Source: Cyanobacteriota bacterium (lineage in GTDB: Bacteria > Cyanobacteriota > Vampirovibrionia > Gastranaerophilales > UBA9971). Taken from it: a stretch of 47,561 nucleotides of DNA. The stretch covers positions 1 to 47,561 of the forward strand of contig JAKLDH010000006.1 in the NCBI GenBank assembly GCA_022703625.1. The letters are read 5' to 3'. Positions 1-47,561 of the stretch are shown here, piece after piece. How positions within the stretch are numbered: the first letter of the stretch is position 1; every line of letters begins with the position of its first letter. The notes beneath the pieces were generated by a model, which saw nothing but the letters and a program-made list of their open reading frames with translations, ran no database searches and was not told the DNA's origin. The position numbers and the translations under genes are program-made.

Positions 1-1
1 T

Positions 2-121
2 TCCCCCGACCTGAATAAAATTGAAAAATTCTGGGCATGGCTGAAAAAACAATTGCGGTCCGCTTTAAAAATTTTTGATACCCTTTTTGACGCTATTTGT
101 TATTGTTTTCAACTTAAATAA
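2..121 (+). pseudogene. IS630-family transposase, 3' end only
   Basis: Reading from base 2, the frame gives SPDLNKIEKFWAWLKKQLRS and continues to a TAA at 119-121. This is the hallmark C-terminal segment of IS630/Tc1-type DDE transposases (SPDLNxIEKFW), which contains the last catalytic acidic residue. Only the last 39 codons lie in the window. The element's end sits within a few bases of the stop, and the neighbouring phage D gene on the other strand breaks exactly there, so the copy is inserted in that gene. It may be intact outside the window; I mark it as a fragment only because the window cuts it. Confidence 0.85.
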
Positions 122-383
122 CTATATATTCGATCTCATCAATCTCAAAACTTCCGCAGTTTAATAATTTTGAGCCTTCATAACCAATCTGGAGACTAAG
201 AGTATCTCCCTTGCTTGGATACCAGCTTCCCTGCCAGAGTTTATTTGAATCCTCAAGCTGAATCTGGATTTCATCACTCTGCCCGTGTTCAAAATCAGTA
301 TATTCAACAGACAAAACGTAAGGTGATATTTTGGCGGTGATATTCAGATTTTCATATTCGATTTTAAATACAGGTTTTAGCAT
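114..383 (-). pseudogene. D: Phage late control D / baseplate hub protein, truncated by IS630
   Basis: Eighty-nine residues with the N-terminal signature of the P2 gpD / Mu gp44-type hub family (start MLKPVFKIEYENLNIT, then a segment ending GSFEIDEIEY). Family members are usually well over 300 residues. Here the frame runs into the IS630 end after EIEY and stops three codons later, so at least two thirds of the hub protein is lost or lies beyond the IS. The gene is the expected next member after tail protein X (393-608), transcribed leftwards in the tail operon. With this gene interrupted, the contractile tail is unlikely to assemble a functional baseplate unless the rest is supplied elsewhere. 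Confidence 0.75.
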
Positions 384-392
384 ATTTTGCCT

Positions 393-608
393 CTATTTTT
401 TCCAAGGGGGAAGCTCAAACTGAATCTGGTCATTATTTTCTATTACAGGGATTTTTAGTTTTATTCCTGCGGTGAGTATTGGAGTAATTGGAATATCAGG
501 GTTTGCTTTGATTATTGATTCATAGAGAGTTGCATCAGAATAAAATTCATATGCTATCAAGTCCCAGCGGTCAGAATCTTTTGTAATGTATTCATAGAAA
601 TCGCTCAT
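393..608 (-). CDS. X: Phage tail protein X (LysM-like)
   Basis: A 71-residue protein matching the P2 gpX family. It has an N-terminal YEYITKDSDRWDLIAYEFY block, then ANPDIP and a terminal short LysM-like unit (ILTAGIKLKIP). gpX is a small baseplate/tail-completion protein that sits next to gpU and gpD in P2-like contractile tails. Its ATG overlaps the stop of the U gene in an ATGA arrangement, indicating translational coupling. The order U-X-D is the canonical P2 order, which supports the assignment. Confidence 0.8.
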   Translation of the reverse strand: MSDFYEYITKDSDRWDLIAYEFYSDATLYESIIKANPDIPITPILTAGIKLKIPVIENNDQIQFELPPWKK

Positions 609-1030
609 TTCTTCTTAAGTCCCTGTTTTTGTTGTTTTTTCTTAACCTTTGCCTGTCTTGAATACCATTCTTTTAGTCTGATTTCCGCTTCTATAGCTAA
701 CACATTGCCGGATTTATCTGTCTGGATAGTGCTTGATGTAATTTCCTCAATAACATATCTGCCTAGATACTTGCCGTTGCCGAGAATAAAAGCCTGTTCT
801 TCATGTGATTTTGCAAGAGATTTCAACTTTTTAATTTCAGTTTCAGGAGTGCAGAAAGATGAATGAAAATTAAGTTTTATTGTCAGGGTATCAAGCTCAT
901 CACCGATGTATTGAAGTTTTGGCTTGGATTCGATTGTCTGATGAACCGCATAGTTGTGTTTTTGGGATTCTTCTATGCCGTTAAAGTAAGTTATGAGGTT
1001 AAACTGTATGTTTCCTAGCTGTGCAAACAT
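605..1030 (-). CDS. U: Phage tail protein U
   Basis: A 141-residue protein starting MFAQLGNIQFNLITYF, with the P2 gpU family pattern: a beta-rich domain with a central Leu-Thr-Ile-Lys segment followed by ...ILGNGKYLGRYVIEEI. The Lys/Gln-rich C-terminus is low complexity. gpU acts at the tail and baseplate of contractile-tailed phages. It lies 14 bp downstream of the tape measure gene and overlaps X by 4 bp, so it belongs to the leftward tail operon. Position and sequence agree; the exact structural role is inferred from family membership. Confidence 0.8.
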   Translation of the reverse strand: MFAQLGNIQFNLITYFNGIEESQKHNYAVHQTIESKPKLQYIGDELDTLTIKLNFHSSFCTPETEIKKLKSLAKSHEEQAFILGNGKYLGRYVIEEITSSTIQTDKSGNVLAIEAEIRLKEWYSRQAKVKKKQQKQGLKKK

Positions 1031-1044
1031 TTTCTGCCTCTTTG

Positions 1045-3501
1045 TTAATAAGCTAACCTTTCCTGTCTTTGTTTTTCAGCTTTTACAATTCTTAAAATCT
1101 CGTCTTTATGCTGTTTTAGTATTTGCAGGAATTCTTCTTTTTCTTGCGGGCTTCCTCCCGATATATTTACTGTCGGGCTATAATTGATTGAAACTGCTCC
1201 GCCTGAACTTCCCTGTCTTGAATTAGACATAGTGATTGGGTTTGACTTGAGAGATAAGGCTTTATTCATTGCAGCCATTAGGGGAGCAGGTTTTATTGTT
1301 GCTGCTATAGTTTCTATGAGTTTTATTTTATGTAAATCTTTAAGCGGTCCCATTTTGGCTGGTGAATGAGGAAGGTAATCTCTAATAATTTGAGCGTGTT
1401 TTTCTATTGCCTGCTGTGTTTTCCCTGTCTTTGAAAGTAGTCCGAATGAAAGCACTTCGCCGATTTTTGCCCCTAAATCGAACATTTTTTTGATTAAATC
1501 TGTAATTTTTAAAATAATTCCTGCCAGAGCTTTTCCAAACCTTAGCCCCATTTTTTCCGCTGCATTTCCTGTATCGTTAACAGGCTGGATAAGATTTTTA
1601 ATCCAGCTCCATACAGCTTTTAAGGGTGTGAGCAATGGTGAAAAAGCTCCAGCAAGAGATTGAAAAGCCGGTTGGAGCGGAGCAAGTCCTTCCTGTAACC
1701 CCTTAAATACACCTCTGGAAAATCCTGTAATAGGTTTCCAGTATTTGTAAATAAGGAGGGCAGCACCTGCTAATACCGTTCCAATCCAGAAAAGGGGAGA
1801 GGTGAGTAAGGTAAGGGAAAGTGTTCTAATAGCAATAATTCCTGATTTAATTATGTTTGGCAGGTTTAAAAAGCCTGATTTTAAGATGTTTAACCCATTT
1901 AGAAAACTGTTTGGAACAGCTTTAAGGGAAGCAATAGTCCAGTCTTTCAGTGAAGTTGTTGCTTTAATTGTGTTTAAAGGCAATTCTTTAAAGGTCTTTA
2001 GGATAGTTGAGCGAAGATTGTTATCTATTCGCCTTATATCTGCCATTAATCCTGATTGAGTCGAGAATTTTGACAGGTCAATTCCAATAGGATTGCCAGC
2101 ATTCCTTAAACTTGCTGTTGTTTGCAGGTTGCCGAGAGTTGTGTTTAGTCCAAGAAATTTAAGCAATTGCATACTATTTTGAGATAATATAGGAGTTAAA
2201 TTCCTTGCCAGATTTAAAAATGAGCCATAACCCTTAACAAGATTTCCGACAAGGAAAACCGCTCCTCCAAGTGTGGTTAAAAGCAGTCCTCCGCCTGTAA
2301 GTCCAATAACTGAAGCGAATATTCCTTTTTGAAGCAAGGGATTTTTGTTTATGGTTTCAAGCATTTTATTTGCTGCTTTTAGCGGCTCAGCTAGATTTGG
2401 CAGGACAAGTTCCATCATGTTGATTTTTAACATGTTCCACTGCTCTATTGTTGTACCCATCATGTTTTGGAAATCCGAGTCTACTATGCCGGTAGCTGAT
2501 AAAGCAGATTTTTTAATCGCTTCGTATTCTTTAAGGTTTTTCATCATTGGTTTTATAAAATTTAAAACCTGCATGTCCTGAAATATCTCGGAAACTTTAA
2601 ACACATCTCCGCCTGTTGCCCTTTGGATAATATTTAGAACTTCAAGTATCGGGTCTTTGCCTTCTGATACTGCTTTTAAAAGTTCCGATTTTAAATCAAT
2701 GCCAAATTTCTTGCTGAAATTTTGCAGTGTTTGTGGTGCTGTTACTTTCTGCATAAAGTTTTGTAGGTTATTGGCAGCTTCGGGTGCATCTTTTGCTCCT
2801 TTCATTGCAATTTGAAGAGCTGCTCCGAGTTGTGCTACAGCAGGAACACCTTTCATTCCGAGCATTGATGCACTTGCAGTAAGTCCCGGAAATTCTCCTG
2901 CCATATCCTTAAGCTCAAACCTGCCTTCTTTTCCTGATTGGGCAAGGATATCCATTGTCCTGTTTAACTCTGATACAGGAACTTTAAGGTTATCTGTAAC
3001 GGAAAAAGCTGTTTTTGAAATATCGATAATAGCTGCTTGCTCTGCCGTTGCAGTTTTACCTATGACATTCATATAATCAAGGGCTTTTGTTGGGTCAACA
3101 CCGGATGCGACAAGCACACTCAATCCCTCTATGATTTCAGGGCGGAATTGGTTGGTATATTTTGAGATAGTACCAAGCCTCATGTCCATATCAGCAAGCT
3201 GGTTTGCTGTTAATTGCCCGACATTGCCGAGCTCTCTTAGCCTGTGTTCCATTTCAAGTGCTTGCGGTATAGCTGAAGTTAAACCAAGGGTATGAGCTAA
3301 ACCAAGTCCTCCTGCGGTCATTCCGGCACCGACTGTCATCATATTTTTGCCAAGTTTATCCAGCATTTCTGAAGTTTCATGGATTTCCTTTTGAAGTTTA
3401 TTAAATTCATGATTAGATGTGCTGACAGCATCTTTAATAACCCTCGACATCTTGTCGAAGGCGGTAAGGGTTAAAGATACTTTCATCATGGTGTCTAACA
3501 T
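1045..3501 (-). CDS. T: Tape measure protein of the contractile tail
   Basis: An 818-residue protein of P2 gpT type. It has an N-terminal helical region, a TMP core with a Gly/Ala/Met-rich stretch (around residues 50-70 and 195-215), hydrophobic segments near residues 385-410 and 560-580, and a C-terminal coiled-coil ending ...KAEKQRQERLAY. Tape measure proteins set tail length and are ejected through the tube; 818 residues would specify a tail of moderate length. The ATG overlaps the stop of the frameshifted E' reading frame by 7 nt, the classical arrangement for chaperone and tape measure genes. U follows 14 bp downstream. Confidence 0.88.
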   Translation of the reverse strand: MLDTMMKVSLTLTAFDKMSRVIKDAVSTSNHEFNKLQKEIHETSEMLDKLGKNMMTVGAGMTAGGLGLAHTLGLTSAIPQALEMEHRLRELGNVGQLTANQLADMDMRLGTISKYTNQFRPEIIEGLSVLVASGVDPTKALDYMNVIGKTATAEQAAIIDISKTAFSVTDNLKVPVSELNRTMDILAQSGKEGRFELKDMAGEFPGLTASASMLGMKGVPAVAQLGAALQIAMKGAKDAPEAANNLQNFMQKVTAPQTLQNFSKKFGIDLKSELLKAVSEGKDPILEVLNIIQRATGGDVFKVSEIFQDMQVLNFIKPMMKNLKEYEAIKKSALSATGIVDSDFQNMMGTTIEQWNMLKINMMELVLPNLAEPLKAANKMLETINKNPLLQKGIFASVIGLTGGGLLLTTLGGAVFLVGNLVKGYGSFLNLARNLTPILSQNSMQLLKFLGLNTTLGNLQTTASLRNAGNPIGIDLSKFSTQSGLMADIRRIDNNLRSTILKTFKELPLNTIKATTSLKDWTIASLKAVPNSFLNGLNILKSGFLNLPNIIKSGIIAIRTLSLTLLTSPLFWIGTVLAGAALLIYKYWKPITGFSRGVFKGLQEGLAPLQPAFQSLAGAFSPLLTPLKAVWSWIKNLIQPVNDTGNAAEKMGLRFGKALAGIILKITDLIKKMFDLGAKIGEVLSFGLLSKTGKTQQAIEKHAQIIRDYLPHSPAKMGPLKDLHKIKLIETIAATIKPAPLMAAMNKALSLKSNPITMSNSRQGSSGGAVSINYSPTVNISGGSPQEKEEFLQILKQHKDEILRIVKAEKQRQERLAY

Positions 3502-3659
3502 AAATCTTCAAATGCCTCAGATTGTGCTTGTCTGTACTTAATTGCCTGATTGACCCAGAACTCCAGCTCGGATAGTTCCATTTGCTTGATTTCGCTTAAT
3601 TGCCAGCCTGTGGTTTTGCAAAGGAGTATAATGCACTCTGCTGTAATGATTGGAGCTTC
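3495..3659 (-). CDS. E' extension of the tail assembly chaperone (-1 frameshift product)
   Basis: Between the E gene and the tape measure there is no free-standing ORF with a good start. The -1 frame relative to E is open from within E to a TAG at 3497-3495 and encodes about 54 residues, including GWQLSEIKQMELSELEFW and a polar tail. This resembles the GpE/E' family of P2-like phages, made there by programmed -1 frameshifting near the end of E. The stop overlaps the tape measure ATG by 7 nt, further evidence that the frame is used. The only in-frame string resembling a slippery site is a GGGG run followed by AAG (3662-3656). It allows perfect re-pairing in the P site only, so the exact slip site is uncertain. 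Confidence 0.7.
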   Translation of the reverse strand, partial: EAPIITAECIILLCKTTGWQLSEIKQMELSELEFWVNQAIKYRQAQSEAFEDLC

Positions 3660-3877
3660 CCCGATAATTGGGCATTCAGGATAAGAACATCTTCCATATC
3701 CATTTCAAGCAAATCTTCATAAACTATTGGCTGTCCATCGATGTCAGTTATTTCAGCTATAAGGGCAAACATGATTTCTTCAGGGTATTTGGCTTTTCTC
3801 TGTGCATTTAAAACGGTTTGACCGTTGCCTTTTTTAAATGTTGCGGTTTTTCCGCTTGGTAATGTAAGTTCTTTCAT
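3596..3877 (-). CDS. E: Phage tail assembly chaperone (Mu gp41 / P2 gpE-like)
   Basis: A 93-residue acidic protein beginning MKELTLPSGKTATFKKGNG. The central VYEDLLEMDMEDVLILNAQL helix is typical of Mu gp41/P2 gpE chaperones, in which the Met/Asp-rich helix precedes ...ALYSFAK. These chaperones coat the tape measure protein before tube polymerisation. It lies 3 bp downstream of the tube gene. Its last third overlaps an open -1 frame that reads through to the tape measure gene, as expected for a gene that produces a short and a frameshifted long form. Confidence 0.78.
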   Translation of the reverse strand: MKELTLPSGKTATFKKGNGQTVLNAQRKAKYPEEIMFALIAEITDIDGQPIVYEDLLEMDMEDVLILNAQLSGKLQSLQQSALYSFAKPQAGN

Positions 3878-3880
3878 AAT

Positions 3881-4402
3881 TTACGCTCCTATATTGTTTC
3901 TGTAAGTTTCCAGAATATCTGTGCCTTCTACTTTGTAGATGTTTTCAAGGACATCTATTTCAAATATTTCTTCACCGTTAACGATTAATTTTGCGTAATT
4001 AACGCTCATGGTGGTTTCATACTCTGCGTTATCCTGCGGCTTAAAGTTACCGAGTGGAAATTCTTTAAACGTTCCTGTTATATACGCAATGGCAGGAGCT
4101 TCTGCAAGTTTGCCCATACTGTTATAAGTTTCCAGAGAAGCCCTAACCTGTAATTGCACAGCAATAAAAGGATTAGCCGCTTTTTTAAGGACTTCAGTAT
4201 AAAGAGCATTCCATTTGATTTTGCACTCCAGCTTGTCGATTCCTGCGAAAAACTCTGCACTTCCAACCATTCCAAGTGCTTTATGCTCTGCCATTTTGTG
4301 TTTAATTTGCGGGAGCTGGATTTCTTCGGCTCTGCCAAGCAGGTTATTGCCGTCCATATAGATGTTTGCGTTTGTAAGTCTGTTTATTTTTATTTTTGAC
4401 AT
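3881..4402 (-). CDS. FII: Major tail tube protein (FII-like)
   Basis: A 173-residue protein with the P2 FII/Mu gp40 pattern: an N-terminal TNANIYMDGNNLLGRAEEI loop, LPQIKHKMAEHKALGMVGS, and a mid-region on IDKLECKIKWN. These are the hexameric tube subunits inside the contractile sheath. The gene sits between the small Cys-rich protein and the chaperone, two genes after the sheath. This is a different tube family from the one at 27933-28484, so the window encodes two unrelated tail tubes. Confidence 0.88.
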   Translation of the reverse strand: MSKIKINRLTNANIYMDGNNLLGRAEEIQLPQIKHKMAEHKALGMVGSAEFFAGIDKLECKIKWNALYTEVLKKAANPFIAVQLQVRASLETYNSMGKLAEAPAIAYITGTFKEFPLGNFKPQDNAEYETTMSVNYAKLIVNGEEIFEIDVLENIYKVEGTDILETYRNNIGA

Positions 4403-4588
4403 TTAAGCCTCCTTCTGCTTAAAAAGACCGCACCATTTAACATCAATTCTTCCGAACCTTAAAATAACCACATCGTCTTTAAGGGTGCGAATTAAGGGGC
4501 AAAGTTTTTTGTTTTGACAATTGGAGCATTGGTCTCTATCGTCAATGATTACTTCCATTAATCGCCATCTATTTAACAGCATTTTCAT
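4403..4588 (-). CDS. Small Cys-containing phage protein between sheath and tube
   Basis: Sixty-one residues with a CSNCQNKKLCPLI cluster and a further Cys near the C-terminus (VKWCGLF), so a small zinc knuckle is plausible. I do not recognise the family. The ATG overlaps the TGA of the sheath gene (ATGA), a GAGGAG ribosome site lies about 11 nt upstream, and the stop is directly before the tube gene, so it is clearly translated as part of the tail operon. A role in sheath or tube assembly would be a guess from position only. Confidence 0.65.
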   Translation of the reverse strand: MKMLLNRWRLMEVIIDDRDQCSNCQNKKLCPLIRTLKDDVVILRFGRIDVKWCGLFKQKEA

Positions 4589-5811
4589 TGTATTAAACTC
4601 CTCAGTAATTCAATGTTTATGAAACTTTCGAATGTTATTCGTTCTGCAGGAGTGGGCGGCATAAATTCAATATCAAAGGTTAAATGTCCGTTAGCTATTT
4701 CGGTTGGAGGATTTTTAGCAGGGTTAAATTTGCATTTACCGTCTATTAATGCTCCCCTGCCGATTAAAGTACGGATAAAAGCGTTTACTGACTCGCAAAT
4801 TGAATCGATTAACCCGTTGTCTATCGGGTAATCAATAAACTGAAGCATCGAATATTCAACACTTTCATGGATTATGTCTGCCGTTCTTCTGATATTGATA
4901 AAATTAGTGGGATCAGTACTGGATGGATAACTTGCGTTTCTGTTTCCCCAAGTTCTAAAGCCTGAGCCAAAGGAATTAAAGACTGTTAGGATGCCTGCTT
5001 CGTTTAAAAGGTTTACCTCGCTTGCGGGGTCATTTATCATCGAAGTCAGGTTTCTTTCAACGCCGATAATTCCTTTGATTTCAGTATTCGAGGGAGACCA
5101 GTGATAGCCCTTCTCGATATCTTTTGCTGCTATCACTCCTGCGAGTCTTTGGGAGTATGGTTCTAATCGCTCTGTGTCTGTTGCGGTATCGTAAACTTTT
5201 AAATGCGGATAACAAAGAACAAGCCTGTCGGAGCTAAAATTAAAATTAATTGTTCCTGATGCTCCCCTTCCGGTAATGGCTCCCTGTACACTAGTTCCGA
5301 CAGGCGCATCAATAATCCCCACTGCTCTAATATTTGCAGCAATAGCATTCATTTCAGTTGCAACCGCCATATCTTCACAATATTTAGGGACGATAAGGGT
5401 TTTAGGATAAAATCCAAACAGGGAATAAGCATCCTTAAAGCATTGCATTCCGGTTCTTTTTCCCTGAGCATCAACTCCTCCGATAATATCAGACAGCTGA
5501 ACATCAGAAACATCTTCATGAACAGCCGGATCAAAAACATTTACCACTATTACAATACCTGCACCCTGATCGAAGATTGCGTTTAACGCAGAGGGTATTG
5601 TAAATCCGTTTGTTGGCTGTCCGAAGTACAAAGCCGCATCTTTATCGCTGGTAATTAAAACGGGTTTGTTTATTGTTTTATAGTCAGCTCCAACAGTATT
5701 AACCGGAGCTGTTCCAACGAGCCCGATGACTGCTGTTTTTACAGTTCTTATAGGGCGGGCTCCCTTTTTTATTTCTATTGTTTCAACTCCGTGCAGAAAA
5801 TTTGCTGGCAT
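4585..5811 (-). CDS. FI: Tail sheath protein (FI / Mu gp39-like)
   Basis: A 408-residue contractile sheath protein. The N-terminus (FLHGVETIEIKKGARPIRTV) is followed by the diagnostic VIGLVGTAP segment. The central part has NVFDPAVHEDV, a PYSQRLAGVIAAKDIEKGYH block and the typical GSGFRTWGNRN motif, all hallmarks of P2 FI-type sheaths. Its presence shows that this module builds a contractile (myovirus) tail. It follows gp37 immediately and overlaps the next gene by 4 bp. Confidence 0.93.
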   Translation of the reverse strand: MPANFLHGVETIEIKKGARPIRTVKTAVIGLVGTAPVNTVGADYKTINKPVLITSDKDAALYFGQPTNGFTIPSALNAIFDQGAGIVIVVNVFDPAVHEDVSDVQLSDIIGGVDAQGKRTGMQCFKDAYSLFGFYPKTLIVPKYCEDMAVATEMNAIAANIRAVGIIDAPVGTSVQGAITGRGASGTINFNFSSDRLVLCYPHLKVYDTATDTERLEPYSQRLAGVIAAKDIEKGYHWSPSNTEIKGIIGVERNLTSMINDPASEVNLLNEAGILTVFNSFGSGFRTWGNRNASYPSSTDPTNFINIRRTADIIHESVEYSMLQFIDYPIDNGLIDSICESVNAFIRTLIGRGALIDGKCKFNPAKNPPTEIANGHLTFDIEFMPPTPAERITFESFINIELLRSLIQ

Positions 5812-6231
5812 TTATATCACCTCCTGATAATTTTCTATTGTTGGTGTCGTTAAACTGAAATTTATTGAATATTGCCAGATTCCATTGTCTTCAGAGATAA
5901 ATTCTTCTTTTGTGGACTGCATTTTTGAGCAGTTATCGGGTCTGTATCCTGTTAAAATGTTTCTGACTTTATCAAGATAAAAATACGATCCCTCGTGGCT
6001 TCTGAGGTTTCTTGTTACGACTGTTACAGAAAACTCAAGTTTTTTATCCTGAACGATATAGCCGATACTTTTTGATTCTGAATAGTTGCCGCCCTGATAG
6101 TGAACGAGTATTGCTCCCTTTGAATGGGTCAATCTGAATTCGGAAGGTTTTTCAGGAAATCCTTCAATGTGAAGTTCAGGGATATTTTCTTTTATCTTTT
6201 GAATTATTTGATTTTCAATATCATTTATCAC
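5812..6231 (-). CDS. Mu gp37-like tail terminator/connector protein
   Basis: A 139-residue protein of the Mu gp37 type: an N-terminal helix (MINDIENQIIQKIKENIP), a beta-rich core with ILVHYQGGNYSES, and a central FSVTVVTRNLRSHEG segment followed by a second conserved strand. It lies directly between gp36 and the sheath with no intergenic space, its position in Mu. Proteins at this position typically cap the tail tube at the head-tail joint. Family membership is well supported by sequence plus order; the terminator function is inferred from family knowledge. Confidence 0.75.
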   Translation of the reverse strand: MINDIENQIIQKIKENIPELHIEGFPEKPSEFRLTHSKGAILVHYQGGNYSESKSIGYIVQDKKLEFSVTVVTRNLRSHEGSYFYLDKVRNILTGYRPDNCSKMQSTKEEFISEDNGIWQYSINFSLTTPTIENYQEVI

Positions 6232-6663
6232 TTAAAAATTCTCCAGCATTGATTTAGTGAAAATTCTGTCCTGAAAAGTCATGTTTGTTCTGTATTCGCC
6301 AAGTTCAGGGGGTGTTCCTTCGATTTCAATTCCAAGAGAAACAATTCCTTTTTGAATTTGCTCCAGAAGTTTTATTGAATTTTTGTATTTATTATTTATA
6401 GATTCGGGCATATCAGTGTGAAATCTTCTTGAATAGAGTCTAAAGATTGACAAATCAACAGCAAGCATTGTTATTAACATTGGAATTGTGAATAACGGAA
6501 GCGTGTACCTGCCTCTTAAATATCCGTCAATGAGTGTTTCCGAGTATAAAATCGCTTCATCAACAATTGCTGTATTGATTTCATTTGCCTGATTGTCATC
6601 TGTGATTTCAATCAGGGTGGATTCCTGAACCTGCTGTTTTATGTCATCCAGCGTGCAGTACAT
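6232..6663 (-). CDS. Mu gp36-like head-tail connector (DUF1320)
   Basis: A 143-residue protein opening MYCTLDDIKQQV, with EAILYSETLIDGYLRGRYTLPL and VDLSIFRLYSRR. These are the standard signatures of the DUF1320/Mu gp36 family of head-completion adaptors. The helical bundle architecture (length about 140) is as expected. It lies between the cement protein and gp37, as in Mu. It probably joins the portal ring to the tail-completion protein. Confidence 0.85.
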   Translation of the reverse strand: MYCTLDDIKQQVQESTLIEITDDNQANEINTAIVDEAILYSETLIDGYLRGRYTLPLFTIPMLITMLAVDLSIFRLYSRRFHTDMPESINNKYKNSIKLLEQIQKGIVSLGIEIEGTPPELGEYRTNMTFQDRIFTKSMLENF

Positions 6664-7002
6664 TTAGATGCCTCGTGCAATTCTGATTATTTCTCCTGCC
6701 CCTGCTGCAGCATCAAGAGCATAGCCGTTAGATTCTCCTGTTGTGTAAGCTACAGCATAACCGTTTGCATCGGAAGCGACTTTGCTTCCGGCTGTGATGG
6801 CGCCTGCTGTTTGCATAAGAAGAATTCCGAATAATGCAACAGGTGCATATTGACCGGATTCAATTTCAACATCGCAAACACCAAGGGCTTTAGCATTAGC
6901 AGTACAATAATTTCCGTCAAATCCGATAAATCTTTGTTTTTCAAGATTTACTGCTGCCTGCACGGTTTCCATTAAAAGTGGTTTATATGTTTTTTCTGCC
7001 AT
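6664..7002 (-). CDS. Capsid cement / head decoration protein (DUF2190-like)
   Basis: A 112-residue Gly/Ala-rich beta protein with FIGFDGNYCTANAKALGVCD, a middle VALFGILLMQTAGAITAGSK and a terminal GAGEIIRIARGI. This pattern is typical of DUF2190-type proteins that decorate phage heads. It sits next to the gp35-like and capsid genes and 3 bp upstream of the gp36-like gene. The assignment as decoration protein is from family and position; another small structural role is possible. Confidence 0.7.
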   Translation of the reverse strand: MAEKTYKPLLMETVQAAVNLEKQRFIGFDGNYCTANAKALGVCDVEIESGQYAPVALFGILLMQTAGAITAGSKVASDANGYAVAYTTGESNGYALDAAAGAGEIIRIARGI

Positions 7003-7005
7003 TGT

Positions 7006-7506
7006 TTATGCCCTCCTCATGTTTTGGGGTGGTGTAATTTGCGGGCTTGTTTCTGTAGTTTTTGGCGTGTCATTTTGCGGTGCCGGTGTTACAGAAATTG
7101 CAGGTGTATTTACCTCTTTACTATTCGTTGGAGCTGCAGGAATGTTTGCAGCATTGGCCTGAATTGCAGGCGCATTTGAGACAGTAGTCTGTGTTGCAGG
7201 AGCATTCACTACAGAAGTTTGATTTCTTTGGTTTTGCCCCCGCCTGTCATTTTGTCGAAAAGGTCTTCTGTTGTCCTGATTTATCCTTTGATTATTTTGG
7301 TTTGTTTGAGGAGGAATGTTTTCAGTTTTTACCGCCTGAGCAGTTTGCCCTGTTTCCTGCGGAAAAACCTCAGGGTCATCTTCAAGGAATTCCAGATGGT
7401 CAATTAGTCTTTCTGCTTCATCTTTAGCGAGCTGAATTGTTGAACCGTCAGGATGAAGCACTTTGTTGTGCAGTATGTCTGTTCCTTTTACTTTGTATTT
7501 AGGCAT
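7006..7506 (-). CDS. Mu gp35-like protein with low-complexity tail
   Basis: A 166-residue protein. The first 45 residues (MPKYKVKGTDILHNKVLHPD, then IQLAKDEAERLIDHL) match the small Mu gp35-type domain found just after the capsid gene in Mu-like phages. The remaining two thirds are Gln/Asn/Pro/Thr/Ala-rich with repeated APATQ/APAIQ units and are probably disordered. The tail looks like a repeat expansion added to a compact domain. It could extend from the capsid surface, but this is inference. Confidence 0.6.
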   Translation of the reverse strand: MPKYKVKGTDILHNKVLHPDGSTIQLAKDEAERLIDHLEFLEDDPEVFPQETGQTAQAVKTENIPPQTNQNNQRINQDNRRPFRQNDRRGQNQRNQTSVVNAPATQTTVSNAPAIQANAANIPAAPTNSKEVNTPAISVTPAPQNDTPKTTETSPQITPPQNMRRA

Positions 7507-7568
7507 ATATTTTCTCCTGTATGCTTTGTAATGACCTGTTAAATCTTGTTTAAAGATATAAGTTGAAG

Positions 7569-8483
7569 TTAATTTGTATCAGAGATGAGATAACCTGCGT
7601 CGGGACCGACAAGAAACGGTGTATAAATATCTGTTGCCCTTATGAATTTGAGTTTATTGCCTTCTTTTCTGTACTCATCGATATTTAGAGCGTTTTTCTT
7701 TTTAATCATGTAAGCAAATGACGGGTCATACTCCGTTCGTGAACTTAAAGCCGGAACGTAAGCAAGGATAATATTGTCTTTCCAGACTTTTGTAAAATTG
7801 CCGTTTTCATTCATAAAAACAGACCTGCCGATTACGATATTTGGAATTTCAAAAATTTCTTTCAGAAAATTGAGTGTGACAATCTTGTTCTGGTTGTTGC
7901 TTATTAGCCCCTGTATCTGTTTGTGTTTTTTTAATATTTTCCAGGTTTCATGACCGATAACCATAGTATTGGGGTCTTGCGCTATTTTGCCTGCTATTGC
8001 ATCTTTAGCATCTTCAATCACGCCGACAGGGTCTGAACCGTCAACATTAAATTTTGAAGAGCCGGAAAGTGTGATTTTATTTCCTGCAGGATAACTTGCA
8101 GGTTTTTGCACAAGATCAGCACATTGTTTTTCCTGCTTAAGCCTGAGTCCTTCTGTCACAACATTTGTTGCATGTAATTGGAGTTTAACTTTTTTGGATT
8201 CCTCTTCTTCCCTGTAATCAATGGGATATGCAAGGTCGTGTTCGGTTAAGGTTGCAGTCTTTTTGGTAAAACCTTTAGGACTCACAACATTGGAATCTGC
8301 CCTGATTGCTCTTTCAGTGTTATAGACCTGAAAAGCTTCCTTGTTAAATTCAAAGATGTCGACTTTTTCGAGGTCTGATTCTATTGTCGGGAATAAGGCA
8401 TCAGCAATAAAAGCTGAATTTGTGTAGCCTCTTGCCACTTCTGATAAATACGCATTTATGCGTAAGTCTTCTAATCTGCCCAT
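7569..8483 (-). CDS. Major capsid protein (HK97 fold, Mu gp34-like)
   Basis: A 304-residue protein starting MGRLEDLRINAYLSEVARGY. The following segments are LFPTIESDLEKVDIFEFNKE, AIRADSNVVSPKGFTKKTAT and YPIDYREEEE, the typical N-arm and E-loop pattern of this Mu-like major capsid family, with MVIGHETWKILKKH in the P/A-domain region. It lies directly downstream of the protease/scaffold gene and upstream of the gp35-like gene, the canonical Mu position. A 59-bp gap separates it from the protease gene. Confidence 0.88.
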   Translation of the reverse strand: MGRLEDLRINAYLSEVARGYTNSAFIADALFPTIESDLEKVDIFEFNKEAFQVYNTERAIRADSNVVSPKGFTKKTATLTEHDLAYPIDYREEEESKKVKLQLHATNVVTEGLRLKQEKQCADLVQKPASYPAGNKITLSGSSKFNVDGSDPVGVIEDAKDAIAGKIAQDPNTMVIGHETWKILKKHKQIQGLISNNQNKIVTLNFLKEIFEIPNIVIGRSVFMNENGNFTKVWKDNIILAYVPALSSRTEYDPSFAYMIKKKNALNIDEYRKEGNKLKFIRATDIYTPFLVGPDAGYLISDTN

Positions 8484-8542
8484 GATAATCTCCTGTTTTT
8501 ATTAAATAATTTGTAATTCTTTGGATTTTCAGCTGGAGGTTT

Positions 8543-9529
8543 TTATTCGTATAGTTTCAAAAGAGCTTCTTTAAAAGAGATTTTTTCTCTTTCTGAAAGT
8601 TGTTTTGCCTCATTGTAAATAGCGATGCTGTCTTCACTCGCATTGGAAAATTCTTTGAATTCTTTTTCAGCATTGGATTTTTTGTCTTTGGTTGCAATTT
8701 CTGAAGAATCAAATTGCATAGGTGAAGTTTTAATAAATTCTTTGAATGCTTCAATATAATCCGACTCGTCAAATTTCTGCACATTATTAAGAGCTGTAAG
8801 TATTTTCAGTGTTGTTTCTTTTTGTGCAGGAGAAAGATGACCGGATGTAATCTGCTCATCAACAAATTTTTCAAGTTCTTTTTCCCTTAGTTGCTGTTTT
8901 AATTTTGATAATTCCTGTTCGGCTTTTTTCCTTAAAACGGATTCATCCTGCATTTTTAAAATTTGCACAGACATGTTTTTAACTTTTTGCTGAAGCTCTG
9001 AAGCAAGCTCGTTGTATTCGTTTTTATTAGGTTTGTCTATAAAAAGAACGACCTGACTTTCAAGTACTGATATTTGGTTTTGAAGTCTTACAAGATCTTC
9101 ATTCATTTTAATTTCAGATACTTGTTCTTCAATCTCAAAAATATATGTTTCGGATTCACCTTCTTTAAATTCGATATTGTCCATTCCTTTTACCTGCGGG
9201 ATGCACGCTCCAAGAAAAGAAACAGCTTTTAAATATGGTTTTTTGCCTTCGAGTTCTTTGTAAATTTCAACAGAAATTTTTTTGTATTTTCCGCTTTGAA
9301 CATAATCTTTTAATTCATCTGCAACGTTTCTGAAACTTGCTTTTAACTTGCCGTTTTCTGATCTTAATTCTGACACCCAACCATAAGCCGGTCCCTTTTG
9401 TTCATGGTCAAGTGTAATTGGTGCTTCACAGAATTTTGGGTCGTAGTTTTTTGCAAGTGTTTCAACATCTTCCTGTGAAAATTTTCCCTGCGGATAATTA
9501 CCTGCTTTAAATACTTCAAAAAATTTCAT
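8543..9529 (-). CDS. I: Head maturation protease with C-terminal scaffold (Mu gp32/I-like)
   Basis: A 328-residue protein. The first 120 residues are a phage I-type protease: FSQEDVETLAKNYDP, then the conserved TLDHEQ motif (Asp41-His42) and GWVSEL, KASF, KKISVEIY, LKAVSFLGA. Residues about 145-235 form a strong coiled coil and the C-terminal part is charged and helical, as for the scaffold half. In Mu the scaffold Z is also made separately from an internal start; Met142 in this protein is a candidate, but no good ribosome site precedes it. First gene of the leftward head operon. Confidence 0.87.
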   Translation of the reverse strand: MKFFEVFKAGNYPQGKFSQEDVETLAKNYDPKFCEAPITLDHEQKGPAYGWVSELRSENGKLKASFRNVADELKDYVQSGKYKKISVEIYKELEGKKPYLKAVSFLGACIPQVKGMDNIEFKEGESETYIFEIEEQVSEIKMNEDLVRLQNQISVLESQVVLFIDKPNKNEYNELASELQQKVKNMSVQILKMQDESVLRKKAEQELSKLKQQLREKELEKFVDEQITSGHLSPAQKETTLKILTALNNVQKFDESDYIEAFKEFIKTSPMQFDSSEIATKDKKSNAEKEFKEFSNASEDSIAIYNEAKQLSEREKISFKEALLKLYE

Positions 9530-9875
9530 TAAAATGCCCCCTTAATTGCCATTAAGTCTTTGTGAATCTGTTTTTTCTTGAAAAGCTAAAAAGCAGTATA
9601 AACTTTCTTTCCGTTCCACTTCAAAGTAAAAAGAAATTCCGTTTACCTGATAAAAGAGAGTTCCAATAATTATGAAATGGAACAAAAAAGTATGTTAGGG
9701 TGATTAAAAAGAAATCAGAAAAAATATTCCGGCAGACATTATCACTTCCTGAAACATCTGTGCTGTAGAGGAAGAGCCGAAGGCTTTAAAATCAATTAAA
9801 CAAAAGAGTTCCATCAGGGCTCTGATTTGGCTTGCTGATTTGCAAAAAATCATTCAGATAAAGGAGAAAAATACT
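9530..9875. promoter_or_regulatory. Divergent control region between the two head operons
   Basis: About 345 bp with no convincing gene separates the leftward protease/capsid/tail operon from the rightward terminase operon, so both promoters should lie here. I see the hexamer GTTCCA at 9613, 9660 and 9808 and its inverse TGGAAC at 9678. The pair at 9660-9683 forms an inverted repeat with a 12-nt spacer, a plausible activator or repressor site. The frame of the small terminase stays open some way upstream of its chosen start, but no start codon with a ribosome site is present there. No strong -35/-10 pair stands out. Confidence 0.4.
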
Positions 9876-10322
9876 TTGAGTAAAAAACACCTGCATTTTT
9901 ATGAAGCTGAAAAAATGTTTGTCCATGAGAACCTTACTTCTGCAGAAATAGCAGCGAGACTGAAACTTTCTGAAAAAACAATACGAGCTTGGAGAAACGA
10001 AGGAGGTTGGGTTGAAAAACGTAACCAATATTTAAGAAAAGACGTGGCGTTCCATGAAGAATTATATGAATTTTCAAGAAAATTAATGCGGACAATAAAT
10101 TCTGATATAGAGAATGGTCAAAAAACTAATACAGGGCAATTATACACGTTTTCAAAAATACTTTCTCTAATCACCAAGGTTAAAGAATATGAAGACGTTG
10201 TTGCCAAAAAAGATAAACGCAGAAAAAAAGGCTTGTCGCCTGAAATTATACGGCAGATAGAAGAAGAAATTTTGGGAATAAAGCACAACGATTCAAGTGA
10301 GGAAGAAAATGAACCCGAATAA
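9876..10322 (+). CDS. Terminase small subunit (Mu gp27-like, HTH)
   Basis: 148 residues from a TTG at 9876. This start is chosen because AAGGAG (9861-9866) lies 9 nt upstream; a TTG at 9840 would add 12 residues but lacks a ribosome site. The N-terminus holds a helix-turn-helix (TSAEIAARLKLSEKTIRAWR) followed by a GGW, the phage small-terminase/DUF1804 pattern, then helical regions for oligomerisation and a Lys/Arg-rich then acidic C-terminus. It recognises phage DNA for packaging with the large subunit, whose gene overlaps its 3' end. Confidence 0.8.
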   Translation: MSKKHLHFYEAEKMFVHENLTSAEIAARLKLSEKTIRAWRNEGGWVEKRNQYLRKDVAFHEELYEFSRKLMRTINSDIENGQKTNTGQLYTFSKILSLITKVKEYEDVVAKKDKRRKKGLSPEIIRQIEEEILGIKHNDSSEEENEPE

Positions 10323-11736
10323 AGAGAATGAGCTAAAGACTCCCGCTTCGCAACATTTTTTTCCATATCAGTTAAGGTGGCTAAATGATAATTCCCGCAT
10401 AAAAATATGGGAAAAGTCCCGTCGTATCGGTGCAACCTATGTTCAGAGCTATGAGGACGTAAGAGATTGCGTAGTTAATGCTGTTGAAAATGTATGGTTT
10501 TCTTCAGCAGATGAATCAGCCGCAAGGGAATACATAAACTATTGTGAAAAATGGGCTAAACTCTATGACATTGCTGCAACATCCCTCGGAGAAGTAATTA
10601 TTAACTCTGAAGAGGATATTAAAGCATTTGTTATCGAGTTTGCCAATGGTGCAAGAATTAATGCACTGAGTTCAAACCCCAAAGCATTCAGGAGCAAAGG
10701 CGGGAAAGTCGTTCTTGATGAGTTTGCGCATCATAATAACGCAGAGGATTTGTGGGCTGCTGCCAAGCCCTGTACAACGTGGAAATACCCTATAAGGATT
10801 TTATCCACCCATAACGGTCAAAACTGCATGTTCTATAAATTCATAGAGCAGGTAAAAAAAGAAATGAATCCTGCAGATGATACGCCTGCAAAATTAAACT
10901 GGAGTCTCCATACAACACCCATACAGCTTGCAGTCGATGAAGGGCTTGTTAGTAAAATACTCGGCAAAAGTGCAACTGAAAAAGAAAAACAGCAATGGCT
11001 GGATGAGCAAAGAGCCGGATGTTTTAACGAATTTACCTGGCTTCAGGAATATTGCTGTGTGGCAATAGATGAAGCAACCGCATTTCTTCCATATCAGCTT
11101 ATTGTTTCCTGTGAACTTGAAAATTTGTATAAGGAACTTGAAGCATTAACAGGCGATATTTATGTGGGAATGGATATAGGCAGGAAGAAAGATTTAACAG
11201 TTATCTGGGTCTTGGAAAAACTTGGCAGGGTTAATTACACAAGAATGCTCAGGGTTCTTGAAAATACTGAATTCCGTATTCAGGAAGAAATTCTCTACAA
11301 TATCCTGAAACATAAAAACCTAAGACGTTGCTGCATTGATTCTACAGGAATCGGGATGCATCTGGCTGAATCTGCACAGAAAAAATTCGGTCAGTACAGA
11401 GCTGAAGCTGTTACCTTTACAAACAAAGTTAAGGAGGAACTTGCCTATGGGCTCAGAACACATTTTGAAGATAAAACTGTGTATATTCCTGCGGAATATG
11501 AAATCAGAGAAGACCTTCACTCCGTCAGACGAACTACGACGGCAGCAGGAAATATCAGGTTTGATGTTGAAAAGTCAGATGCTTCAGGTCACGCAGACAG
11601 GTTCTGGGCTTTAGCCCTTGCTCTTCACTCAGCAGAAAACAATTATGAACCAATACACATAGAAACAAGATGTCGTCGGGAAACAGAAGATATGACAAAA
11701 GGTCTTTGCGACAACATAGATTTTGATTTGTATTAA
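10309..11736 (+). CDS. Terminase large subunit (Mu gp28-like)
   Basis: 475 residues. The ATG at 10309, with GAGG six bases upstream, is preferred over a GTG four codons earlier. The ATPase half contains a divergent Walker A-type EKSRRIGATY motif, typical of the Mu gp28 family, and a Walker B-like VVLDEFAHH. The C-terminal RNase H-type nuclease begins with GMDIGRKKDLTVIW and includes CCIDSTGIG and a late acidic D in SDASGHADRFWA. It cuts and pumps DNA into the prohead. It overlaps the small subunit gene and is followed 15 bp later by the portal gene. Confidence 0.92.
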   Translation: MNPNKENELKTPASQHFFPYQLRWLNDNSRIKIWEKSRRIGATYVQSYEDVRDCVVNAVENVWFSSADESAAREYINYCEKWAKLYDIAATSLGEVIINSEEDIKAFVIEFANGARINALSSNPKAFRSKGGKVVLDEFAHHNNAEDLWAAAKPCTTWKYPIRILSTHNGQNCMFYKFIEQVKKEMNPADDTPAKLNWSLHTTPIQLAVDEGLVSKILGKSATEKEKQQWLDEQRAGCFNEFTWLQEYCCVAIDEATAFLPYQLIVSCELENLYKELEALTGDIYVGMDIGRKKDLTVIWVLEKLGRVNYTRMLRVLENTEFRIQEEILYNILKHKNLRRCCIDSTGIGMHLAESAQKKFGQYRAEAVTFTNKVKEELAYGLRTHFEDKTVYIPAEYEIREDLHSVRRTTTAAGNIRFDVEKSDASGHADRFWALALALHSAENNYEPIHIETRCRRETEDMTKGLCDNIDFDLY

Positions 11737-11751
11737 ACAGGGGTTTTTTCA

Positions 11752-13278
11752 ATGAAAAAATTATGGATTAATGAGCGAGAATATGTGCTTTTTAACGAAG
11801 TTAAAAGCAATATATCCAATGAAATAGCGACAAGAAATCGCTCTATTGATTTTTATTCCATACTTCAAAACCTTCCCGACCCCGACCCTGTCCTACGAAA
11901 GCAGGGCAAAGACATCAGAATTTACAGGGATTTATTATCTGACCCTCACGTTTGGGCTTGCGTGCAGTCAAGAAAATCCGGTGTCCTTTCCCTTGAATGG
12001 GAAATAGACAGAGGTAAGGCAAAATCAAAACAGGCACAGGTTATTGAAAACTTTTTTAAGAGTATTGACCTGAACACTTTAATTTCTGAAATTCTCAATT
12101 CTGTTTTCTTTGGATTCCAGCCCATTGAAATAATGTGGAAACCAAACGGCACTTATACGCTCCCCTCTCAAATAAAGGCAAAACCTCCTGAATGGTTTGT
12201 TTTTGATGATGACAACAATCTGAAATTTAAAACCAAATCGAATTTTAACGGAGAATTATTGCCGCCAAGAAAATTTCTTTGTCCGCAGTATGAACCAACT
12301 TATGAAAATCCTTACGGTGAAAGGACTTTATCACGCATATTCTGGAATGTAATCCTTAAAAAAGGCGGACTTAAATTCTGGATAAAGTTCACCGAAAAAT
12401 ACGGGATGCCGTTTCTAATCGGCAAGCATCCCCGTGGAACAGGCAAAGAAGACTCAAATAATTTTGCAAATATGCTTGAAGCTATGGTTCATGATGCCAT
12501 TGCAATAATTCCCGATGATTCAACCATTGAAATTCAGGAAGCTACAAAAACATCTTCAGCAGAAATCTACGAAAGACTTGTTGATAAGATGAACGCTGAA
12601 ATTTCAAAAGCTATTCTGGGACAGACTTTAACCACAGAAATTGGCAACAAAGGCAGTTATTCAGCTTCAAAAACTCACTTTGATGTCAGAAAAGATATTA
12701 TTAATGCTGATAAAAAACTTGTTGAAAGAACTTTAAATCAGCTAATTTATTGGATTTACGAACTTAACTTTGCAGGGCAAAGTGAGATACCAGTCTTCAC
12801 TATGTATGAAGAAGAAGATGTTGACTTGAATCTTGCACAAAGAGACAAGATTCTCTTTGATGCCGGAGTTAAATTCACAAAAAAATATTTAATGAGAACT
12901 TATGGCTTTGAAGAAGATGATATAGAAGTCTCAAATCTTGAAACAAAAGTTATAAAGCCGGAAGAGATTCCTCCTGCTTCACAAGAAAAATCATTTAAAG
13001 AATTTAAAGAAACACAATCAGAATTTCCTGACCAGCAAATTATAGATGACTTTATAGATTCATTTTCAGCAGAAGAGTTGCAGGAGCAAGCAAAAAATAT
13101 TTTTGGCTCTGTTATGGAGCTTGTTAATAATGCAAGTTCATATGAAGAAATTCAGGAAAAACTTTCAGAACAGGGGTTAGAAACAAGTCAAATAGAGAAA
13201 ATGCTGGAAAAAATAATCTTTATATCAGAAATCTGGGGCAGACTCAGTGTGAATGAAGAAAATGCAAATTTAAAATAA
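11752..13278 (+). CDS. Portal protein (Mu gp29-like, DUF935)
   Basis: A 508-residue protein with the DUF935 portal pattern: ILQNLPDPDPVLRKQGKDI at the N-terminus, LLSDPHVWACVQSRKSGVLS, FFGFQPIEIMW, and FWIKFTEKYGMPFLIGKHPR, then ILGQTLTTEIGNKGSYSASK, the hallmark of Mu gp29 relatives. The C-terminal 110 residues are acidic and helical. The portal forms the dodecameric DNA entry ring. It is placed directly after the large terminase as in Mu. A methyltransferase gene begins 20 bp downstream, where Mu has its F-like gene. Confidence 0.92.
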   Translation: MKKLWINEREYVLFNEVKSNISNEIATRNRSIDFYSILQNLPDPDPVLRKQGKDIRIYRDLLSDPHVWACVQSRKSGVLSLEWEIDRGKAKSKQAQVIENFFKSIDLNTLISEILNSVFFGFQPIEIMWKPNGTYTLPSQIKAKPPEWFVFDDDNNLKFKTKSNFNGELLPPRKFLCPQYEPTYENPYGERTLSRIFWNVILKKGGLKFWIKFTEKYGMPFLIGKHPRGTGKEDSNNFANMLEAMVHDAIAIIPDDSTIEIQEATKTSSAEIYERLVDKMNAEISKAILGQTLTTEIGNKGSYSASKTHFDVRKDIINADKKLVERTLNQLIYWIYELNFAGQSEIPVFTMYEEEDVDLNLAQRDKILFDAGVKFTKKYLMRTYGFEEDDIEVSNLETKVIKPEEIPPASQEKSFKEFKETQSEFPDQQIIDDFIDSFSAEELQEQAKNIFGSVMELVNNASSYEEIQEKLSEQGLETSQIEKMLEKIIFISEIWGRLSVNEENANLK

Positions 13279-13298
13279 CAAAAAATTTAGGGGGCAAA

Positions 13299-14261
13299 AT
13301 GGATTCTATTAACAAAATGATAGTTGGAGACAGCTTAAATTCACTCAAACAACTTCAAAGTCAGTCGGTTGACTGCGTTGTAACCTCACCGCCTTATTGG
13401 GCCTTAAGAGATTACGGCACAAACCCCGTTGTCTGGAATGACGGATGGCAAGGAGAGCTCGGACAGGAACCTGATTTTAACCAGTACATCGAACATCTCT
13501 GCGACATTTTTGATGAGGCAAAAAGAGTTCTTAAAGATTCAGGCACATGCTGGGTAAATCTTGGAGACACTTATGGCGGAAGCTGCATGGGGTTGTCTTA
13601 TTCAGGTCACTGCAAAGGCAAAAATTCTTTCCTGCCGGATGATTTAAGTTATTTGCCAAAAACCGCACACGCAAGAGGCAAATATGACAAGAGTTTATTG
13701 CTTATCCCCTTCAAGTTTGCTGTTGAAATGGTAAATAGAGGTTGGATTTTAAGAAACGTAATCATCTGGCAAAAACCAAACTGCACTCCAACAAGTGCAA
13801 AGGACAGATTCACGGTTGATTTTGAATATATGTTTTTCTTTGTCAAAAAACGCAAATATCATTTTGTCCAACAAATTGAACCGTTTAAAGAATCAACAAT
13901 AAAACGCTGCAAAACCGGCTGCAATGAAAACAAAGGCTCTCATTATCAGGGATTAAGCAAGGAAAACTTTGAAAGACTTGAACAGAAAATCCTATCAGGC
14001 AAACTGCAAGGCAAAAACAAACGTGCAGTCTGGAATATTTCCACAACCAACTTCAAGGGTGCTCATTTTGCTGTCTATCCTCCAAAATTAATTGAAACAC
14101 CGATCAAAGCAGGCTGTCCTGAAAATGGCATAGTTCTTGATCCTTTTATGGGTTCAGGGACAACAGGTTTGGTTGCAAAAAAATTAAACCGCAACTGGCT
14201 TGGAATTGAACTTAATCCTGAATATGCACAGATGGCAGAGGAAAGAATCAATGCAGCCTGA
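13299..14261 (+). CDS. Site-specific DNA methyltransferase (N4/N6 class, TSPPYW)
   Basis: A 320-residue amino-methyltransferase of the beta order: the catalytic TSPPYWALRDYG motif comes first (residues about 30-41), the target recognition region is in the middle, and the AdoMet-binding DPFMGSGTTGLVAKKL motif is at the end. SPPY fits N4-cytosine or N6-adenine methylation; the target is not predictable. No restriction enzyme gene is adjacent, so it is an orphan enzyme. It sits inside the head operon between portal and F-like gene. Its stop overlaps the next start, and a ribosome site for the F-like gene lies inside its 3' end. Confidence 0.88.
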   Translation: MDSINKMIVGDSLNSLKQLQSQSVDCVVTSPPYWALRDYGTNPVVWNDGWQGELGQEPDFNQYIEHLCDIFDEAKRVLKDSGTCWVNLGDTYGGSCMGLSYSGHCKGKNSFLPDDLSYLPKTAHARGKYDKSLLLIPFKFAVEMVNRGWILRNVIIWQKPNCTPTSAKDRFTVDFEYMFFFVKKRKYHFVQQIEPFKESTIKRCKTGCNENKGSHYQGLSKENFERLEQKILSGKLQGKNKRAVWNISTTNFKGAHFAVYPPKLIETPIKAGCPENGIVLDPFMGSGTTGLVAKKLNRNWLGIELNPEYAQMAEERINAA

Positions 14262-15087
14262 TTTGAAATACCTGATAACACTGCCTCCTGAGCAGGCTAT
14301 TAAATATCTTAAGTCCAAAGGATATAAATTCTCTTGGGATTGGCATGAGATTTGGCAGGATGCTCATACGAGGTCTTTTACAGTTGCAAAAGTTATGCGG
14401 AAAGATATTTTAAACGATATCAGAGAAATTGTTCAAAAGTCTCTGGATGAAGGTCTAACCTTGCAGCAGTTTAAAAAAGAGCTTGAGCCAAAGCTGAAAA
14501 ACAAAGGCTGGTGGGGCATTATTTCAGGAACTCCTGATAAAGTAAGAGATGAACTTTTAAAACGCAAGCTGATAAAAGATAAATCCTTGATTCCAGATGG
14601 AGAAGAAACAGTCACCGTCCAGTTGGGCTCTCCGTGGAGATTGAAAACAATTTACAGAACAAACATTCAGACTTCATATATGGCAGGCAGGTACAAAGAA
14701 CAAATTGATAACATCGAAAATCGTCCGTATTTTCAATATGTAGCTGTAATGGACAGAAGAACCAGACCGTCTCATGCAATGCTTAACGGCAGAATTTTCA
14801 GATATGACGATCCATTTTGGAATTCATTCTATCCTCCCAATGGCTGGGGCTGCAGATGCAGGGTCAGGGCTTTATCAGAAGACAACACAAAAGACAGAAA
14901 ACTTGATGTGGATTCTTCAGAAGGGCAATTATCTCAAGAAATGAGGGTGGTCTCGAAAAAAACAGGTGAAGAAAAGCCTGTTGCGGTTTATACGGATTCA
15001 TTAACAGGGCATAAAATTTCACCTGATGCGGGTTGGAGTTACAACCCAGGCAATTTAAAGAAATGGAGGCACAATAATGACAATTGA
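14251..15087 (+). CDS. F: F-like head morphogenesis protein (Mu gp30 / SPP1 gp7-like)
   Basis: 278 residues from the ATG at 14251, chosen because AGAGGAAAG at 14237-14245 is well spaced before it. The start lies inside the methyltransferase stop region. The N-terminal helical domain (TLPPEQAIKYLKSKGYKF, HTRSFTVAKVM) and the C-terminal phage_Mu_F domain (YRTNIQTSYMAGRYKE, VMDRRTRPSHAMLNGRIFRY, PPNGWGCRCRVRALSE) are diagnostic. These minor head proteins associate with the portal in the prohead. The gene overlaps the Dam-like gene by 11 bp. Confidence 0.92.
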   Translation: MQPDLKYLITLPPEQAIKYLKSKGYKFSWDWHEIWQDAHTRSFTVAKVMRKDILNDIREIVQKSLDEGLTLQQFKKELEPKLKNKGWWGIISGTPDKVRDELLKRKLIKDKSLIPDGEETVTVQLGSPWRLKTIYRTNIQTSYMAGRYKEQIDNIENRPYFQYVAVMDRRTRPSHAMLNGRIFRYDDPFWNSFYPPNGWGCRCRVRALSEDNTKDRKLDVDSSEGQLSQEMRVVSKKTGEEKPVAVYTDSLTGHKISPDAGWSYNPGNLKKWRHNNDN

Positions 15088-15907
15088 CACAAAATACCTT
15101 ATCAATTGGGTTGGAGGCAAACGACTCCTGAGAAAAACAATAGAGCCGTTAATTCCCAAAGATATGGTTTCGTATTTAGAGGTGTTCGGAGGAGGAGGCT
15201 ACATCCTTTTCTATAAAGACAAATGGGCGGATTTGGAGGTTTATAACGATCTTGATGGCAGGCTTGTAAACTTATTTAGAATTGTAAAATTTCATCCCAA
15301 TGCTTTAAAGGAAGAGCTGAATTATCTTCTTGGCAGCAGGGAAATGTTTGTTCAATTTATGAAAACAGAAGGCATAACAGATATTCAAAAAGCAGTCCGC
15401 TTCTTATATTTAATAACCCGTTCTTTTGGAGGCAGAGGAGAAACATTTGGATGTACCAAAAAATCATGCGGCGGAGCAAGCAAAAGTCAGGGAAATATAC
15501 TCTTTAGAATCGATGCCATTCACAAGAGACTTGATAAAGTCCTCATTGAAAACAAGGATTTTGAAGCATTCATTAAACAATACGATCATGAAGATGCATT
15601 TTTTTATTGTGATCCTCCATACAGTTGCGGAGCCGGTTATGCGGTAACTTCCACAAAAGCCTTTGACCACGAAAGGTTAAGAGCTACTTTAGGAGAAATT
15701 AAAGGTAGATTTTTGCTCTCATATGATGATGCTCCTAAAATTCGTGAACTTTACAACGGCTATGAAATGATTGCGGTTGAAAGGCTTAACGGAATCAACA
15801 ACAAACTGGGGGATGACCGCAAAAACAAAATGTTTAAAGAGATATTGATTGCAAATTATCCAATCATGGAGAAATTTTATGCCGGAACCGATAGAAATAA
15901 AGATTGA
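15077..15907 (+). CDS. Dam-like D12-class DNA N6-adenine methyltransferase
   Basis: A 276-residue D12-class enzyme: NWVGGKRLL near the N-terminus (AdoMet site), EVFGGGGYI, YNDLDGRLVNLFR, the Dam-type TRSFGGRG region and the catalytic CDPPYS. The ATG follows a GGAGG site that lies within the end of the F-like gene. The enzyme methylates adenine, and the GATC specificity of true Dam cannot be assumed. It is the second methyltransferase in this structural operon and overlaps both its upstream F-like and downstream G-like neighbours, so it is firmly embedded rather than a loose insertion. Confidence 0.9.
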   Translation: MTIDTKYLINWVGGKRLLRKTIEPLIPKDMVSYLEVFGGGGYILFYKDKWADLEVYNDLDGRLVNLFRIVKFHPNALKEELNYLLGSREMFVQFMKTEGITDIQKAVRFLYLITRSFGGRGETFGCTKKSCGGASKSQGNILFRIDAIHKRLDKVLIENKDFEAFIKQYDHEDAFFYCDPPYSCGAGYAVTSTKAFDHERLRATLGEIKGRFLLSYDDAPKIRELYNGYEMIAVERLNGINNKLGDDRKNKMFKEILIANYPIMEKFYAGTDRNKD

Positions 15908-16325
15908 CGATAAAGAAATCCAGCAGTATTTGCAAAAATTGATTTCCAAAACAGAAAATCTTCGCCCGATTATGAAAAATATTGCAGGGATTATGATGGA
16001 TTCTATCGAAAGCAACTTTGAGGCAGAAGGAAGACCCAAGTGGGAAGGTCTTAAACCCGCTACAATAAAGCAGCGGAGTAAAAAAGGTTATTATCCCGGA
16101 AAAATCCTTCAAATGCGTGGTGAGTTGGCAGCTTCAATTACCAATTCCTATGATTCGGATTCTGCGGTTGTCGGGACAAACAAGGTTTATGCTGCTATTC
16201 ACCAGTTCGGAGGGAAGGCTGGCAGGAATAAAACTGTTGAAATTCCGGCTAGACCGTATTTGAAGCTTGGGGATAATGAGAAAAATGAAATTCTGAAGAG
16301 AATAGAGGATTATTTAGCCGATTAA
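15879..16325 (+). CDS. G: Virion morphogenesis protein G (Mu gp31-like)
   Basis: 148 residues from the ATG at 15879, with GGAG seven bases upstream; an ATG ten codons earlier lacks a ribosome site. It shows the phage virion morphogenesis signature (MKNIAGIMMDSIESNFEAEG, WEGLKPATIKQR, VVGTNKVYAAIHQFGGKAG, IPARPYLKL). In Mu this protein works with the portal and tail in head-tail joining. It is the last gene of the rightward operon and ends 4 bp from the convergent patatin gene; the two stop codons sit in a perfect palindrome (16321-16334). Confidence 0.87.
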   Translation: MPEPIEIKIDDKEIQQYLQKLISKTENLRPIMKNIAGIMMDSIESNFEAEGRPKWEGLKPATIKQRSKKGYYPGKILQMRGELAASITNSYDSDSAVVGTNKVYAAIHQFGGKAGRNKTVEIPARPYLKLGDNEKNEILKRIEDYLAD

Positions 16326-16334
16326 TGCATTAAT
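16321..16334. repeat. 14-bp palindrome spanning two convergent stop codons
   Basis: ATTAATGCATTAAT is a perfect palindrome that supplies the stop codon of the G-like gene on the + strand (TAA, 16323-16325) and that of the patatin gene on the - strand (TAA, 16332-16330). The stem would be AT-rich with no T-tract, so it is not a convincing terminator. It marks the exact junction of the rightward head block and the leftward second tail module. Confidence 0.6.
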
Positions 16335-17328
16335 TGATATTCACGTTTGTCTGCAGTCCCTGGCACAGGGTATTAATTCTTGAATACCAGCCAATAGGCA
16401 TATTATCAACATAATCATGGTCAATATATCTTTGAGTCAGGCCTTTTAACCTGTTTAAACATTTTTTATCTGAATTATCCAGTTTATCCGCTCCTTTTTC
16501 ATCAGGAAGCATAAGCTGGAACCTGTAATAACAGTCCTGTGGCAGTAAAGTCCTCAGTTGATGTTCGACAGTTCTGCTGTTTCCATTGAAAAAAGTATCA
16601 ATTAATGGACCCGCCACCCATTGCAGGGGATTCCAGTTTTTGATTTCATCGTAATAAAGCGAAGATGTGGCTGTTCCAGTACCAAGAGAAACCACTATTA
16701 TCCTTTTACTTAAAGGCTCAATATTTTCCCTTCTTAAAATTTTAATAACCTCTATGAAGGCTGACATTGCGGGATTGTTAACAGCCACACCGCCGTCAAT
16801 AAATGTCCCCTTGCCTTCAATTTTATAGGGTTCAAAGTATGTTGGAGCTGCAGATGTTGCTCTTGCAACGTCTTTCAAGTAAACATCCTTATATCTCTCA
16901 TCGTAGTTAGCAAAAAATACTGCATTTCTGCTTTCCATCTCGTAAGATGGGATTAAAACAGGCTTGAGGGTATCTTTTAAGCAATAATTCTGCAAATTCT
17001 CCGCTAATACTCCTTCTATGCCTTTACGATTATATTTTTCACCCTTGGACAGGTAATTTAAGGGAGTAAAAGCGTTTTTCTTAAAAATCCTGTTAGCCCC
17101 ATCATCACTGTATATTTCCACAATCTTGCTGGCAGGAACAGGATCAGGCCTGTTAAGCAATAGGGAGATTATCCCGCCTGTTGATGTTCCTGCGAAAAAG
17201 TCAAATAATTCATATATCTTTGCCTGTTTTTGCTGTTCGATTCTGGCAAGCAATAATGCTGGAATAAACCCTCGTATTCCACCACCGTCAATTGATAGGA
17301 TTTTAATTGTGTCATGATGTTCGAACAT
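16330..17328 (-). CDS. Patatin-like phospholipase
   Basis: 332 residues from the ATG at 17328, which overlaps the amidase stop as TAATG and is preceded by AGAGGG; an upstream ATG at 17349 lacks this. The patatin fold is clear: oxyanion loop DGGGIRG (residues about 14-20), nucleophile elbow GTSTGG with Ser49, and the catalytic aspartate in IDGG followed by VAVNNPA. Such enzymes hydrolyse membrane phospholipids. Related enzymes act in CBASS (CapV), but this copy lies in a phage operon next to an amidase, so a role in lysis or membrane damage during infection is more likely. No signal peptide is seen. Confidence 0.85.
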   Translation of the reverse strand: MFEHHDTIKILSIDGGGIRGFIPALLLARIEQQKQAKIYELFDFFAGTSTGGIISLLLNRPDPVPASKIVEIYSDDGANRIFKKNAFTPLNYLSKGEKYNRKGIEGVLAENLQNYCLKDTLKPVLIPSYEMESRNAVFFANYDERYKDVYLKDVARATSAAPTYFEPYKIEGKGTFIDGGVAVNNPAMSAFIEVIKILRRENIEPLSKRIIVVSLGTGTATSSLYYDEIKNWNPLQWVAGPLIDTFFNGNSRTVEHQLRTLLPQDCYYRFQLMLPDEKGADKLDNSDKKCLNRLKGLTQRYIDHDYVDNMPIGWYSRINTLCQGLQTNVNIN

Positions 17329-17822
17329 TATACCCTCTGGTAATACCATTGTACCTTATTTCTTATAAAATCCCCGATTCCTCTGGGTTTAATTTCAGGA
17401 CAAGGGGGCAAATAACAGATATCAATCTTGCCGTGGCTTGTAGATTTAGGATTAGCATCTCCGAATTCCTTGTGTGTAAGCACAGTTTCTGGAGTTATAG
17501 CTATATTATACTTTTTACAAAGCTCCGCCATAAACTTAAAAGCTGCTTCGCATTGCTTTTTAGTCAAAGGGCAATTTCCAACCTGCTTTGAATTGCAGAA
17601 GCCAAGCATTCCGCAAAGAGCAACACCAATGCTTCCGGTATTGCCACCTCCAGTGTGAGCAGCATAGCCTCCACTTCTGCAATTCAGGTTGTCTTCAGGT
17701 TTATATTTACCAGCGTGTACTTTACCTTCCCCATCAATCATAAAGTGATAATGGCGTTTGTCAGTATCATTTGGCATATTTTGTCCGGCTGTCCAGTGAA
17801 GGATTATTCGCTTTAAAGACAT
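17328..17822 (-). CDS. N-acetylmuramoyl-L-alanine amidase (endolysin)
   Basis: A 164-residue Amidase_2 (PGRP-type) zinc amidase. ILHWTAGQ gives the first zinc His (His9), TGSIGVALCGM is the typical core strand, and VLTHKEFG contributes the second His; the third ligand region is near the C-terminal Asp/Cys segment. It has no signal peptide and is domain-sized, so it would need a holin or another route to the peptidoglycan. I did not find an obvious holin. It is translationally coupled to the patatin gene (TAATG), making a two-gene lysis-like cassette. Confidence 0.87.
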   Translation of the reverse strand: MSLKRIILHWTAGQNMPNDTDKRHYHFMIDGEGKVHAGKYKPEDNLNCRSGGYAAHTGGGNTGSIGVALCGMLGFCNSKQVGNCPLTKKQCEAAFKFMAELCKKYNIAITPETVLTHKEFGDANPKSTSHGKIDICYLPPCPEIKPRGIGDFIRNKVQWYYQRV

Positions 17823-17824
17823 GA

Positions 17825-18214
17825 CTAAAAGTTTTGTATTTTCTGTAATAACGCCTGATATGTAGGTTTTAAGGAATCTGGAACCATAGGCTCAATATCA
17901 ATCATTATTTGAACAGCTTCAGCTTTATTCCCTGCCTGTAGAGCGTCTTTAACATCTCCATAATTACTTTTAAAGAATGATTGAACTCCTTTTGGAAGAG
18001 CCTCCCAGTCTTTTTCAAGAGCATCCAACTTTTGTTTTTGCTGCTCTTTTTCTATATCTTCTATTACTTTACTTCCATCCCATTTGTAGGGTTTTCCATC
18101 ATCAGGAATTTCAACCAATTCATAAAAGTCTTTGCCTTCAAATTCAGTATCTATTTCACCATAGAACACTACATTAATTGATTTATTCAATATTCTGCAT
18201 TGCTTAAAAGACAT
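17825..18214 (-). CDS. Small tail-fibre-associated phage protein
   Basis: 129 residues. The N-terminus (IDTEFEGKDFYELVEIPDDG, KPYKWDGSKVIED) resembles small proteins encoded after phage tail fibres, and the second half is helical (EKEQQKQKLDALEKDWEALP...). The gene lies between the fibre and amidase genes with 2-bp gaps on both sides. A fibre assembly or capping role is plausible from position; I do not recognise a catalytic motif. Confidence 0.5.
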   Translation of the reverse strand: MSFKQCRILNKSINVVFYGEIDTEFEGKDFYELVEIPDDGKPYKWDGSKVIEDIEKEQQKQKLDALEKDWEALPKGVQSFFKSNYGDVKDALQAGNKAEAVQIMIDIEPMVPDSLKPTYQALLQKIQNF

Positions 18215-18216
18215 AA

Positions 18217-19113
18217 TTAAAAACTCCTTTTTGTTATAAACCTAATATTCCAATTACTATAAGTAGCCCTTGCTGCTGTAATGGTTGATGTATTAACAAC
18301 CGCAAAAGGGTATAATGTTCCTGCGCTTCTTGTAGAATGCGTCAATCCTGACAATTTGTTTAACATATATGCAATACCATCTGTATCAAAATTTCCACCA
18401 CCTTCTTTTCCTAATGGCAGCGCTTTATCTCCTATTGCGTAACCTAATTCTGCTGAAATACATATCAATTCACTTTTGCAAATACAATCAGAGCCTATAT
18501 TGTGATTAAAGGAAATATTCGTCAAATAATTATTTGCTAGAGCTTGTTCAATAACTGATTGACCATTAAAAGCATAGCTTTTTGGTGTTCCAATCGTTCC
18601 CGATGTTCTTGTAAACTCGCCTAGTTTCGTATATTGAGTTGCTATCCATGCGCCGCCAACTCTTTTATAAGGCGCCATAGGTTTTATACCTATATTTAAC
18701 CAATAATCTCCATCAACAGGAGAAGTTGGAGCTTTAATATCCTCTGTAATAGTCTTTGTAGTTATTAAAGGATTTTGTCCTTTTTCTTTTATTACTGTAT
18801 AAGTTCCATCTGAAGAAATGCTTGAAATAGTATAATCTGCGCTTATTGTTTCCAGAGAACCATCAGGATAAGCTATTACAAGGTTAGGATTGCTACTGCC
18901 CGCTTCAATTTTAACGCTTGAATTGTCGATTTTTATAATAAAATTAGCATATCCATTAGCATCAACCTTGCCTGACACAGCAGAATAAGGAACCTTGCCA
19001 TCTTGTGGTGAAACATTGTCATATTTCAGGTGCATAAGATTATCATTTACCTTATCCACATCGCAAGCTCCTCCGCCCTGCATTGCATTATCTGTCCAAG
19101 TGTAAGTTGTCAT
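18217..19113 (-). CDS. Tail fibre / distal tail protein
   Basis: 298 residues. The N-terminus (TYTWTDNAMQGGGACDVDKV) and the PTSPVDGDYWLNIG, KRVGGAWIATQYTKLGEF segment are typical of phage fibre or collar proteins that start with an anchoring domain and continue into beta-rich repeats. The C-terminal 100 residues are probably the receptor-facing tip. It lies immediately downstream of the J-like tip protein, as expected for a side or central fibre. The receptor cannot be inferred. Confidence 0.6.
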   Translation of the reverse strand: MTTYTWTDNAMQGGGACDVDKVNDNLMHLKYDNVSPQDGKVPYSAVSGKVDANGYANFIIKIDNSSVKIEAGSSNPNLVIAYPDGSLETISADYTISSISSDGTYTVIKEKGQNPLITTKTITEDIKAPTSPVDGDYWLNIGIKPMAPYKRVGGAWIATQYTKLGEFTRTSGTIGTPKSYAFNGQSVIEQALANNYLTNISFNHNIGSDCICKSELICISAELGYAIGDKALPLGKEGGGNFDTDGIAYMLNKLSGLTHSTRSAGTLYPFAVVNTSTITAARATYSNWNIRFITKRSF

Positions 19114-19133
19114 TTCATTCTCCTTTCGGTTTA

Positions 19134-21575
19134 TTAATATCCTTTTACTCTAATATCTACTTGCGCTGTAATAGCTATTCCTGAATTGTTATATGCCTTT
19201 ACAGTTGCCTGAGATGTAGTTTTGGATGTAACTACACAGTATCCGTTTGTTCCATCTGAAATATTTGCAACAACCGCAGGTATATTTGCGTATGCCGGAT
19301 CAAAATTAACCGTTACTCCATTAGCAGCTACTGATATTACCTGATCTTCAAAATAAAAGTCTCTATCAGGTACATCTATATTGACTATAAAGTTTGACAC
19401 GGCTGTATAGCTATTGTTTGGACTATTTAATGTTATTTTAAACTGGTAATATCTGAAGGTAGAACTACCCTGAGAGAAGATTTGCCAGTCAGTCCACGTT
19501 ATATTATCTTCGCTGTATTTCCATTCAACTATTATATTGCTGGCATCGTCTCTGCTGCTTAGATCATAGTTAACACTGATTATTGAAGTTAAATTAGTGC
19601 CTATATCATAAACTTTTGTTGTATATGAACCTGTGGATTCGACTTCAGATCCCCAATAACCATCAGGAGCATAGTCTTTGCCTGCATCGTCCCAAGTGCC
19701 TGAACTTGTCCAGGTATCAACAGAATCAAGCGCAACTCTGTTATAAACCCCATAGCAATTAACGAAAGTTCCTGCTGACAGGTCATCATCAAAAATATTT
19801 TCATTTAAAATAGTATTAACTTCCTGAATATCACTGACAACTATTGTCGAAAGCTTGGGGTTTGCAGAATAATTGCCGTATTTGTTCACAGCGCATATCC
19901 AGTATTTAAATGTTCCTTTCTGGATATTTAATACCGTATAACTTGAGCCTGTAAGGTCTTTAGCAATAAGCCTTGATTCGCTCCAAGAAGTCCCTTCCCT
20001 GATTTCATATGTGGCAATAGGGTTAGAAATAGGCTGCCATGTTAATATAATGGAATTAAGATTTTGAGCAGATGCCAAATTTTGAACATCATCAGGAGTA
20101 TCAAGAACATCGGTAAGGTTAACCGTATTAAATACAGGGGCAACACTGCCTAATGTGTCAGCATATAAGGCAGAATTAAATTCTCTGCAAATCAGCTGAA
20201 TTTGACCTTCTTGTGTTTCATTCATACTGACGACAACCATCTTTTTATTTTCATAGCCCATAAATGTGCTTGTAAGGTCTATAATATCGCCCGGTGTCCT
20301 GTCCAGAGCTTTCTTAGTTGTCATAAATGAAAAGAATTTGTCGCATGTATTAGCCTGATTAAGGTAAAACCACGCTAATCTTGATGCCTGCTTAAAACTT
20401 GTTATCCCAAGCGCTACTATTTCCTGTATAATAGGCGGATCATTCAGGAATGTATCAGCTTCCGCAACCGCATAGGCTCTTGCATATTGATTATCCGGGT
20501 CCATATACCTGATTTTAAATATGTCGCACCTTTGCTCTTTCGGAGTTGTCCAGAACACTTCGCTGTCAGCTATAATGTCGTCTTGCGCAAATGATTGGAC
20601 TGAGGTTGCATCCTGTTCTATTGTTATGGATGCTTTGCTGCCATTGTATTTAAGAAAACCACGGCAGCAGATTAACATTTCGTTTAACCAGTCCTGCCTT
20701 GTTTTTCTTGTATCAAGGATAATGTTAAGAGCGTATCTGGTATCTTTAACAACCATTGTTTGACTGCTGGCTGTGCTGGAGAAATTGGAAGCAACGGTTA
20801 AAGATGTATCACTGCTAACTTCCGTAACATCTTTGCTTTCTCCATTAATTGTAACCTGATCGCCGACTTTCACTTCGTTTTTAAATTTGGTTCCCGAACC
20901 CGTTACAGTTTTTGAACCGGAGGTTACGCTTACTGTTCCTGTTGCGTTAACCGGATTGATTTTTTCATCACAATAGCTGGCTGCATCAATAAAACTTTGG
21001 ATGTCAATATTGCTATAAGACAAACCACAGCCGTTGTAGCAGGTTAAGAAGTCCAGAATGCACCATATAGGATTATTGGAATACATAGTTGTATAGGCTG
21101 AAGTATTTGTATAAATCCTTACGGCTTTTCCTTGCAAGACCGCACTTACATCCATATAGTTACTAGCGACTTTAAGACCTGATTTTATTCTTAAAGCAAG
21201 ATAAGCCGTATATTTTAACCCGCCAACAAGTTCTGCCTTATCAGCTTGAGTATCACCCGGAACCCTATCATCAATTTGCTGTACACCGTCTCCCAAATAA
21301 GCTGTATAAGTACAACCATTAAGAGCAGAATCAGTTATTAAAATATCGTTTATTCTTATATCTGAAAATCCGGTTATTTTACCCTCAGCAAAGCATACTA
21401 ATGCGTTAAAGCTTGTTGTTCCTGAGCTTTGCCATATTTTATTGCCTGCAGCTCTGGCTTTTCCATAGACTATAGGTACAGACAAACAATTATTCGCCTG
21501 TGTCTCTAAAGAACCAAACCTATAGGCAGGACTTTCATAGTCAAAGCCTAAATTGTTTCTATCTGTAACACTCAT
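19134..21575 (-). CDS. Tail tip attachment protein (lambda J / GTA gp15-like)
   Basis: 813 residues with the host-specificity protein architecture: an N-terminal segment that includes SVPIVYGKARAAGNKIWQ and KITGFSDIRIND, a central hub domain (around residues 290-450, with WLNEMLICCRGFLKYNGSKA), fibronectin type III-like domains from about 490 (ILTWQPISNPIATYEIREGT), and a C-terminal beta region. An extra small beta domain (GTVSVTSGSKTVTGSGTKF, about residues 215-280) is inserted in the hub. It caps the non-contractile tail and carries the receptor contact or fibre. The gene follows the L-like gene, as J follows L (with K and I between) in lambda. Confidence 0.82.
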   Translation of the reverse strand: MSVTDRNNLGFDYESPAYRFGSLETQANNCLSVPIVYGKARAAGNKIWQSSGTTSFNALVCFAEGKITGFSDIRINDILITDSALNGCTYTAYLGDGVQQIDDRVPGDTQADKAELVGGLKYTAYLALRIKSGLKVASNYMDVSAVLQGKAVRIYTNTSAYTTMYSNNPIWCILDFLTCYNGCGLSYSNIDIQSFIDAASYCDEKINPVNATGTVSVTSGSKTVTGSGTKFKNEVKVGDQVTINGESKDVTEVSSDTSLTVASNFSSTASSQTMVVKDTRYALNIILDTRKTRQDWLNEMLICCRGFLKYNGSKASITIEQDATSVQSFAQDDIIADSEVFWTTPKEQRCDIFKIRYMDPDNQYARAYAVAEADTFLNDPPIIQEIVALGITSFKQASRLAWFYLNQANTCDKFFSFMTTKKALDRTPGDIIDLTSTFMGYENKKMVVVSMNETQEGQIQLICREFNSALYADTLGSVAPVFNTVNLTDVLDTPDDVQNLASAQNLNSIILTWQPISNPIATYEIREGTSWSESRLIAKDLTGSSYTVLNIQKGTFKYWICAVNKYGNYSANPKLSTIVVSDIQEVNTILNENIFDDDLSAGTFVNCYGVYNRVALDSVDTWTSSGTWDDAGKDYAPDGYWGSEVESTGSYTTKVYDIGTNLTSIISVNYDLSSRDDASNIIVEWKYSEDNITWTDWQIFSQGSSTFRYYQFKITLNSPNNSYTAVSNFIVNIDVPDRDFYFEDQVISVAANGVTVNFDPAYANIPAVVANISDGTNGYCVVTSKTTSQATVKAYNNSGIAITAQVDIRVKGY

Positions 21576-21617
21576 ATATTTCCCTCTGTATCTAATTAAT
21601 CTACTTTTATAATGATT

Positions 21618-22238
21618 TTATTTAGTCGGTGTAGGAAGTACCACTGATGGATAACCTCCAAAATTAGTTACATTACTTAAAGCCTTACACCGTGTTAGCG
21701 TTTTATCGCATTTTGTTTCGGCTCCAGAATAAGTACACCTGCTATCTTTAAATCTCCACTGGCAGTTCACATCAAAAATCATATTAGGACTCAGTGAAGA
21801 ATAGTTATTCAGTATTCTTTCAACAGTAAATACAAATGTTTTAGCGGTTAGCTGGATTTTATTAATCTTTCCATCGAATAATAGTATGGGATCACCGATA
21901 ATAGTAGTTGTATTTCCATCGAAGATTACTTCCTCGACTTTACAACCTCTATTGGTGAGAACATCTCCATTATTTGCAACCAATGCTGAAAATTCCTGGG
22001 CAATGTCAGAAACGCTTATGGACATACTGTCAGTGGTTCCGTCCAATGAGGTTTCAATGTCGGATGCTTGTACCATCCTTGCGTAATATGTATTTGAATT
22101 AATAACTATACTTGCTGAAGAATCATTTGCCAGAATCCTGAAGGGACCACTATCAAGACTAATCGTAATCAGGGTTCTGGTTTTAAGTGCTGATTTTGCA
22201 ATTTCTGTTTTTTGCGAAGCAGTTAAACCTTTACCCAT
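21618..22238 (-). CDS. Lambda L-like / DUF2163-type minor tail protein with four Cys
   Basis: 206 residues. The N-terminal two thirds are beta-rich (DUF2163/BR0599-like; MVQASDIETSLDGTTDSMSI). The C-terminus has CQWRFKDSRCTYSGAETKC followed by DKTLTRC, giving Cys159, 168, 177 and 184. This is the Cys pattern that binds a 4Fe-4S cluster in lambda gpL and its relatives. gpL completes the tail tip between M and J. It overlaps the M-like gene by one base and lies 42 bp before the J-like gene. Confidence 0.83.
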   Translation of the reverse strand: MGKGLTASQKTEIAKSALKTRTLITISLDSGPFRILANDSSASIVINSNTYYARMVQASDIETSLDGTTDSMSISVSDIAQEFSALVANNGDVLTNRGCKVEEVIFDGNTTTIIGDPILLFDGKINKIQLTAKTFVFTVERILNNYSSLSPNMIFDVNCQWRFKDSRCTYSGAETKCDKTLTRCKALSNVTNFGGYPSVVLPTPTK

Positions 22239-22591
22239 TACTCAACCACCTCCACAAATTGAATGCTAAAAGTGGAATAACCGGATTCCAGAATATTAAA
22301 ATTAAGCACATCAGAAGCGAACCTGACAAGATAAGTATTGCCATCCCCGCCTTTTGAAGAATCCCACGTCCAATTAAAGGCTGTTTTTCGACCTTTTTGA
22401 CTCTTGAAAAAAGTTGCTACAGCTGCCGTATTTGTAGGGTTTTTCTCAAAATCAAGAACCCAGCTCATTCTTGGGTTAGTCCAGGTATCACGTCTTTGTT
22501 CTTTACCGGTAAATGTTTCATCCACAATGGTTTTGAACTGGATTGAGTTAACGTGAGCCTGTTTGTAAGGATAATTGAATGTGTCTACCAT
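22238..22591 (-). CDS. Minor tail protein M-like / DUF2460-like
   Basis: 117 residues. A GKEQRRDTWTNPRMSWVLDF segment followed by VATFFKSQKGRKTAFNWTW is typical of small distal-tail proteins of the M/DUF2460 group found between the tape measure and L-like genes. The position (H-like, M-like, L-like, J-like) matches lambda and gene transfer agent tail clusters. It probably joins the last tube ring to the tip. Confidence 0.75.
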   Translation of the reverse strand: MVDTFNYPYKQAHVNSIQFKTIVDETFTGKEQRRDTWTNPRMSWVLDFEKNPTNTAAVATFFKSQKGRKTAFNWTWDSSKGGDGNTYLVRFASDVLNFNILESGYSTFSIQFVEVVE

Positions 22592-22633
22592 ATTTGTTTA
22601 CCTCGTTTTTATCTAAATATCACTTTTATATTG

Positions 22634-24136
22634 TTACCACGGGAATAAGAATGAAATCGCAAGACCAATTGCCCAGGAAACAGCTGCTCCAACAGCTGCT
22701 ATTGCCCCTCCTATAAATGGAAGCGCAGTTAATGCTCCCCACATTGCTGCCAATTGTGCCCCTGCCCAAGCTACAGCACTTCCGATTGCTTGACCAACAA
22801 CAGTATTAGCAACAGATTGCCATGCGGCATTTGCAAAAGCTTTTACTGCAGTAGATGCGGCTTTCCATTGGCTCTTTGCAAAAGTTTTAGCTAAGCCCTT
22901 AGCCATGTTGGCATAATTTCGATATGCGTCTGCTTTGCCCATTATTTTTGACAATTTTTTGCCAAACATTAATTCTCTGGAGCGGTCACGTAAAAATCCT
23001 TTAGCGTAGCTATAGCCTAATTTAACGCCACCGTATAAAGTATTTTTTATAGTCGAAGCATTAGGTGTACTGAATGGTTTTTCACGATTAAATGGCTGGG
23101 ATGCAACTCCCGGCAAAGAGGTTTCGCTCGGTGTGTTTATTTTATCTGACATGGGAATGCCATTTTTATTTAAAACTCTTTGAGTAACATTTGGAGTTAC
23201 CTGTTCTGTTACTGGATCATAGAAAGTGTCGCCCTGAAATATTTCAGCTGTAACCTTTTCTTCCCTTCTGGTAATAAGGGAATCCAGTCCTTCTCCTTTT
23301 TCAAATTGATCTTTTAATCTTTCAAAAAGTTGGTCATCTGTTGTCGAAGAATTTTTGAACTCATTCTTTAAATACTCTGAATGCTGACTTTCAGTCATCA
23401 TTGATGGGTCATAATGACCTTTTTGTAATGATGAGTCATTTTTTAATTGTTCATAGCGTTGGTCATCAGTTATAGGAGCGGCACCACCAGTTGGAGAGCC
23501 ACCACCTCCACCGCTTCCGCTTTTTGATTGTTTTTTCAGACCTTCAATTTGTTTGTCTAATTCCTCTAATTGCTCAAAAGCCTTGTCTATTTCAGCACCA
23601 TGACCCGGACCTGCTTTGACTAAGTTATCTATTTTTTCCAATAATTGTTTATATTGATTTTCTAATCTAATCAATGGAAGGTCGTCTATATATTGCCGTA
23701 ATTCCCTTATTTCTGCTTTTCTTGCCTCAAAATAATTCAAAATTGCTTGTTTATCAATGTTTTTAATATATTCATCCGCTTTATAATTCCAAACTTCACC
23801 TAAAATCCCCCATCCTCCTGGAGCTAATCTTGGAGTATCTGTAATTATTTTTTGTCTCAAATCTTCTTTATGTGAACAAATATCAATTAAAGTAGTAATT
23901 TTAAAGAACTTGCCTAATGCTTTTCCACTTTGCATTAAAGCCTTTGGAACCTCTTTAGCAATTCTGGCTTGTAGTATAGAGAGTTCTCCTTTTCTTACTC
24001 CCTTATTTATAGCCTTTAAAAGTTCTTCTCCAGATTTTTCCGTTCCGCTTGAAATAATTTCTTCAGATGCGGATTTTTTTATAATTTCATGTAACTCATT
24101 AGTTTTTAATTCTTTAGTTTTATCTTCACCGGGCAT
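22634..24136 (-). CDS. H-like (tape measure-type) tail protein with a shared anchor module
   Basis: 500 residues in four parts: a helical N-terminal domain (1-200, coiled coil at 150-205); a Gly-rich linker (about 203-222, ending TGGAAP); a module (about 249-359) with SSTTDDQLFERLK, TFYDPVTEQVTPNVTQRVLN and REKPFSTPN; and an Ala/Gly/Trp-rich hydrophobic C-terminus (about 385-500) like that of tape measure proteins. It is next to the M-like gene, so the tape measure assignment fits, though 500 residues is short. The linker and module recur in the M15 protein at 25320-26477, whose N-terminus is different. The start overlaps the upstream membrane protein by 11 bp. Confidence 0.6.
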   Translation of the reverse strand: MPGEDKTKELKTNELHEIIKKSASEEIISSGTEKSGEELLKAINKGVRKGELSILQARIAKEVPKALMQSGKALGKFFKITTLIDICSHKEDLRQKIITDTPRLAPGGWGILGEVWNYKADEYIKNIDKQAILNYFEARKAEIRELRQYIDDLPLIRLENQYKQLLEKIDNLVKAGPGHGAEIDKAFEQLEELDKQIEGLKKQSKSGSGGGGGSPTGGAAPITDDQRYEQLKNDSSLQKGHYDPSMMTESQHSEYLKNEFKNSSTTDDQLFERLKDQFEKGEGLDSLITRREEKVTAEIFQGDTFYDPVTEQVTPNVTQRVLNKNGIPMSDKINTPSETSLPGVASQPFNREKPFSTPNASTIKNTLYGGVKLGYSYAKGFLRDRSRELMFGKKLSKIMGKADAYRNYANMAKGLAKTFAKSQWKAASTAVKAFANAAWQSVANTVVGQAIGSAVAWAGAQLAAMWGALTALPFIGGAIAAVGAAVSWAIGLAISFLFPW

Positions 24137-24557
24137 TTTTTAATTTCTCCCTAATACTTGAATTAATGTAATATTGAACAATTAAAATGGGTAAAAAGTT
24201 TAAAATAGATATATATATATAAGGATTATTAGGCTCATAATCATATCCGAAAGATAAAATCACGCAGAAAATAAAACTAAATATAGTAGAAATTGAAATT
24301 ATTTTATATTTACCCCAGTTTGTGCTATAAGCAAAAAGTTCTTTAAATAATAAAATAGGCATAATAAAATTAAGTATTGGCAATCCCATTATCAATGTTC
24401 TAATTAATGGATTTACTTTTTTAATATTATTTTTTCTAATAAATTCCCATTTTTTATAAAACCATATAACTGTATATAAAGATAAAGTTAATATTGAATA
24501 TAATGTCAATTTAGTCAGAGACATTTCTATTTGTTCATTATTTGTCATAGTTATCAC
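24126..24557 (-). CDS. Four-helix membrane protein (DUF4234-like)
   Basis: A 143-residue very AT-rich gene. The protein has about four membrane segments, starting with LTLYSILTLSLYTVIWFYKK followed by WEFIRKNN, a pattern reminiscent of DUF4234-type proteins, and ends in a basic tail. It is not a normal phage tail component. It lies between the M15 protein/DUF4013-like pair and the H-like gene, overlapping the latter by 11 bp. Candidate roles are immunity to the neighbouring M15 enzyme, a holin-like function, or simple host-derived cargo; the sequence does not decide. Confidence 0.6.
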   Translation of the reverse strand: MITMTNNEQIEMSLTKLTLYSILTLSLYTVIWFYKKWEFIRKNNIKKVNPLIRTLIMGLPILNFIMPILLFKELFAYSTNWGKYKIISISTIFSFIFCVILSFGYDYEPNNPYIYISILNFLPILIVQYYINSSIREKLKNAR

Positions 24558-24617
24558 CTCTTAATTTAATATATTTAGGAATCAATCCCACAATTGGGAC
24601 TTTTTCTAAAAATTCCA

Positions 24618-25307
24618 TTAAAGGCATTTGACTTCCTCCCTCTCTGGTTTAAATAATTGCGAATAAAATAAAACAACCAAAAAAGAACTGATGTATAAAA
24701 TATAATTAAAGATATAAAAATATAAAGAATCTACTCCTGAGCCTATAAATGAAGCTTTAATTGCATCAATAGCAATAAAAACTATCATAAAAAACAATGT
24801 GGAAAGTATAGAAATAATAAGAAATTTTTTAAAATTATTTTTTATTAATTGTAGATACAAATTGCAATTCAATGCTTCCAGTATTTTAAAATTTTTAGCG
24901 TACATAATGATTATTAAAGGAAAAATTAAAGAAAAAATAATTTTATCTAAATTTTCAAATGGAACTGAAATCACATAAGTAATCAATGTTATTATTAATT
25001 GATAAATTATAAGAATTACTATTAAAGAAAATGAATGTTTTAAATATGTAAGTATATTTAACTTCCAACTAGGTAAATTGATTTTTTCTTCACAATTTTT
25101 TATTGAAATATGGACTGTTTCAACAATATAACCAAATAGTAATGCAATTGTTGTAAAAAACAGGATGCCCATTATCACAACATTCATAAAGGTTGGCAAA
25201 AAAAATGAATAAGTGTTTAAAATACTAATTATTGAAAATATTAATAAATTAAACAAGGAATCTTTATTAAATAATATAAAAAATGGTTTTTTGATGTTTA
25301 GAATCAT
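24618..25307 (-). CDS. Multi-spanning membrane protein (DUF4013-like)
   Basis: 229 residues with about six hydrophobic segments. The LLFGYIVETVHISIKNCEEK stretch followed by INLPSW is close to the GY...LPxW motif of DUF4013 membrane proteins. The gene is strikingly AT-rich and codon-poor compared with the tail genes around it, which suggests a separate origin. It follows the M15 protein gene by 12 bp and lies just upstream of a second membrane protein. Function unknown; see the cargo-block finding for the immunity idea. Confidence 0.6.
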   Translation of the reverse strand: MILNIKKPFFILFNKDSLFNLLIFSIISILNTYSFFLPTFMNVVIMGILFFTTIALLFGYIVETVHISIKNCEEKINLPSWKLNILTYLKHSFSLIVILIIYQLIITLITYVISVPFENLDKIIFSLIFPLIIIMYAKNFKILEALNCNLYLQLIKNNFKKFLIISILSTLFFMIVFIAIDAIKASFIGSGVDSLYFYIFNYILYISSFLVVLFYSQLFKPEREEVKCL

Positions 25308-25319
25308 TTATTTTTTCCT

Positions 25320-26477
25320 TTATGCTGCTTTACTTAATTCATTAGGCGTACTGAATGGTTTTTCTCGAGCAAACGGCTTTGATGTAGCTGGGGGATGTGA
25401 AGTGCCAGAAAGGTCGAGGACTCCCTCCAGACCTACTGGTTTACCCTCTTGATTCATCACTCTTGCTGTTACATTATAATTTACTTGCTCTGTCGCTGGA
25501 TGGTAAAAATCTTTTACTTCTGCGCTACCCTTGAGAAGGGTGCCAGAAGGTTTGTGGAACATACCACCCCATGCGTCTTTAGCCTTCCCTGCCAGATTTG
25601 ACAGTCCTTTGCCCAGAGTTTCAGCAGCTTTACCTATTTGTTCTCTATTTTGAATTGAAACCTTTAATATTTCCTCGAGCTGGTCGTCACGAGTGCTAGA
25701 GCCCTTAAATTGTTCTTTTACATACTGTTCATGCTGGCTTTCGTTTGAAGGATTATTATGTGTAGGGGGAGGGTTGTGTTTTACACGATCTTCAGCCAGC
25801 GAAGGTGTTTCGGCATTTGGGTGAGTAGATTGTGCTGGTGCAGCACCGCCAGTAACTGAACTACCTCCACCTCCGCTACCTCTTTGATTATTTTGGTTTT
25901 GGTTAGCTCTATTAGTGCGATTAGCATAACCATTTACAGCTTGATCTCTGGCACCTTGGTTATATGTATTTGTTACTGATCTATTTTTGTCATCAAATCG
26001 TCTATTTGCACCCGTATCTATATGGGTCCAAGTAGGAGCGTATTCTAAGCCACCATTATGAATAGAATTTAGGTGATCTTGTACTTGCCTCGGAGTCATG
26101 CCTTGTACTGTAATATCAACAGCCGCTCCTCTTGTATGCCAAGAATTTGTAGCGCCACCTATGCTTGTATTGTAAGCTGACGAACGAAATCCTGAAGTTA
26201 TAGTTATAGATCTATCGCCTAAAGAGTGTCTATATACCTCAAGATTATTTGCCAACCTACCATAACTTTGAACAACATCCCTTGGTGGTAATCCTTTTCT
26301 AGGATCAAATAATTCACTCCAAGCAAAATGTTCTGATGCCATTGCTCCATTTGGTGGCAACTTCCCAAATTCCTTTATATATGAGTTAACTGCATCTGTA
26401 GACCATATATCTCCTGGTTGTGCATTCTCAAAATTATAGCTGCTAGTTTGTATTTGGGCATTTAATTTCTGTGACAT
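25320..26477 (-). CDS. M15-type peptidoglycan peptidase with a tail anchor module
   Basis: 385 residues. The N-terminal 165 residues are an M15 DD-carboxypeptidase-like domain: ITSGFRSSAYNTSIGG, SWHTRGAAVD (zinc His114 and Asp121) and WTHID (His152). An Asn-rich stretch and a GSGGGGSSVTGGAAP linker follow. The last 135 residues (from ESQHEQYVKEQFKGSSTRDD) match the module of the H-like protein and end just after REKPFSTPN, where that protein continues into its hydrophobic region. The enzyme would cut peptide cross-links, as tail-tip hydrolases do during DNA entry. No signal peptide is seen, so delivery by the tail or by lysis is expected. Confidence 0.8.
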   Translation of the reverse strand: MSQKLNAQIQTSSYNFENAQPGDIWSTDAVNSYIKEFGKLPPNGAMASEHFAWSELFDPRKGLPPRDVVQSYGRLANNLEVYRHSLGDRSITITSGFRSSAYNTSIGGATNSWHTRGAAVDITVQGMTPRQVQDHLNSIHNGGLEYAPTWTHIDTGANRRFDDKNRSVTNTYNQGARDQAVNGYANRTNRANQNQNNQRGSGGGGSSVTGGAAPAQSTHPNAETPSLAEDRVKHNPPPTHNNPSNESQHEQYVKEQFKGSSTRDDQLEEILKVSIQNREQIGKAAETLGKGLSNLAGKAKDAWGGMFHKPSGTLLKGSAEVKDFYHPATEQVNYNVTARVMNQEGKPVGLEGVLDLSGTSHPPATSKPFAREKPFSTPNELSKAA

Positions 26478-26481
26478 TATT

Positions 26482-27924
26482 CTACTCTCCTACCCTAAGG
26501 CTGTTATATTTTAAGGTAATAGATATTTTATCCTCATTTATATTAAATTCTTTAGGGTATGGTATTAATGGTGCTGCTTTGTTAACAGCATCTATAGCTG
26601 CGTTATCTGAATTATCATCACCTGAAGAATTTTCAATCTCTATATTTGTTGGATATCCATCTTTGTCAATATTAAAAAGTATTGTAATACTGTAATTATG
26701 GTCACTTTTGGGAGGATTCCAATTTTTATTAATATTATTTGTTACGTTATTTATATACTCATCTAAAGCATTTATGTTTGTTTTTTCAAAATTTAAACTT
26801 CTTTTCTGTTTTTTACTGATATTAGACCAAATAAATTCACCGTTTTTATTTATATATCCATTTTTATTTTCACTAGATACTTTAGCTAAGTCATTTTTAA
26901 AAGATTCTGCTTCATCAAATTGAGGTTGTATTATTAATTCTCCTTTTTTATTTATGTAACCCCAGGTATTAATCGACATTGCAACTGCTGCTACACCATT
27001 ACTGAAATTTTTAACATCGTAAAATTCGGGTTTTATAACCATTTCGCCCGATATATCAATAAATCCCCACCGATCTTTAATTAAAACGGCTGCCAATCCT
27101 TCTGAAAAATCTTTAGCATCATCATATTGAGGTTTTATAACTTCTTTTCCTTGTTTATTAAGGTAACCGTATTTGCCATTTACCTCAACTGCTGCAAGAT
27201 TATCAGAAAAATCATGAACATATTCATATTTAGGCTTAACAATTGTAGTTCCTTTTTTATCTATAAAACCCCACTTATATATATTTTTTTCAAGATATAA
27301 TTTTCTATCATTAACTGCTAAAAACTCTTGAGAAAAGTTCCTGCATATTAATTCTTCTCCGCAACTATAGTATCCTAGCTTGCTCAAATCCAGAAGTATT
27401 TCCCCATTTTTATTAACAAAAACAATTTGTTCGCTTGCTTGTTCTCCTTCTTTGAAGAGGAATCCTGAAGCTAAACCATCGTCAAAGCTATTAATGAAAT
27501 CTATTTGTTTATTTTCTATAACTTTTAAACCTTGATTATTAATAAAATATTTTGAAACACAATCAGGGCTAACAAGCGCAAGTCCTTCTAAAAAATTTTG
27601 GGCTGAACATAATTCTGGTTGTATAACAAAATTACCTTTTGTATTGATATATCCAAACTTATTATTTATTTTTACAGCAGCTAATCCTTCAGAAAATGGA
27701 AACACTTCCTCATATTGAGGTTTTACAATTTCTTTTCCTTTATTATCAATGTAACCATATTTCCCTTCAGTTTCTATAGGAAAAAGATAATCTGCTTGTT
27801 TTTGAACTATTGATACTATCTTTGTTGAAGTTTCATCTTTTACAGCTAGTGTAAAATATCCTATACAAGAAATAATTCCTATAATCAAGGAAAACGTTAT
27901 TATTTTGTTTAATTGAATTTTCAT
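26482..27924 (-). CDS. Membrane-anchored WG-repeat protein with TonB C-terminal-like domain
   Basis: 480 residues. An N-terminal hydrophobic helix (residues 8-28, no clear cleavage site) is followed by about eight WG/KWG repeats (forms such as YGYIDNKGKEIVKPQY, WGFIDKKGTTIVKPKY, WGYINKKGELIIQPQF), and the last 95 residues resemble the TonB C-terminal fold (ITILFNIDKDGYPTNIEIEN). WG repeats form beta-propeller or rod-like binding surfaces. The protein should face the periplasm. It is an unexpected gene between a tail tube and a tail-tip peptidase, 8 bp downstream of the tube gene; it is probably a host-interaction cargo (moron). Binding partner unknown. Confidence 0.8.
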   Translation of the reverse strand: MKIQLNKIITFSLIIGIISCIGYFTLAVKDETSTKIVSIVQKQADYLFPIETEGKYGYIDNKGKEIVKPQYEEVFPFSEGLAAVKINNKFGYINTKGNFVIQPELCSAQNFLEGLALVSPDCVSKYFINNQGLKVIENKQIDFINSFDDGLASGFLFKEGEQASEQIVFVNKNGEILLDLSKLGYYSCGEELICRNFSQEFLAVNDRKLYLEKNIYKWGFIDKKGTTIVKPKYEYVHDFSDNLAAVEVNGKYGYLNKQGKEVIKPQYDDAKDFSEGLAAVLIKDRWGFIDISGEMVIKPEFYDVKNFSNGVAAVAMSINTWGYINKKGELIIQPQFDEAESFKNDLAKVSSENKNGYINKNGEFIWSNISKKQKRSLNFEKTNINALDEYINNVTNNINKNWNPPKSDHNYSITILFNIDKDGYPTNIEIENSSGDDNSDNAAIDAVNKAAPLIPYPKEFNINEDKISITLKYNSLRVGE

Positions 27925-27932
27925 AGTTTACC

Positions 27933-28484
27933 TTAACTTATTGCTGCTGCTGTCTCGTTAACCACGTAATCTCTGATCTTGCTGTTATTTACTGTTGGAA
28001 TAGCTATTCCGCTGGCTGATATGATTGCGTAGTTCTGAGCTTTATATTCAACATGCGTTGACAAGGCTTTACATTTATGCAGCACAAGATGAAAATCTCC
28101 TATGGTGTCAGGGGAATAGTTAATTTTACCTTCGAGTTTAAAGTATTTTGGTGCACTTGTATCTGATAATGTGTAAGTATGCTTTTGGTTTGGAGTAGAA
28201 CCAGTGCTGGTAATTGTTCCGCCTTCTAAAATATTCAAAGCGTCAAGACTCACCTTTACGTTAGAAAAAGACCATGAAACAGACTGAAGTTTTGAATAAT
28301 ATCCATCGATTTCTTCGTCCTGCATCAATGGTCTTTGAATATAATTTGGAGCTAAATTAATATTCTGCATGCTTGGAACATCAACCGCACTCCCATATGT
28401 TAAACTCCCTGCGGTATCAGCAGTAACTTCAAATATCTTTACATCATCAAGACCTAATAATCCCGCTTCTTTAGTTAATGTCAT
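27933..28484 (-). CDS. Tail tube protein of the non-contractile tail
   Basis: 183 residues, rich in beta-strand and Thr/Ser. An N-terminal GLDDVKIFEVTAD segment, a loop DEEIDGYYSKLQSVSWSFSN and the VSLDALNILEGGTI segment match siphovirus-type tail tube proteins (lambda V/gene transfer agent type). It lies 12 bp downstream of the putative tail terminator, the usual order. It is unrelated to the FII-type tube at 3881-4402. Normally a chaperone pair would follow; here the WG-repeat gene follows instead. Confidence 0.65.
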   Translation of the reverse strand: MTLTKEAGLLGLDDVKIFEVTADTAGSLTYGSAVDVPSMQNINLAPNYIQRPLMQDEEIDGYYSKLQSVSWSFSNVKVSLDALNILEGGTITSTGSTPNQKHTYTLSDTSAPKYFKLEGKINYSPDTIGDFHLVLHKCKALSTHVEYKAQNYAIISASGIAIPTVNNSKIRDYVVNETAAAIS

Positions 28485-28496
28485 ATATTTATCTCC

Positions 28497-28913
28497 TTAA
28501 TTATCTCTTGAGGTATTAACTACAAAATTGAATACGAAAATAATTCTGTTGCTTCCATCTGTACTGGAATAATGAGGAGGTTGTGCAGCCATTATATACA
28601 TTTTTCTGCTATTGCAGACTTTATAACCGCTTTCCTGTCCAACTAATTCATTGTAAATATCCCAGATTTTTCCCTGTCCATTGGTATAACTTGTGTTTCT
28701 TACCGATATTGAAACGGTTTGCTGAATGTCAGAGATACCCGGAGGGATAAGAGCTTGGTTAGTAAGGGTATTTAATGAACTTGTTAATATACTATCCGCA
28801 GTTGTTATAACAATTACGTTATCGGGAGTAGTTGGCATAGCTCCTAAAGCAATATTTGCGTCTATGTCAATGCTTGCCGTGATTAGTTGTTGTTTAATGT
28901 CATTCTCTATCAT
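28497..28913 (-). CDS. Putative tail terminator / minor capsid-type protein
   Basis: A 138-residue protein opening MIENDIKQQLITASIDIDAN, with VNIDxAL-like strands and a core ISVRNTSYTNGQGKIWDIYN, followed by a C-terminal FVFNFVVNTSRDN. Pattern and position resemble the small tail terminators (Minor_capsid_3 type) that precede tail tube genes in siphoviruses. It is the first gene of the leftward second-tail operon, so the operon promoter should lie in 28914-29428. Confidence 0.55.
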   Translation of the reverse strand: MIENDIKQQLITASIDIDANIALGAMPTTPDNVIVITTADSILTSSLNTLTNQALIPPGISDIQQTVSISVRNTSYTNGQGKIWDIYNELVGQESGYKVCNSRKMYIMAAQPPHYSSTDGSNRIIFVFNFVVNTSRDN

Positions 28914-28965
28914 GTTTTTCCTCCAAAATTGTGAAACTAGCTGTTTTTACAATTAATACTCATTC

Positions 28966-29000
28966 AAAAAATTGCCAACGTATGCTTAACGTTTGGCAAT
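28966..29000 (-). terminator. Hairpin plus T-run reading leftwards
   Basis: ATTGCCAA (28971-28978) pairs with TTGGCAAT (28993-29000). The stem can extend through CGT/ACG with one bulge, and on the - strand it is followed by six Ts. It looks like a rho-independent terminator for leftward transcription and lies just before the first gene of the second-tail operon. It would either insulate that operon from upstream read-through or be an attenuator that an antiterminator overrides. Confidence 0.5.
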
Positions 29001-29376
29001 TCATGCAAAATTATAGATTTTAAAAATAAAGATTTTCAACTATTTAACTTTCCCTAACACTATCGATCCAAAAATATTTACACAGGATATACAACTTGGC
29101 TGTCTATTTTAATTGACAATTAGCTTTATGATATTTATGTTCATTATACTAATTTTGTCAGAATTTACAAGTGGATTTTTATTTCAGTTTTAATTTTAAT
29201 ATCATTTTATTAGGTTAGTATTAGCCGATTTTAGCTGTAAAAATCATTTAAACTCTAGCCAGTATTGATAAATGCTTCTTTTTGTAACAATATTTTAACT
29301 TTAGCTTTATATAATTACAAAAATTTAAAGCACTGAATAAATTATATAAGCATGCCTTTATGAAATCAATATTTTT

Positions 29377-29393
29377 ATTATGTCTGACATAAT
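29377..29393. promoter_or_regulatory. 17-bp perfect palindrome, probable XRE operator
   Basis: ATTATGTC-T-GACATAAT is a perfect dyad (8-1-8) whose right edge lies 35 bp before the ATG of the XRE regulator at 29429. Its size and symmetry fit a dimeric HTH protein, and autoregulation is the simplest reading. It is the only perfect dyad of this size I saw in the region. Confidence 0.55.
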
Positions 29394-29428
29394 TAACTTT
29401 TTGGCGAAATTATTTCAGTATTATAGGT

Positions 29429-29743
29429 ATGAAAGATATAAAAGTGCTTTTAGGAAAACGTATAAGAGAGATAAGAAAATCTCAAAATCTCACTCAGGAA
29501 GCTTTAGCTGAGTTAATTGGTGTTGAGTCGCCAAGCATCAGCAATATTGAAAATGGGAAATATTATCCAACAAATGAAAATCTGCAAAAAATTGCCGAGG
29601 TTTTAAAAGTTAAGCCTTATGAATTATACATGTTTGAACATTTAAGACCTGCAGATGAGCTGAAAGATGAAATGTTTCAGGCTTTAGACAACAATGAAAA
29701 ACTTACAAGGCTTATGTATAAATTTTTTGTTACTATTAAATAA
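29429..29743 (+). CDS. XRE-family transcriptional regulator
   Basis: 104 residues. An N-terminal HTH_3 domain (LGKRIREIRKSQNLTQEALA, ELIGVESPSISNIENGKYYP, LQKIAEVLKVKPYELYMFE) is followed by a short helical tail for dimerisation. A TATTAT box ends five bases before the ATG and there is no clear ribosome site, so the mRNA could be leaderless. Located between the phage late region and chromosomal-looking genes, it may be a prophage regulator or a chromosomal one. Its probable operator is at 29377-29393. Confidence 0.85.
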   Translation: MKDIKVLLGKRIREIRKSQNLTQEALAELIGVESPSISNIENGKYYPTNENLQKIAEVLKVKPYELYMFEHLRPADELKDEMFQALDNNEKLTRLMYKFFVTIK

Positions 29744-29751
29744 TGTGTAAT

Positions 29752-31098
29752 TTAGATATCACTATTATCAGTCATTATATTTCGTGTATATTTAACTGAA
29801 CCACCACATTTAGTTTTTAAACCGATATTAGCTGTAAGAACAAGCAATGAGGATAGATTTACGAACTCAACCCTTTTAAGAATCGAGCCTAGTTTATAGG
29901 CTTCCTTGTTTATCCAGTCGAAACCTTCCTGTAATTCTTTAACTGACATATTTTTCGGTTTTATAACCACGTGATTGCAGTCATACATTGACCAGTTATA
30001 TTCAATTATGCGGTTTTCCTGCTTCATCTTTTCATAAAACGGTGTGCCGGGAAATGGTGTATTAAGAGTAAATCTTGGCATATCTATGTGCGTTTTGTTG
30101 ATAAAATCAAGCGTTTGTTTAAAGACATCTTTAGTATCTGAGTCAAATCCAAAAACAAAGCTGCCCGCAACTGCAATTCCTGCTTTATGAAATCGTTTAA
30201 TTGCGTCCTGATACTTGTACACATTATTAAAGCCTTTAAATATTTCATTTAAAGTATTTTGATTCACTGATTCAAAACCTATTAAAACACTTCTACAACC
30301 GCTCTTTGCAGCCAGTTTTAATAAGTCTTCATTATCAGCTAAATCAATTGTTGCGGGTGCTACCCAGTTTTTCTTTAATGGAATCATTCCTTCGCATAAT
30401 CTCCTCAAATATTCCTTATCTCTTGCTATGTTTGGATCATAAAACTCTATAAACTTTGATTTTATTGTTTTTATTTCTTCAATAACCTGCTCAACCGGCC
30501 TTTGATGATAACCAGAGCAAACTAAGGGCTGGACACAAAACTCACAATTATTATCGCAACCGAAAGTTGCCTGGATTCCATTTAGTTTAATTGGAAACTT
30601 TGATTTGCTTTTATAGCAATCCATGTCAGGCAAAGGCATCTGAGATAAATCAATATTTTCCTGCTGTGTATAAATTCTTTGTAGTTTGTTTTCCTTAAAG
30701 TCTCTTAACATCTGAGGAAAATTTTCCATCGCAATTCCGCATATGACAGAATTAGCATGTTGCAATGCTTCTTGCGGGTTTAAAGTTGCATGTACTCCAC
30801 CCATAACAACAGGAATTTTTTTTGAGCGGAAATAATCAGCATATTTATATGCTCTGTTAACAGTCGGAGTGATTGCACTTATAACAATTAGATCAGCATT
30901 AATACTTTCCTTATTGATTATTTCTATGCTTTCATCGTATATTTCCACCTTTATATTTAACTCTTTAGGAATAAGCGATACTAAAGCAGGTATGGTTAAA
31001 GGAACGGTGGAAAGAGAATATACATTAAACTGCCCTTTTATGTATCTAAAAGGAATGCCCTTAGGTAGAATTATTGCTATTTTGTCTAATTTTGTCAT
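29752..31098 (-). CDS. B12-binding domain radical SAM protein
   Basis: A 448-residue protein. The N-terminal 145 residues have a cobalamin-binding-like Rossmann fold (IVISAITPTVNRAYKYADYF, VVMGGVHATLNPQEALQHA). The radical SAM domain has the CDNNCEFC cluster motif (Cys181, 185, 188) binding a 4Fe-4S cluster, then YDPNIARDKEYLRRLCEGMI and VLIGFESVNQNTL. This BchE/HpnJ-like class methylates or rearranges lipids, pigments and other substrates; the substrate is not predictable. It is convergent with the XRE gene (9-bp gap) and divergent from the MerR gene. Confidence 0.88.
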   Translation of the reverse strand: MTKLDKIAIILPKGIPFRYIKGQFNVYSLSTVPLTIPALVSLIPKELNIKVEIYDESIEIINKESINADLIVISAITPTVNRAYKYADYFRSKKIPVVMGGVHATLNPQEALQHANSVICGIAMENFPQMLRDFKENKLQRIYTQQENIDLSQMPLPDMDCYKSKSKFPIKLNGIQATFGCDNNCEFCVQPLVCSGYHQRPVEQVIEEIKTIKSKFIEFYDPNIARDKEYLRRLCEGMIPLKKNWVAPATIDLADNEDLLKLAAKSGCRSVLIGFESVNQNTLNEIFKGFNNVYKYQDAIKRFHKAGIAVAGSFVFGFDSDTKDVFKQTLDFINKTHIDMPRFTLNTPFPGTPFYEKMKQENRIIEYNWSMYDCNHVVIKPKNMSVKELQEGFDWINKEAYKLGSILKRVEFVNLSSLLVLTANIGLKTKCGGSVKYTRNIMTDNSDI

Positions 31099-31191
31099 AT
31101 ATAAAACTTTTTTAGCTATCTTTAAATTTTAAGTTTATTATAAACTCAGACATTATGGTTTAATAAAAATTTTAAACTATGCCATTAAAAT

Positions 31192-31222
31192 TTGCTTTAA
31201 AATTTTAACTGAGTAGTATAAT
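31192..31222 (+). promoter_or_regulatory. Possible promoter of the MerR gene
   Basis: TTGCTT (31192-31197) and TATAAT (31217-31222) are separated by 19 bp, 30 bp before the MerR start. MerR-type promoters often have long 19-bp spacers that the regulator itself untwists, so an autoregulated promoter is plausible. The -35 match is only moderate. Confidence 0.35.
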
Positions 31223-31251
31223 GCTATAAATAAGAAATCAAGGAAAGGAAA

Positions 31252-31614
31252 ATGGAAAAAAATAAGACTAAAACAATTCACGAACAAAAAATCAATACCT
31301 TAGATCCTGAAAAACCGATGTTTCCCATCAGTGTTGTAGCAGATATTTTAAAGGTTCATCAAAGAACTTTGAGGATTTATGATGATGAAAGCATTCTTAC
31401 TCCTTCAAGGTCAGCTAAAAACCGAAGACTATATTCTTTTAATGATATTGAAAGAGGCAAATTCATCCAATTTATGACCAGAGATATTGGAATTAACCTT
31501 GCAGGAATAAAAATTATCATTCATTTGCTTAAACAGCAAAAAATTCAACCATCACAATACTTGGAATACATAAATCAAGCTGGACATGACCTTAATATTT
31601 TAAAGGGAAATTGA
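31252..31614 (+). CDS. MerR-family regulator (HspR-like)
   Basis: 120 residues. A winged HTH (FPISVVADILKVHQRTLRIY, ESILTPSRSAKNRRLYSFND) is followed by a helical dimerisation segment (KIIIHLLKQQKIQPSQYLEY). The AxxLxVHxRTLRIYxxEGxLxPxR layout is that of HspR/MerR-type heat-shock or envelope regulators. It has a good ribosome site (AAGGAAAGGAAA). No metal or drug ligand cysteines are present, so it is not a metal sensor. Target genes unknown. Confidence 0.82.
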   Translation: MEKNKTKTIHEQKINTLDPEKPMFPISVVADILKVHQRTLRIYDDESILTPSRSAKNRRLYSFNDIERGKFIQFMTRDIGINLAGIKIIIHLLKQQKIQPSQYLEYINQAGHDLNILKGN

Positions 31615-31618
31615 AATA

Positions 31619-31933
31619 CTAACGGGAAGATTCTGGCTTTGACTCCTTCCAAATAACTCTTCCCTCTTCAATCTTTACTTTATGGATATCTTCAAGGCTG
31701 TCTTTGGTAAGGAAATATCGGTAATCAACTTTTTTCTCAAGCAGATCAAATTTATTGTAAAAGAATATGAAGCTGCCTGCTTGTCCCAGCAGTAAAATAG
31801 AAAATCCCACCAGCATCCATTTAGTTGTATAACTTTCAATTTTATGAAGCTGGTCTTCCATTAATTCTCGACAGGTACAATGAGCTTCTTCAAAGTCTCT
31901 GCTTCTTTCGAGTAAACTTTTTACAGTTCCCAT
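31619..31933 (-). CDS. Small one-helix membrane protein
   Basis: 104 residues from the ATG at 31933, chosen because AGAGGAAA is placed correctly before it; a longer frame to 32038 has no such site. The soluble N-terminus (LLERSRDFEEAHCTCRELME) has two close cysteines, followed by one membrane helix (WMLVGFSILLLGQAGSFIFF) and a charged C-terminus. No known family recognised. It overlaps no neighbour and is convergent with the MerR gene (4-bp gap). Confidence 0.55.
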   Translation of the reverse strand: MGTVKSLLERSRDFEEAHCTCRELMEDQLHKIESYTTKWMLVGFSILLLGQAGSFIFFYNKFDLLEKKVDYRYFLTKDSLEDIHKVKIEEGRVIWKESKPESSR

Positions 31934-32208
31934 ACACTTTCCTCTTTTATAGCTATTTATGTTTAATTTACTTAATTCGTATGCCAACAAGAATAAAATA
32001 AAAATCATTTTATTGAAATGATTAATAAAATCAGTCATTAACCACCTCTTAAGCCCAAGATATTCATAAGCCCCGCTAATATCATACTCTCCACCCTGAT
32101 TTTGCTGGTTAATATTTCTTTAAATAGATGAAGTATGTATAATAAGAAAATATAGCTTCTGATATAAGGCTATAGATATTGCTGTTTGCAATAAAGGATA
32201 TCAATTTA

Positions 32209-32616
32209 ATGAGTGAAGATAAAAATATAACCAAATATAAATCCAGGGAATATTTAATTAATGCCATAGATTCTATGAATCTATCCAAAAGGGATACGCA
32301 CATATTAAAGCTGAGATACGGCTTATTAAAGGAAAATAAGACTAAAATACTTGAAGAAATAAGCTCTATCTGTAATTTGTCAAAAGAACGAATCCGGCAG
32401 ATTATAACAAAGGAAATCATAAAAATTAGAGCTTATGGTCATATTAATATCAAAAAAGGAGAATTAGACCATCCGTTTTCAATTTTAGTATTGCATCTTC
32501 AAAGTGTTAAAGAATCTCTTACACCGGAAAAAGAAAATAATATAAAGAAAATTGAAGAAGAATTTGGCTTTTATCATGATTTATATATAGATTTAATCAA
32601 GACCTTAGTTCATTAA
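32209..32616 (+). CDS. Orphan sigma-70 region 4-like regulator
   Basis: 135 residues from the ATG at 32209, with AAAGGA ten bases upstream. The centre matches region 4 of primary sigma factors (RDTHILKLRYGLL, a helix, then LSKERIRQIITKEIIKIR). There is no region 2, so it cannot be a complete sigma factor. The remaining C-terminal 60 residues are helical and charged. Standalone region 4 proteins are known as phage late regulators or RNA polymerase-binding factors; which applies here is open. Confidence 0.75.
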   Translation: MSEDKNITKYKSREYLINAIDSMNLSKRDTHILKLRYGLLKENKTKILEEISSICNLSKERIRQIITKEIIKIRAYGHINIKKGELDHPFSILVLHLQSVKESLTPEKENNIKKIEEEFGFYHDLYIDLIKTLVH

Positions 32617-32774
32617 GTTTCGCTTCTGCTTGAAATAAATTGGAAAATAAATATGGTCGAGGTATTTAAAGTATAAGTTTGATTAAATAGTCTGTGATAA
32701 AATAACGTTAAAATTTCAGGAACAAAAAGCTAAAAAGGCTATCTATATAAATAAAATGTCTGGGGAGCAGTCGA

Positions 32775-35700
32775 TTGCTAAAAACAAAACGAAAAACATA
32801 CGGTAATACGTGGTGGGGGCAGGAGTTGGTAAATGTCCTGAAAGACATGGATTCTGACAGGCTGTCAAGAGGAAGAAGTCTTGCCAATAGAGGTTTTGTT
32901 GAAAATATCAGAGTTGTAAAAGGTAAAGTTACCGCAAAAGTGGAAAGTTCGGGCAACAGCTATTATTACAGCTACCCTTCTTCCTACAGGGTAAGCATTA
33001 AATTTGATGTATTCACAAAAGATGAAATTATAAGGATAAAACAGATTATTGCTGAGAACTCCTCTATTGCAGTTGAGCTTGGGATGGGTAATTTCCCTGA
33101 AAGCCTTCTGGGTGAACTTAAAAAAGAAAATATTGCACTCTTTCCTGAAAACTGGGAAGAGTTGGAGACAAAATGCACCTGCTATGACTTTGGATATGAA
33201 GATATATGCAAGCACCTTGCAGCTGTATTTTACCTGTTTGCAAATGAAGTAGACAAAGACCCTTTTCTCCTTTTTCAGCTAAAAGGGCTGAAAAAAACGG
33301 ATATGGTGAAAATGGCGGGAGTCAACACTGAATCTGCGCAAATCAAAACAATTTCAATGAGCGATAAATTTATAGAATTTTCCGAGTTAAAGCATAAAAA
33401 AGTTAATATAAATATTGATGATTTTGAATTTTCTTTCCCCAAATATGACATAAAACAGCTTTTATCATTGCTGGCTGAAAATCCGCCGTTTTATAATAGT
33501 GGGAATTTTAAAACTTTTATTGAGAATATCTTCAATTTTACTTCTTTAAAAATTGAAGATGCTTTCCCAGTTCTGCATGAAGAGCCTGAACTTATAAAAA
33601 ATGAATTCCAGCTTGAATATAACCCGGACTGGTATGTCTACCCAACAGGAACAGAATATTCATTTAAAATAATTCCTGACAAAGAAGCATCAGAAAAGGC
33701 AAAACAGGAAATTCTGGAAAAATTACAGGTTGAGAATCCAAAAAAGGTTGAGCTAATAAAATATAACCCGTACGGAAATAGTTTCTTTAATTACAAAATA
33801 AAAACATCACTAAAAAAATATAAAAAAACTGTTGTTTTACTACCCGCTCTTAATAATAAAACAGGCAACCTCAAGCTGGAAGCAAATCATGCCATCTGCC
33901 CTGACATTAATGGGCTGGGTTTTTACTATTTCTTAACAACTTCTGCCACAATTGACTACGATAAAGCCTCAAACAGCTTTGGTTTTCTGAATGTTTTATC
34001 TTCAATGGCTCTGGGATTAGTGAAGGCAAATCTGTTTATCCCTGAATTAGTCGCAGAAAAAAAAGAAAACAACTTTTCTATAAGATATATACCTGTTGTA
34101 AACGACAAGGTACAGGCTCAGATCGATAAATTAAAACAAATAATGCCCCAGCCTATGTGCAACAAAGGCGAGGAATTCCTTTCTGAAGACTCTGTTTTAG
34201 ACCTTTTATCGGCTTTTATAACCTATATAGTTAAAATAATTATTTCCCAGGAAAATAAAGAATATAAAGACAAAATAATATCAGTTTTTGCAATTAACGC
34301 AGTTTTTGAACCTGTTGATTTTAATGAAAAAAATACCCATAAAACCATTTTAAACTGGCTTGAAAAAATTTATATCAGTAAAAAAGAAATAGCTCCCGTA
34401 ATCAGGATTGAAGAGGCAGGCGATGAAAACTTTGGAATTTATGTAGATGTAATCAATAAAAAGAATGCTCTTGATCCGATAATCCCTGTTAATGAACTAT
34501 TCCCAAAGAAAAAATCAGAACAGGGTCATATGTATCTTCCCGAAATTTCAAGACAACTGATCATTGCAGGTCAGTATATGCCGGAATTAAAAACCATAAT
34601 TGACTCAAAAGGCAAGGAAATACCCACTTTGTCCCTAGAGCAAATGGCGCAAATATTAGTATCTACAGCGGGTATATTTGATGTTCTTGGTATTCAGATA
34701 ATCCTGCCTAAAGAGCTTAAAAAACTTGCATATCCATATTTACACGTAAAAGCAAAAGTCAGAAAATCGAATGAAACCGGTGTAGGCTATCTTAATCTTC
34801 ATGAAATGTTGGATTTTTCCTATGAAGTAGCTCTGGGAGACCAGTATATTCCTCTGAAAGACTTCCGCAAACTTGTAAAAGACACACAAGGGTTATTAAA
34901 ATACAAAGATCAGTACTTACTTTTAAAACCTGATGAAGTTAAAAATATTTTAAATAAGCTAAAAGAACCGCCACCGCAAATGTCATCATCAATGCAAGCT
35001 CTTTATACTGCCGTTACAGGTGAATACAAAGGAATAAAATTTGAAGCAGACGAGGCTTTAAAGAAAATTCTCGATGATTTTACTAAAATCGAAGATATTA
35101 CAACCCCTGAAGCCCTTAATGCAACACTGCGACCCTATCAGGAAAGAGGATATAAATGGCTTTATTCTAATGCCAAAAAGGGATTTGGTTCGTGTATAGC
35201 TGATGATATGGGGCTTGGCAAGACAATTCAAGTTATAACCCTTCTTCTGGAATACAAAAAACAAAATAAAACGCAGAAATCAGCTCTTGTAGTCTGTCCT
35301 ACAACACTTATCGGCAACTGGGAAAAAGAATGTCAGAAATTTGCCCCATCGCTTAACCTGAATATTTATCATGGTTCTGAAAGAGAATTAAACACTGAAA
35401 ACATTGATATTTTAATTACAAGTTATGGAACTTTCAGGCGTGATATAGAAAAATTTAATAAAAAAGACTGGAGTTTTCTGATAATAGATGAAGCCCAGAA
35501 TATTAAAAATTCTGAAACCCTGCAAACTAAAGCAGTAAAAGCATTAAAAGCTGATAATTATATAGCGATGACAGGTACGCCGGTTGAAAACAGGTTAACC
35601 GAACTCTGGAACATATTTGATTTTGTGAACAAGGGTTATCTTGGCAGCCTAACTCAATTCAAAACAGAATTATCTTCTCCGATAGAAAAATACAAGGACA

Positions 35701-36521
35701 AAGCAGTAATTGAAAAACTAAAAAAAGCTACGGCACCATTTATTTTAAGGCGATTAAAAACCGATAAAGCAATTATTTCTGATTTGCCGGATAAACTTAC
35801 TTTTGATGAATACTGCTATTTAACAAAGGAACAAGCGGCTGTTTACCAGAATATAGTTGACGATATAATGGGGCAGGTAGAGCATTCCGGTGGTATTCAG
35901 CGAAAAGGTTTAATTTTTAAGTTAATAACCTCGCTAAAGCAGATATGCAACCATCCGGTGCATTTTGCTAAAAAGGGAAATATTGAATCAGAATCCTCTG
36001 GTAAATCCGCCAAAATGCTTACTATCCTCGAAAACATTCTTGACAACAGAGAAAAAGCTATAATATTCACCCAATACAAAGAAATGGGCGATATTCTTCA
36101 GGAGATAATCAAAAAAGAGCTTAAAGAAGAAGCTATATTCTTCCATGGTGGAATTACAAGGACAAAAAGAGATGAAATGGTCAATTCTTTCCAGAATGAC
36201 AGGAAAACAAAGTTGATGATAATTTCCTTAAAAGCCGGCGGAACAGGTTTAAATCTTACAGAAGCATCAAACGTTATTCACTATGACCTGTGGTGGAATC
36301 CAGCCGTTGAAAATCAGGCAACCGACCGAGCATACAGAATAGGTCAGGATAAAAATGTTATGGTTCACAGGCTTATTACTCTTGGAACTTTTGAAGAAAA
36401 GATTGACGAAATAATAAAATCCAAGAAAGAACTTGCTGACCTGACTGTTTCAACAGGTGAAAGCTGGATTACAGAAATGTCTAACAAAGATTTAAGAGAT
36501 ATATTCACGCTTTACAAGTAA
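32775..36521 (+). CDS. SWIM zinc-finger SNF2-family helicase
   Basis: 1248 residues from a TTG start supported by GGGGAG seven bases upstream. The N-terminus (TYGNTWWGQELVNVL) and a SWIM zinc finger near residue 134 (CTCYDFGYEDICKHL, CxC...CxH) are typical of bacterial SWIM-SNF2 proteins. A long middle region precedes the helicase core: DDMGLGKT (about 809), DEAQ (about 905), and a C-terminal lobe with SLKAGGTGLNL and DRAYRIGQ. It is a DNA translocase. Neither a chromosomal repair role nor a link to the CBASS next door is shown, although SNF2 proteins occur in defence islands. Its 3' end overlaps the Cap5 gene by 17 bp. Confidence 0.9.
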   Translation: MLKTKRKTYGNTWWGQELVNVLKDMDSDRLSRGRSLANRGFVENIRVVKGKVTAKVESSGNSYYYSYPSSYRVSIKFDVFTKDEIIRIKQIIAENSSIAVELGMGNFPESLLGELKKENIALFPENWEELETKCTCYDFGYEDICKHLAAVFYLFANEVDKDPFLLFQLKGLKKTDMVKMAGVNTESAQIKTISMSDKFIEFSELKHKKVNINIDDFEFSFPKYDIKQLLSLLAENPPFYNSGNFKTFIENIFNFTSLKIEDAFPVLHEEPELIKNEFQLEYNPDWYVYPTGTEYSFKIIPDKEASEKAKQEILEKLQVENPKKVELIKYNPYGNSFFNYKIKTSLKKYKKTVVLLPALNNKTGNLKLEANHAICPDINGLGFYYFLTTSATIDYDKASNSFGFLNVLSSMALGLVKANLFIPELVAEKKENNFSIRYIPVVNDKVQAQIDKLKQIMPQPMCNKGEEFLSEDSVLDLLSAFITYIVKIIISQENKEYKDKIISVFAINAVFEPVDFNEKNTHKTILNWLEKIYISKKEIAPVIRIEEAGDENFGIYVDVINKKNALDPIIPVNELFPKKKSEQGHMYLPEISRQLIIAGQYMPELKTIIDSKGKEIPTLSLEQMAQILVSTAGIFDVLGIQIILPKELKKLAYPYLHVKAKVRKSNETGVGYLNLHEMLDFSYEVALGDQYIPLKDFRKLVKDTQGLLKYKDQYLLLKPDEVKNILNKLKEPPPQMSSSMQALYTAVTGEYKGIKFEADEALKKILDDFTKIEDITTPEALNATLRPYQERGYKWLYSNAKKGFGSCIADDMGLGKTIQVITLLLEYKKQNKTQKSALVVCPTTLIGNWEKECQKFAPSLNLNIYHGSERELNTENIDILITSYGTFRRDIEKFNKKDWSFLIIDEAQNIKNSETLQTKAVKALKADNYIAMTGTPVENRLTELWNIFDFVNKGYLGSLTQFKTELSSPIEKYKDKAVIEKLKKATAPFILRRLKTDKAIISDLPDKLTFDEYCYLTKEQAAVYQNIVDDIMGQVEHSGGIQRKGLIFKLITSLKQICNHPVHFAKKGNIESESSGKSAKMLTILENILDNREKAIIFTQYKEMGDILQEIIKKELKEEAIFFHGGITRTKRDEMVNSFQNDRKTKLMIISLKAGGTGLNLTEASNVIHYDLWWNPAVENQATDRAYRIGQDKNVMVHRLITLGTFEEKIDEIIKSKKELADLTVSTGESWITEMSNKDLRDIFTLYK

Positions 36522-37656
36522 TGCTTAATGATGGTGTTATGTCAAAAGCATAAACAAATCCGCCACAATCTTTATTTTGGTCATATAATCTAAAAGGCAA
36601 GTCTGCTTTTGACATCCAAATCCGTCCTATTTCAACTGCGACTGCAACAGGAACAGCAGGAAACAGATTAATCATTGTATTTTCGCCGTGAGCAGCTTTT
36701 ATAAGATTCACTAACTTTTTAAATTCGTCTCTAAACAAGGATAACTGCTCACTGCTTTTAAGAAAATCGTTATATGGATTTTCAATTGTCATTGTCCAGA
36801 TAGAAACATCATCTCCTAAAACCTCCTGAATTCTGGAATTATTGATTGTTGCACTCAGGGAAAGATTTAGGGCAACTTTTTGATAAATTTGTCCTGGTTT
36901 TTGGACAATAAATTTGAAATTTTCCGGTGCATTCTGCCATAACCAGTTTTGTGGTTCTCTATGAAGTTGATAAACTTCGGCGGGGTGAATATCCATAAGA
37001 AGTTTGCCTAAATAAATCAGTAAAGGTTGAGGGGCTAAGGCAAAAATAGAGAAATGATTTATATCACCTTTAAGAATCTTAGGTTTTATAAGGTCTTCAT
37101 ACTGTTTAGTAAGATGTTCTTTCTCTATAAGCCAATAATTTTGTGAAGAATCTCTAAAACTGCTGTTTTTCAGGCTTAATTCTATGGCAGGTTTTTCTGC
37201 TGGGTACCAGCTTGGTGACAATGCAGAAATAACCTTATTCCAGTTAACATTAGGATTTTGTTGCCCTATATTTGCACCATACATTAGCACATGACTTTGG
37301 TTTTCAGGAAGTAGCGAAGTTACAAGCTCAATTCTTTGCTCATGTTTTCTCTTCATCTCAAAAAGTCTTTCAGGGGGGTGCCCAGTAACATCGTGTTTAT
37401 CAACAAGCCTGTGGTGTTCATCGCAAAGTAGAATAATATTTGAAATATCCTTACATAATAATTCAGATGATTCCGCATCACCTCTGGGACCGTTTGGGCT
37501 ATCGGCTATTATATGTGAGTGATAAGCAATATTAAATTCATTTTTAGTTAAATCGTCTATCCACAAGGGTTTATTACAGCCTTCATACTGGCATCTGCCT
37601 GCCGATTTGCCCCAAAGTAGCATTCTTATATTTGTTGGGATTTCTGAATTCGACAT
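36505..37656 (-). CDS. cap5: Cap5 effector: HNH endonuclease-SAVED fusion
   Basis: 383 residues. The N-terminal HNH domain has Cys22/Cys27 (CQYEGC), His46/His48 (HSHIIA) and Cys78/His81-His82 (LCDEHHRLVDKH). The remaining part is a SAVED domain (about 160-380) with the FSIFALAPQPLLIYLGKLL strand-helix. In characterised type II-short CBASS the SAVED domain binds the cyclic nucleotide from the CD-NTase and the HNH domain then degrades DNA. The gene follows the E2 gene by 10 bp with an AAAGGA site. The catalytic His and zinc ligands look intact, so the effector should be active. Confidence 0.9.
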   Translation of the reverse strand: MSNSEIPTNIRMLLWGKSAGRCQYEGCNKPLWIDDLTKNEFNIAYHSHIIADSPNGPRGDAESSELLCKDISNIILLCDEHHRLVDKHDVTGHPPERLFEMKRKHEQRIELVTSLLPENQSHVLMYGANIGQQNPNVNWNKVISALSPSWYPAEKPAIELSLKNSSFRDSSQNYWLIEKEHLTKQYEDLIKPKILKGDINHFSIFALAPQPLLIYLGKLLMDIHPAEVYQLHREPQNWLWQNAPENFKFIVQKPGQIYQKVALNLSLSATINNSRIQEVLGDDVSIWTMTIENPYNDFLKSSEQLSLFRDEFKKLVNLIKAAHGENTMINLFPAVPVAVAVEIGRIWMSKADLPFRLYDQNKDCGGFVYAFDITPSLSITCKA

Positions 37657-37666
37657 ATATATTCCT

Positions 37667-38323
37667 TTATAAATTAAAAATAATTACAAGATCTTTTCTA
37701 AAATCGAAGTTTGAATCTTTCATTTTTATTAAAATGTCACCATGACAGTTGCGTAGTCTCTTGCCACTTCCACATGGGCAGTCGTGATGCCCCCTAAACT
37801 TAGTGAAAGCAAGAAAACCTAATAATTTAATAACTTCATCATCCGATTCAACTTGAAATTTTTCTTTATAATACTGAAAAATCCCTTCTGTGCCGTGAGC
37901 AAGTTCGCCGTAAGGCATTTCCCCAAATTTTTGCTTGTGGCAAAACGAGTAAAGAAAAGGGACAACAAGATTTTTTATAAAGCCAAATAATGTGGGCTGC
38001 TTTTTAAACTTGTCTTGTACCTCAAAATTAGCACCCAGACAAAATTTTCCGATAGAAGTATAAATATGATTGTCCATACTTAATGGTATCCGTCCCCCTG
38101 TCTCTTTTACTACCGGTAATTTGTCAGGGTAATCAGCAGGAATTTCTATTTCAATGCTAAAAGTGTCCTGAATTTGATTTTTGTTATCATAGACAGCATC
38201 AAAACTTAAATTGCCTCTGATAATGCAGGTGCCCTCCTCTTCTTTTTTTTTTATAAAAAGGTCTGGACAATTTTCCTTCACTTCCGTAAATTCGGATATT
38301 ATTCTTGAAAAATTTTCTACCAT
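37667..38323 (-). CDS. CBASS E2-like (UBC fold) protein with C-terminal CPCGSGK motif
   Basis: 218 residues from the ATG at 38323, which overlaps the CD-NTase stop; the frame extends to a TTG four codons earlier. The E2-like fold is seen in IEIEIPADYPDKLP and the catalytic segment NHIYTSIGKFCLG, with the presumed catalytic Cys95. No E1 or JAB gene is present, so this is the type II-short arrangement, in which an E2 alone modifies the CD-NTase or its partner. The last 40 residues carry HDCPCGSGKRLRNCHG, a SEC-C-like zinc motif that may bind protein or metal. That appendage is the unusual part. Confidence 0.85.
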   Translation of the reverse strand: MVENFSRIISEFTEVKENCPDLFIKKKEEEGTCIIRGNLSFDAVYDNKNQIQDTFSIEIEIPADYPDKLPVVKETGGRIPLSMDNHIYTSIGKFCLGANFEVQDKFKKQPTLFGFIKNLVVPFLYSFCHKQKFGEMPYGELAHGTEGIFQYYKEKFQVESDDEVIKLLGFLAFTKFRGHHDCPCGSGKRLRNCHGDILIKMKDSNFDFRKDLVIIFNL

Positions 38324-39543
38324 TCTGGGCACCAAGGTTTTGCCGGAAGCTCAGACTTTATTATATTAACCTGAAGAGGTTTACTGTGATTTGAAGCAAC
38401 TATAGAGCCTAAAATATCTGAACCTTTTACTGCTTCATTAATAACTCGCTCACCTATACAGCCTTCAAAGGTTTTTTGTAAAATTTGTGGGTTAGTCTGG
38501 TTTAAAATGTCCAATAAATCTTCCCTCAACCATGAAACCCAGTGGAAAAATGCTTTAGCCCGGGCGTGATTATCTTCGTGCCAATATTCAGCAAAATTTT
38601 CTTGCGGGTTCACAGGGTTTAAAATTTCCCATTTATCTCCCCTGCGGGTTATAAGGTTCCGTTCAGCCAGAGCTTCATCAATAACATACCTAAGTTCAAG
38701 CAGGCTTGAATGGGTCTGCAGTTTTTCTGTTATATTTTTAAGCGCAGTGTATGTATCTTCTTCCTGTTCGTAAAGATGTGCTGCCAAAGTGGTAATTATT
38801 ATTGATATAGGCTTATTTTCTTCATTTGGCTGCCCTGCAAATCTTAAATCCCTGTGACGTTTTAAAATCTGTATAGCTCTTTGTAAAGGAGTTTTAACCC
38901 TATAATCAGGCACCTCATCAATGGAGTTATAAATTCCCTGATTCATTCTGCTCTCAAATATAGTCTGCTTCTGTGCTTTCGCTATCCGCTCAAAAGCAAT
39001 CTTTTTTCTCTCGTCAAACCATTGTGCATAACCTCTCGGATTACTTGAAAGCCAGGAATATTGACTATCCTCTGATTTATGAGTGATAGCAATAGGTTCG
39101 TTAGGCAGAGATGAAATTTCCTGCGCCGATGGAAGAATGTCCATATGAAAACCAACACCGTCTTCCTCTGCATATTCTAATGTCCAACAACGTTTTCCTT
39201 CACCATCCATTAGCTTCTTGTACATTTCATTCTCTGCTAATCTGCTGCCTACCGTCTGTTTTAGGTCTTTTGCATCCATTTGAGCCATATCCAGTGGCAA
39301 TTCACAGACTAAATCCAAATCATAACTCGCTTCTTTCGCTTTTTTAATAGGTCTAACAACTGTACCCAGTCTGATAGAACCTTGTGGATAAATTTCCGTT
39401 CCATCGCATAAGCCATCTTGAAGCCATTTGCCGACATCTCCATATCTTTTAACAGCCTGTCGAAATTTTGACTCGGGAATGTCCAATGCATTTGAAATTC
39501 CCTCAAGTAACCTGTTGTATTGTTGTTCTTTTTGATTTAGCAA
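38317..39543 (-). CDS. CBASS CD-NTase (cyclic oligonucleotide synthase)
   Basis: 408 residues from a TTG start with AGGAGG placed eight bases upstream. The nucleotidyltransferase core has GSIRLGTVVRP (Gly55-Ser56), DLD (Asp75, Asp77) and a third acid, Asp135 (HMDILPS), so the catalytic triad is intact. Similarity to clade D/G CD-NTases is inferred from the YPQGSIRLGTVVRP/YDLDLVCELP pattern; the product (a cyclic di- or trinucleotide) is unknown. The C-terminus ends PAKPWCPEW rather than in the terminal Gly familiar from E1-E2 type II systems. The stop overlaps the E2 start, so the two are co-translated. Confidence 0.88.
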   Translation of the reverse strand: MLNQKEQQYNRLLEGISNALDIPESKFRQAVKRYGDVGKWLQDGLCDGTEIYPQGSIRLGTVVRPIKKAKEASYDLDLVCELPLDMAQMDAKDLKQTVGSRLAENEMYKKLMDGEGKRCWTLEYAEEDGVGFHMDILPSAQEISSLPNEPIAITHKSEDSQYSWLSSNPRGYAQWFDERKKIAFERIAKAQKQTIFESRMNQGIYNSIDEVPDYRVKTPLQRAIQILKRHRDLRFAGQPNEENKPISIIITTLAAHLYEQEEDTYTALKNITEKLQTHSSLLELRYVIDEALAERNLITRRGDKWEILNPVNPQENFAEYWHEDNHARAKAFFHWVSWLREDLLDILNQTNPQILQKTFEGCIGERVINEAVKGSDILGSIVASNHSKPLQVNIIKSELPAKPWCPEW

Positions 39544-39664
39544 GGTCTTCTCCTCCTACTTAACACTTCACCTATTTTATAACATGTGGTAACATAATTA
39601 TGTGACCATGATTTTATGGTAACATATGTTTGTGACATCTGCAACCCATGTTTAGGAAAATATT
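39544..39664. promoter_or_regulatory. CBASS/capH divergent promoter with tandem dyad operators
   Basis: Two related 22-bp dyads lie between the divergent operons: one at 39587-39608 (TGGTAACATAA/TTATGTGACCA, one mismatch in the dyad) and one at 39617-39638 (the TGGTAACATA half is identical, the second half TGTGACA is weaker). They start exactly 30 bp apart, nearly three helical turns. This is the layout expected for cooperative dimer binding by the adjacent XRE repressor, shutting off both CBASS and its own gene. Confidence 0.7.
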
Positions 39665-39976
39665 ATGGAAAAAAAAGAGAACGCTTTAGGTTTAAGGATT
39701 CAGGAACTCCGAAAAGAAAAAGAATTATCTCAGGCAGACCTTGCTAAAAAAGCAAAAATAGCGAGGACATTAATAACTATGATTGAATCAGGACAAAGAT
39801 ATCCCTCTGAAGACGCATTAGATAAAATAATAGAAGCACTGGACGTTTCCAAAGAGGATGTGTTTACTGAAGAAGTAAAAAAGCAGTATCGTGAAAAGCT
39901 CGATACTTATTTGGAAAATGCAAACGCAGAAACTATAATCAAAGCCTACAGGAAGATTTCGCAAGATGACAAGTAA
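39665..39976 (+). CDS. capH: CapH-like XRE repressor
   Basis: 103 residues. HTH_3 domain (LGLRIQELRKEKELSQADLA, KKAKIARTLITMIESGQRYP, DALDKIIEALDVSKEDVF) and a short C-terminal helical part. It overlaps the peptidase gene by 11 bp. The pair XRE-ImmA/IrrE divergent from a CBASS operon matches the CapH/CapP regulatory pair, in which CapH represses CBASS and is cut by CapP when ssDNA accumulates. The CBASS link is from adjacency and the operators in between; the ssDNA trigger is family knowledge. Confidence 0.8.
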   Translation: MEKKENALGLRIQELRKEKELSQADLAKKAKIARTLITMIESGQRYPSEDALDKIIEALDVSKEDVFTEEVKKQYREKLDTYLENANAETIIKAYRKISQDDK

Positions 39977-40856
39977 TCCTTATTTTTTCAGAGACCAGAA
40001 TATTATTAATCACAGCAATAAATTATTGATTGAAACCGTTGGTACAGATGATCTTCCTATTAATGTTTTTGACATTCCTGAGTATTTAGACATAAATTTT
40101 GAATTTACTTCTGAAAAATTTAAGAGTGCTAAGGAATTAGGGTTAACAGAAATAATAAATGACAAGTTTTATATATACCTTAATGCAAATGTTTTTGGGA
40201 ATTCTATAGAGGAAGCTAAAAAAGACACAACACAGTGGAGAAGATGCAGATTTACACTTGCGCATGAACTTGGTCACTGTTTTTTGCCAAATCATATAGA
40301 CGTCAATATTCAGAAAAATTTTCAGGAAGATTCTGTCAATTCTTTAAAAAATTCATATTTAAAGCAAAAAGAAGTAGAAGCTGACGGTTTTGCCTCAGAA
40401 TTATTAATCCCCTCAAAAACCGTTAATAAAAGTTTTCTGGATGATAGCAAAAATCTTTTTAAAAATGCAAAAATATTAAGCGAAACTTATGATGTCTCAT
40501 TGCAGGTTGCAATAATGCAGTTAATTTCCTTAAGCACCGCCAATATTTGTGTCTGTGTGTTTAGCAGCCCTTATAACGGTAAAATTATTTCCTACAAGCC
40601 TGCAGACAGCTTTAGATATTATGGTAACGGTGCAAGAATTGAAGTCAAAACTGAAGTTCCACAGAATTCAATCGCTAAAAAACTTTTAAATGGCGACTTG
40701 CGTCAGGAAGGCATTCCGAATACGCTAGATATTTATTATTGGTTCCCTGAATTTAGGGGAAGCGATGAAGCAAAATTAACAGAATGCTCTGTTCACTTCA
40801 ATCACTATATACTTACTTATTTGGAAATAACTGATACAAGCATATATGGGTACTAA
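39966..40856 (+). CDS. capP: CapP-like ImmA/IrrE metallopeptidase
   Basis: 296 residues. The zinc peptidase motif HELGH (His100, Glu101, His104) and the downstream EADGFASELLIP (Glu138) match the ImmA/IrrE/CapP family, in which three ligands bind zinc. The C-terminal half (about 200-296) is a separate domain that in relatives senses the trigger. It is coupled to the repressor gene and should act as the derepression switch for the CBASS operon. Confidence 0.85.
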   Translation: MTSNPYFFRDQNIINHSNKLLIETVGTDDLPINVFDIPEYLDINFEFTSEKFKSAKELGLTEIINDKFYIYLNANVFGNSIEEAKKDTTQWRRCRFTLAHELGHCFLPNHIDVNIQKNFQEDSVNSLKNSYLKQKEVEADGFASELLIPSKTVNKSFLDDSKNLFKNAKILSETYDVSLQVAIMQLISLSTANICVCVFSSPYNGKIISYKPADSFRYYGNGARIEVKTEVPQNSIAKKLLNGDLRQEGIPNTLDIYYWFPEFRGSDEAKLTECSVHFNHYILTYLEITDTSIYGY

Positions 40857-40897
40857 AAATCAGCTCATAGTTCCTGATATTTCATCTCAAACTAACT

Positions 40898-40931
40898 GTC
40901 TCTTTACAGAGCGGGTTTTTTATTTTTTATG
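40898..40931 (+). terminator. Possible weak terminator after capP
   Basis: CTCT-TTAC-AGAG (40900-40911) forms a 4-bp stem, followed by GCGGG and a T-rich stretch (40916-40929) downstream of the peptidase gene. The stem is short, so this is only a plausible rho-independent terminator. Confidence 0.35.
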
Positions 40932-40975
40932 AAATAATTAAAATATGAAAAATAAAAATTTAAAAGGCTGAAGGG

Positions 40976-41278
40976 ATGATACCTCAAACTATAAATCAAT
41001 GGAATCTTAATATAATAAGAGAATTATTAGTAAAATGATATTATGAATCGGAATTATTTGACTTTAAAGAAATGTTACCCGGGTCAAAAGATGATCCTAA
41101 AAAAGAAAGATTGAAAAAACGTGTTGCGCCTTTGCCAATAATAATGCGCAATATTATATTAATTTACAAAATGATACTGATATATATTTCTCAAAAGTTT
41201 TTTGTTATTCTCTCCATCAATTAATGATAATAATGGTTTTAAATATTTTTCGCTTGCATATTGAATATTCATAAGAAG
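40976..41278 (+). pseudogene. Decayed AlbA_2/Schlafen-AAA4-type regulator remnant
   Basis: From an ATG at 40976 the frame reads MIPQTINQWNLNIIRELLVK, then a stop (41036-41038), then YYESELFDFKEMLPG, GSKDDPKKERLKK; a +1 shift near 41120 continues with CCAFANNNAQ. The conserved ESExFDFK and VCAFAN elements are those of AlbA_2 (divergent AAA_4) proteins. One stop, one frameshift and loss of similarity beyond about 41160 show decay. The 40857-41372 gap holds nothing else I can support. Such domains are common in defence islands. Confidence 0.6.
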
Positions 41279-41372
41279 TTTACCATTTTCTTACACATAA
41301 ACATTATGCGCTATCTAATTATAAATTTCTTTCCAATTTTCTTAAATTTCTAGGTATAATTGCAACTTAGGA

Positions 41373-41960
41373 TTAAATACTTACTGGTTCAGGTATTTTA
41401 AACGTATTTTCTTTTTCTTTTAAATTCAATCTGTTATAAATATCTTTAAGCTTTTCAACTACAAATTTCGGATCGCTACATGCCCATTGAACTGCTTTTG
41501 CCGCTTCCTGAGGAGAGATTACTCCGTTATAAACTTCTATGCAATCCTGAAAAATTAACCAGGCAAGGAATTTGCCTTTCGTAATCTTGCCGCTGGGATC
41601 AATCTGGTCGATTATACGCCCGCAAGGTCCTGCTTCCAGCGTTGATATTGCGCCGTCGTTATCTTTATCGAGAGAGTTTATATAAACGCCCGCAAATGCA
41701 AGTCCATACTCAATGTCCATCTCGCCTGTTTCCTCGCTGACTTCCAGGTAAGGAATATAAGCTGTCGCAAGAGTTTCAAGAGCAGTGTTTTTAAGAACAT
41801 TATCAGGCGTTAAATTTCCCTGAAGAAATTTTTTAGTGTTTTCTTCGGCAATTTTACGACCTTCATTAATGTATTTTATAACATTAGCCGCCGCATTAGC
41901 GCCTCTGCCTTCAGGCGTTTCAGAATTATAATCGCCGCATAAATTGTTAATCAATAACAT
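41373..41960 (-). CDS. EF-hand calcium-binding protein, possible type I secretion substrate
   Basis: 195 residues. A canonical EF-hand loop DKDNDGAISTLE (98-109, Asp/Asn/Asp at 1, 3, 5 and Glu at 12) is followed by a degenerate second loop starting DPSGKITKGK (121). The rest is helical with no signal peptide and no membrane helix. The lack of a Sec signal and the neighbouring type I exporter make export by that system possible. The C-terminus (TFKIPEPVSI) is not an RTX repeat region, so this remains inference. Confidence 0.6.
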   Translation of the reverse strand: MLLINNLCGDYNSETPEGRGANAAANVIKYINEGRKIAEENTKKFLQGNLTPDNVLKNTALETLATAYIPYLEVSEETGEMDIEYGLAFAGVYINSLDKDNDGAISTLEAGPCGRIIDQIDPSGKITKGKFLAWLIFQDCIEVYNGVISPQEAAKAVQWACSDPKFVVEKLKDIYNRLNLKEKENTFKIPEPVSI

Positions 41961-42262
41961 ACCCTTTATTCTCCTCTCCCGAAAATTAATACCTTATTCA
42001 CCTCTGTAAGTTTATAAAAACAATCAACAGGGCTTTATTGCTACCTAAAGAGTATATAGTTTCTATACCAATCCAAATAAGTTTTCGTTATACCACTTTG
42101 CGGTAATAATTTCGAATTTATACTATAAACGAATTGTGGTATTGCGAAGCGGGAGTGTTTTTTCTGGAAAATCCGGCTTTGCCGGTTTTAAAGATTTATA
42201 AAAACTGCTTTTTTCATTTGTCGATTTCTTTCAATGATTGGCATAAGAAATTTTTTGTAAAA
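41961..42262. repeat. Gap holding MITE-like repeat copy 1 and a short hairpin
   Basis: The 302-bp gap contains the diverged repeat copy 42063-42246 (right boundary ATTGGCATAA, left CTATACCAAT). It also holds a hairpin CCGGC-TTT-GCCGG flanked by A and T runs (42168-42189), which could end transcription of the secretion operon whose last gene stops at 42263. ORFs crossing this region have no homology I recognise. Confidence 0.5.
42063..42246. mobile_element. MITE-like repeat, copy 1
   Basis: A short non-coding element with imperfect terminal inverted repeats (CTATACCAAT and ATTGGCATAA). It shares a 27-bp identical block (42064-42090) and other similar patches with the element at 47195-47420. 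It has no transposase. The internal part has another dyad, TACCAC...GTGGTA. Confidence 0.5.
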
Positions 42263-43603
42263 TTATCTAACGCTTATTCCTTCTTGATAATATTTAATAA
42301 GCGGATATATGAAGAATTCGATAATGCGGCGTTTTCCGGTTTTAATTTCCGCAACTAAAGACATGCCGGGCTCAATCGCTTTTTCTTCTCCGTCAACTTT
42401 TAAAAACTTCTGCAAAGGCTCAATTTTTACTTCATATACCAGACCCATTTCTTCATCCTCAATGCTATCTCTGCCAACAACAATTACTTTTCCGTCAATG
42501 ATCCCGTATTTTTGAAAACTGAACGTATCAATCTTTACAGAAACAGGCATGTCTTTTTCGACAAACCCTATGTCCTTGTTAAGCACTTTGGCGGAAACAA
42601 CAAGCGGTTCGTTTTCCGGAACTATAGAAATAAGCTCCTGAGCAGGTTTTACAACCCCGCCTATGGTGTTCATTATTATTTTATTTACATATCCGTTTAC
42701 CGGAGATTTTATTGCCTGTTTTTTGTTAACAAATTCCCGCTGTTTAAAACTTGCGTCAAGATCGGTTATTTTTTTCTGCGTTTCGGTAAGTTGTTCGAGA
42801 AGATTATTTTTAAATCTCGAGGTAATATAAGAAATTTCCTGTTGGGTCTGCTTTTTTTGAATTTTTAATTCTTCTATTTTATGTTCAAGTTCCATTTTTT
42901 TTGCTGTATAAGAATGATTGTCGTTAACAGAATCTTCATAGTTGCTTTTTGGTATAATATCAAGCACTTTTTCCAGACGTTGCTGTTTGTCGAGCCCGCT
43001 ATCCAGAATTTCTGACGTTTTCTCGCGCTGTACCTGAAGACTTTGCATTTGTTCTTTAATTAAATTAAAATTCTCTTTTTTCGTTGAAAGCTCGTCATTA
43101 TGATTTTGTATGGCAGACCTGTAAATGCTTTGCTGCATTTCTATTTCTATCGGAGAATATTTGGTTGAATCCGGCATAAAAGGCTTACCCGCAATCATGC
43201 TCTTGATTCTTTCTTCTTCCAGCCTTAAAGTGGTAAGGTTTTTGCCTACAGCTTCTGCGGCGGATTCGGTAATTGAGGGGTCAATTTCCATTAAAATCTC
43301 GCCTTGTTTTACATAATCGCCTTCCTGAACTTTAAGCGCGTTTATTACGCCGCTGTCAATGGATTGGATAATTTTAACCTGCCCGGTCGGAATAATTTTC
43401 CCTCTTGCGGTGATTACAATGTCTATTTCGCCAAAAATCAGCCAGAAAACAGTAAAAACCATTGCCCCGATAATTATCCAAAACATGCTTCTGCCAAGAG
43501 GACTAACAGGCTCATCAACGATTTCAACAAGCAACGGCTTAAATTCGTGGCTGTCGTCATCTCTTTTAAATAATTTTTTTATTATATTTTTTATTTTTTG
43601 CAT
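42263..43603 (-). CDS. hlyD: HlyD-family type I secretion membrane fusion protein
   Basis: 446 residues. A short cytoplasmic N-terminus, one membrane helix (MFWIIIGAMVFTVFWLIF), then a lipoyl-type segment (GQVKIIQSIDSGVINALKVQ, EGDYVKQGEILMEIDP), a long coiled coil (residues about 130-290) and a C-terminal beta-barrel domain with VNKIIMNTIGGVVKPAQELI and GMSLVAEIKTGKRRIIEFF. It links the ABC protein in the inner membrane to TolC. It is the third gene of the operon tolC-hlyB-hlyD, 18 bp after the hlyB stop. Confidence 0.93.
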   Translation of the reverse strand: MQKIKNIIKKLFKRDDDSHEFKPLLVEIVDEPVSPLGRSMFWIIIGAMVFTVFWLIFGEIDIVITARGKIIPTGQVKIIQSIDSGVINALKVQEGDYVKQGEILMEIDPSITESAAEAVGKNLTTLRLEEERIKSMIAGKPFMPDSTKYSPIEIEMQQSIYRSAIQNHNDELSTKKENFNLIKEQMQSLQVQREKTSEILDSGLDKQQRLEKVLDIIPKSNYEDSVNDNHSYTAKKMELEHKIEELKIQKKQTQQEISYITSRFKNNLLEQLTETQKKITDLDASFKQREFVNKKQAIKSPVNGYVNKIIMNTIGGVVKPAQELISIVPENEPLVVSAKVLNKDIGFVEKDMPVSVKIDTFSFQKYGIIDGKVIVVGRDSIEDEEMGLVYEVKIEPLQKFLKVDGEEKAIEPGMSLVAEIKTGKRRIIEFFIYPLIKYYQEGISVR

Positions 43604-43621
43604 GAAATGTATTTCTCCGTC

Positions 43622-45787
43622 TTATTTGCAATTAGCAAGCATTTCCTGCTGCTGATGCATTTTGAAATAAAACCCTTTTTTCTCAATGAGTTCATCATGT
43701 GAACCGATTTCCACTATTTCTCCTTTTTCAAACACGACTATCATATCGCATGACCTTATTGTAGAAAGCCTGTGAGCAATCACAACCATTGTTCTGCCCT
43801 GTTTAATAGTATTAATGTTAGATTGAATAATTCTTTCAGACTCATAATCCAGCGCAGAAGTTGCTTCGTCGAACACAAGAATTCTTGGATTGGTAATTAT
43901 TGCCCTTGCAATTGCAATACGCTGACATTGTCCGCCGGAAAGCGTTGAGCCTCTTTCTCCGACAATTGTTTCATATCCATCCGGAAATTGAGAAATAAAC
44001 TCGTGCGCTCCTGCCATTTGAGCGGCTCTGATGATTGTTTCCGTGGAAGCGTCAGGGCGAGCCATTGAAATATTTTCTTTAATTGTGCCTGAAAACAGGT
44101 AGTTTTCCTGCAAAACAACGCCTATACTATATCTAAGCCAGATTGGATTTATATTTCTTATGTCAACATTGTCAATATAAATTGTGCCTTCTGTAGGGAT
44201 GTATAGTCTTTGTATAAGCTTTGCGATCGTGCTTTTGCCGCTGCCGCTCCTGCCTACAAGCCCAACGCTCATCCCTGATTTTACATGCAGATTGATGTTT
44301 TTCAGAACCATTGGAGCTGAAACTCCATATTTAAAGCTTAAACCCTCTATTCTAATATCCCCTTTAACCTCAGGCAAGGTTATTGCTTTTGAAGTTTGGA
44401 CTTCTACCGGTGAATTAAGGATATCAGCTATTTTGTCAACGCCTATAAGAACTTGTTGAAACTCGTTCCATAAACCAACAAGCCTTAAAATCGGTCCGGT
44501 AAATTGATTAGCAAACATTTGAAAAGCAATCAACTGACCTATTGTCAATTTTCCCTCTATAACCAGTTGCACTCCAAAAAACAAAATTGATATTGTCATT
44601 CCCCTGTTAATTGTCGTTGACAACGCCCCCGTAAAATTAGACAAAACCCCCATGCTGAAATTGGAAGTTACATATTTGGCAAGATTATCTTCCCATTTTT
44701 TCTGCATACTTCCTTCTATCGCAAGGGATTTTACTGTTTGAACTCCTGTTATAGACTCCACAAGGTAGGATTGAGAATTTGCGCCCATTTGAAATTTTTT
44801 CTCGAGCCGATCTCTAAGCTCCGGCGTGATGAGCAAATATATAATCGCAATGGTTAAAACAAATCCCAGCACTACAAACGTCAACATTTTGCTGTATAAA
44901 AACATTACGGCAACAAAAACAAACGAAAAGAACAAATCAACGGTAACTGAAATTGATTTTGTGGTGATAAAATTTCTTATGCCGTCAAGTTCACGGATTC
45001 TTGCGACGATATTACCGACTTTTCTTGATTCAAAATAGCTAAAAGGCAAAGCAAACAGGTGATTAAATATTTTTGCTCCCAATTTTGAGTCAAGTTTGCT
45101 GGCTGTATGAAGAAAAATATATTTTCTTACAATGTTTAAAGCAAATTCAAAGATAATTAAAGCCAAAAAGGCTACTGTTAAAACATATAAAGTGGACAAG
45201 CTTCTGTGAACAATGACTTTATCAAGAATTACCTGCGTAAAAAGCGGCGTAACAAGAGCAAACAGTTGAATTACAAAAGAACCGATCAATACCTCAACGA
45301 TAACCTGTTTAAATTTTAAAATCTCGACAAAAAACCATTTAAAGCCGAATTTAACATGTTCATCTATAAATTTATGATTCATTACAATAAATTTGCCTGA
45401 AGACATTTCTTCAAACTGTTCAAAAGTAAATTCCTGCGTTTGATTAGACTGTTTAGGCAATAAAACAAAAAGTTTTTGCTTTTCCTCAAAATATTTTAAA
45501 ACCAAGCCGTAAGTTCCGTCTTTCAGCGCAAACATTGCAGGAAGAGGATATTTTTGTATTTTTTCCAGCGGCATTTCTTTTATTTTTGCTTTAAAACCAC
45601 GATCTTTAGCGATTTTTATTAATTCTTCCGGCGTAGGCTCTTGTTGCACGGCATATTCTCTTGCGATGCTGATTGTATCAACGTTCATCCTGTTAAATTT
45701 GGCGAGCGCGTCAAAACAGATCAGCCCTGTAATTAGATTTTTTTCTTTTATTGCGTTTATTTCCTGAGTATTATTTAATTCCTGCAT
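43622..45787 (-). CDS. hlyB: HlyB-type ABC transporter with degenerate C39-like domain
   Basis: 721 residues from the ATG at 45787; a longer frame to 45826 lacks a ribosome site. Residues 1-140 are a C39-like domain in which the expected catalytic Cys (position of ITGLICFDAL) and His (DGTYGLVLKY) are lost, so it should recognise but not cleave substrate, as in HlyB. A six-helix transmembrane region follows, then the ATPase: GRSGSGKST (Walker A), LSGGQCQRIAIARA (signature) and VFDEATSALD (Walker B). It powers export. The single Cys in the signature (GGQCQ) is unusual but not disabling. Confidence 0.92.
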   Translation of the reverse strand: MQELNNTQEINAIKEKNLITGLICFDALAKFNRMNVDTISIAREYAVQQEPTPEELIKIAKDRGFKAKIKEMPLEKIQKYPLPAMFALKDGTYGLVLKYFEEKQKLFVLLPKQSNQTQEFTFEQFEEMSSGKFIVMNHKFIDEHVKFGFKWFFVEILKFKQVIVEVLIGSFVIQLFALVTPLFTQVILDKVIVHRSLSTLYVLTVAFLALIIFEFALNIVRKYIFLHTASKLDSKLGAKIFNHLFALPFSYFESRKVGNIVARIRELDGIRNFITTKSISVTVDLFFSFVFVAVMFLYSKMLTFVVLGFVLTIAIIYLLITPELRDRLEKKFQMGANSQSYLVESITGVQTVKSLAIEGSMQKKWEDNLAKYVTSNFSMGVLSNFTGALSTTINRGMTISILFFGVQLVIEGKLTIGQLIAFQMFANQFTGPILRLVGLWNEFQQVLIGVDKIADILNSPVEVQTSKAITLPEVKGDIRIEGLSFKYGVSAPMVLKNINLHVKSGMSVGLVGRSGSGKSTIAKLIQRLYIPTEGTIYIDNVDIRNINPIWLRYSIGVVLQENYLFSGTIKENISMARPDASTETIIRAAQMAGAHEFISQFPDGYETIVGERGSTLSGGQCQRIAIARAIITNPRILVFDEATSALDYESERIIQSNINTIKQGRTMVVIAHRLSTIRSCDMIVVFEKGEIVEIGSHDELIEKKGFYFKMHQQQEMLANCK

Positions 45788-45788
45788 T

Positions 45789-47114
45789 TTATATTCTTTC
45801 CAAACAGTTGTCTTCAAATATATCAAGTTTTATACTAGCCGAAACGTATTTTATATAGCTTAATTCGGTTTCCAGTTTTTGTTTAACAAAGTCAGCTTCG
45901 GTGCTAAGGTATTCCTCTTTGCCTATAAGCTGTTCCTGGTCAAGTCTTTTTATCATATCAAATTTTTCCCGGAAAAGTCCTAATGTTTTTTGTTGTATTT
46001 CATATTCGGTTCTGTAGCCTTGCCATTCGGACTTTATGCTGTTATATTGAGCCATTAATTCATGCAAAACGTGTTGTTTTTCGCATTCAATTTTTTCCAG
46101 TTCAAGTTTCATGCGTTTTCTTTGCGCCATATTTTTAAACCCGTCAAAAAGCGGCATATTAATTGAAAAACCGGCGCCGAAACTGCTTTGCGTTAAATCG
46201 CTCACCGCTTTAAACATTCCTGTACGGTCTGAACCATAGAAGTAATAATCAGAGTAAACGGACACTTTAGGCAATACTTCACGCCTTTTGATAGACAATT
46301 CACGGGCTTTATTGGTTAAATCGACCTGATAAATTTTATTTTCGGGAGTATAATCCAAAATTAACGCATGCGCCTCGTCAGTGTTTGCGGCGTCAACAAA
46401 AAAACCGCCAAAATCATCCGGCTCAAAGGAATTTGCGTCGTATTCCTCATAAGTAAAACCCGATAATTTATCAAGAGCTTGTTTCATTCTGATATTGGCG
46501 AGTTTAATGCGGTCTTCCGCTCTTGCGATATTGACCGCTTCGTCCATAACATTAAGCTTTGAGCTTTGTCCGGCGACGAACAAACGTTCTTTTGTTGTAA
46601 AAAGCTCTTCATATAAAGCGATAAGTACTGTATAACACTGTTTTTCTTTATAGGCGCTGATTATTTCAGAATACAGACCAATTATTTGTTCCGAGAGTTC
46701 ACGACGCATTCTTTTATAAATTGCGGCTTCTTTTTCAATGTCAGATTTTGACATGGCGTATTTTTTGCCTCTAACTCCGAAATCGAAGAGGTTATACTGC
46801 GCTCTGAATCTTAAAACATTTTTATATAGCGTATTTGAGCTAATCAAAGTATCGCCGACAATTTGATTTTGTCCGGTTTCGTCTTTTAAGTTTTTTGTAT
46901 ACTGGTTGTCATAAACGACGCTTAGCGTTGGAAAATATTCAGAGCGGACTTCTTTGGAAATTTGCGCTCTGAGTTTTATGTTGTAATCAGCCGCTTTAAG
47001 CTGAAAAGAATTATTTACAGACTGATCGAGTATATCGTTAAAATTATATTTTTTGGCGTAAGCGGAGGCATTAAATACCAAAATTACAGCCAAAGCCAAA
47101 ATTATTTTTAACAC
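45789..47114 (-). CDS. tolC: TolC-like outer membrane efflux protein
   Basis: 441 residues from a GTG start; a GAGGAG ribosome site is 12 nt upstream. A Sec signal peptide (MLKIILALAVILVFNASAYA) is followed by the repeated helix-strand arrangement of the TolC family (two similar halves, second starting around VYSDYYFYGSDRTG). It forms the outer membrane channel of the type I system. It is the first gene of the operon; hlyB starts just after it. No lipobox is present. Confidence 0.88.
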   Translation of the reverse strand: MLKIILALAVILVFNASAYAKKYNFNDILDQSVNNSFQLKAADYNIKLRAQISKEVRSEYFPTLSVVYDNQYTKNLKDETGQNQIVGDTLISSNTLYKNVLRFRAQYNLFDFGVRGKKYAMSKSDIEKEAAIYKRMRRELSEQIIGLYSEIISAYKEKQCYTVLIALYEELFTTKERLFVAGQSSKLNVMDEAVNIARAEDRIKLANIRMKQALDKLSGFTYEEYDANSFEPDDFGGFFVDAANTDEAHALILDYTPENKIYQVDLTNKARELSIKRREVLPKVSVYSDYYFYGSDRTGMFKAVSDLTQSSFGAGFSINMPLFDGFKNMAQRKRMKLELEKIECEKQHVLHELMAQYNSIKSEWQGYRTEYEIQQKTLGLFREKFDMIKRLDQEQLIGKEEYLSTEADFVKQKLETELSYIKYVSASIKLDIFEDNCLERI

Positions 47115-47194
47115 GCTTATATATATCTCCTCGCCGAATTTATGTTTATATATTAAATTAAATTAATTTAATATACAATAATTTGAAAAATTTG
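47115..47194 (-). promoter_or_regulatory. Promoter region of the secretion operon with AT-rich dyad
   Basis: Upstream of tolC, TATTAAATT (47151-47159) and AATTTAATA (47165-47173) make a perfect 9-bp dyad with a 5-nt loop. It could be an operator or a DNA bend; no -35/-10 pair is clear in this AT-rich stretch. Confidence 0.35.
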
Positions 47195-47420
47195 TTTTAT
47201 ACCAATCCAAATAAGTTTTCGTTAATTTGTTAAAAAGCTAATATCTACTGCCCGCGCCTCCCTACAGGCGGCGCGGGCAGAGTAAGGGTATTGCGGGTGT
47301 TTTGTAGCACAAGCGGGTGTTTTAACTCATTCATGCGCCGAAGGCAAAACACCCGCAAATTAAGGATTTACAAAAATCACCTTTTTTATTTGCCGATTTA
47401 TTTTATTAATTGGTATAAAA
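47195..47420. mobile_element. MITE-like repeat, copy 2
   Basis: 226 bp with perfect 12-bp terminal inverted repeats (TTTTATACCAAT at 47195-47206 and ATTGGTATAAAA at 47409-47420). Inside are an 11-bp GC stem (CTGCCCGCGCC 47248-47258 with GGCGCGGGCAG 47270-47280) and the direct copies GCGGGTGTTTT at 47293-47303 and 47313-47323, which can both pair with AAAACACCCGC at 47346-47356. It has no coding capacity. The left 27 bp are identical to copy 1. Confidence 0.6.
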
Positions 47421-47441
47421 TCACTATACCTGCAAAATTTA

Positions 47442-47476
47442 AAAGGGGCTGTCCCAAAAGAATGGACAGCTCCTTT
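47442..47476. repeat. IS1182-like terminal hairpin
   Basis: AAAGGGGCTGTCC (47442-47454) is followed after 9 nt by GGACAGCTCCTTT (47464-47476), a 13-bp stem with one G-T wobble. GGGGCTGTCCCAAAAG is similar to IS1182-family left ends, consistent with the transposase start 57 bp downstream. Confidence 0.5.
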
Positions 47477-47532
47477 AAATTTTGGTAAAATAATTATACT
47501 GAAAGCATTGTAAACAGGGGAGCTAAGCCGGC

Positions 47533-47561
47533 ATGAACAAGAAAGTTGTTTTTAAATACTA
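47533..47561 (+). CDS. Start of an IS1182-like transposase (partial)
   Basis: Only MNKKVVFKY is in the window. A GGGGAG lies about ten bases upstream. Several IS1182-family transposases start with a ...VFKxYxxNQ motif, and an IS1182-like terminal repeat precedes it. Assigned from the combination of the two; the fragment alone is not diagnostic. Confidence 0.45.

What the first reader, a model, noticed from the sequence alone, without database searches (positions are those of the whole stretch)
22634..26477. Repeated Gly-linker plus anchor module in two tail proteins with different N-terminal domains
The M15 peptidase and the H-like protein share a linker (TGGAAP) and a module containing SST.DDQL, TEQV..NVT.RV and REKPFSTPN, and the nucleotides around 23060 and 25345 remain similar. 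Their N-terminal domains are unrelated. The M15 copy ends exactly where the other continues into the hydrophobic C-terminus, and two very AT-rich membrane genes sit between them. This resembles a polymorphic-toxin cassette with the variable part at the N-terminus and a retained orphan module. I infer the module attaches cargo to the tail and that variable domains are swapped by recombination at the linker.
Basis: partly seen in the sequence, partly recalled or inferred. Interest (0 to 1): 0.75.

Follow-up and report, generated by a model that had tools for sequence, protein, structure and literature searches.

The report
Swappable toxin heads on headless tails
A headless, non-contractile phage tail in a non-photosynthetic relative of cyanobacteria carries proteins whose front ends are exchanged like toxin cartridges while a shared back end, apparently taken from the tail's tape-measure protein, is kept; each usually sits beside a small membrane gene that probably protects the producer.

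Summary
The repeat is real: residues 241-359 of the H-like protein and 240-379 of the M15 protein are homologous (41% identity, E 3e-22), and their N-termini are not. The locus is a capsid-less, non-contractile tail cluster (16330-28913), separate from a Mu-like myophage in the same window. The same cluster, without head genes, occurs in two other genera of Melainabacteria/Gastranaerophilales. The module recurs with at least five N-terminal types. N-terminal families are shared across three unrelated C-terminal anchors, two of which are genuine tape-measure C-termini. One N-terminal domain (DUF6973) is also the C-terminal tip of an Rhs protein. Small membrane genes of two recurring families sit beside these proteins. 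Three loci show a stacking pattern: a gene truncated just after the repeated module, then membrane gene(s), then an intact new gene. I read this as an N-terminal polymorphic effector-immunity system docked by tape-measure-type C-termini on F-type-tailocin-like particles. The closest published relatives are the Tme and Sle1 effectors of contractile systems. Toxicity, immunity and loading are inferred; the main rival is tail lysin plus superinfection-exclusion genes. Recombination at the Gly linker is not supported; the shared DNA lies at the module's end.

The parts
22634..24136 (-). H-like protein (500 aa): variable N-terminal domain X (res ~1-130), Gly linker, module (res 241-359), hydrophobic C-terminus (res 360-500)
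23747..24136 (-). N-terminal domain family X (candidate effector domain), shared with G002:C38, G004:C250 and, on another anchor, G011:C119
   Evidence: blastp E 1e-13 to L049:2473-3216;
23060..23416 (-). anchor module in the H-like protein (SST.DDQL ... REKPFSTPN)
22637..23059 (-). hydrophobic, Ala-rich C-terminus ending FLFPW, conserved in G002, G004 and L070; in the tape-measure position next to DUF2460
24126..24557 (-). small membrane protein (DUF4234-like, below Pfam cut-off; ATG probably at 24548), overlaps the H start by 11 nt; candidate immunity protein for domain X
   Evidence: homologues immediately upstream of domain-X proteins in G002 (two copies) and G004, and upstream of a different N-terminus in L122
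24618..25307 (-). membrane protein, ~6 TM, DUF4013-like; candidate immunity protein
   Evidence: Pfam E 5e-5, below cut-off; relatives beside cassettes in L070, L072, L049
25320..26477 (-). M15 peptidase + Gly linker + module, lacking the hydrophobic C-terminus (truncated/orphan form)
   Evidence: Pfam Peptidase_M15_3 E 9e-16; zinc-ligand pattern SWHTRGAAVD ... WTHID
25341..25760 (-). anchor module in the M15 protein; 76.5% DNA identity over 243 bp to the G002:C60 anchor gene, closer than to the resident H
26482..27924 (-). WG-repeat/TonB-C protein with an N-terminal membrane anchor; candidate periplasmic partner of M15
   Evidence: Pfam; also beside an M15-motif ORF + tape-measure anchor in L082
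27933..28484 (-). major tail tube protein
   Evidence: phrog_4971 E 1e-26
28497..28913 (-). tail terminator
   Evidence: PF12691 E 4e-9
22238..22591 (-). distal tail protein (DUF2460)
21618..22238 (-). baseplate hub protein (DUF2163/gp84-N)
19134..21575 (-). J-like central tip protein
   Evidence: phrog_31 E 4e-40
16330..19113 (-). fibre-like protein, 129-aa protein, amidase_2 and patatin-like phospholipase at the end of the cluster
29429..29743 (+). divergent HTH regulator at the head of the cluster, conserved in G002 and (39% identity) L082

Best explanation
Window 16330-28913 encodes a domesticated, headless, non-contractile (F-type-tailocin-like) tail that carries a polymorphic effector-immunity system built the other way round from Rhs/CDI. 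The variable effector domain is N-terminal, and a constant C-terminal anchor, derived from or acting as the tape-measure C-terminus, docks the protein in the tail lumen or tip next to the DUF2460/DUF2163 hub. On binding a competitor the N-terminal domain (M15 peptidoglycan peptidase, domain X, DUF6973 or others) would be ejected with the tape-measure-like part. The small membrane proteins, and for M15 possibly the exported WG-repeat protein, would protect the producer. New cassettes would enter by homologous recombination at the end of the anchor module, leaving the older effector truncated just past the module, as the M15 gene is here. SHOWN: shared module, changing N-termini, three anchor types, N-terminal families crossing anchors, absence of head genes, recurrent adjacent membrane genes, truncated orphans. 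INFERRED: assembly of particles, loading, killing, immunity, the recombination event.
For: (1) Module homology with unrelated N-termini. (2) Core tail genes highly similar between the window and G002:C60 (DUF2460 97%, DUF2163 91%, J 96%), yet the segment 22758-27987 has no full-length DNA counterpart. (3) N-terminal families occur on different anchors: X in H/C38/G004 (anchor 1) and G011 (another anchor); DUF6973 in G013 (anchor 1) and L082 (anchor 3); family Y in L068 (anchor 2) and L062 (anchor 3). (4) Anchors 2 and 3 are C-termini of tape-measure proteins beside DUF2460; anchor 3 ends a protein with an ordinary-looking tape-measure N-terminus in G003. They are duplicated with new N-termini in L068 and L082. 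(5) DUF6973 is the C-terminal tip of an Rhs protein followed by ydcD. (6) Domain X is preceded immediately by the DUF4234-like membrane gene at all three anchor-1 loci in G000, G002 and G004. (7) Orphan stacking: window (84% DNA over 45 bp), G011 (92% over 110 bp), L122 (88% over 165 bp), each truncated soon after the repeat. (8) An anchored domain-X protein with two membrane genes lies outside any tail cluster in G002:C38. (9) No head genes on the G002:C60 and G004:C91 contigs.
Against: No toxicity, immunity, particle or loading data. Domain X and several other N-termini match no known toxin, and AlphaFold models are unusable. M15 peptidases are common tail-associated lysins. Membrane or secreted genes also occur beside ordinary tape measures without cargo (L087 and gut phages). 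L062 has an anchored variable protein with no membrane gene nearby. The immunity families are weak Pfam matches below cut-off. Anchor 1 is not homologous in sequence to known tape measures. All relatives come from draft metagenome assemblies. The join of the G011 protein to its presumed anchor rests on a 99-bp contig overlap between two bins.
Confidence: 0.62

Rival explanations
1. Ordinary tail biology: H is simply the tape-measure/pilot protein, whose N-terminus evolves fast to suit host inner-membrane partners; M15p is a tail-associated lysin; and the membrane genes are superinfection-exclusion morons that block cognate tape measures, like HK97 gp15 (own knowledge) or the Sie/Ltp systems.
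For: H is the only tape-measure candidate in the cluster and has a hydrophobic C-terminus. M15 enzymes are common in phages. Published exclusion systems act on DNA injection or tape measures (PMC10883804, PMC3952083; listed, abstracts only). Membrane or secreted genes also flank ordinary tape measures.
Against: A truncated second copy with an enzyme (M15p), DUF6973/Rhs-tip domains, orphan loci away from tails (G002:C38, G013:C94) and N-terminal families crossing unrelated anchors are not expected of a length ruler. M15 is absent from the G002 and G004 clusters, so it is accessory. A headless particle gains nothing from protecting DNA injection.
Confidence: 0.25
2. Simple gene duplication within a decaying prophage: M15p and H share a module by an old tandem duplication and the rest is degeneration, with no functional cassette.
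For: Truncated and frameshifted copies exist (G004 N-terminus, L122 86-aa orphan) and heads are missing.
Against: The M15p module is closer to the G002:C60 anchor (53% aa; 76.5% DNA over 243 bp) than to the neighbouring H, so it is not a recent in-cis duplicate. Tail genes are intact across three genera and share flanks with G002. The same architecture arises on unrelated anchors.
Confidence: 0.08

Closest known systems
Sle1-type (PMC13277306, 2026) and Tme (PMC11126660, 2024) tape-measure-related effectors of actinobacterial contractile injection systems
   Same: Effectors built on tape-measure-like proteins in headless tails, with exchangeable functional domains; one Sle1-type pair behaves as effector-immunity
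   Different: Contractile systems; functional domain C-terminal with coiled coil/DUF4157 at the N-terminus or in a partner; here the tail is non-contractile, the variable domain is N-terminal, the anchor is the tape-measure-type C-terminus, several unrelated anchors are used and orphans are stacked
MuF polymorphic toxins of temperate phages (PMC5576092)
   Same: Polymorphic toxin domains carried by phage structural proteins, with neighbouring immunity genes
   Different: Head-associated MuF N-terminus with C-terminal toxin; here tail-associated, reversed polarity, no head
Rhs/CDI-type polymorphic toxins (PMC3482391)
   Same: Shared toxin domain (DUF6973 Rhs tip), cassette exchange, displaced orphan modules, adjacent immunity-like genes
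   Different: Constant part is C-terminal and tail-derived; orphans lie upstream instead of downstream
F-type tailocins (F-pyocin, monocin, rhizoviticin PMC10811719)
   Same: Headless non-contractile siphophage-like tail cluster
   Different: Described ones have no known effector cargo or dedicated immunity gene; a tailocin review explains self-resistance by LPS mismatch (PMC12090994)
Rhodobacter gene transfer agent tail (gene order from own knowledge)
   Same: Order tape measure, DUF2460, DUF2163, P60 peptidase, tip protein in the related siphophage clusters
   Different: Window cluster has no head genes and no P60 gene between DUF2163 and J

Membership tests
Polymorphic toxin system | one constant trafficking part joined to many unrelated effector domains | tested here: met
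   anchor 1 with at least five N-terminal types (M15, X, C60-type, L070-type, DUF6973-like); anchors 2 and 3 likewise
Polymorphic toxin system | effector domains shared between different trafficking parts and with known toxins | tested here: met
   X, DUF6973 and Y families on different anchors; DUF6973 in an Rhs tip
Polymorphic toxin system | adjacent cognate immunity gene | tested here: inconclusive
   membrane genes adjacent in most loci and domain X/DUF4234 linkage at three anchor-1 loci; function untested; none beside L062
Polymorphic toxin system | displaced orphan cassettes | tested here: met
   window M15p, G011a, L122 86-aa fragment
Polymorphic toxin system | toxicity to non-immune cells | not testable with these tools
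   needs experiment
F-type tailocin | siphophage-like tail genes without sheath, capsid, portal or terminase | tested here: met
   16330-28913 in the window; G002:C60 and G004:C91 contigs
F-type tailocin | produced as bactericidal particles | not testable with these tools
   no culture data
Tape-measure-related CIS effectors (Tme/Sle1) | contractile sheath in the carrier | tested here: not met
   no sheath in the cluster; the sheath at 4585-5811 belongs to the separate Mu-like phage
Tape-measure-related CIS effectors (Tme/Sle1) | C-terminal functional domain with DUF4157 domain or partner | tested here: not met
   variable domain is N-terminal; no DUF4157 hit in the window proteins scanned
MuF polymorphic toxins | MuF domain at the N-terminus of the toxin | tested here: not met
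   no MuF domain in H or M15p
Peptidase family M15 | zinc-ligand pattern HxxxxxxD ... H | tested here: met
   SWHTRGAAVD (res 112-121) and WTHID (res 150-154); match to 1lbu E 2.5e-7
Tape measure protein (window anchor 1) | sequence homology to tape-measure families | tested here: not met
   no Pfam or PHROG tape-measure match; only position and hydrophobic C-terminus agree

The most novel reading that the evidence does not exclude
A previously undescribed class of toxin-delivering particle: non-contractile headless tails in Melainabacteria/Gastranaerophilales that load N-terminally variable antibacterial effectors through duplicated tape-measure C-termini, with dedicated membrane immunity genes and upstream orphan stacking; the same architecture is also used by intact siphophages of the group.
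Probability: 0.5. Interest if true: 0.82.

Novelty: new variant of a known kind. Interest (0 to 1): 0.68.

Why it matters
Effector cargo is established for contractile tails (T6SS, eCIS), whereas described non-contractile tailocins are thought to kill by perforation and, in the reviews read here, need no immunity gene. If right, this adds a cargo-bearing non-contractile class and an N-terminal mirror image of the Rhs/CDI cassette mechanism. It also explains why tape-measure genes in these phages are short and hypervariable, and gives a simple rule (tape-measure C-terminus + unknown N-terminus + adjacent membrane gene upstream of DUF2460) for finding new effector-immunity pairs. It would be the first such weapon reported, as far as the searches here show, for a group of bacteria known almost only from metagenomes.

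Tried and rejected
One tail of a single phage: rejected, since the Mu-like myophage has its own sheath, tube and tape measure and the cluster stands alone in G002 and G004. Recombination at the Gly linker: not supported. AlphaFold of the H-like protein and of domain X: confidence too low, so no fold search was run. Single-protein viral scans with H and M15p gave nothing useful. No phage record matches H; no plasmid record matches domain X. PDB search of H: nothing significant. The L082 146-aa ORF looks like an M15 enzyme by motif only; Pfam does not support it. The weak H hits L012 and L013 are coiled-coil or hydrophobic look-alikes in host genes. Promoter and terminator scan at chance level.
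Full report
OBSERVATION. The two proteins share a module of about 120-140 residues and a Gly linker, and nothing else. BLASTP gives 41% identity with E 3e-22, far above shuffles. DNA similarity is confined to 45 bp at the module end (84%) and 60 bp at the linker (72%). M15p ends 20 nt after the first of these; H continues into a hydrophobic C-terminus. The membrane genes between them have GC 0.21 and 0.22.

SETTING. The window holds two phage-derived elements. One is a complete Mu-like myophage (sheath, tube, capsid E, portal, terminase, MuF). The other, 16330-28913, is a siphophage-type tail with no head or sheath genes: terminator, tube, cargo region, DUF2460, DUF2163, J, fibre, amidase, patatin. 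The same cluster stands next to the same radical-SAM/MerR/HTH genes in G002:C60 (record title: Melainabacteria GWF2_37_15), again without head genes on the contig. It also occurs in G004, split over contigs C250 and C91. Related full siphophages with capsid and connector genes occur in the same genomes. The cluster therefore looks like a domesticated F-type tailocin.

VARIATION. Between tube and DUF2460 everything changes. Window and G002:C60 are 84-90% identical in DNA over 16320-22758 apart from a gap in the fibre gene, then lose alignment except for short module pieces until 27987. Anchor-1 proteins have these N-termini: M15 and domain X (window), a different one in G002:C60, domain X in G002:C38 (outside any tail cluster, between host genes), domain X in G004, a Gly-rich one in L070, and a DUF6973-like one in G013. 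Two further, unrelated anchors behave the same way. One is a tape-measure C-terminus with the SGGVVPG...AHGSEM motif (L065-L068, L077); in L068 it occurs both on the tape measure and on a second protein with a new N-terminus. The other has the HTGG...GGETVRTE...NR.GFR motif (L062, L063, L074, L079, L082 twice, L122). In G003 this last anchor ends a protein with an ordinary-looking tape-measure N-terminus, directly before DUF2460, so it is a genuine tape-measure C-terminus.

SHUFFLING. Three N-terminal families occur on more than one anchor. Domain X: H, C38 and G004 on anchor 1; G011 on another, where the join to its anchor rests on a 99-bp contig overlap. DUF6973: G013 (Pfam E 7e-4, below cut-off) and L082 (E 4e-11). 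Family Y: L068 and L062. The DUF6973 domain also forms the C-terminal tip of an Rhs core protein followed by ydcD in a Klebsiella plasmid record. The same domain is thus C-terminal in Rhs and N-terminal here.

MEMBRANE GENES. Small multi-TM proteins lie beside most of these genes. The DUF4234-like family immediately precedes domain X in G000, G002 (twice in tandem) and G004, and precedes a different N-terminus in L122. A DUF4013-like family recurs in the window, L070, L072 and L049. In the window the 143-aa gene overlaps the H start, which suggests coupled translation. The WG-repeat protein adjoins M15p in the window and an M15-motif ORF in L082, and both WG proteins look exported, which would suit a periplasmic immunity role. 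This last point is inference.

STACKING. Three loci show the same arrangement: a gene truncated shortly after a short, highly similar piece of the anchor module, then membrane gene(s), then an intact gene. They are the window (84% over 45 bp), G011 (92% over 110 bp) and L122 (88% over 165 bp). A single homologous crossover at the module, bringing in membrane gene + new N-terminus + module, would produce exactly this. The M15p module is closer to the G002:C60 anchor than to the resident H, which fits M15p being the remnant of an earlier resident gene. The exchange point is therefore better placed at the module end than at the Gly linker, which is not conserved elsewhere.

MECHANISM. [quoted passage not shown] A protein ending in that anchor should sit in the lumen near the tip and leave first. 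With no DNA to carry, a headless tail could deliver the N-terminal domain. Loading, release and killing are inferred.

LITERATURE. Tape-measure-related effectors are known in contractile systems: Tme (PMC11126660) and Sle1-type, one with an effector-immunity pair (PMC13277306). MuF toxins use phage heads (PMC5576092). The held part of the polymorphic-toxin survey PMC3482391 contains no mention of tape measures. A tailocin review attributes self-resistance to LPS mismatch (PMC12090994), and an eCIS review states that no immunity proteins for antibacterial eCIS toxins had been identified (PMC10598620). No description of N-terminally variable tape-measure-anchored effectors in non-contractile tails was found; only open-licence papers could be searched.

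LIMITS. No experiment, poor structure models, draft assemblies, few genomes (anchor 1 in four genomes plus L070 and its partial relative L071), and membrane genes that also fit superinfection exclusion. Two interrupted reading frames (G004 N-terminus; L082 M15-motif ORF) were left as they are.

Noticed in passing
16330-17349: Patatin-like phospholipase closes the tail cluster in the window, G002 and G004; it may be another effector of the particle.
   Followed up: partly
L072, L073, L082 (regions between tube and DUF2460): Related tail clusters with no tape-measure-type gene between tube and DUF2460; in L072 and L082 the cassette lies just before J instead.
   Followed up: partly
L102, L104, L106, L110, L115 (and L064): Gut Gastranaerophilales phages carry an opposite-strand gene for a secreted or single-TM protein next to the tape measure; possibly superinfection exclusion.
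   Followed up: no
13299-14261 and 15077-15907: Two DNA methyltransferase genes inside the head module of the Mu-like prophage, around the MuF gene.
   Followed up: no
L066:7040-8547 (G002:C86): A cargo-like insert (139 aa, 235 aa with a DKPHPNCKC motif, 131-aa membrane protein) between DUF2460 and DUF2163 of an intact siphophage.
   Followed up: no
26482-27924 and L082:5308-6459: WG-repeat proteins with export signals beside M15-type genes in two distant tail clusters.
   Followed up: partly
L049 end / L069 start: Contigs binned into genomes of different families overlap by exactly 99 bp, the k-mer of one assembly: a likely binning error in G011 or G003.
   Followed up: yes

What the first reader, a model, noticed from the sequence alone, without database searches (positions are those of the whole stretch)
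39544..40856. CapH/CapP-type control of CBASS with two operators 30 bp apart
The repressor and HExxH peptidase genes diverge from the CBASS operon across a 121-bp region holding two dyads with identical TGGTAACATA halves, spaced exactly 30 bp apart. The weaker second half of the right-hand site suggests graded binding.
Basis: partly seen in the sequence, partly recalled or inferred. Interest (0 to 1): 0.5.

Follow-up and report, generated by a model that had tools for sequence, protein, structure and literature searches.

The report
CapH-CapP switch controlling a CBASS operon
A bacterium carries a known kind of DNA-damage switch (a repressor plus the enzyme that is expected to cut it) in front of an anti-phage suicide system, with two matching DNA docking sites between them; it is a new member of a known system, and the two sites share the same core rather than being one strong and one weak.

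Summary
A 121-bp gap separates a short CBASS operon (CD-NTase, E2-like, HNH-SAVED; minus strand) from a divergent, overlapping capH-capP pair, and holds two dyads with identical TGGTAACATA left halves 30 bp apart. CapP matches Thauera CapP (7t5t) by sequence and predicted fold (Z 21.7, 237 residues). The core GTNACA-N6-TGTNAC occurs twice in the window (0.01 expected) and nowhere else in the 2.5-Mb assembly. A like core (N7) lies, in three overlapping dyads, before capH in three close relatives that keep the CapH recognition helix (ARTxIxMIE) but face a GIY-YIG gene, not CBASS; a fourth relative with another helix lacks it. This ties the sites to CapH, though the patterns were written from these loci. 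Not supported: 'weaker second half, graded binding'. GTAACA and TGTGAC are the same in both sites, and the differing outer bases (AT) are those of the relatives. The 30-bp spacing is not general: 28 bp in the relatives, 18-59 bp elsewhere, and several CBASS loci show no pair. Most likely CapH represses CBASS (and itself) and CapP cuts CapH upon ssDNA. New member of a known kind.

The parts
36505..37656 (-). HNH-SAVED nuclease effector of the CBASS operon (Cap5-like by recalled naming)
   Evidence: PADLOC effector endonuclease E 7.6e-158, SAVED_HNH 4e-142; Pfam SAVED 1.6e-49
37667..38335 (-). E2-like protein with C-terminal SEC-C motif
   Evidence: PADLOC E2 1.5e-75; Pfam SEC-C 9.4e-5
38317..39543 (-). 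CD-NTase (DncV-like cyclase), TTG start, first gene of the CBASS operon
   Evidence: PADLOC Cyclase 6.3e-117; Pfam DncV-like NTase 2.2e-7
39550..39557 (-). ribosome-binding site AGGAGGAG of the CD-NTase gene
   Evidence: read from the sequence
39576..39584 (-). candidate extended -10 (TGTTATAAA) of a CBASS promoter whose -35/spacer region lies under operator 1
   Evidence: TGNTATAA[AT] occurs 15 times on both strands of the window, once in this gap; a motif match, not proof
39544..39664 (.). 121-bp divergent regulatory region
39587..39608 (.). operator 1, TGGTAACATAATTATGTGACCA, core 39589-39606
   Evidence: 10 of 11 arm pairs; core found only at the two operators in the assembly
39617..39638 (.). 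operator 2, TGGTAACATATGTTTGTGACAT, core 39619-39636
   Evidence: 6 of 11 arm pairs but same core halves
39654..39657 (+). ribosome-binding site AGGA of capH
   Evidence: read from the sequence
39665..39976 (+). capH, 103-aa HTH_3 repressor
   Evidence: PADLOC capH 2.6e-10 (third; HTH_VI 1.2e-12 and Control_protein 1.8e-11 score better); HTH_3 3.9e-14; 47-51% identical to CapH of L012, L013, L015
39966..40856 (+). capP, 296-aa M78 (ImmA/IrrE-type) metallopeptidase, HELGH at residues 100-104
   Evidence: PADLOC capP 1.3e-30; Peptidase_M78 9.4e-10; 7t5t by sequence and fold

Best explanation
The locus is a CapH-CapP module controlling a short CBASS operon. CapH dimers sit on the two dyads in the 121-bp gap. 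Operator 1 lies over the -35/spacer region of a likely CBASS promoter with an extended -10 at 39584-39576; operator 2 lies where capH transcription should start, so CapH would hold down both CBASS and itself. When DNA damage or phage infection raises ssDNA, CapP is activated, cuts CapH, and CBASS is expressed. Shown here: gene identities, dyads, an operator core shared with relatives that keep the CapH recognition helix. Inferred: binding, promoter positions, cleavage, ssDNA trigger, which rest on published CapH-CapP work on other loci.
For: CapP's best PADLOC hit is capP (1.3e-30, residues 17-283), CapH hits capH (2.6e-10), CBASS genes strong. 7t5t (Thauera K11 CapP) is the only PDB sequence hit at E 0.01 (6.4e-5; profile 2.5e-10) and the top fold hit (Foldseek 4.7e-11; Z 21.7, 237 residues, 3.0 A). 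Core pattern found only at the two dyads in the genome. A like core (spacer 7 instead of 6) occurs three times, in overlapping dyads, in the capH upstream regions of three relatives (L013; L014 and L015, which share the array letter for letter). N5-8 pattern in 5,000 shuffles each of the gaps of window, L013 and L015: at least one hit in 14, 19 and 11, two hits in none. In 383 genomes of the order a three-half-site pattern hits 7; 4 of these are exactly the 4 of the 383 with full-length CapP, each at capH; the other 3 genomes have no CapH/CapP similarity in the short stretches fetched. CapH helix ARTLITMIE is kept as ARTVIPMIE where the core is kept, and is SKALITHIE in L012 where it is absent. 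Same divergent layout in nine CBASS plasmids. CapH-CapP mechanism from passages of PMC13373217, PMC10233336, PMC10904395, PMC12255303.
Against: No binding, cleavage or expression data exist here. The PADLOC capP model is not specific: 87 of 386 phylum genomes match it at 1e-10, B. subtilis among the controls, and a 175-aa M78 protein in this same genome scores slightly better (8.4e-32 against 5.6e-30), though over model positions 5-154 only. The consensus promoter scan finds no more hits than shuffles (6 found, mean 6.6), and no convincing capH promoter. The three relatives with the core are few and close to each other, and the patterns were written from them and the window, so searches are not independent. 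L012, also a full-length capHP of this order, lacks the core. The reversed control also hits 7 genomes, so hits outside the capHP loci are at chance level. The helix-operator link is not clean elsewhere: L151 and L188 have the helix PPSSIAHFE of L185 but not its strict dyad. Spacer between halves is 6 in the window and 7 in the relatives. The original CapH-CapP paper (Lau et al. 2022) is not held, so its operator data could not be compared.
Confidence: 0.82

Rival explanations
1. The two sites differ in strength, giving ordered (graded) occupancy: operator 1 fills first, operator 2 later, so CBASS is shut before capH.
For: Dyad 1 pairs 10 of 11, dyad 2 6 of 11 over 11-bp arms.
Against: Both sites carry the same core halves GTAACA and TGTGAC; the differing outer bases match the relatives' flanks. 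Affinity cannot be read from symmetry alone, so this is not excluded.
Confidence: 0.2
2. The dyads belong to another regulator, for example a host CRP-type protein (TGTGA half-sites) or LexA, and CapH binds elsewhere.
For: TGTGAC resembles a CRP-type half-site (recalled). CapH binding was not measured.
Against: The half-sites face the other way from a CRP site (GTNACA..TGTNAC; CRP consensus recalled); the core is at no other place in the 2.5-Mb genome, unlike a global regulator's; the 4 of 383 genomes with full-length CapP carry it at capH.
Confidence: 0.07
3. CapH binds the two dyads cooperatively as a tetramer, like C.Esp1396I on its operators, rather than as two separate dimers (a variant of the best explanation).
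For: CapH model resembles controller proteins; best Foldseek hit is C.Esp1396I on operator DNA (E 8.1e-4). Relatives have three overlapping dyads made of four half-sites.
Against: Centre spacing is 30 bp here and 28 bp in relatives, so the helical phase is not kept; 18-59 bp in other loci. The hit reflects a common HTH fold.
Confidence: 0.35

Closest known systems
CapH-CapP of Thauera sp. K11 plasmid pTX1 (L184) and of an E. coli NucC-type CBASS plasmid (L191)
   Same: Divergent HTH repressor plus M78 peptidase facing a CBASS operon; CapP fold (7t5t).
   Different: Those CBASS operons are cyclase, a hypothetical protein or Cap7, an AAA ATPase or Cap6, and NucC; here a CD-NTase/E2/HNH-SAVED operon. 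Their CapH helices differ (SKSYLWELE) and no dyad pair above shuffles was seen there.
CapHP modules of the MAG contigs L013, L014, L015
   Same: CapH 50-51%, CapP 38-41% identical (L013, L015); kindred operator core before capH.
   Different: They face a lone GIY-YIG gene beside a tyrosine recombinase, not CBASS; spacer 7, three overlapping dyads, 28 bp between the outer ones.
ImmR-ImmA of ICEBs1/TnSmu1 and DdrO-IrrE/PprI
   Same: Repressor cut by an M78-type peptidase (passages, PMC10233336); PprI fold Z 17.9; ssDNA sensing by PprI (passages, PMC10904395).
   Different: Other targets (element excision, DNA repair); lower fold similarity than 7t5t.
CapW/BrxR and CapK-CapS
   Same: DNA-damage-responsive control of defence operons (passages of PMC13373217).
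   Different: WYL repressor or kinase/STAS pair; no such domain among the Pfam hits of the seven window proteins scanned.

Membership tests
CapH-CapP module | HTH repressor gene followed by an M78 peptidase gene, divergent from the defence operon | tested here: met
   same layout in nine CBASS plasmids
CapH-CapP module | CapP profile, HExxH and CapP fold | tested here: met
   PADLOC capP 1.3e-30 (the model is not specific); HELGH and E136 invariant in 8 rows (the role of E136 as third metal ligand is recalled); 7t5t Z 21.7 over 237 residues
CapH-CapP module | CapH profile | tested here: met
   PADLOC capH 2.6e-10, but HTH_VI (1.2e-12) and Control_protein (1.8e-11) score better
CapH-CapP module | CapH binds the promoter region of the adjacent operon | tested here: inconclusive
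   shared core and helix in three close relatives, both changed in L012; no binding test
CapH-CapP module | ssDNA-stimulated cleavage of CapH by CapP | not testable with these tools
   needs purified proteins
CBASS (type II short, E2 only; type name recalled) | CD-NTase plus effector with ligand sensor, plus E2-like protein | tested here: met
   Cyclase, E2, SAVED_HNH profiles; the operon's three genes are followed by a convergent SNF2 helicase gene, so no E1 or JAB gene in the operon
CBASS (type II short, E2 only; type name recalled) | phage defence | not testable with these tools
   no assay
ICE ImmR-ImmA | the repressor faces integrative-element genes | tested here: not met
   the divergent operon is CBASS; by eye none of the 14 ORFs of at least 80 aa at 34000-47561 is an integrase or conjugation gene; a prophage lies further left (605-29743, by eye)

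The most novel reading that the evidence does not exclude
One CapH operator class (GTNACA-N6/7-TGTNAC, CapH helix ARTxIxMIE) serves a CBASS operon in one bacterium and a lone GIY-YIG gene beside a tyrosine recombinase in others of its order. The module, with its operators, would then move between mobile elements and immune operons, so an incoming element's CapH or CapP could silence or trigger a resident CBASS.
Probability: 0.2. Interest if true: 0.55.

Novelty: new member of a known kind. Interest (0 to 1): 0.3.

Why it matters
It gives a concrete, testable operator for one CapH lineage and a hint of how the operator changes with the recognition helix. It places CapH-CapP control of CBASS in a Gastranaerophilales-type bacterium (order inferred); two searches of the held library (Melainabacteria with CBASS; Gastranaerophilales with 'phage defense') found no paper. 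The biology is otherwise that of known CapH-CapP systems.

Tried and rejected
Graded binding from a 'weaker' half: not supported as stated, because the core halves are the same.

A fixed 30-bp geometry: rejected. A dyad-pair score over 18 capHP upstream gaps (60 shuffles each) was reached by at most 3 of 60 shuffles in 8 (window 0, L012 2, L152 0, L153 0, L186 3, L189 0, L190 1, L192 3) and by more in 10 (L013 10, L015 38, L018 60, L151 10, L184 57, L185 18, L187 8, L188 54, L191 36, L193 60). The spacings of the best pairs in the first 8 are 30, 32, 18, 18, 54, 59, 48 and 56. The score uses an even 20-bp frame and is blind to the odd-length dyads of L013 and L015. Counts of 1-3 in 60 over 18 loci are weak evidence. 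L014 (same array as L015), L016, L017 and L040 were left out; L016 and L040 were looked at.

Loci not followed: of the 50 genome-contig loci, 8 have a protein similar to the window's CapH (L012-L018, L040); most of the other 42 were not studied further. The 77 viral loci and the further matches (87 of 386 genomes) were not examined. Of the plasmid hits (11, 9, 69) I opened 13 regions; one, L190, faces hypothetical genes, not CBASS.

A regulon elsewhere in the genome: none by the strict N6 core; the N7 form hits one other place, C80, at the level of the control (two).

Paired cores in viral contigs: 12 stretches, two of them on one contig, none with CapH or CapP similarity; unrelated.

First genome-contig scan with one sequence found no relative; no phage record matched CapP; no E. 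coli match to the Shewanella capHP DNA. The CapP gene search found 5 of 382 class genomes, own included; the profile 9 of 383 order genomes, own included, 4 of them full length.

The fold comparison of CapH gives only general HTH relatives and was not used for membership.

Full report
What is there. The window is a 47,561-base contig of a 2.5-Mb assembly. Of the four CapP relatives nearest to it in genome contigs, two are titled Candidatus Gastranaerophilales (L012, L013) and two 'uncultured bacterium isolate RUG...' (L014, L015; a rumen series, recalled). On the minus strand lie a CD-NTase (38317-39543, TTG start), an E2-like protein with a SEC-C motif (37667-38335) and an HNH-SAVED nuclease (36505-37656), all with strong CBASS profile matches. 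On the plus strand, across 121 bp, lie capH (39665-39976) and capP (39966-40856), overlapping by 11 bp.

CapH and CapP. CapP's best PADLOC model is capP (1.3e-30), with Peptidase_M78 in Pfam. That model is not specific to CapP: 87 of 386 genomes of the phylum match it at 1e-10, B. subtilis rings among the controls, and a 175-aa M78 protein in this genome scores slightly better over positions 5-154. More telling, the only PDB sequence match at E 0.01 is 7t5t, Thauera CapP, and the model made from an 8-row alignment (mean pLDDT 83) matches 7t5t best: Foldseek 4.7e-11, Z 21.7 over 237 residues at 3.0 A, ahead of PprI and IrrE (Z 17.3-17.9). CapH is a small HTH_3 protein with the PADLOC capH model in third place; its fold hits are general HTH regulators.

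The dyads. TGGTAACATA occurs twice in the window, both in the gap, starts 30 bp apart. Over 11-bp arms the left dyad pairs 10 of 11 and the right 6 of 11. The core that both share in full is GTNACA-N6-TGTNAC: two matches in the window against 0.01 expected, and no other place in the whole assembly; the reversed control pattern counts two there. None of 60 shuffles reaches the dyad-pair score. The pattern was chosen after seeing the sequence.

Relatives. The three relatives L013, L014 and L015 (CapP 38-41%, CapH 50-51% identical for L013 and L015; L014 and L015 carry the same array letter for letter) carry a like core with N7 three times, in overlapping dyads before capH; the outer two are 28 bp apart. 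What they face is not CBASS but a 105-106-aa GIY-YIG protein (Pfam 1.6e-5) beside a tyrosine recombinase. L012, whose CapP is 43% identical, has another recognition helix (SKALITHIE in place of ARTLITMIE), lacks the core, and has two other dyads 32 bp apart. In 383 genomes of the order a three-half-site pattern hits 7 genomes; four are just the four of the 383 with full-length CapP, at capH; the other three have no CapH or CapP similarity in the short stretches fetched, and the reversed control also hits 7 genomes. Because the pattern came from these loci, this is a consistency check, not an independent test; still, helix and operator change together here, which is what binding by CapH predicts.

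Other capHP loci. Divergent HTH/M78 pairs facing CBASS were read in plasmids of Acinetobacter baumannii, Shewanella, Enterobacter, Thauera, Burkholderia, Sinorhizobium, E. coli, Polaromonas and Mesorhizobium, facing multiubiquitin/ThiF operons in Cupriavidus, Jiella and Rhizobium, and hypothetical genes in Acinetobacter indicus. A second dyad class, TGWCG-N4-type, was found by a pattern written after in L185, L186, L187 and L190 (helices PPSSIAHFE, PASSIAHFE, QPSAISHFE, PSTSISHLE), paired 48 bp apart in L187 and L190, but not in L151 or L188, which have PPSSIAHFE, nor in L189 or L193 with similar helices. So helix and operator are not linked as cleanly there. The loci nearest the studied systems, L184 (Thauera K11) and L191 (E. 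coli), show no pair above shuffles. Paired operators thus recur but are not general, and their spacing varies.

Graded binding. The claim rested on poorer symmetry of the right-hand dyad. Both dyads have GTAACA and TGTGAC; they differ in the middle and in the outermost bases of the right arm (CA against AT), and the relatives' sites end in AT too. Nothing in sequence says that the second site is weaker. Another reading is positional: operator 1 lies beside an extended -10 (TGTTATAAA, 39584-39576, minus strand), the only such match in the gap among 15 in the window, and operator 2 lies towards capH. A second candidate for the CBASS promoter, ATGTCA-16-TAAAAT (39638-39611), also lies in the operators, but the scan as a whole finds no more than shuffles. 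In L013 and L015 candidate promoters in both directions overlap the operator array. Promoters remain inferred.

Mechanism. From passages of held papers: CapP is activated by ssDNA and cleaves CapH, derepressing the adjacent operon (PMC13373217; PMC10233336; PMC10904395); CapH is derepressed by proteolysis by CapP (PMC12255303); CapW or CapH-CapP genes are associated with 219 of 544 Bub operons (PMC13373217), and capP-capH lie upstream of a B. cereus CBASS operon (PMC11153139). The primary paper (Lau et al. 2022) is cited there but not held; I saw none of it, so whether paired CapH operators are already described cannot be said. A held-library search for CapH, CapP and 'inverted repeat' found no paper.

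Verdict. A real and well-formed CapH-CapP-controlled CBASS locus, a new member of a known kind, with a well-located operator pair. The added value is the operator core, its link to the CapH helix, and its reuse in mobile-element-like loci.

Noticed in passing
window 605-29743: ORFs that by eye read as tail, capsid, terminase and portal genes of a prophage, with a patatin-like phospholipase gene (16330-17349, Pfam Patatin 4.4e-29) beside an amidase-like gene (17328-17822, by eye); a CBASS-effector-like enzyme in a prophage, not far from a CBASS operon.
   Followed up: partly
window 29429-29743: A second small HTH gene, 35% identical to CapH over residues 7-75, at the right end of the prophage; the core pattern does not occur there.
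   Followed up: no
window 32775-36521: A 1,248-aa SNF2/SWIM helicase gene whose 3' end overlaps that of the CBASS effector by 17 bp, convergently.
   Followed up: no
G000:C138:1688-2152 (L155): Another M78-type peptidase (open frame 175 aa) in the same genome, matching the capP model at 8.4e-32 over positions 5-154.
   Followed up: no
L031 1577-6582; L033 1567-6585: CBASS operons (CD-NTase, E2, HNH-SAVED) in Roseobacter and Roseovarius facing an M78 peptidase that is preceded by a 185-aa protein that by eye reads like a sigma factor and a 136-138-aa protein instead of CapH: perhaps another way of controlling CBASS.
   Followed up: no
L012 2461-4896; L018 4249-6759: capHP pairs facing a 311/338-aa protein whose starts look alike by eye (no Pfam match for the L012 one) and a small ORF: a candidate unnamed defence operon.
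   Followed up: no
L194, L196, L197, L200, L202-L204: Viral contigs with pairs (three in L203) of GTNACA..TGTNAC dyads 30-31 bp apart beside genes that by eye read like a VRR-NUC nuclease, a SNF2-type helicase and a large replication-type protein; no CapH or CapP similarity.
   Followed up: partly
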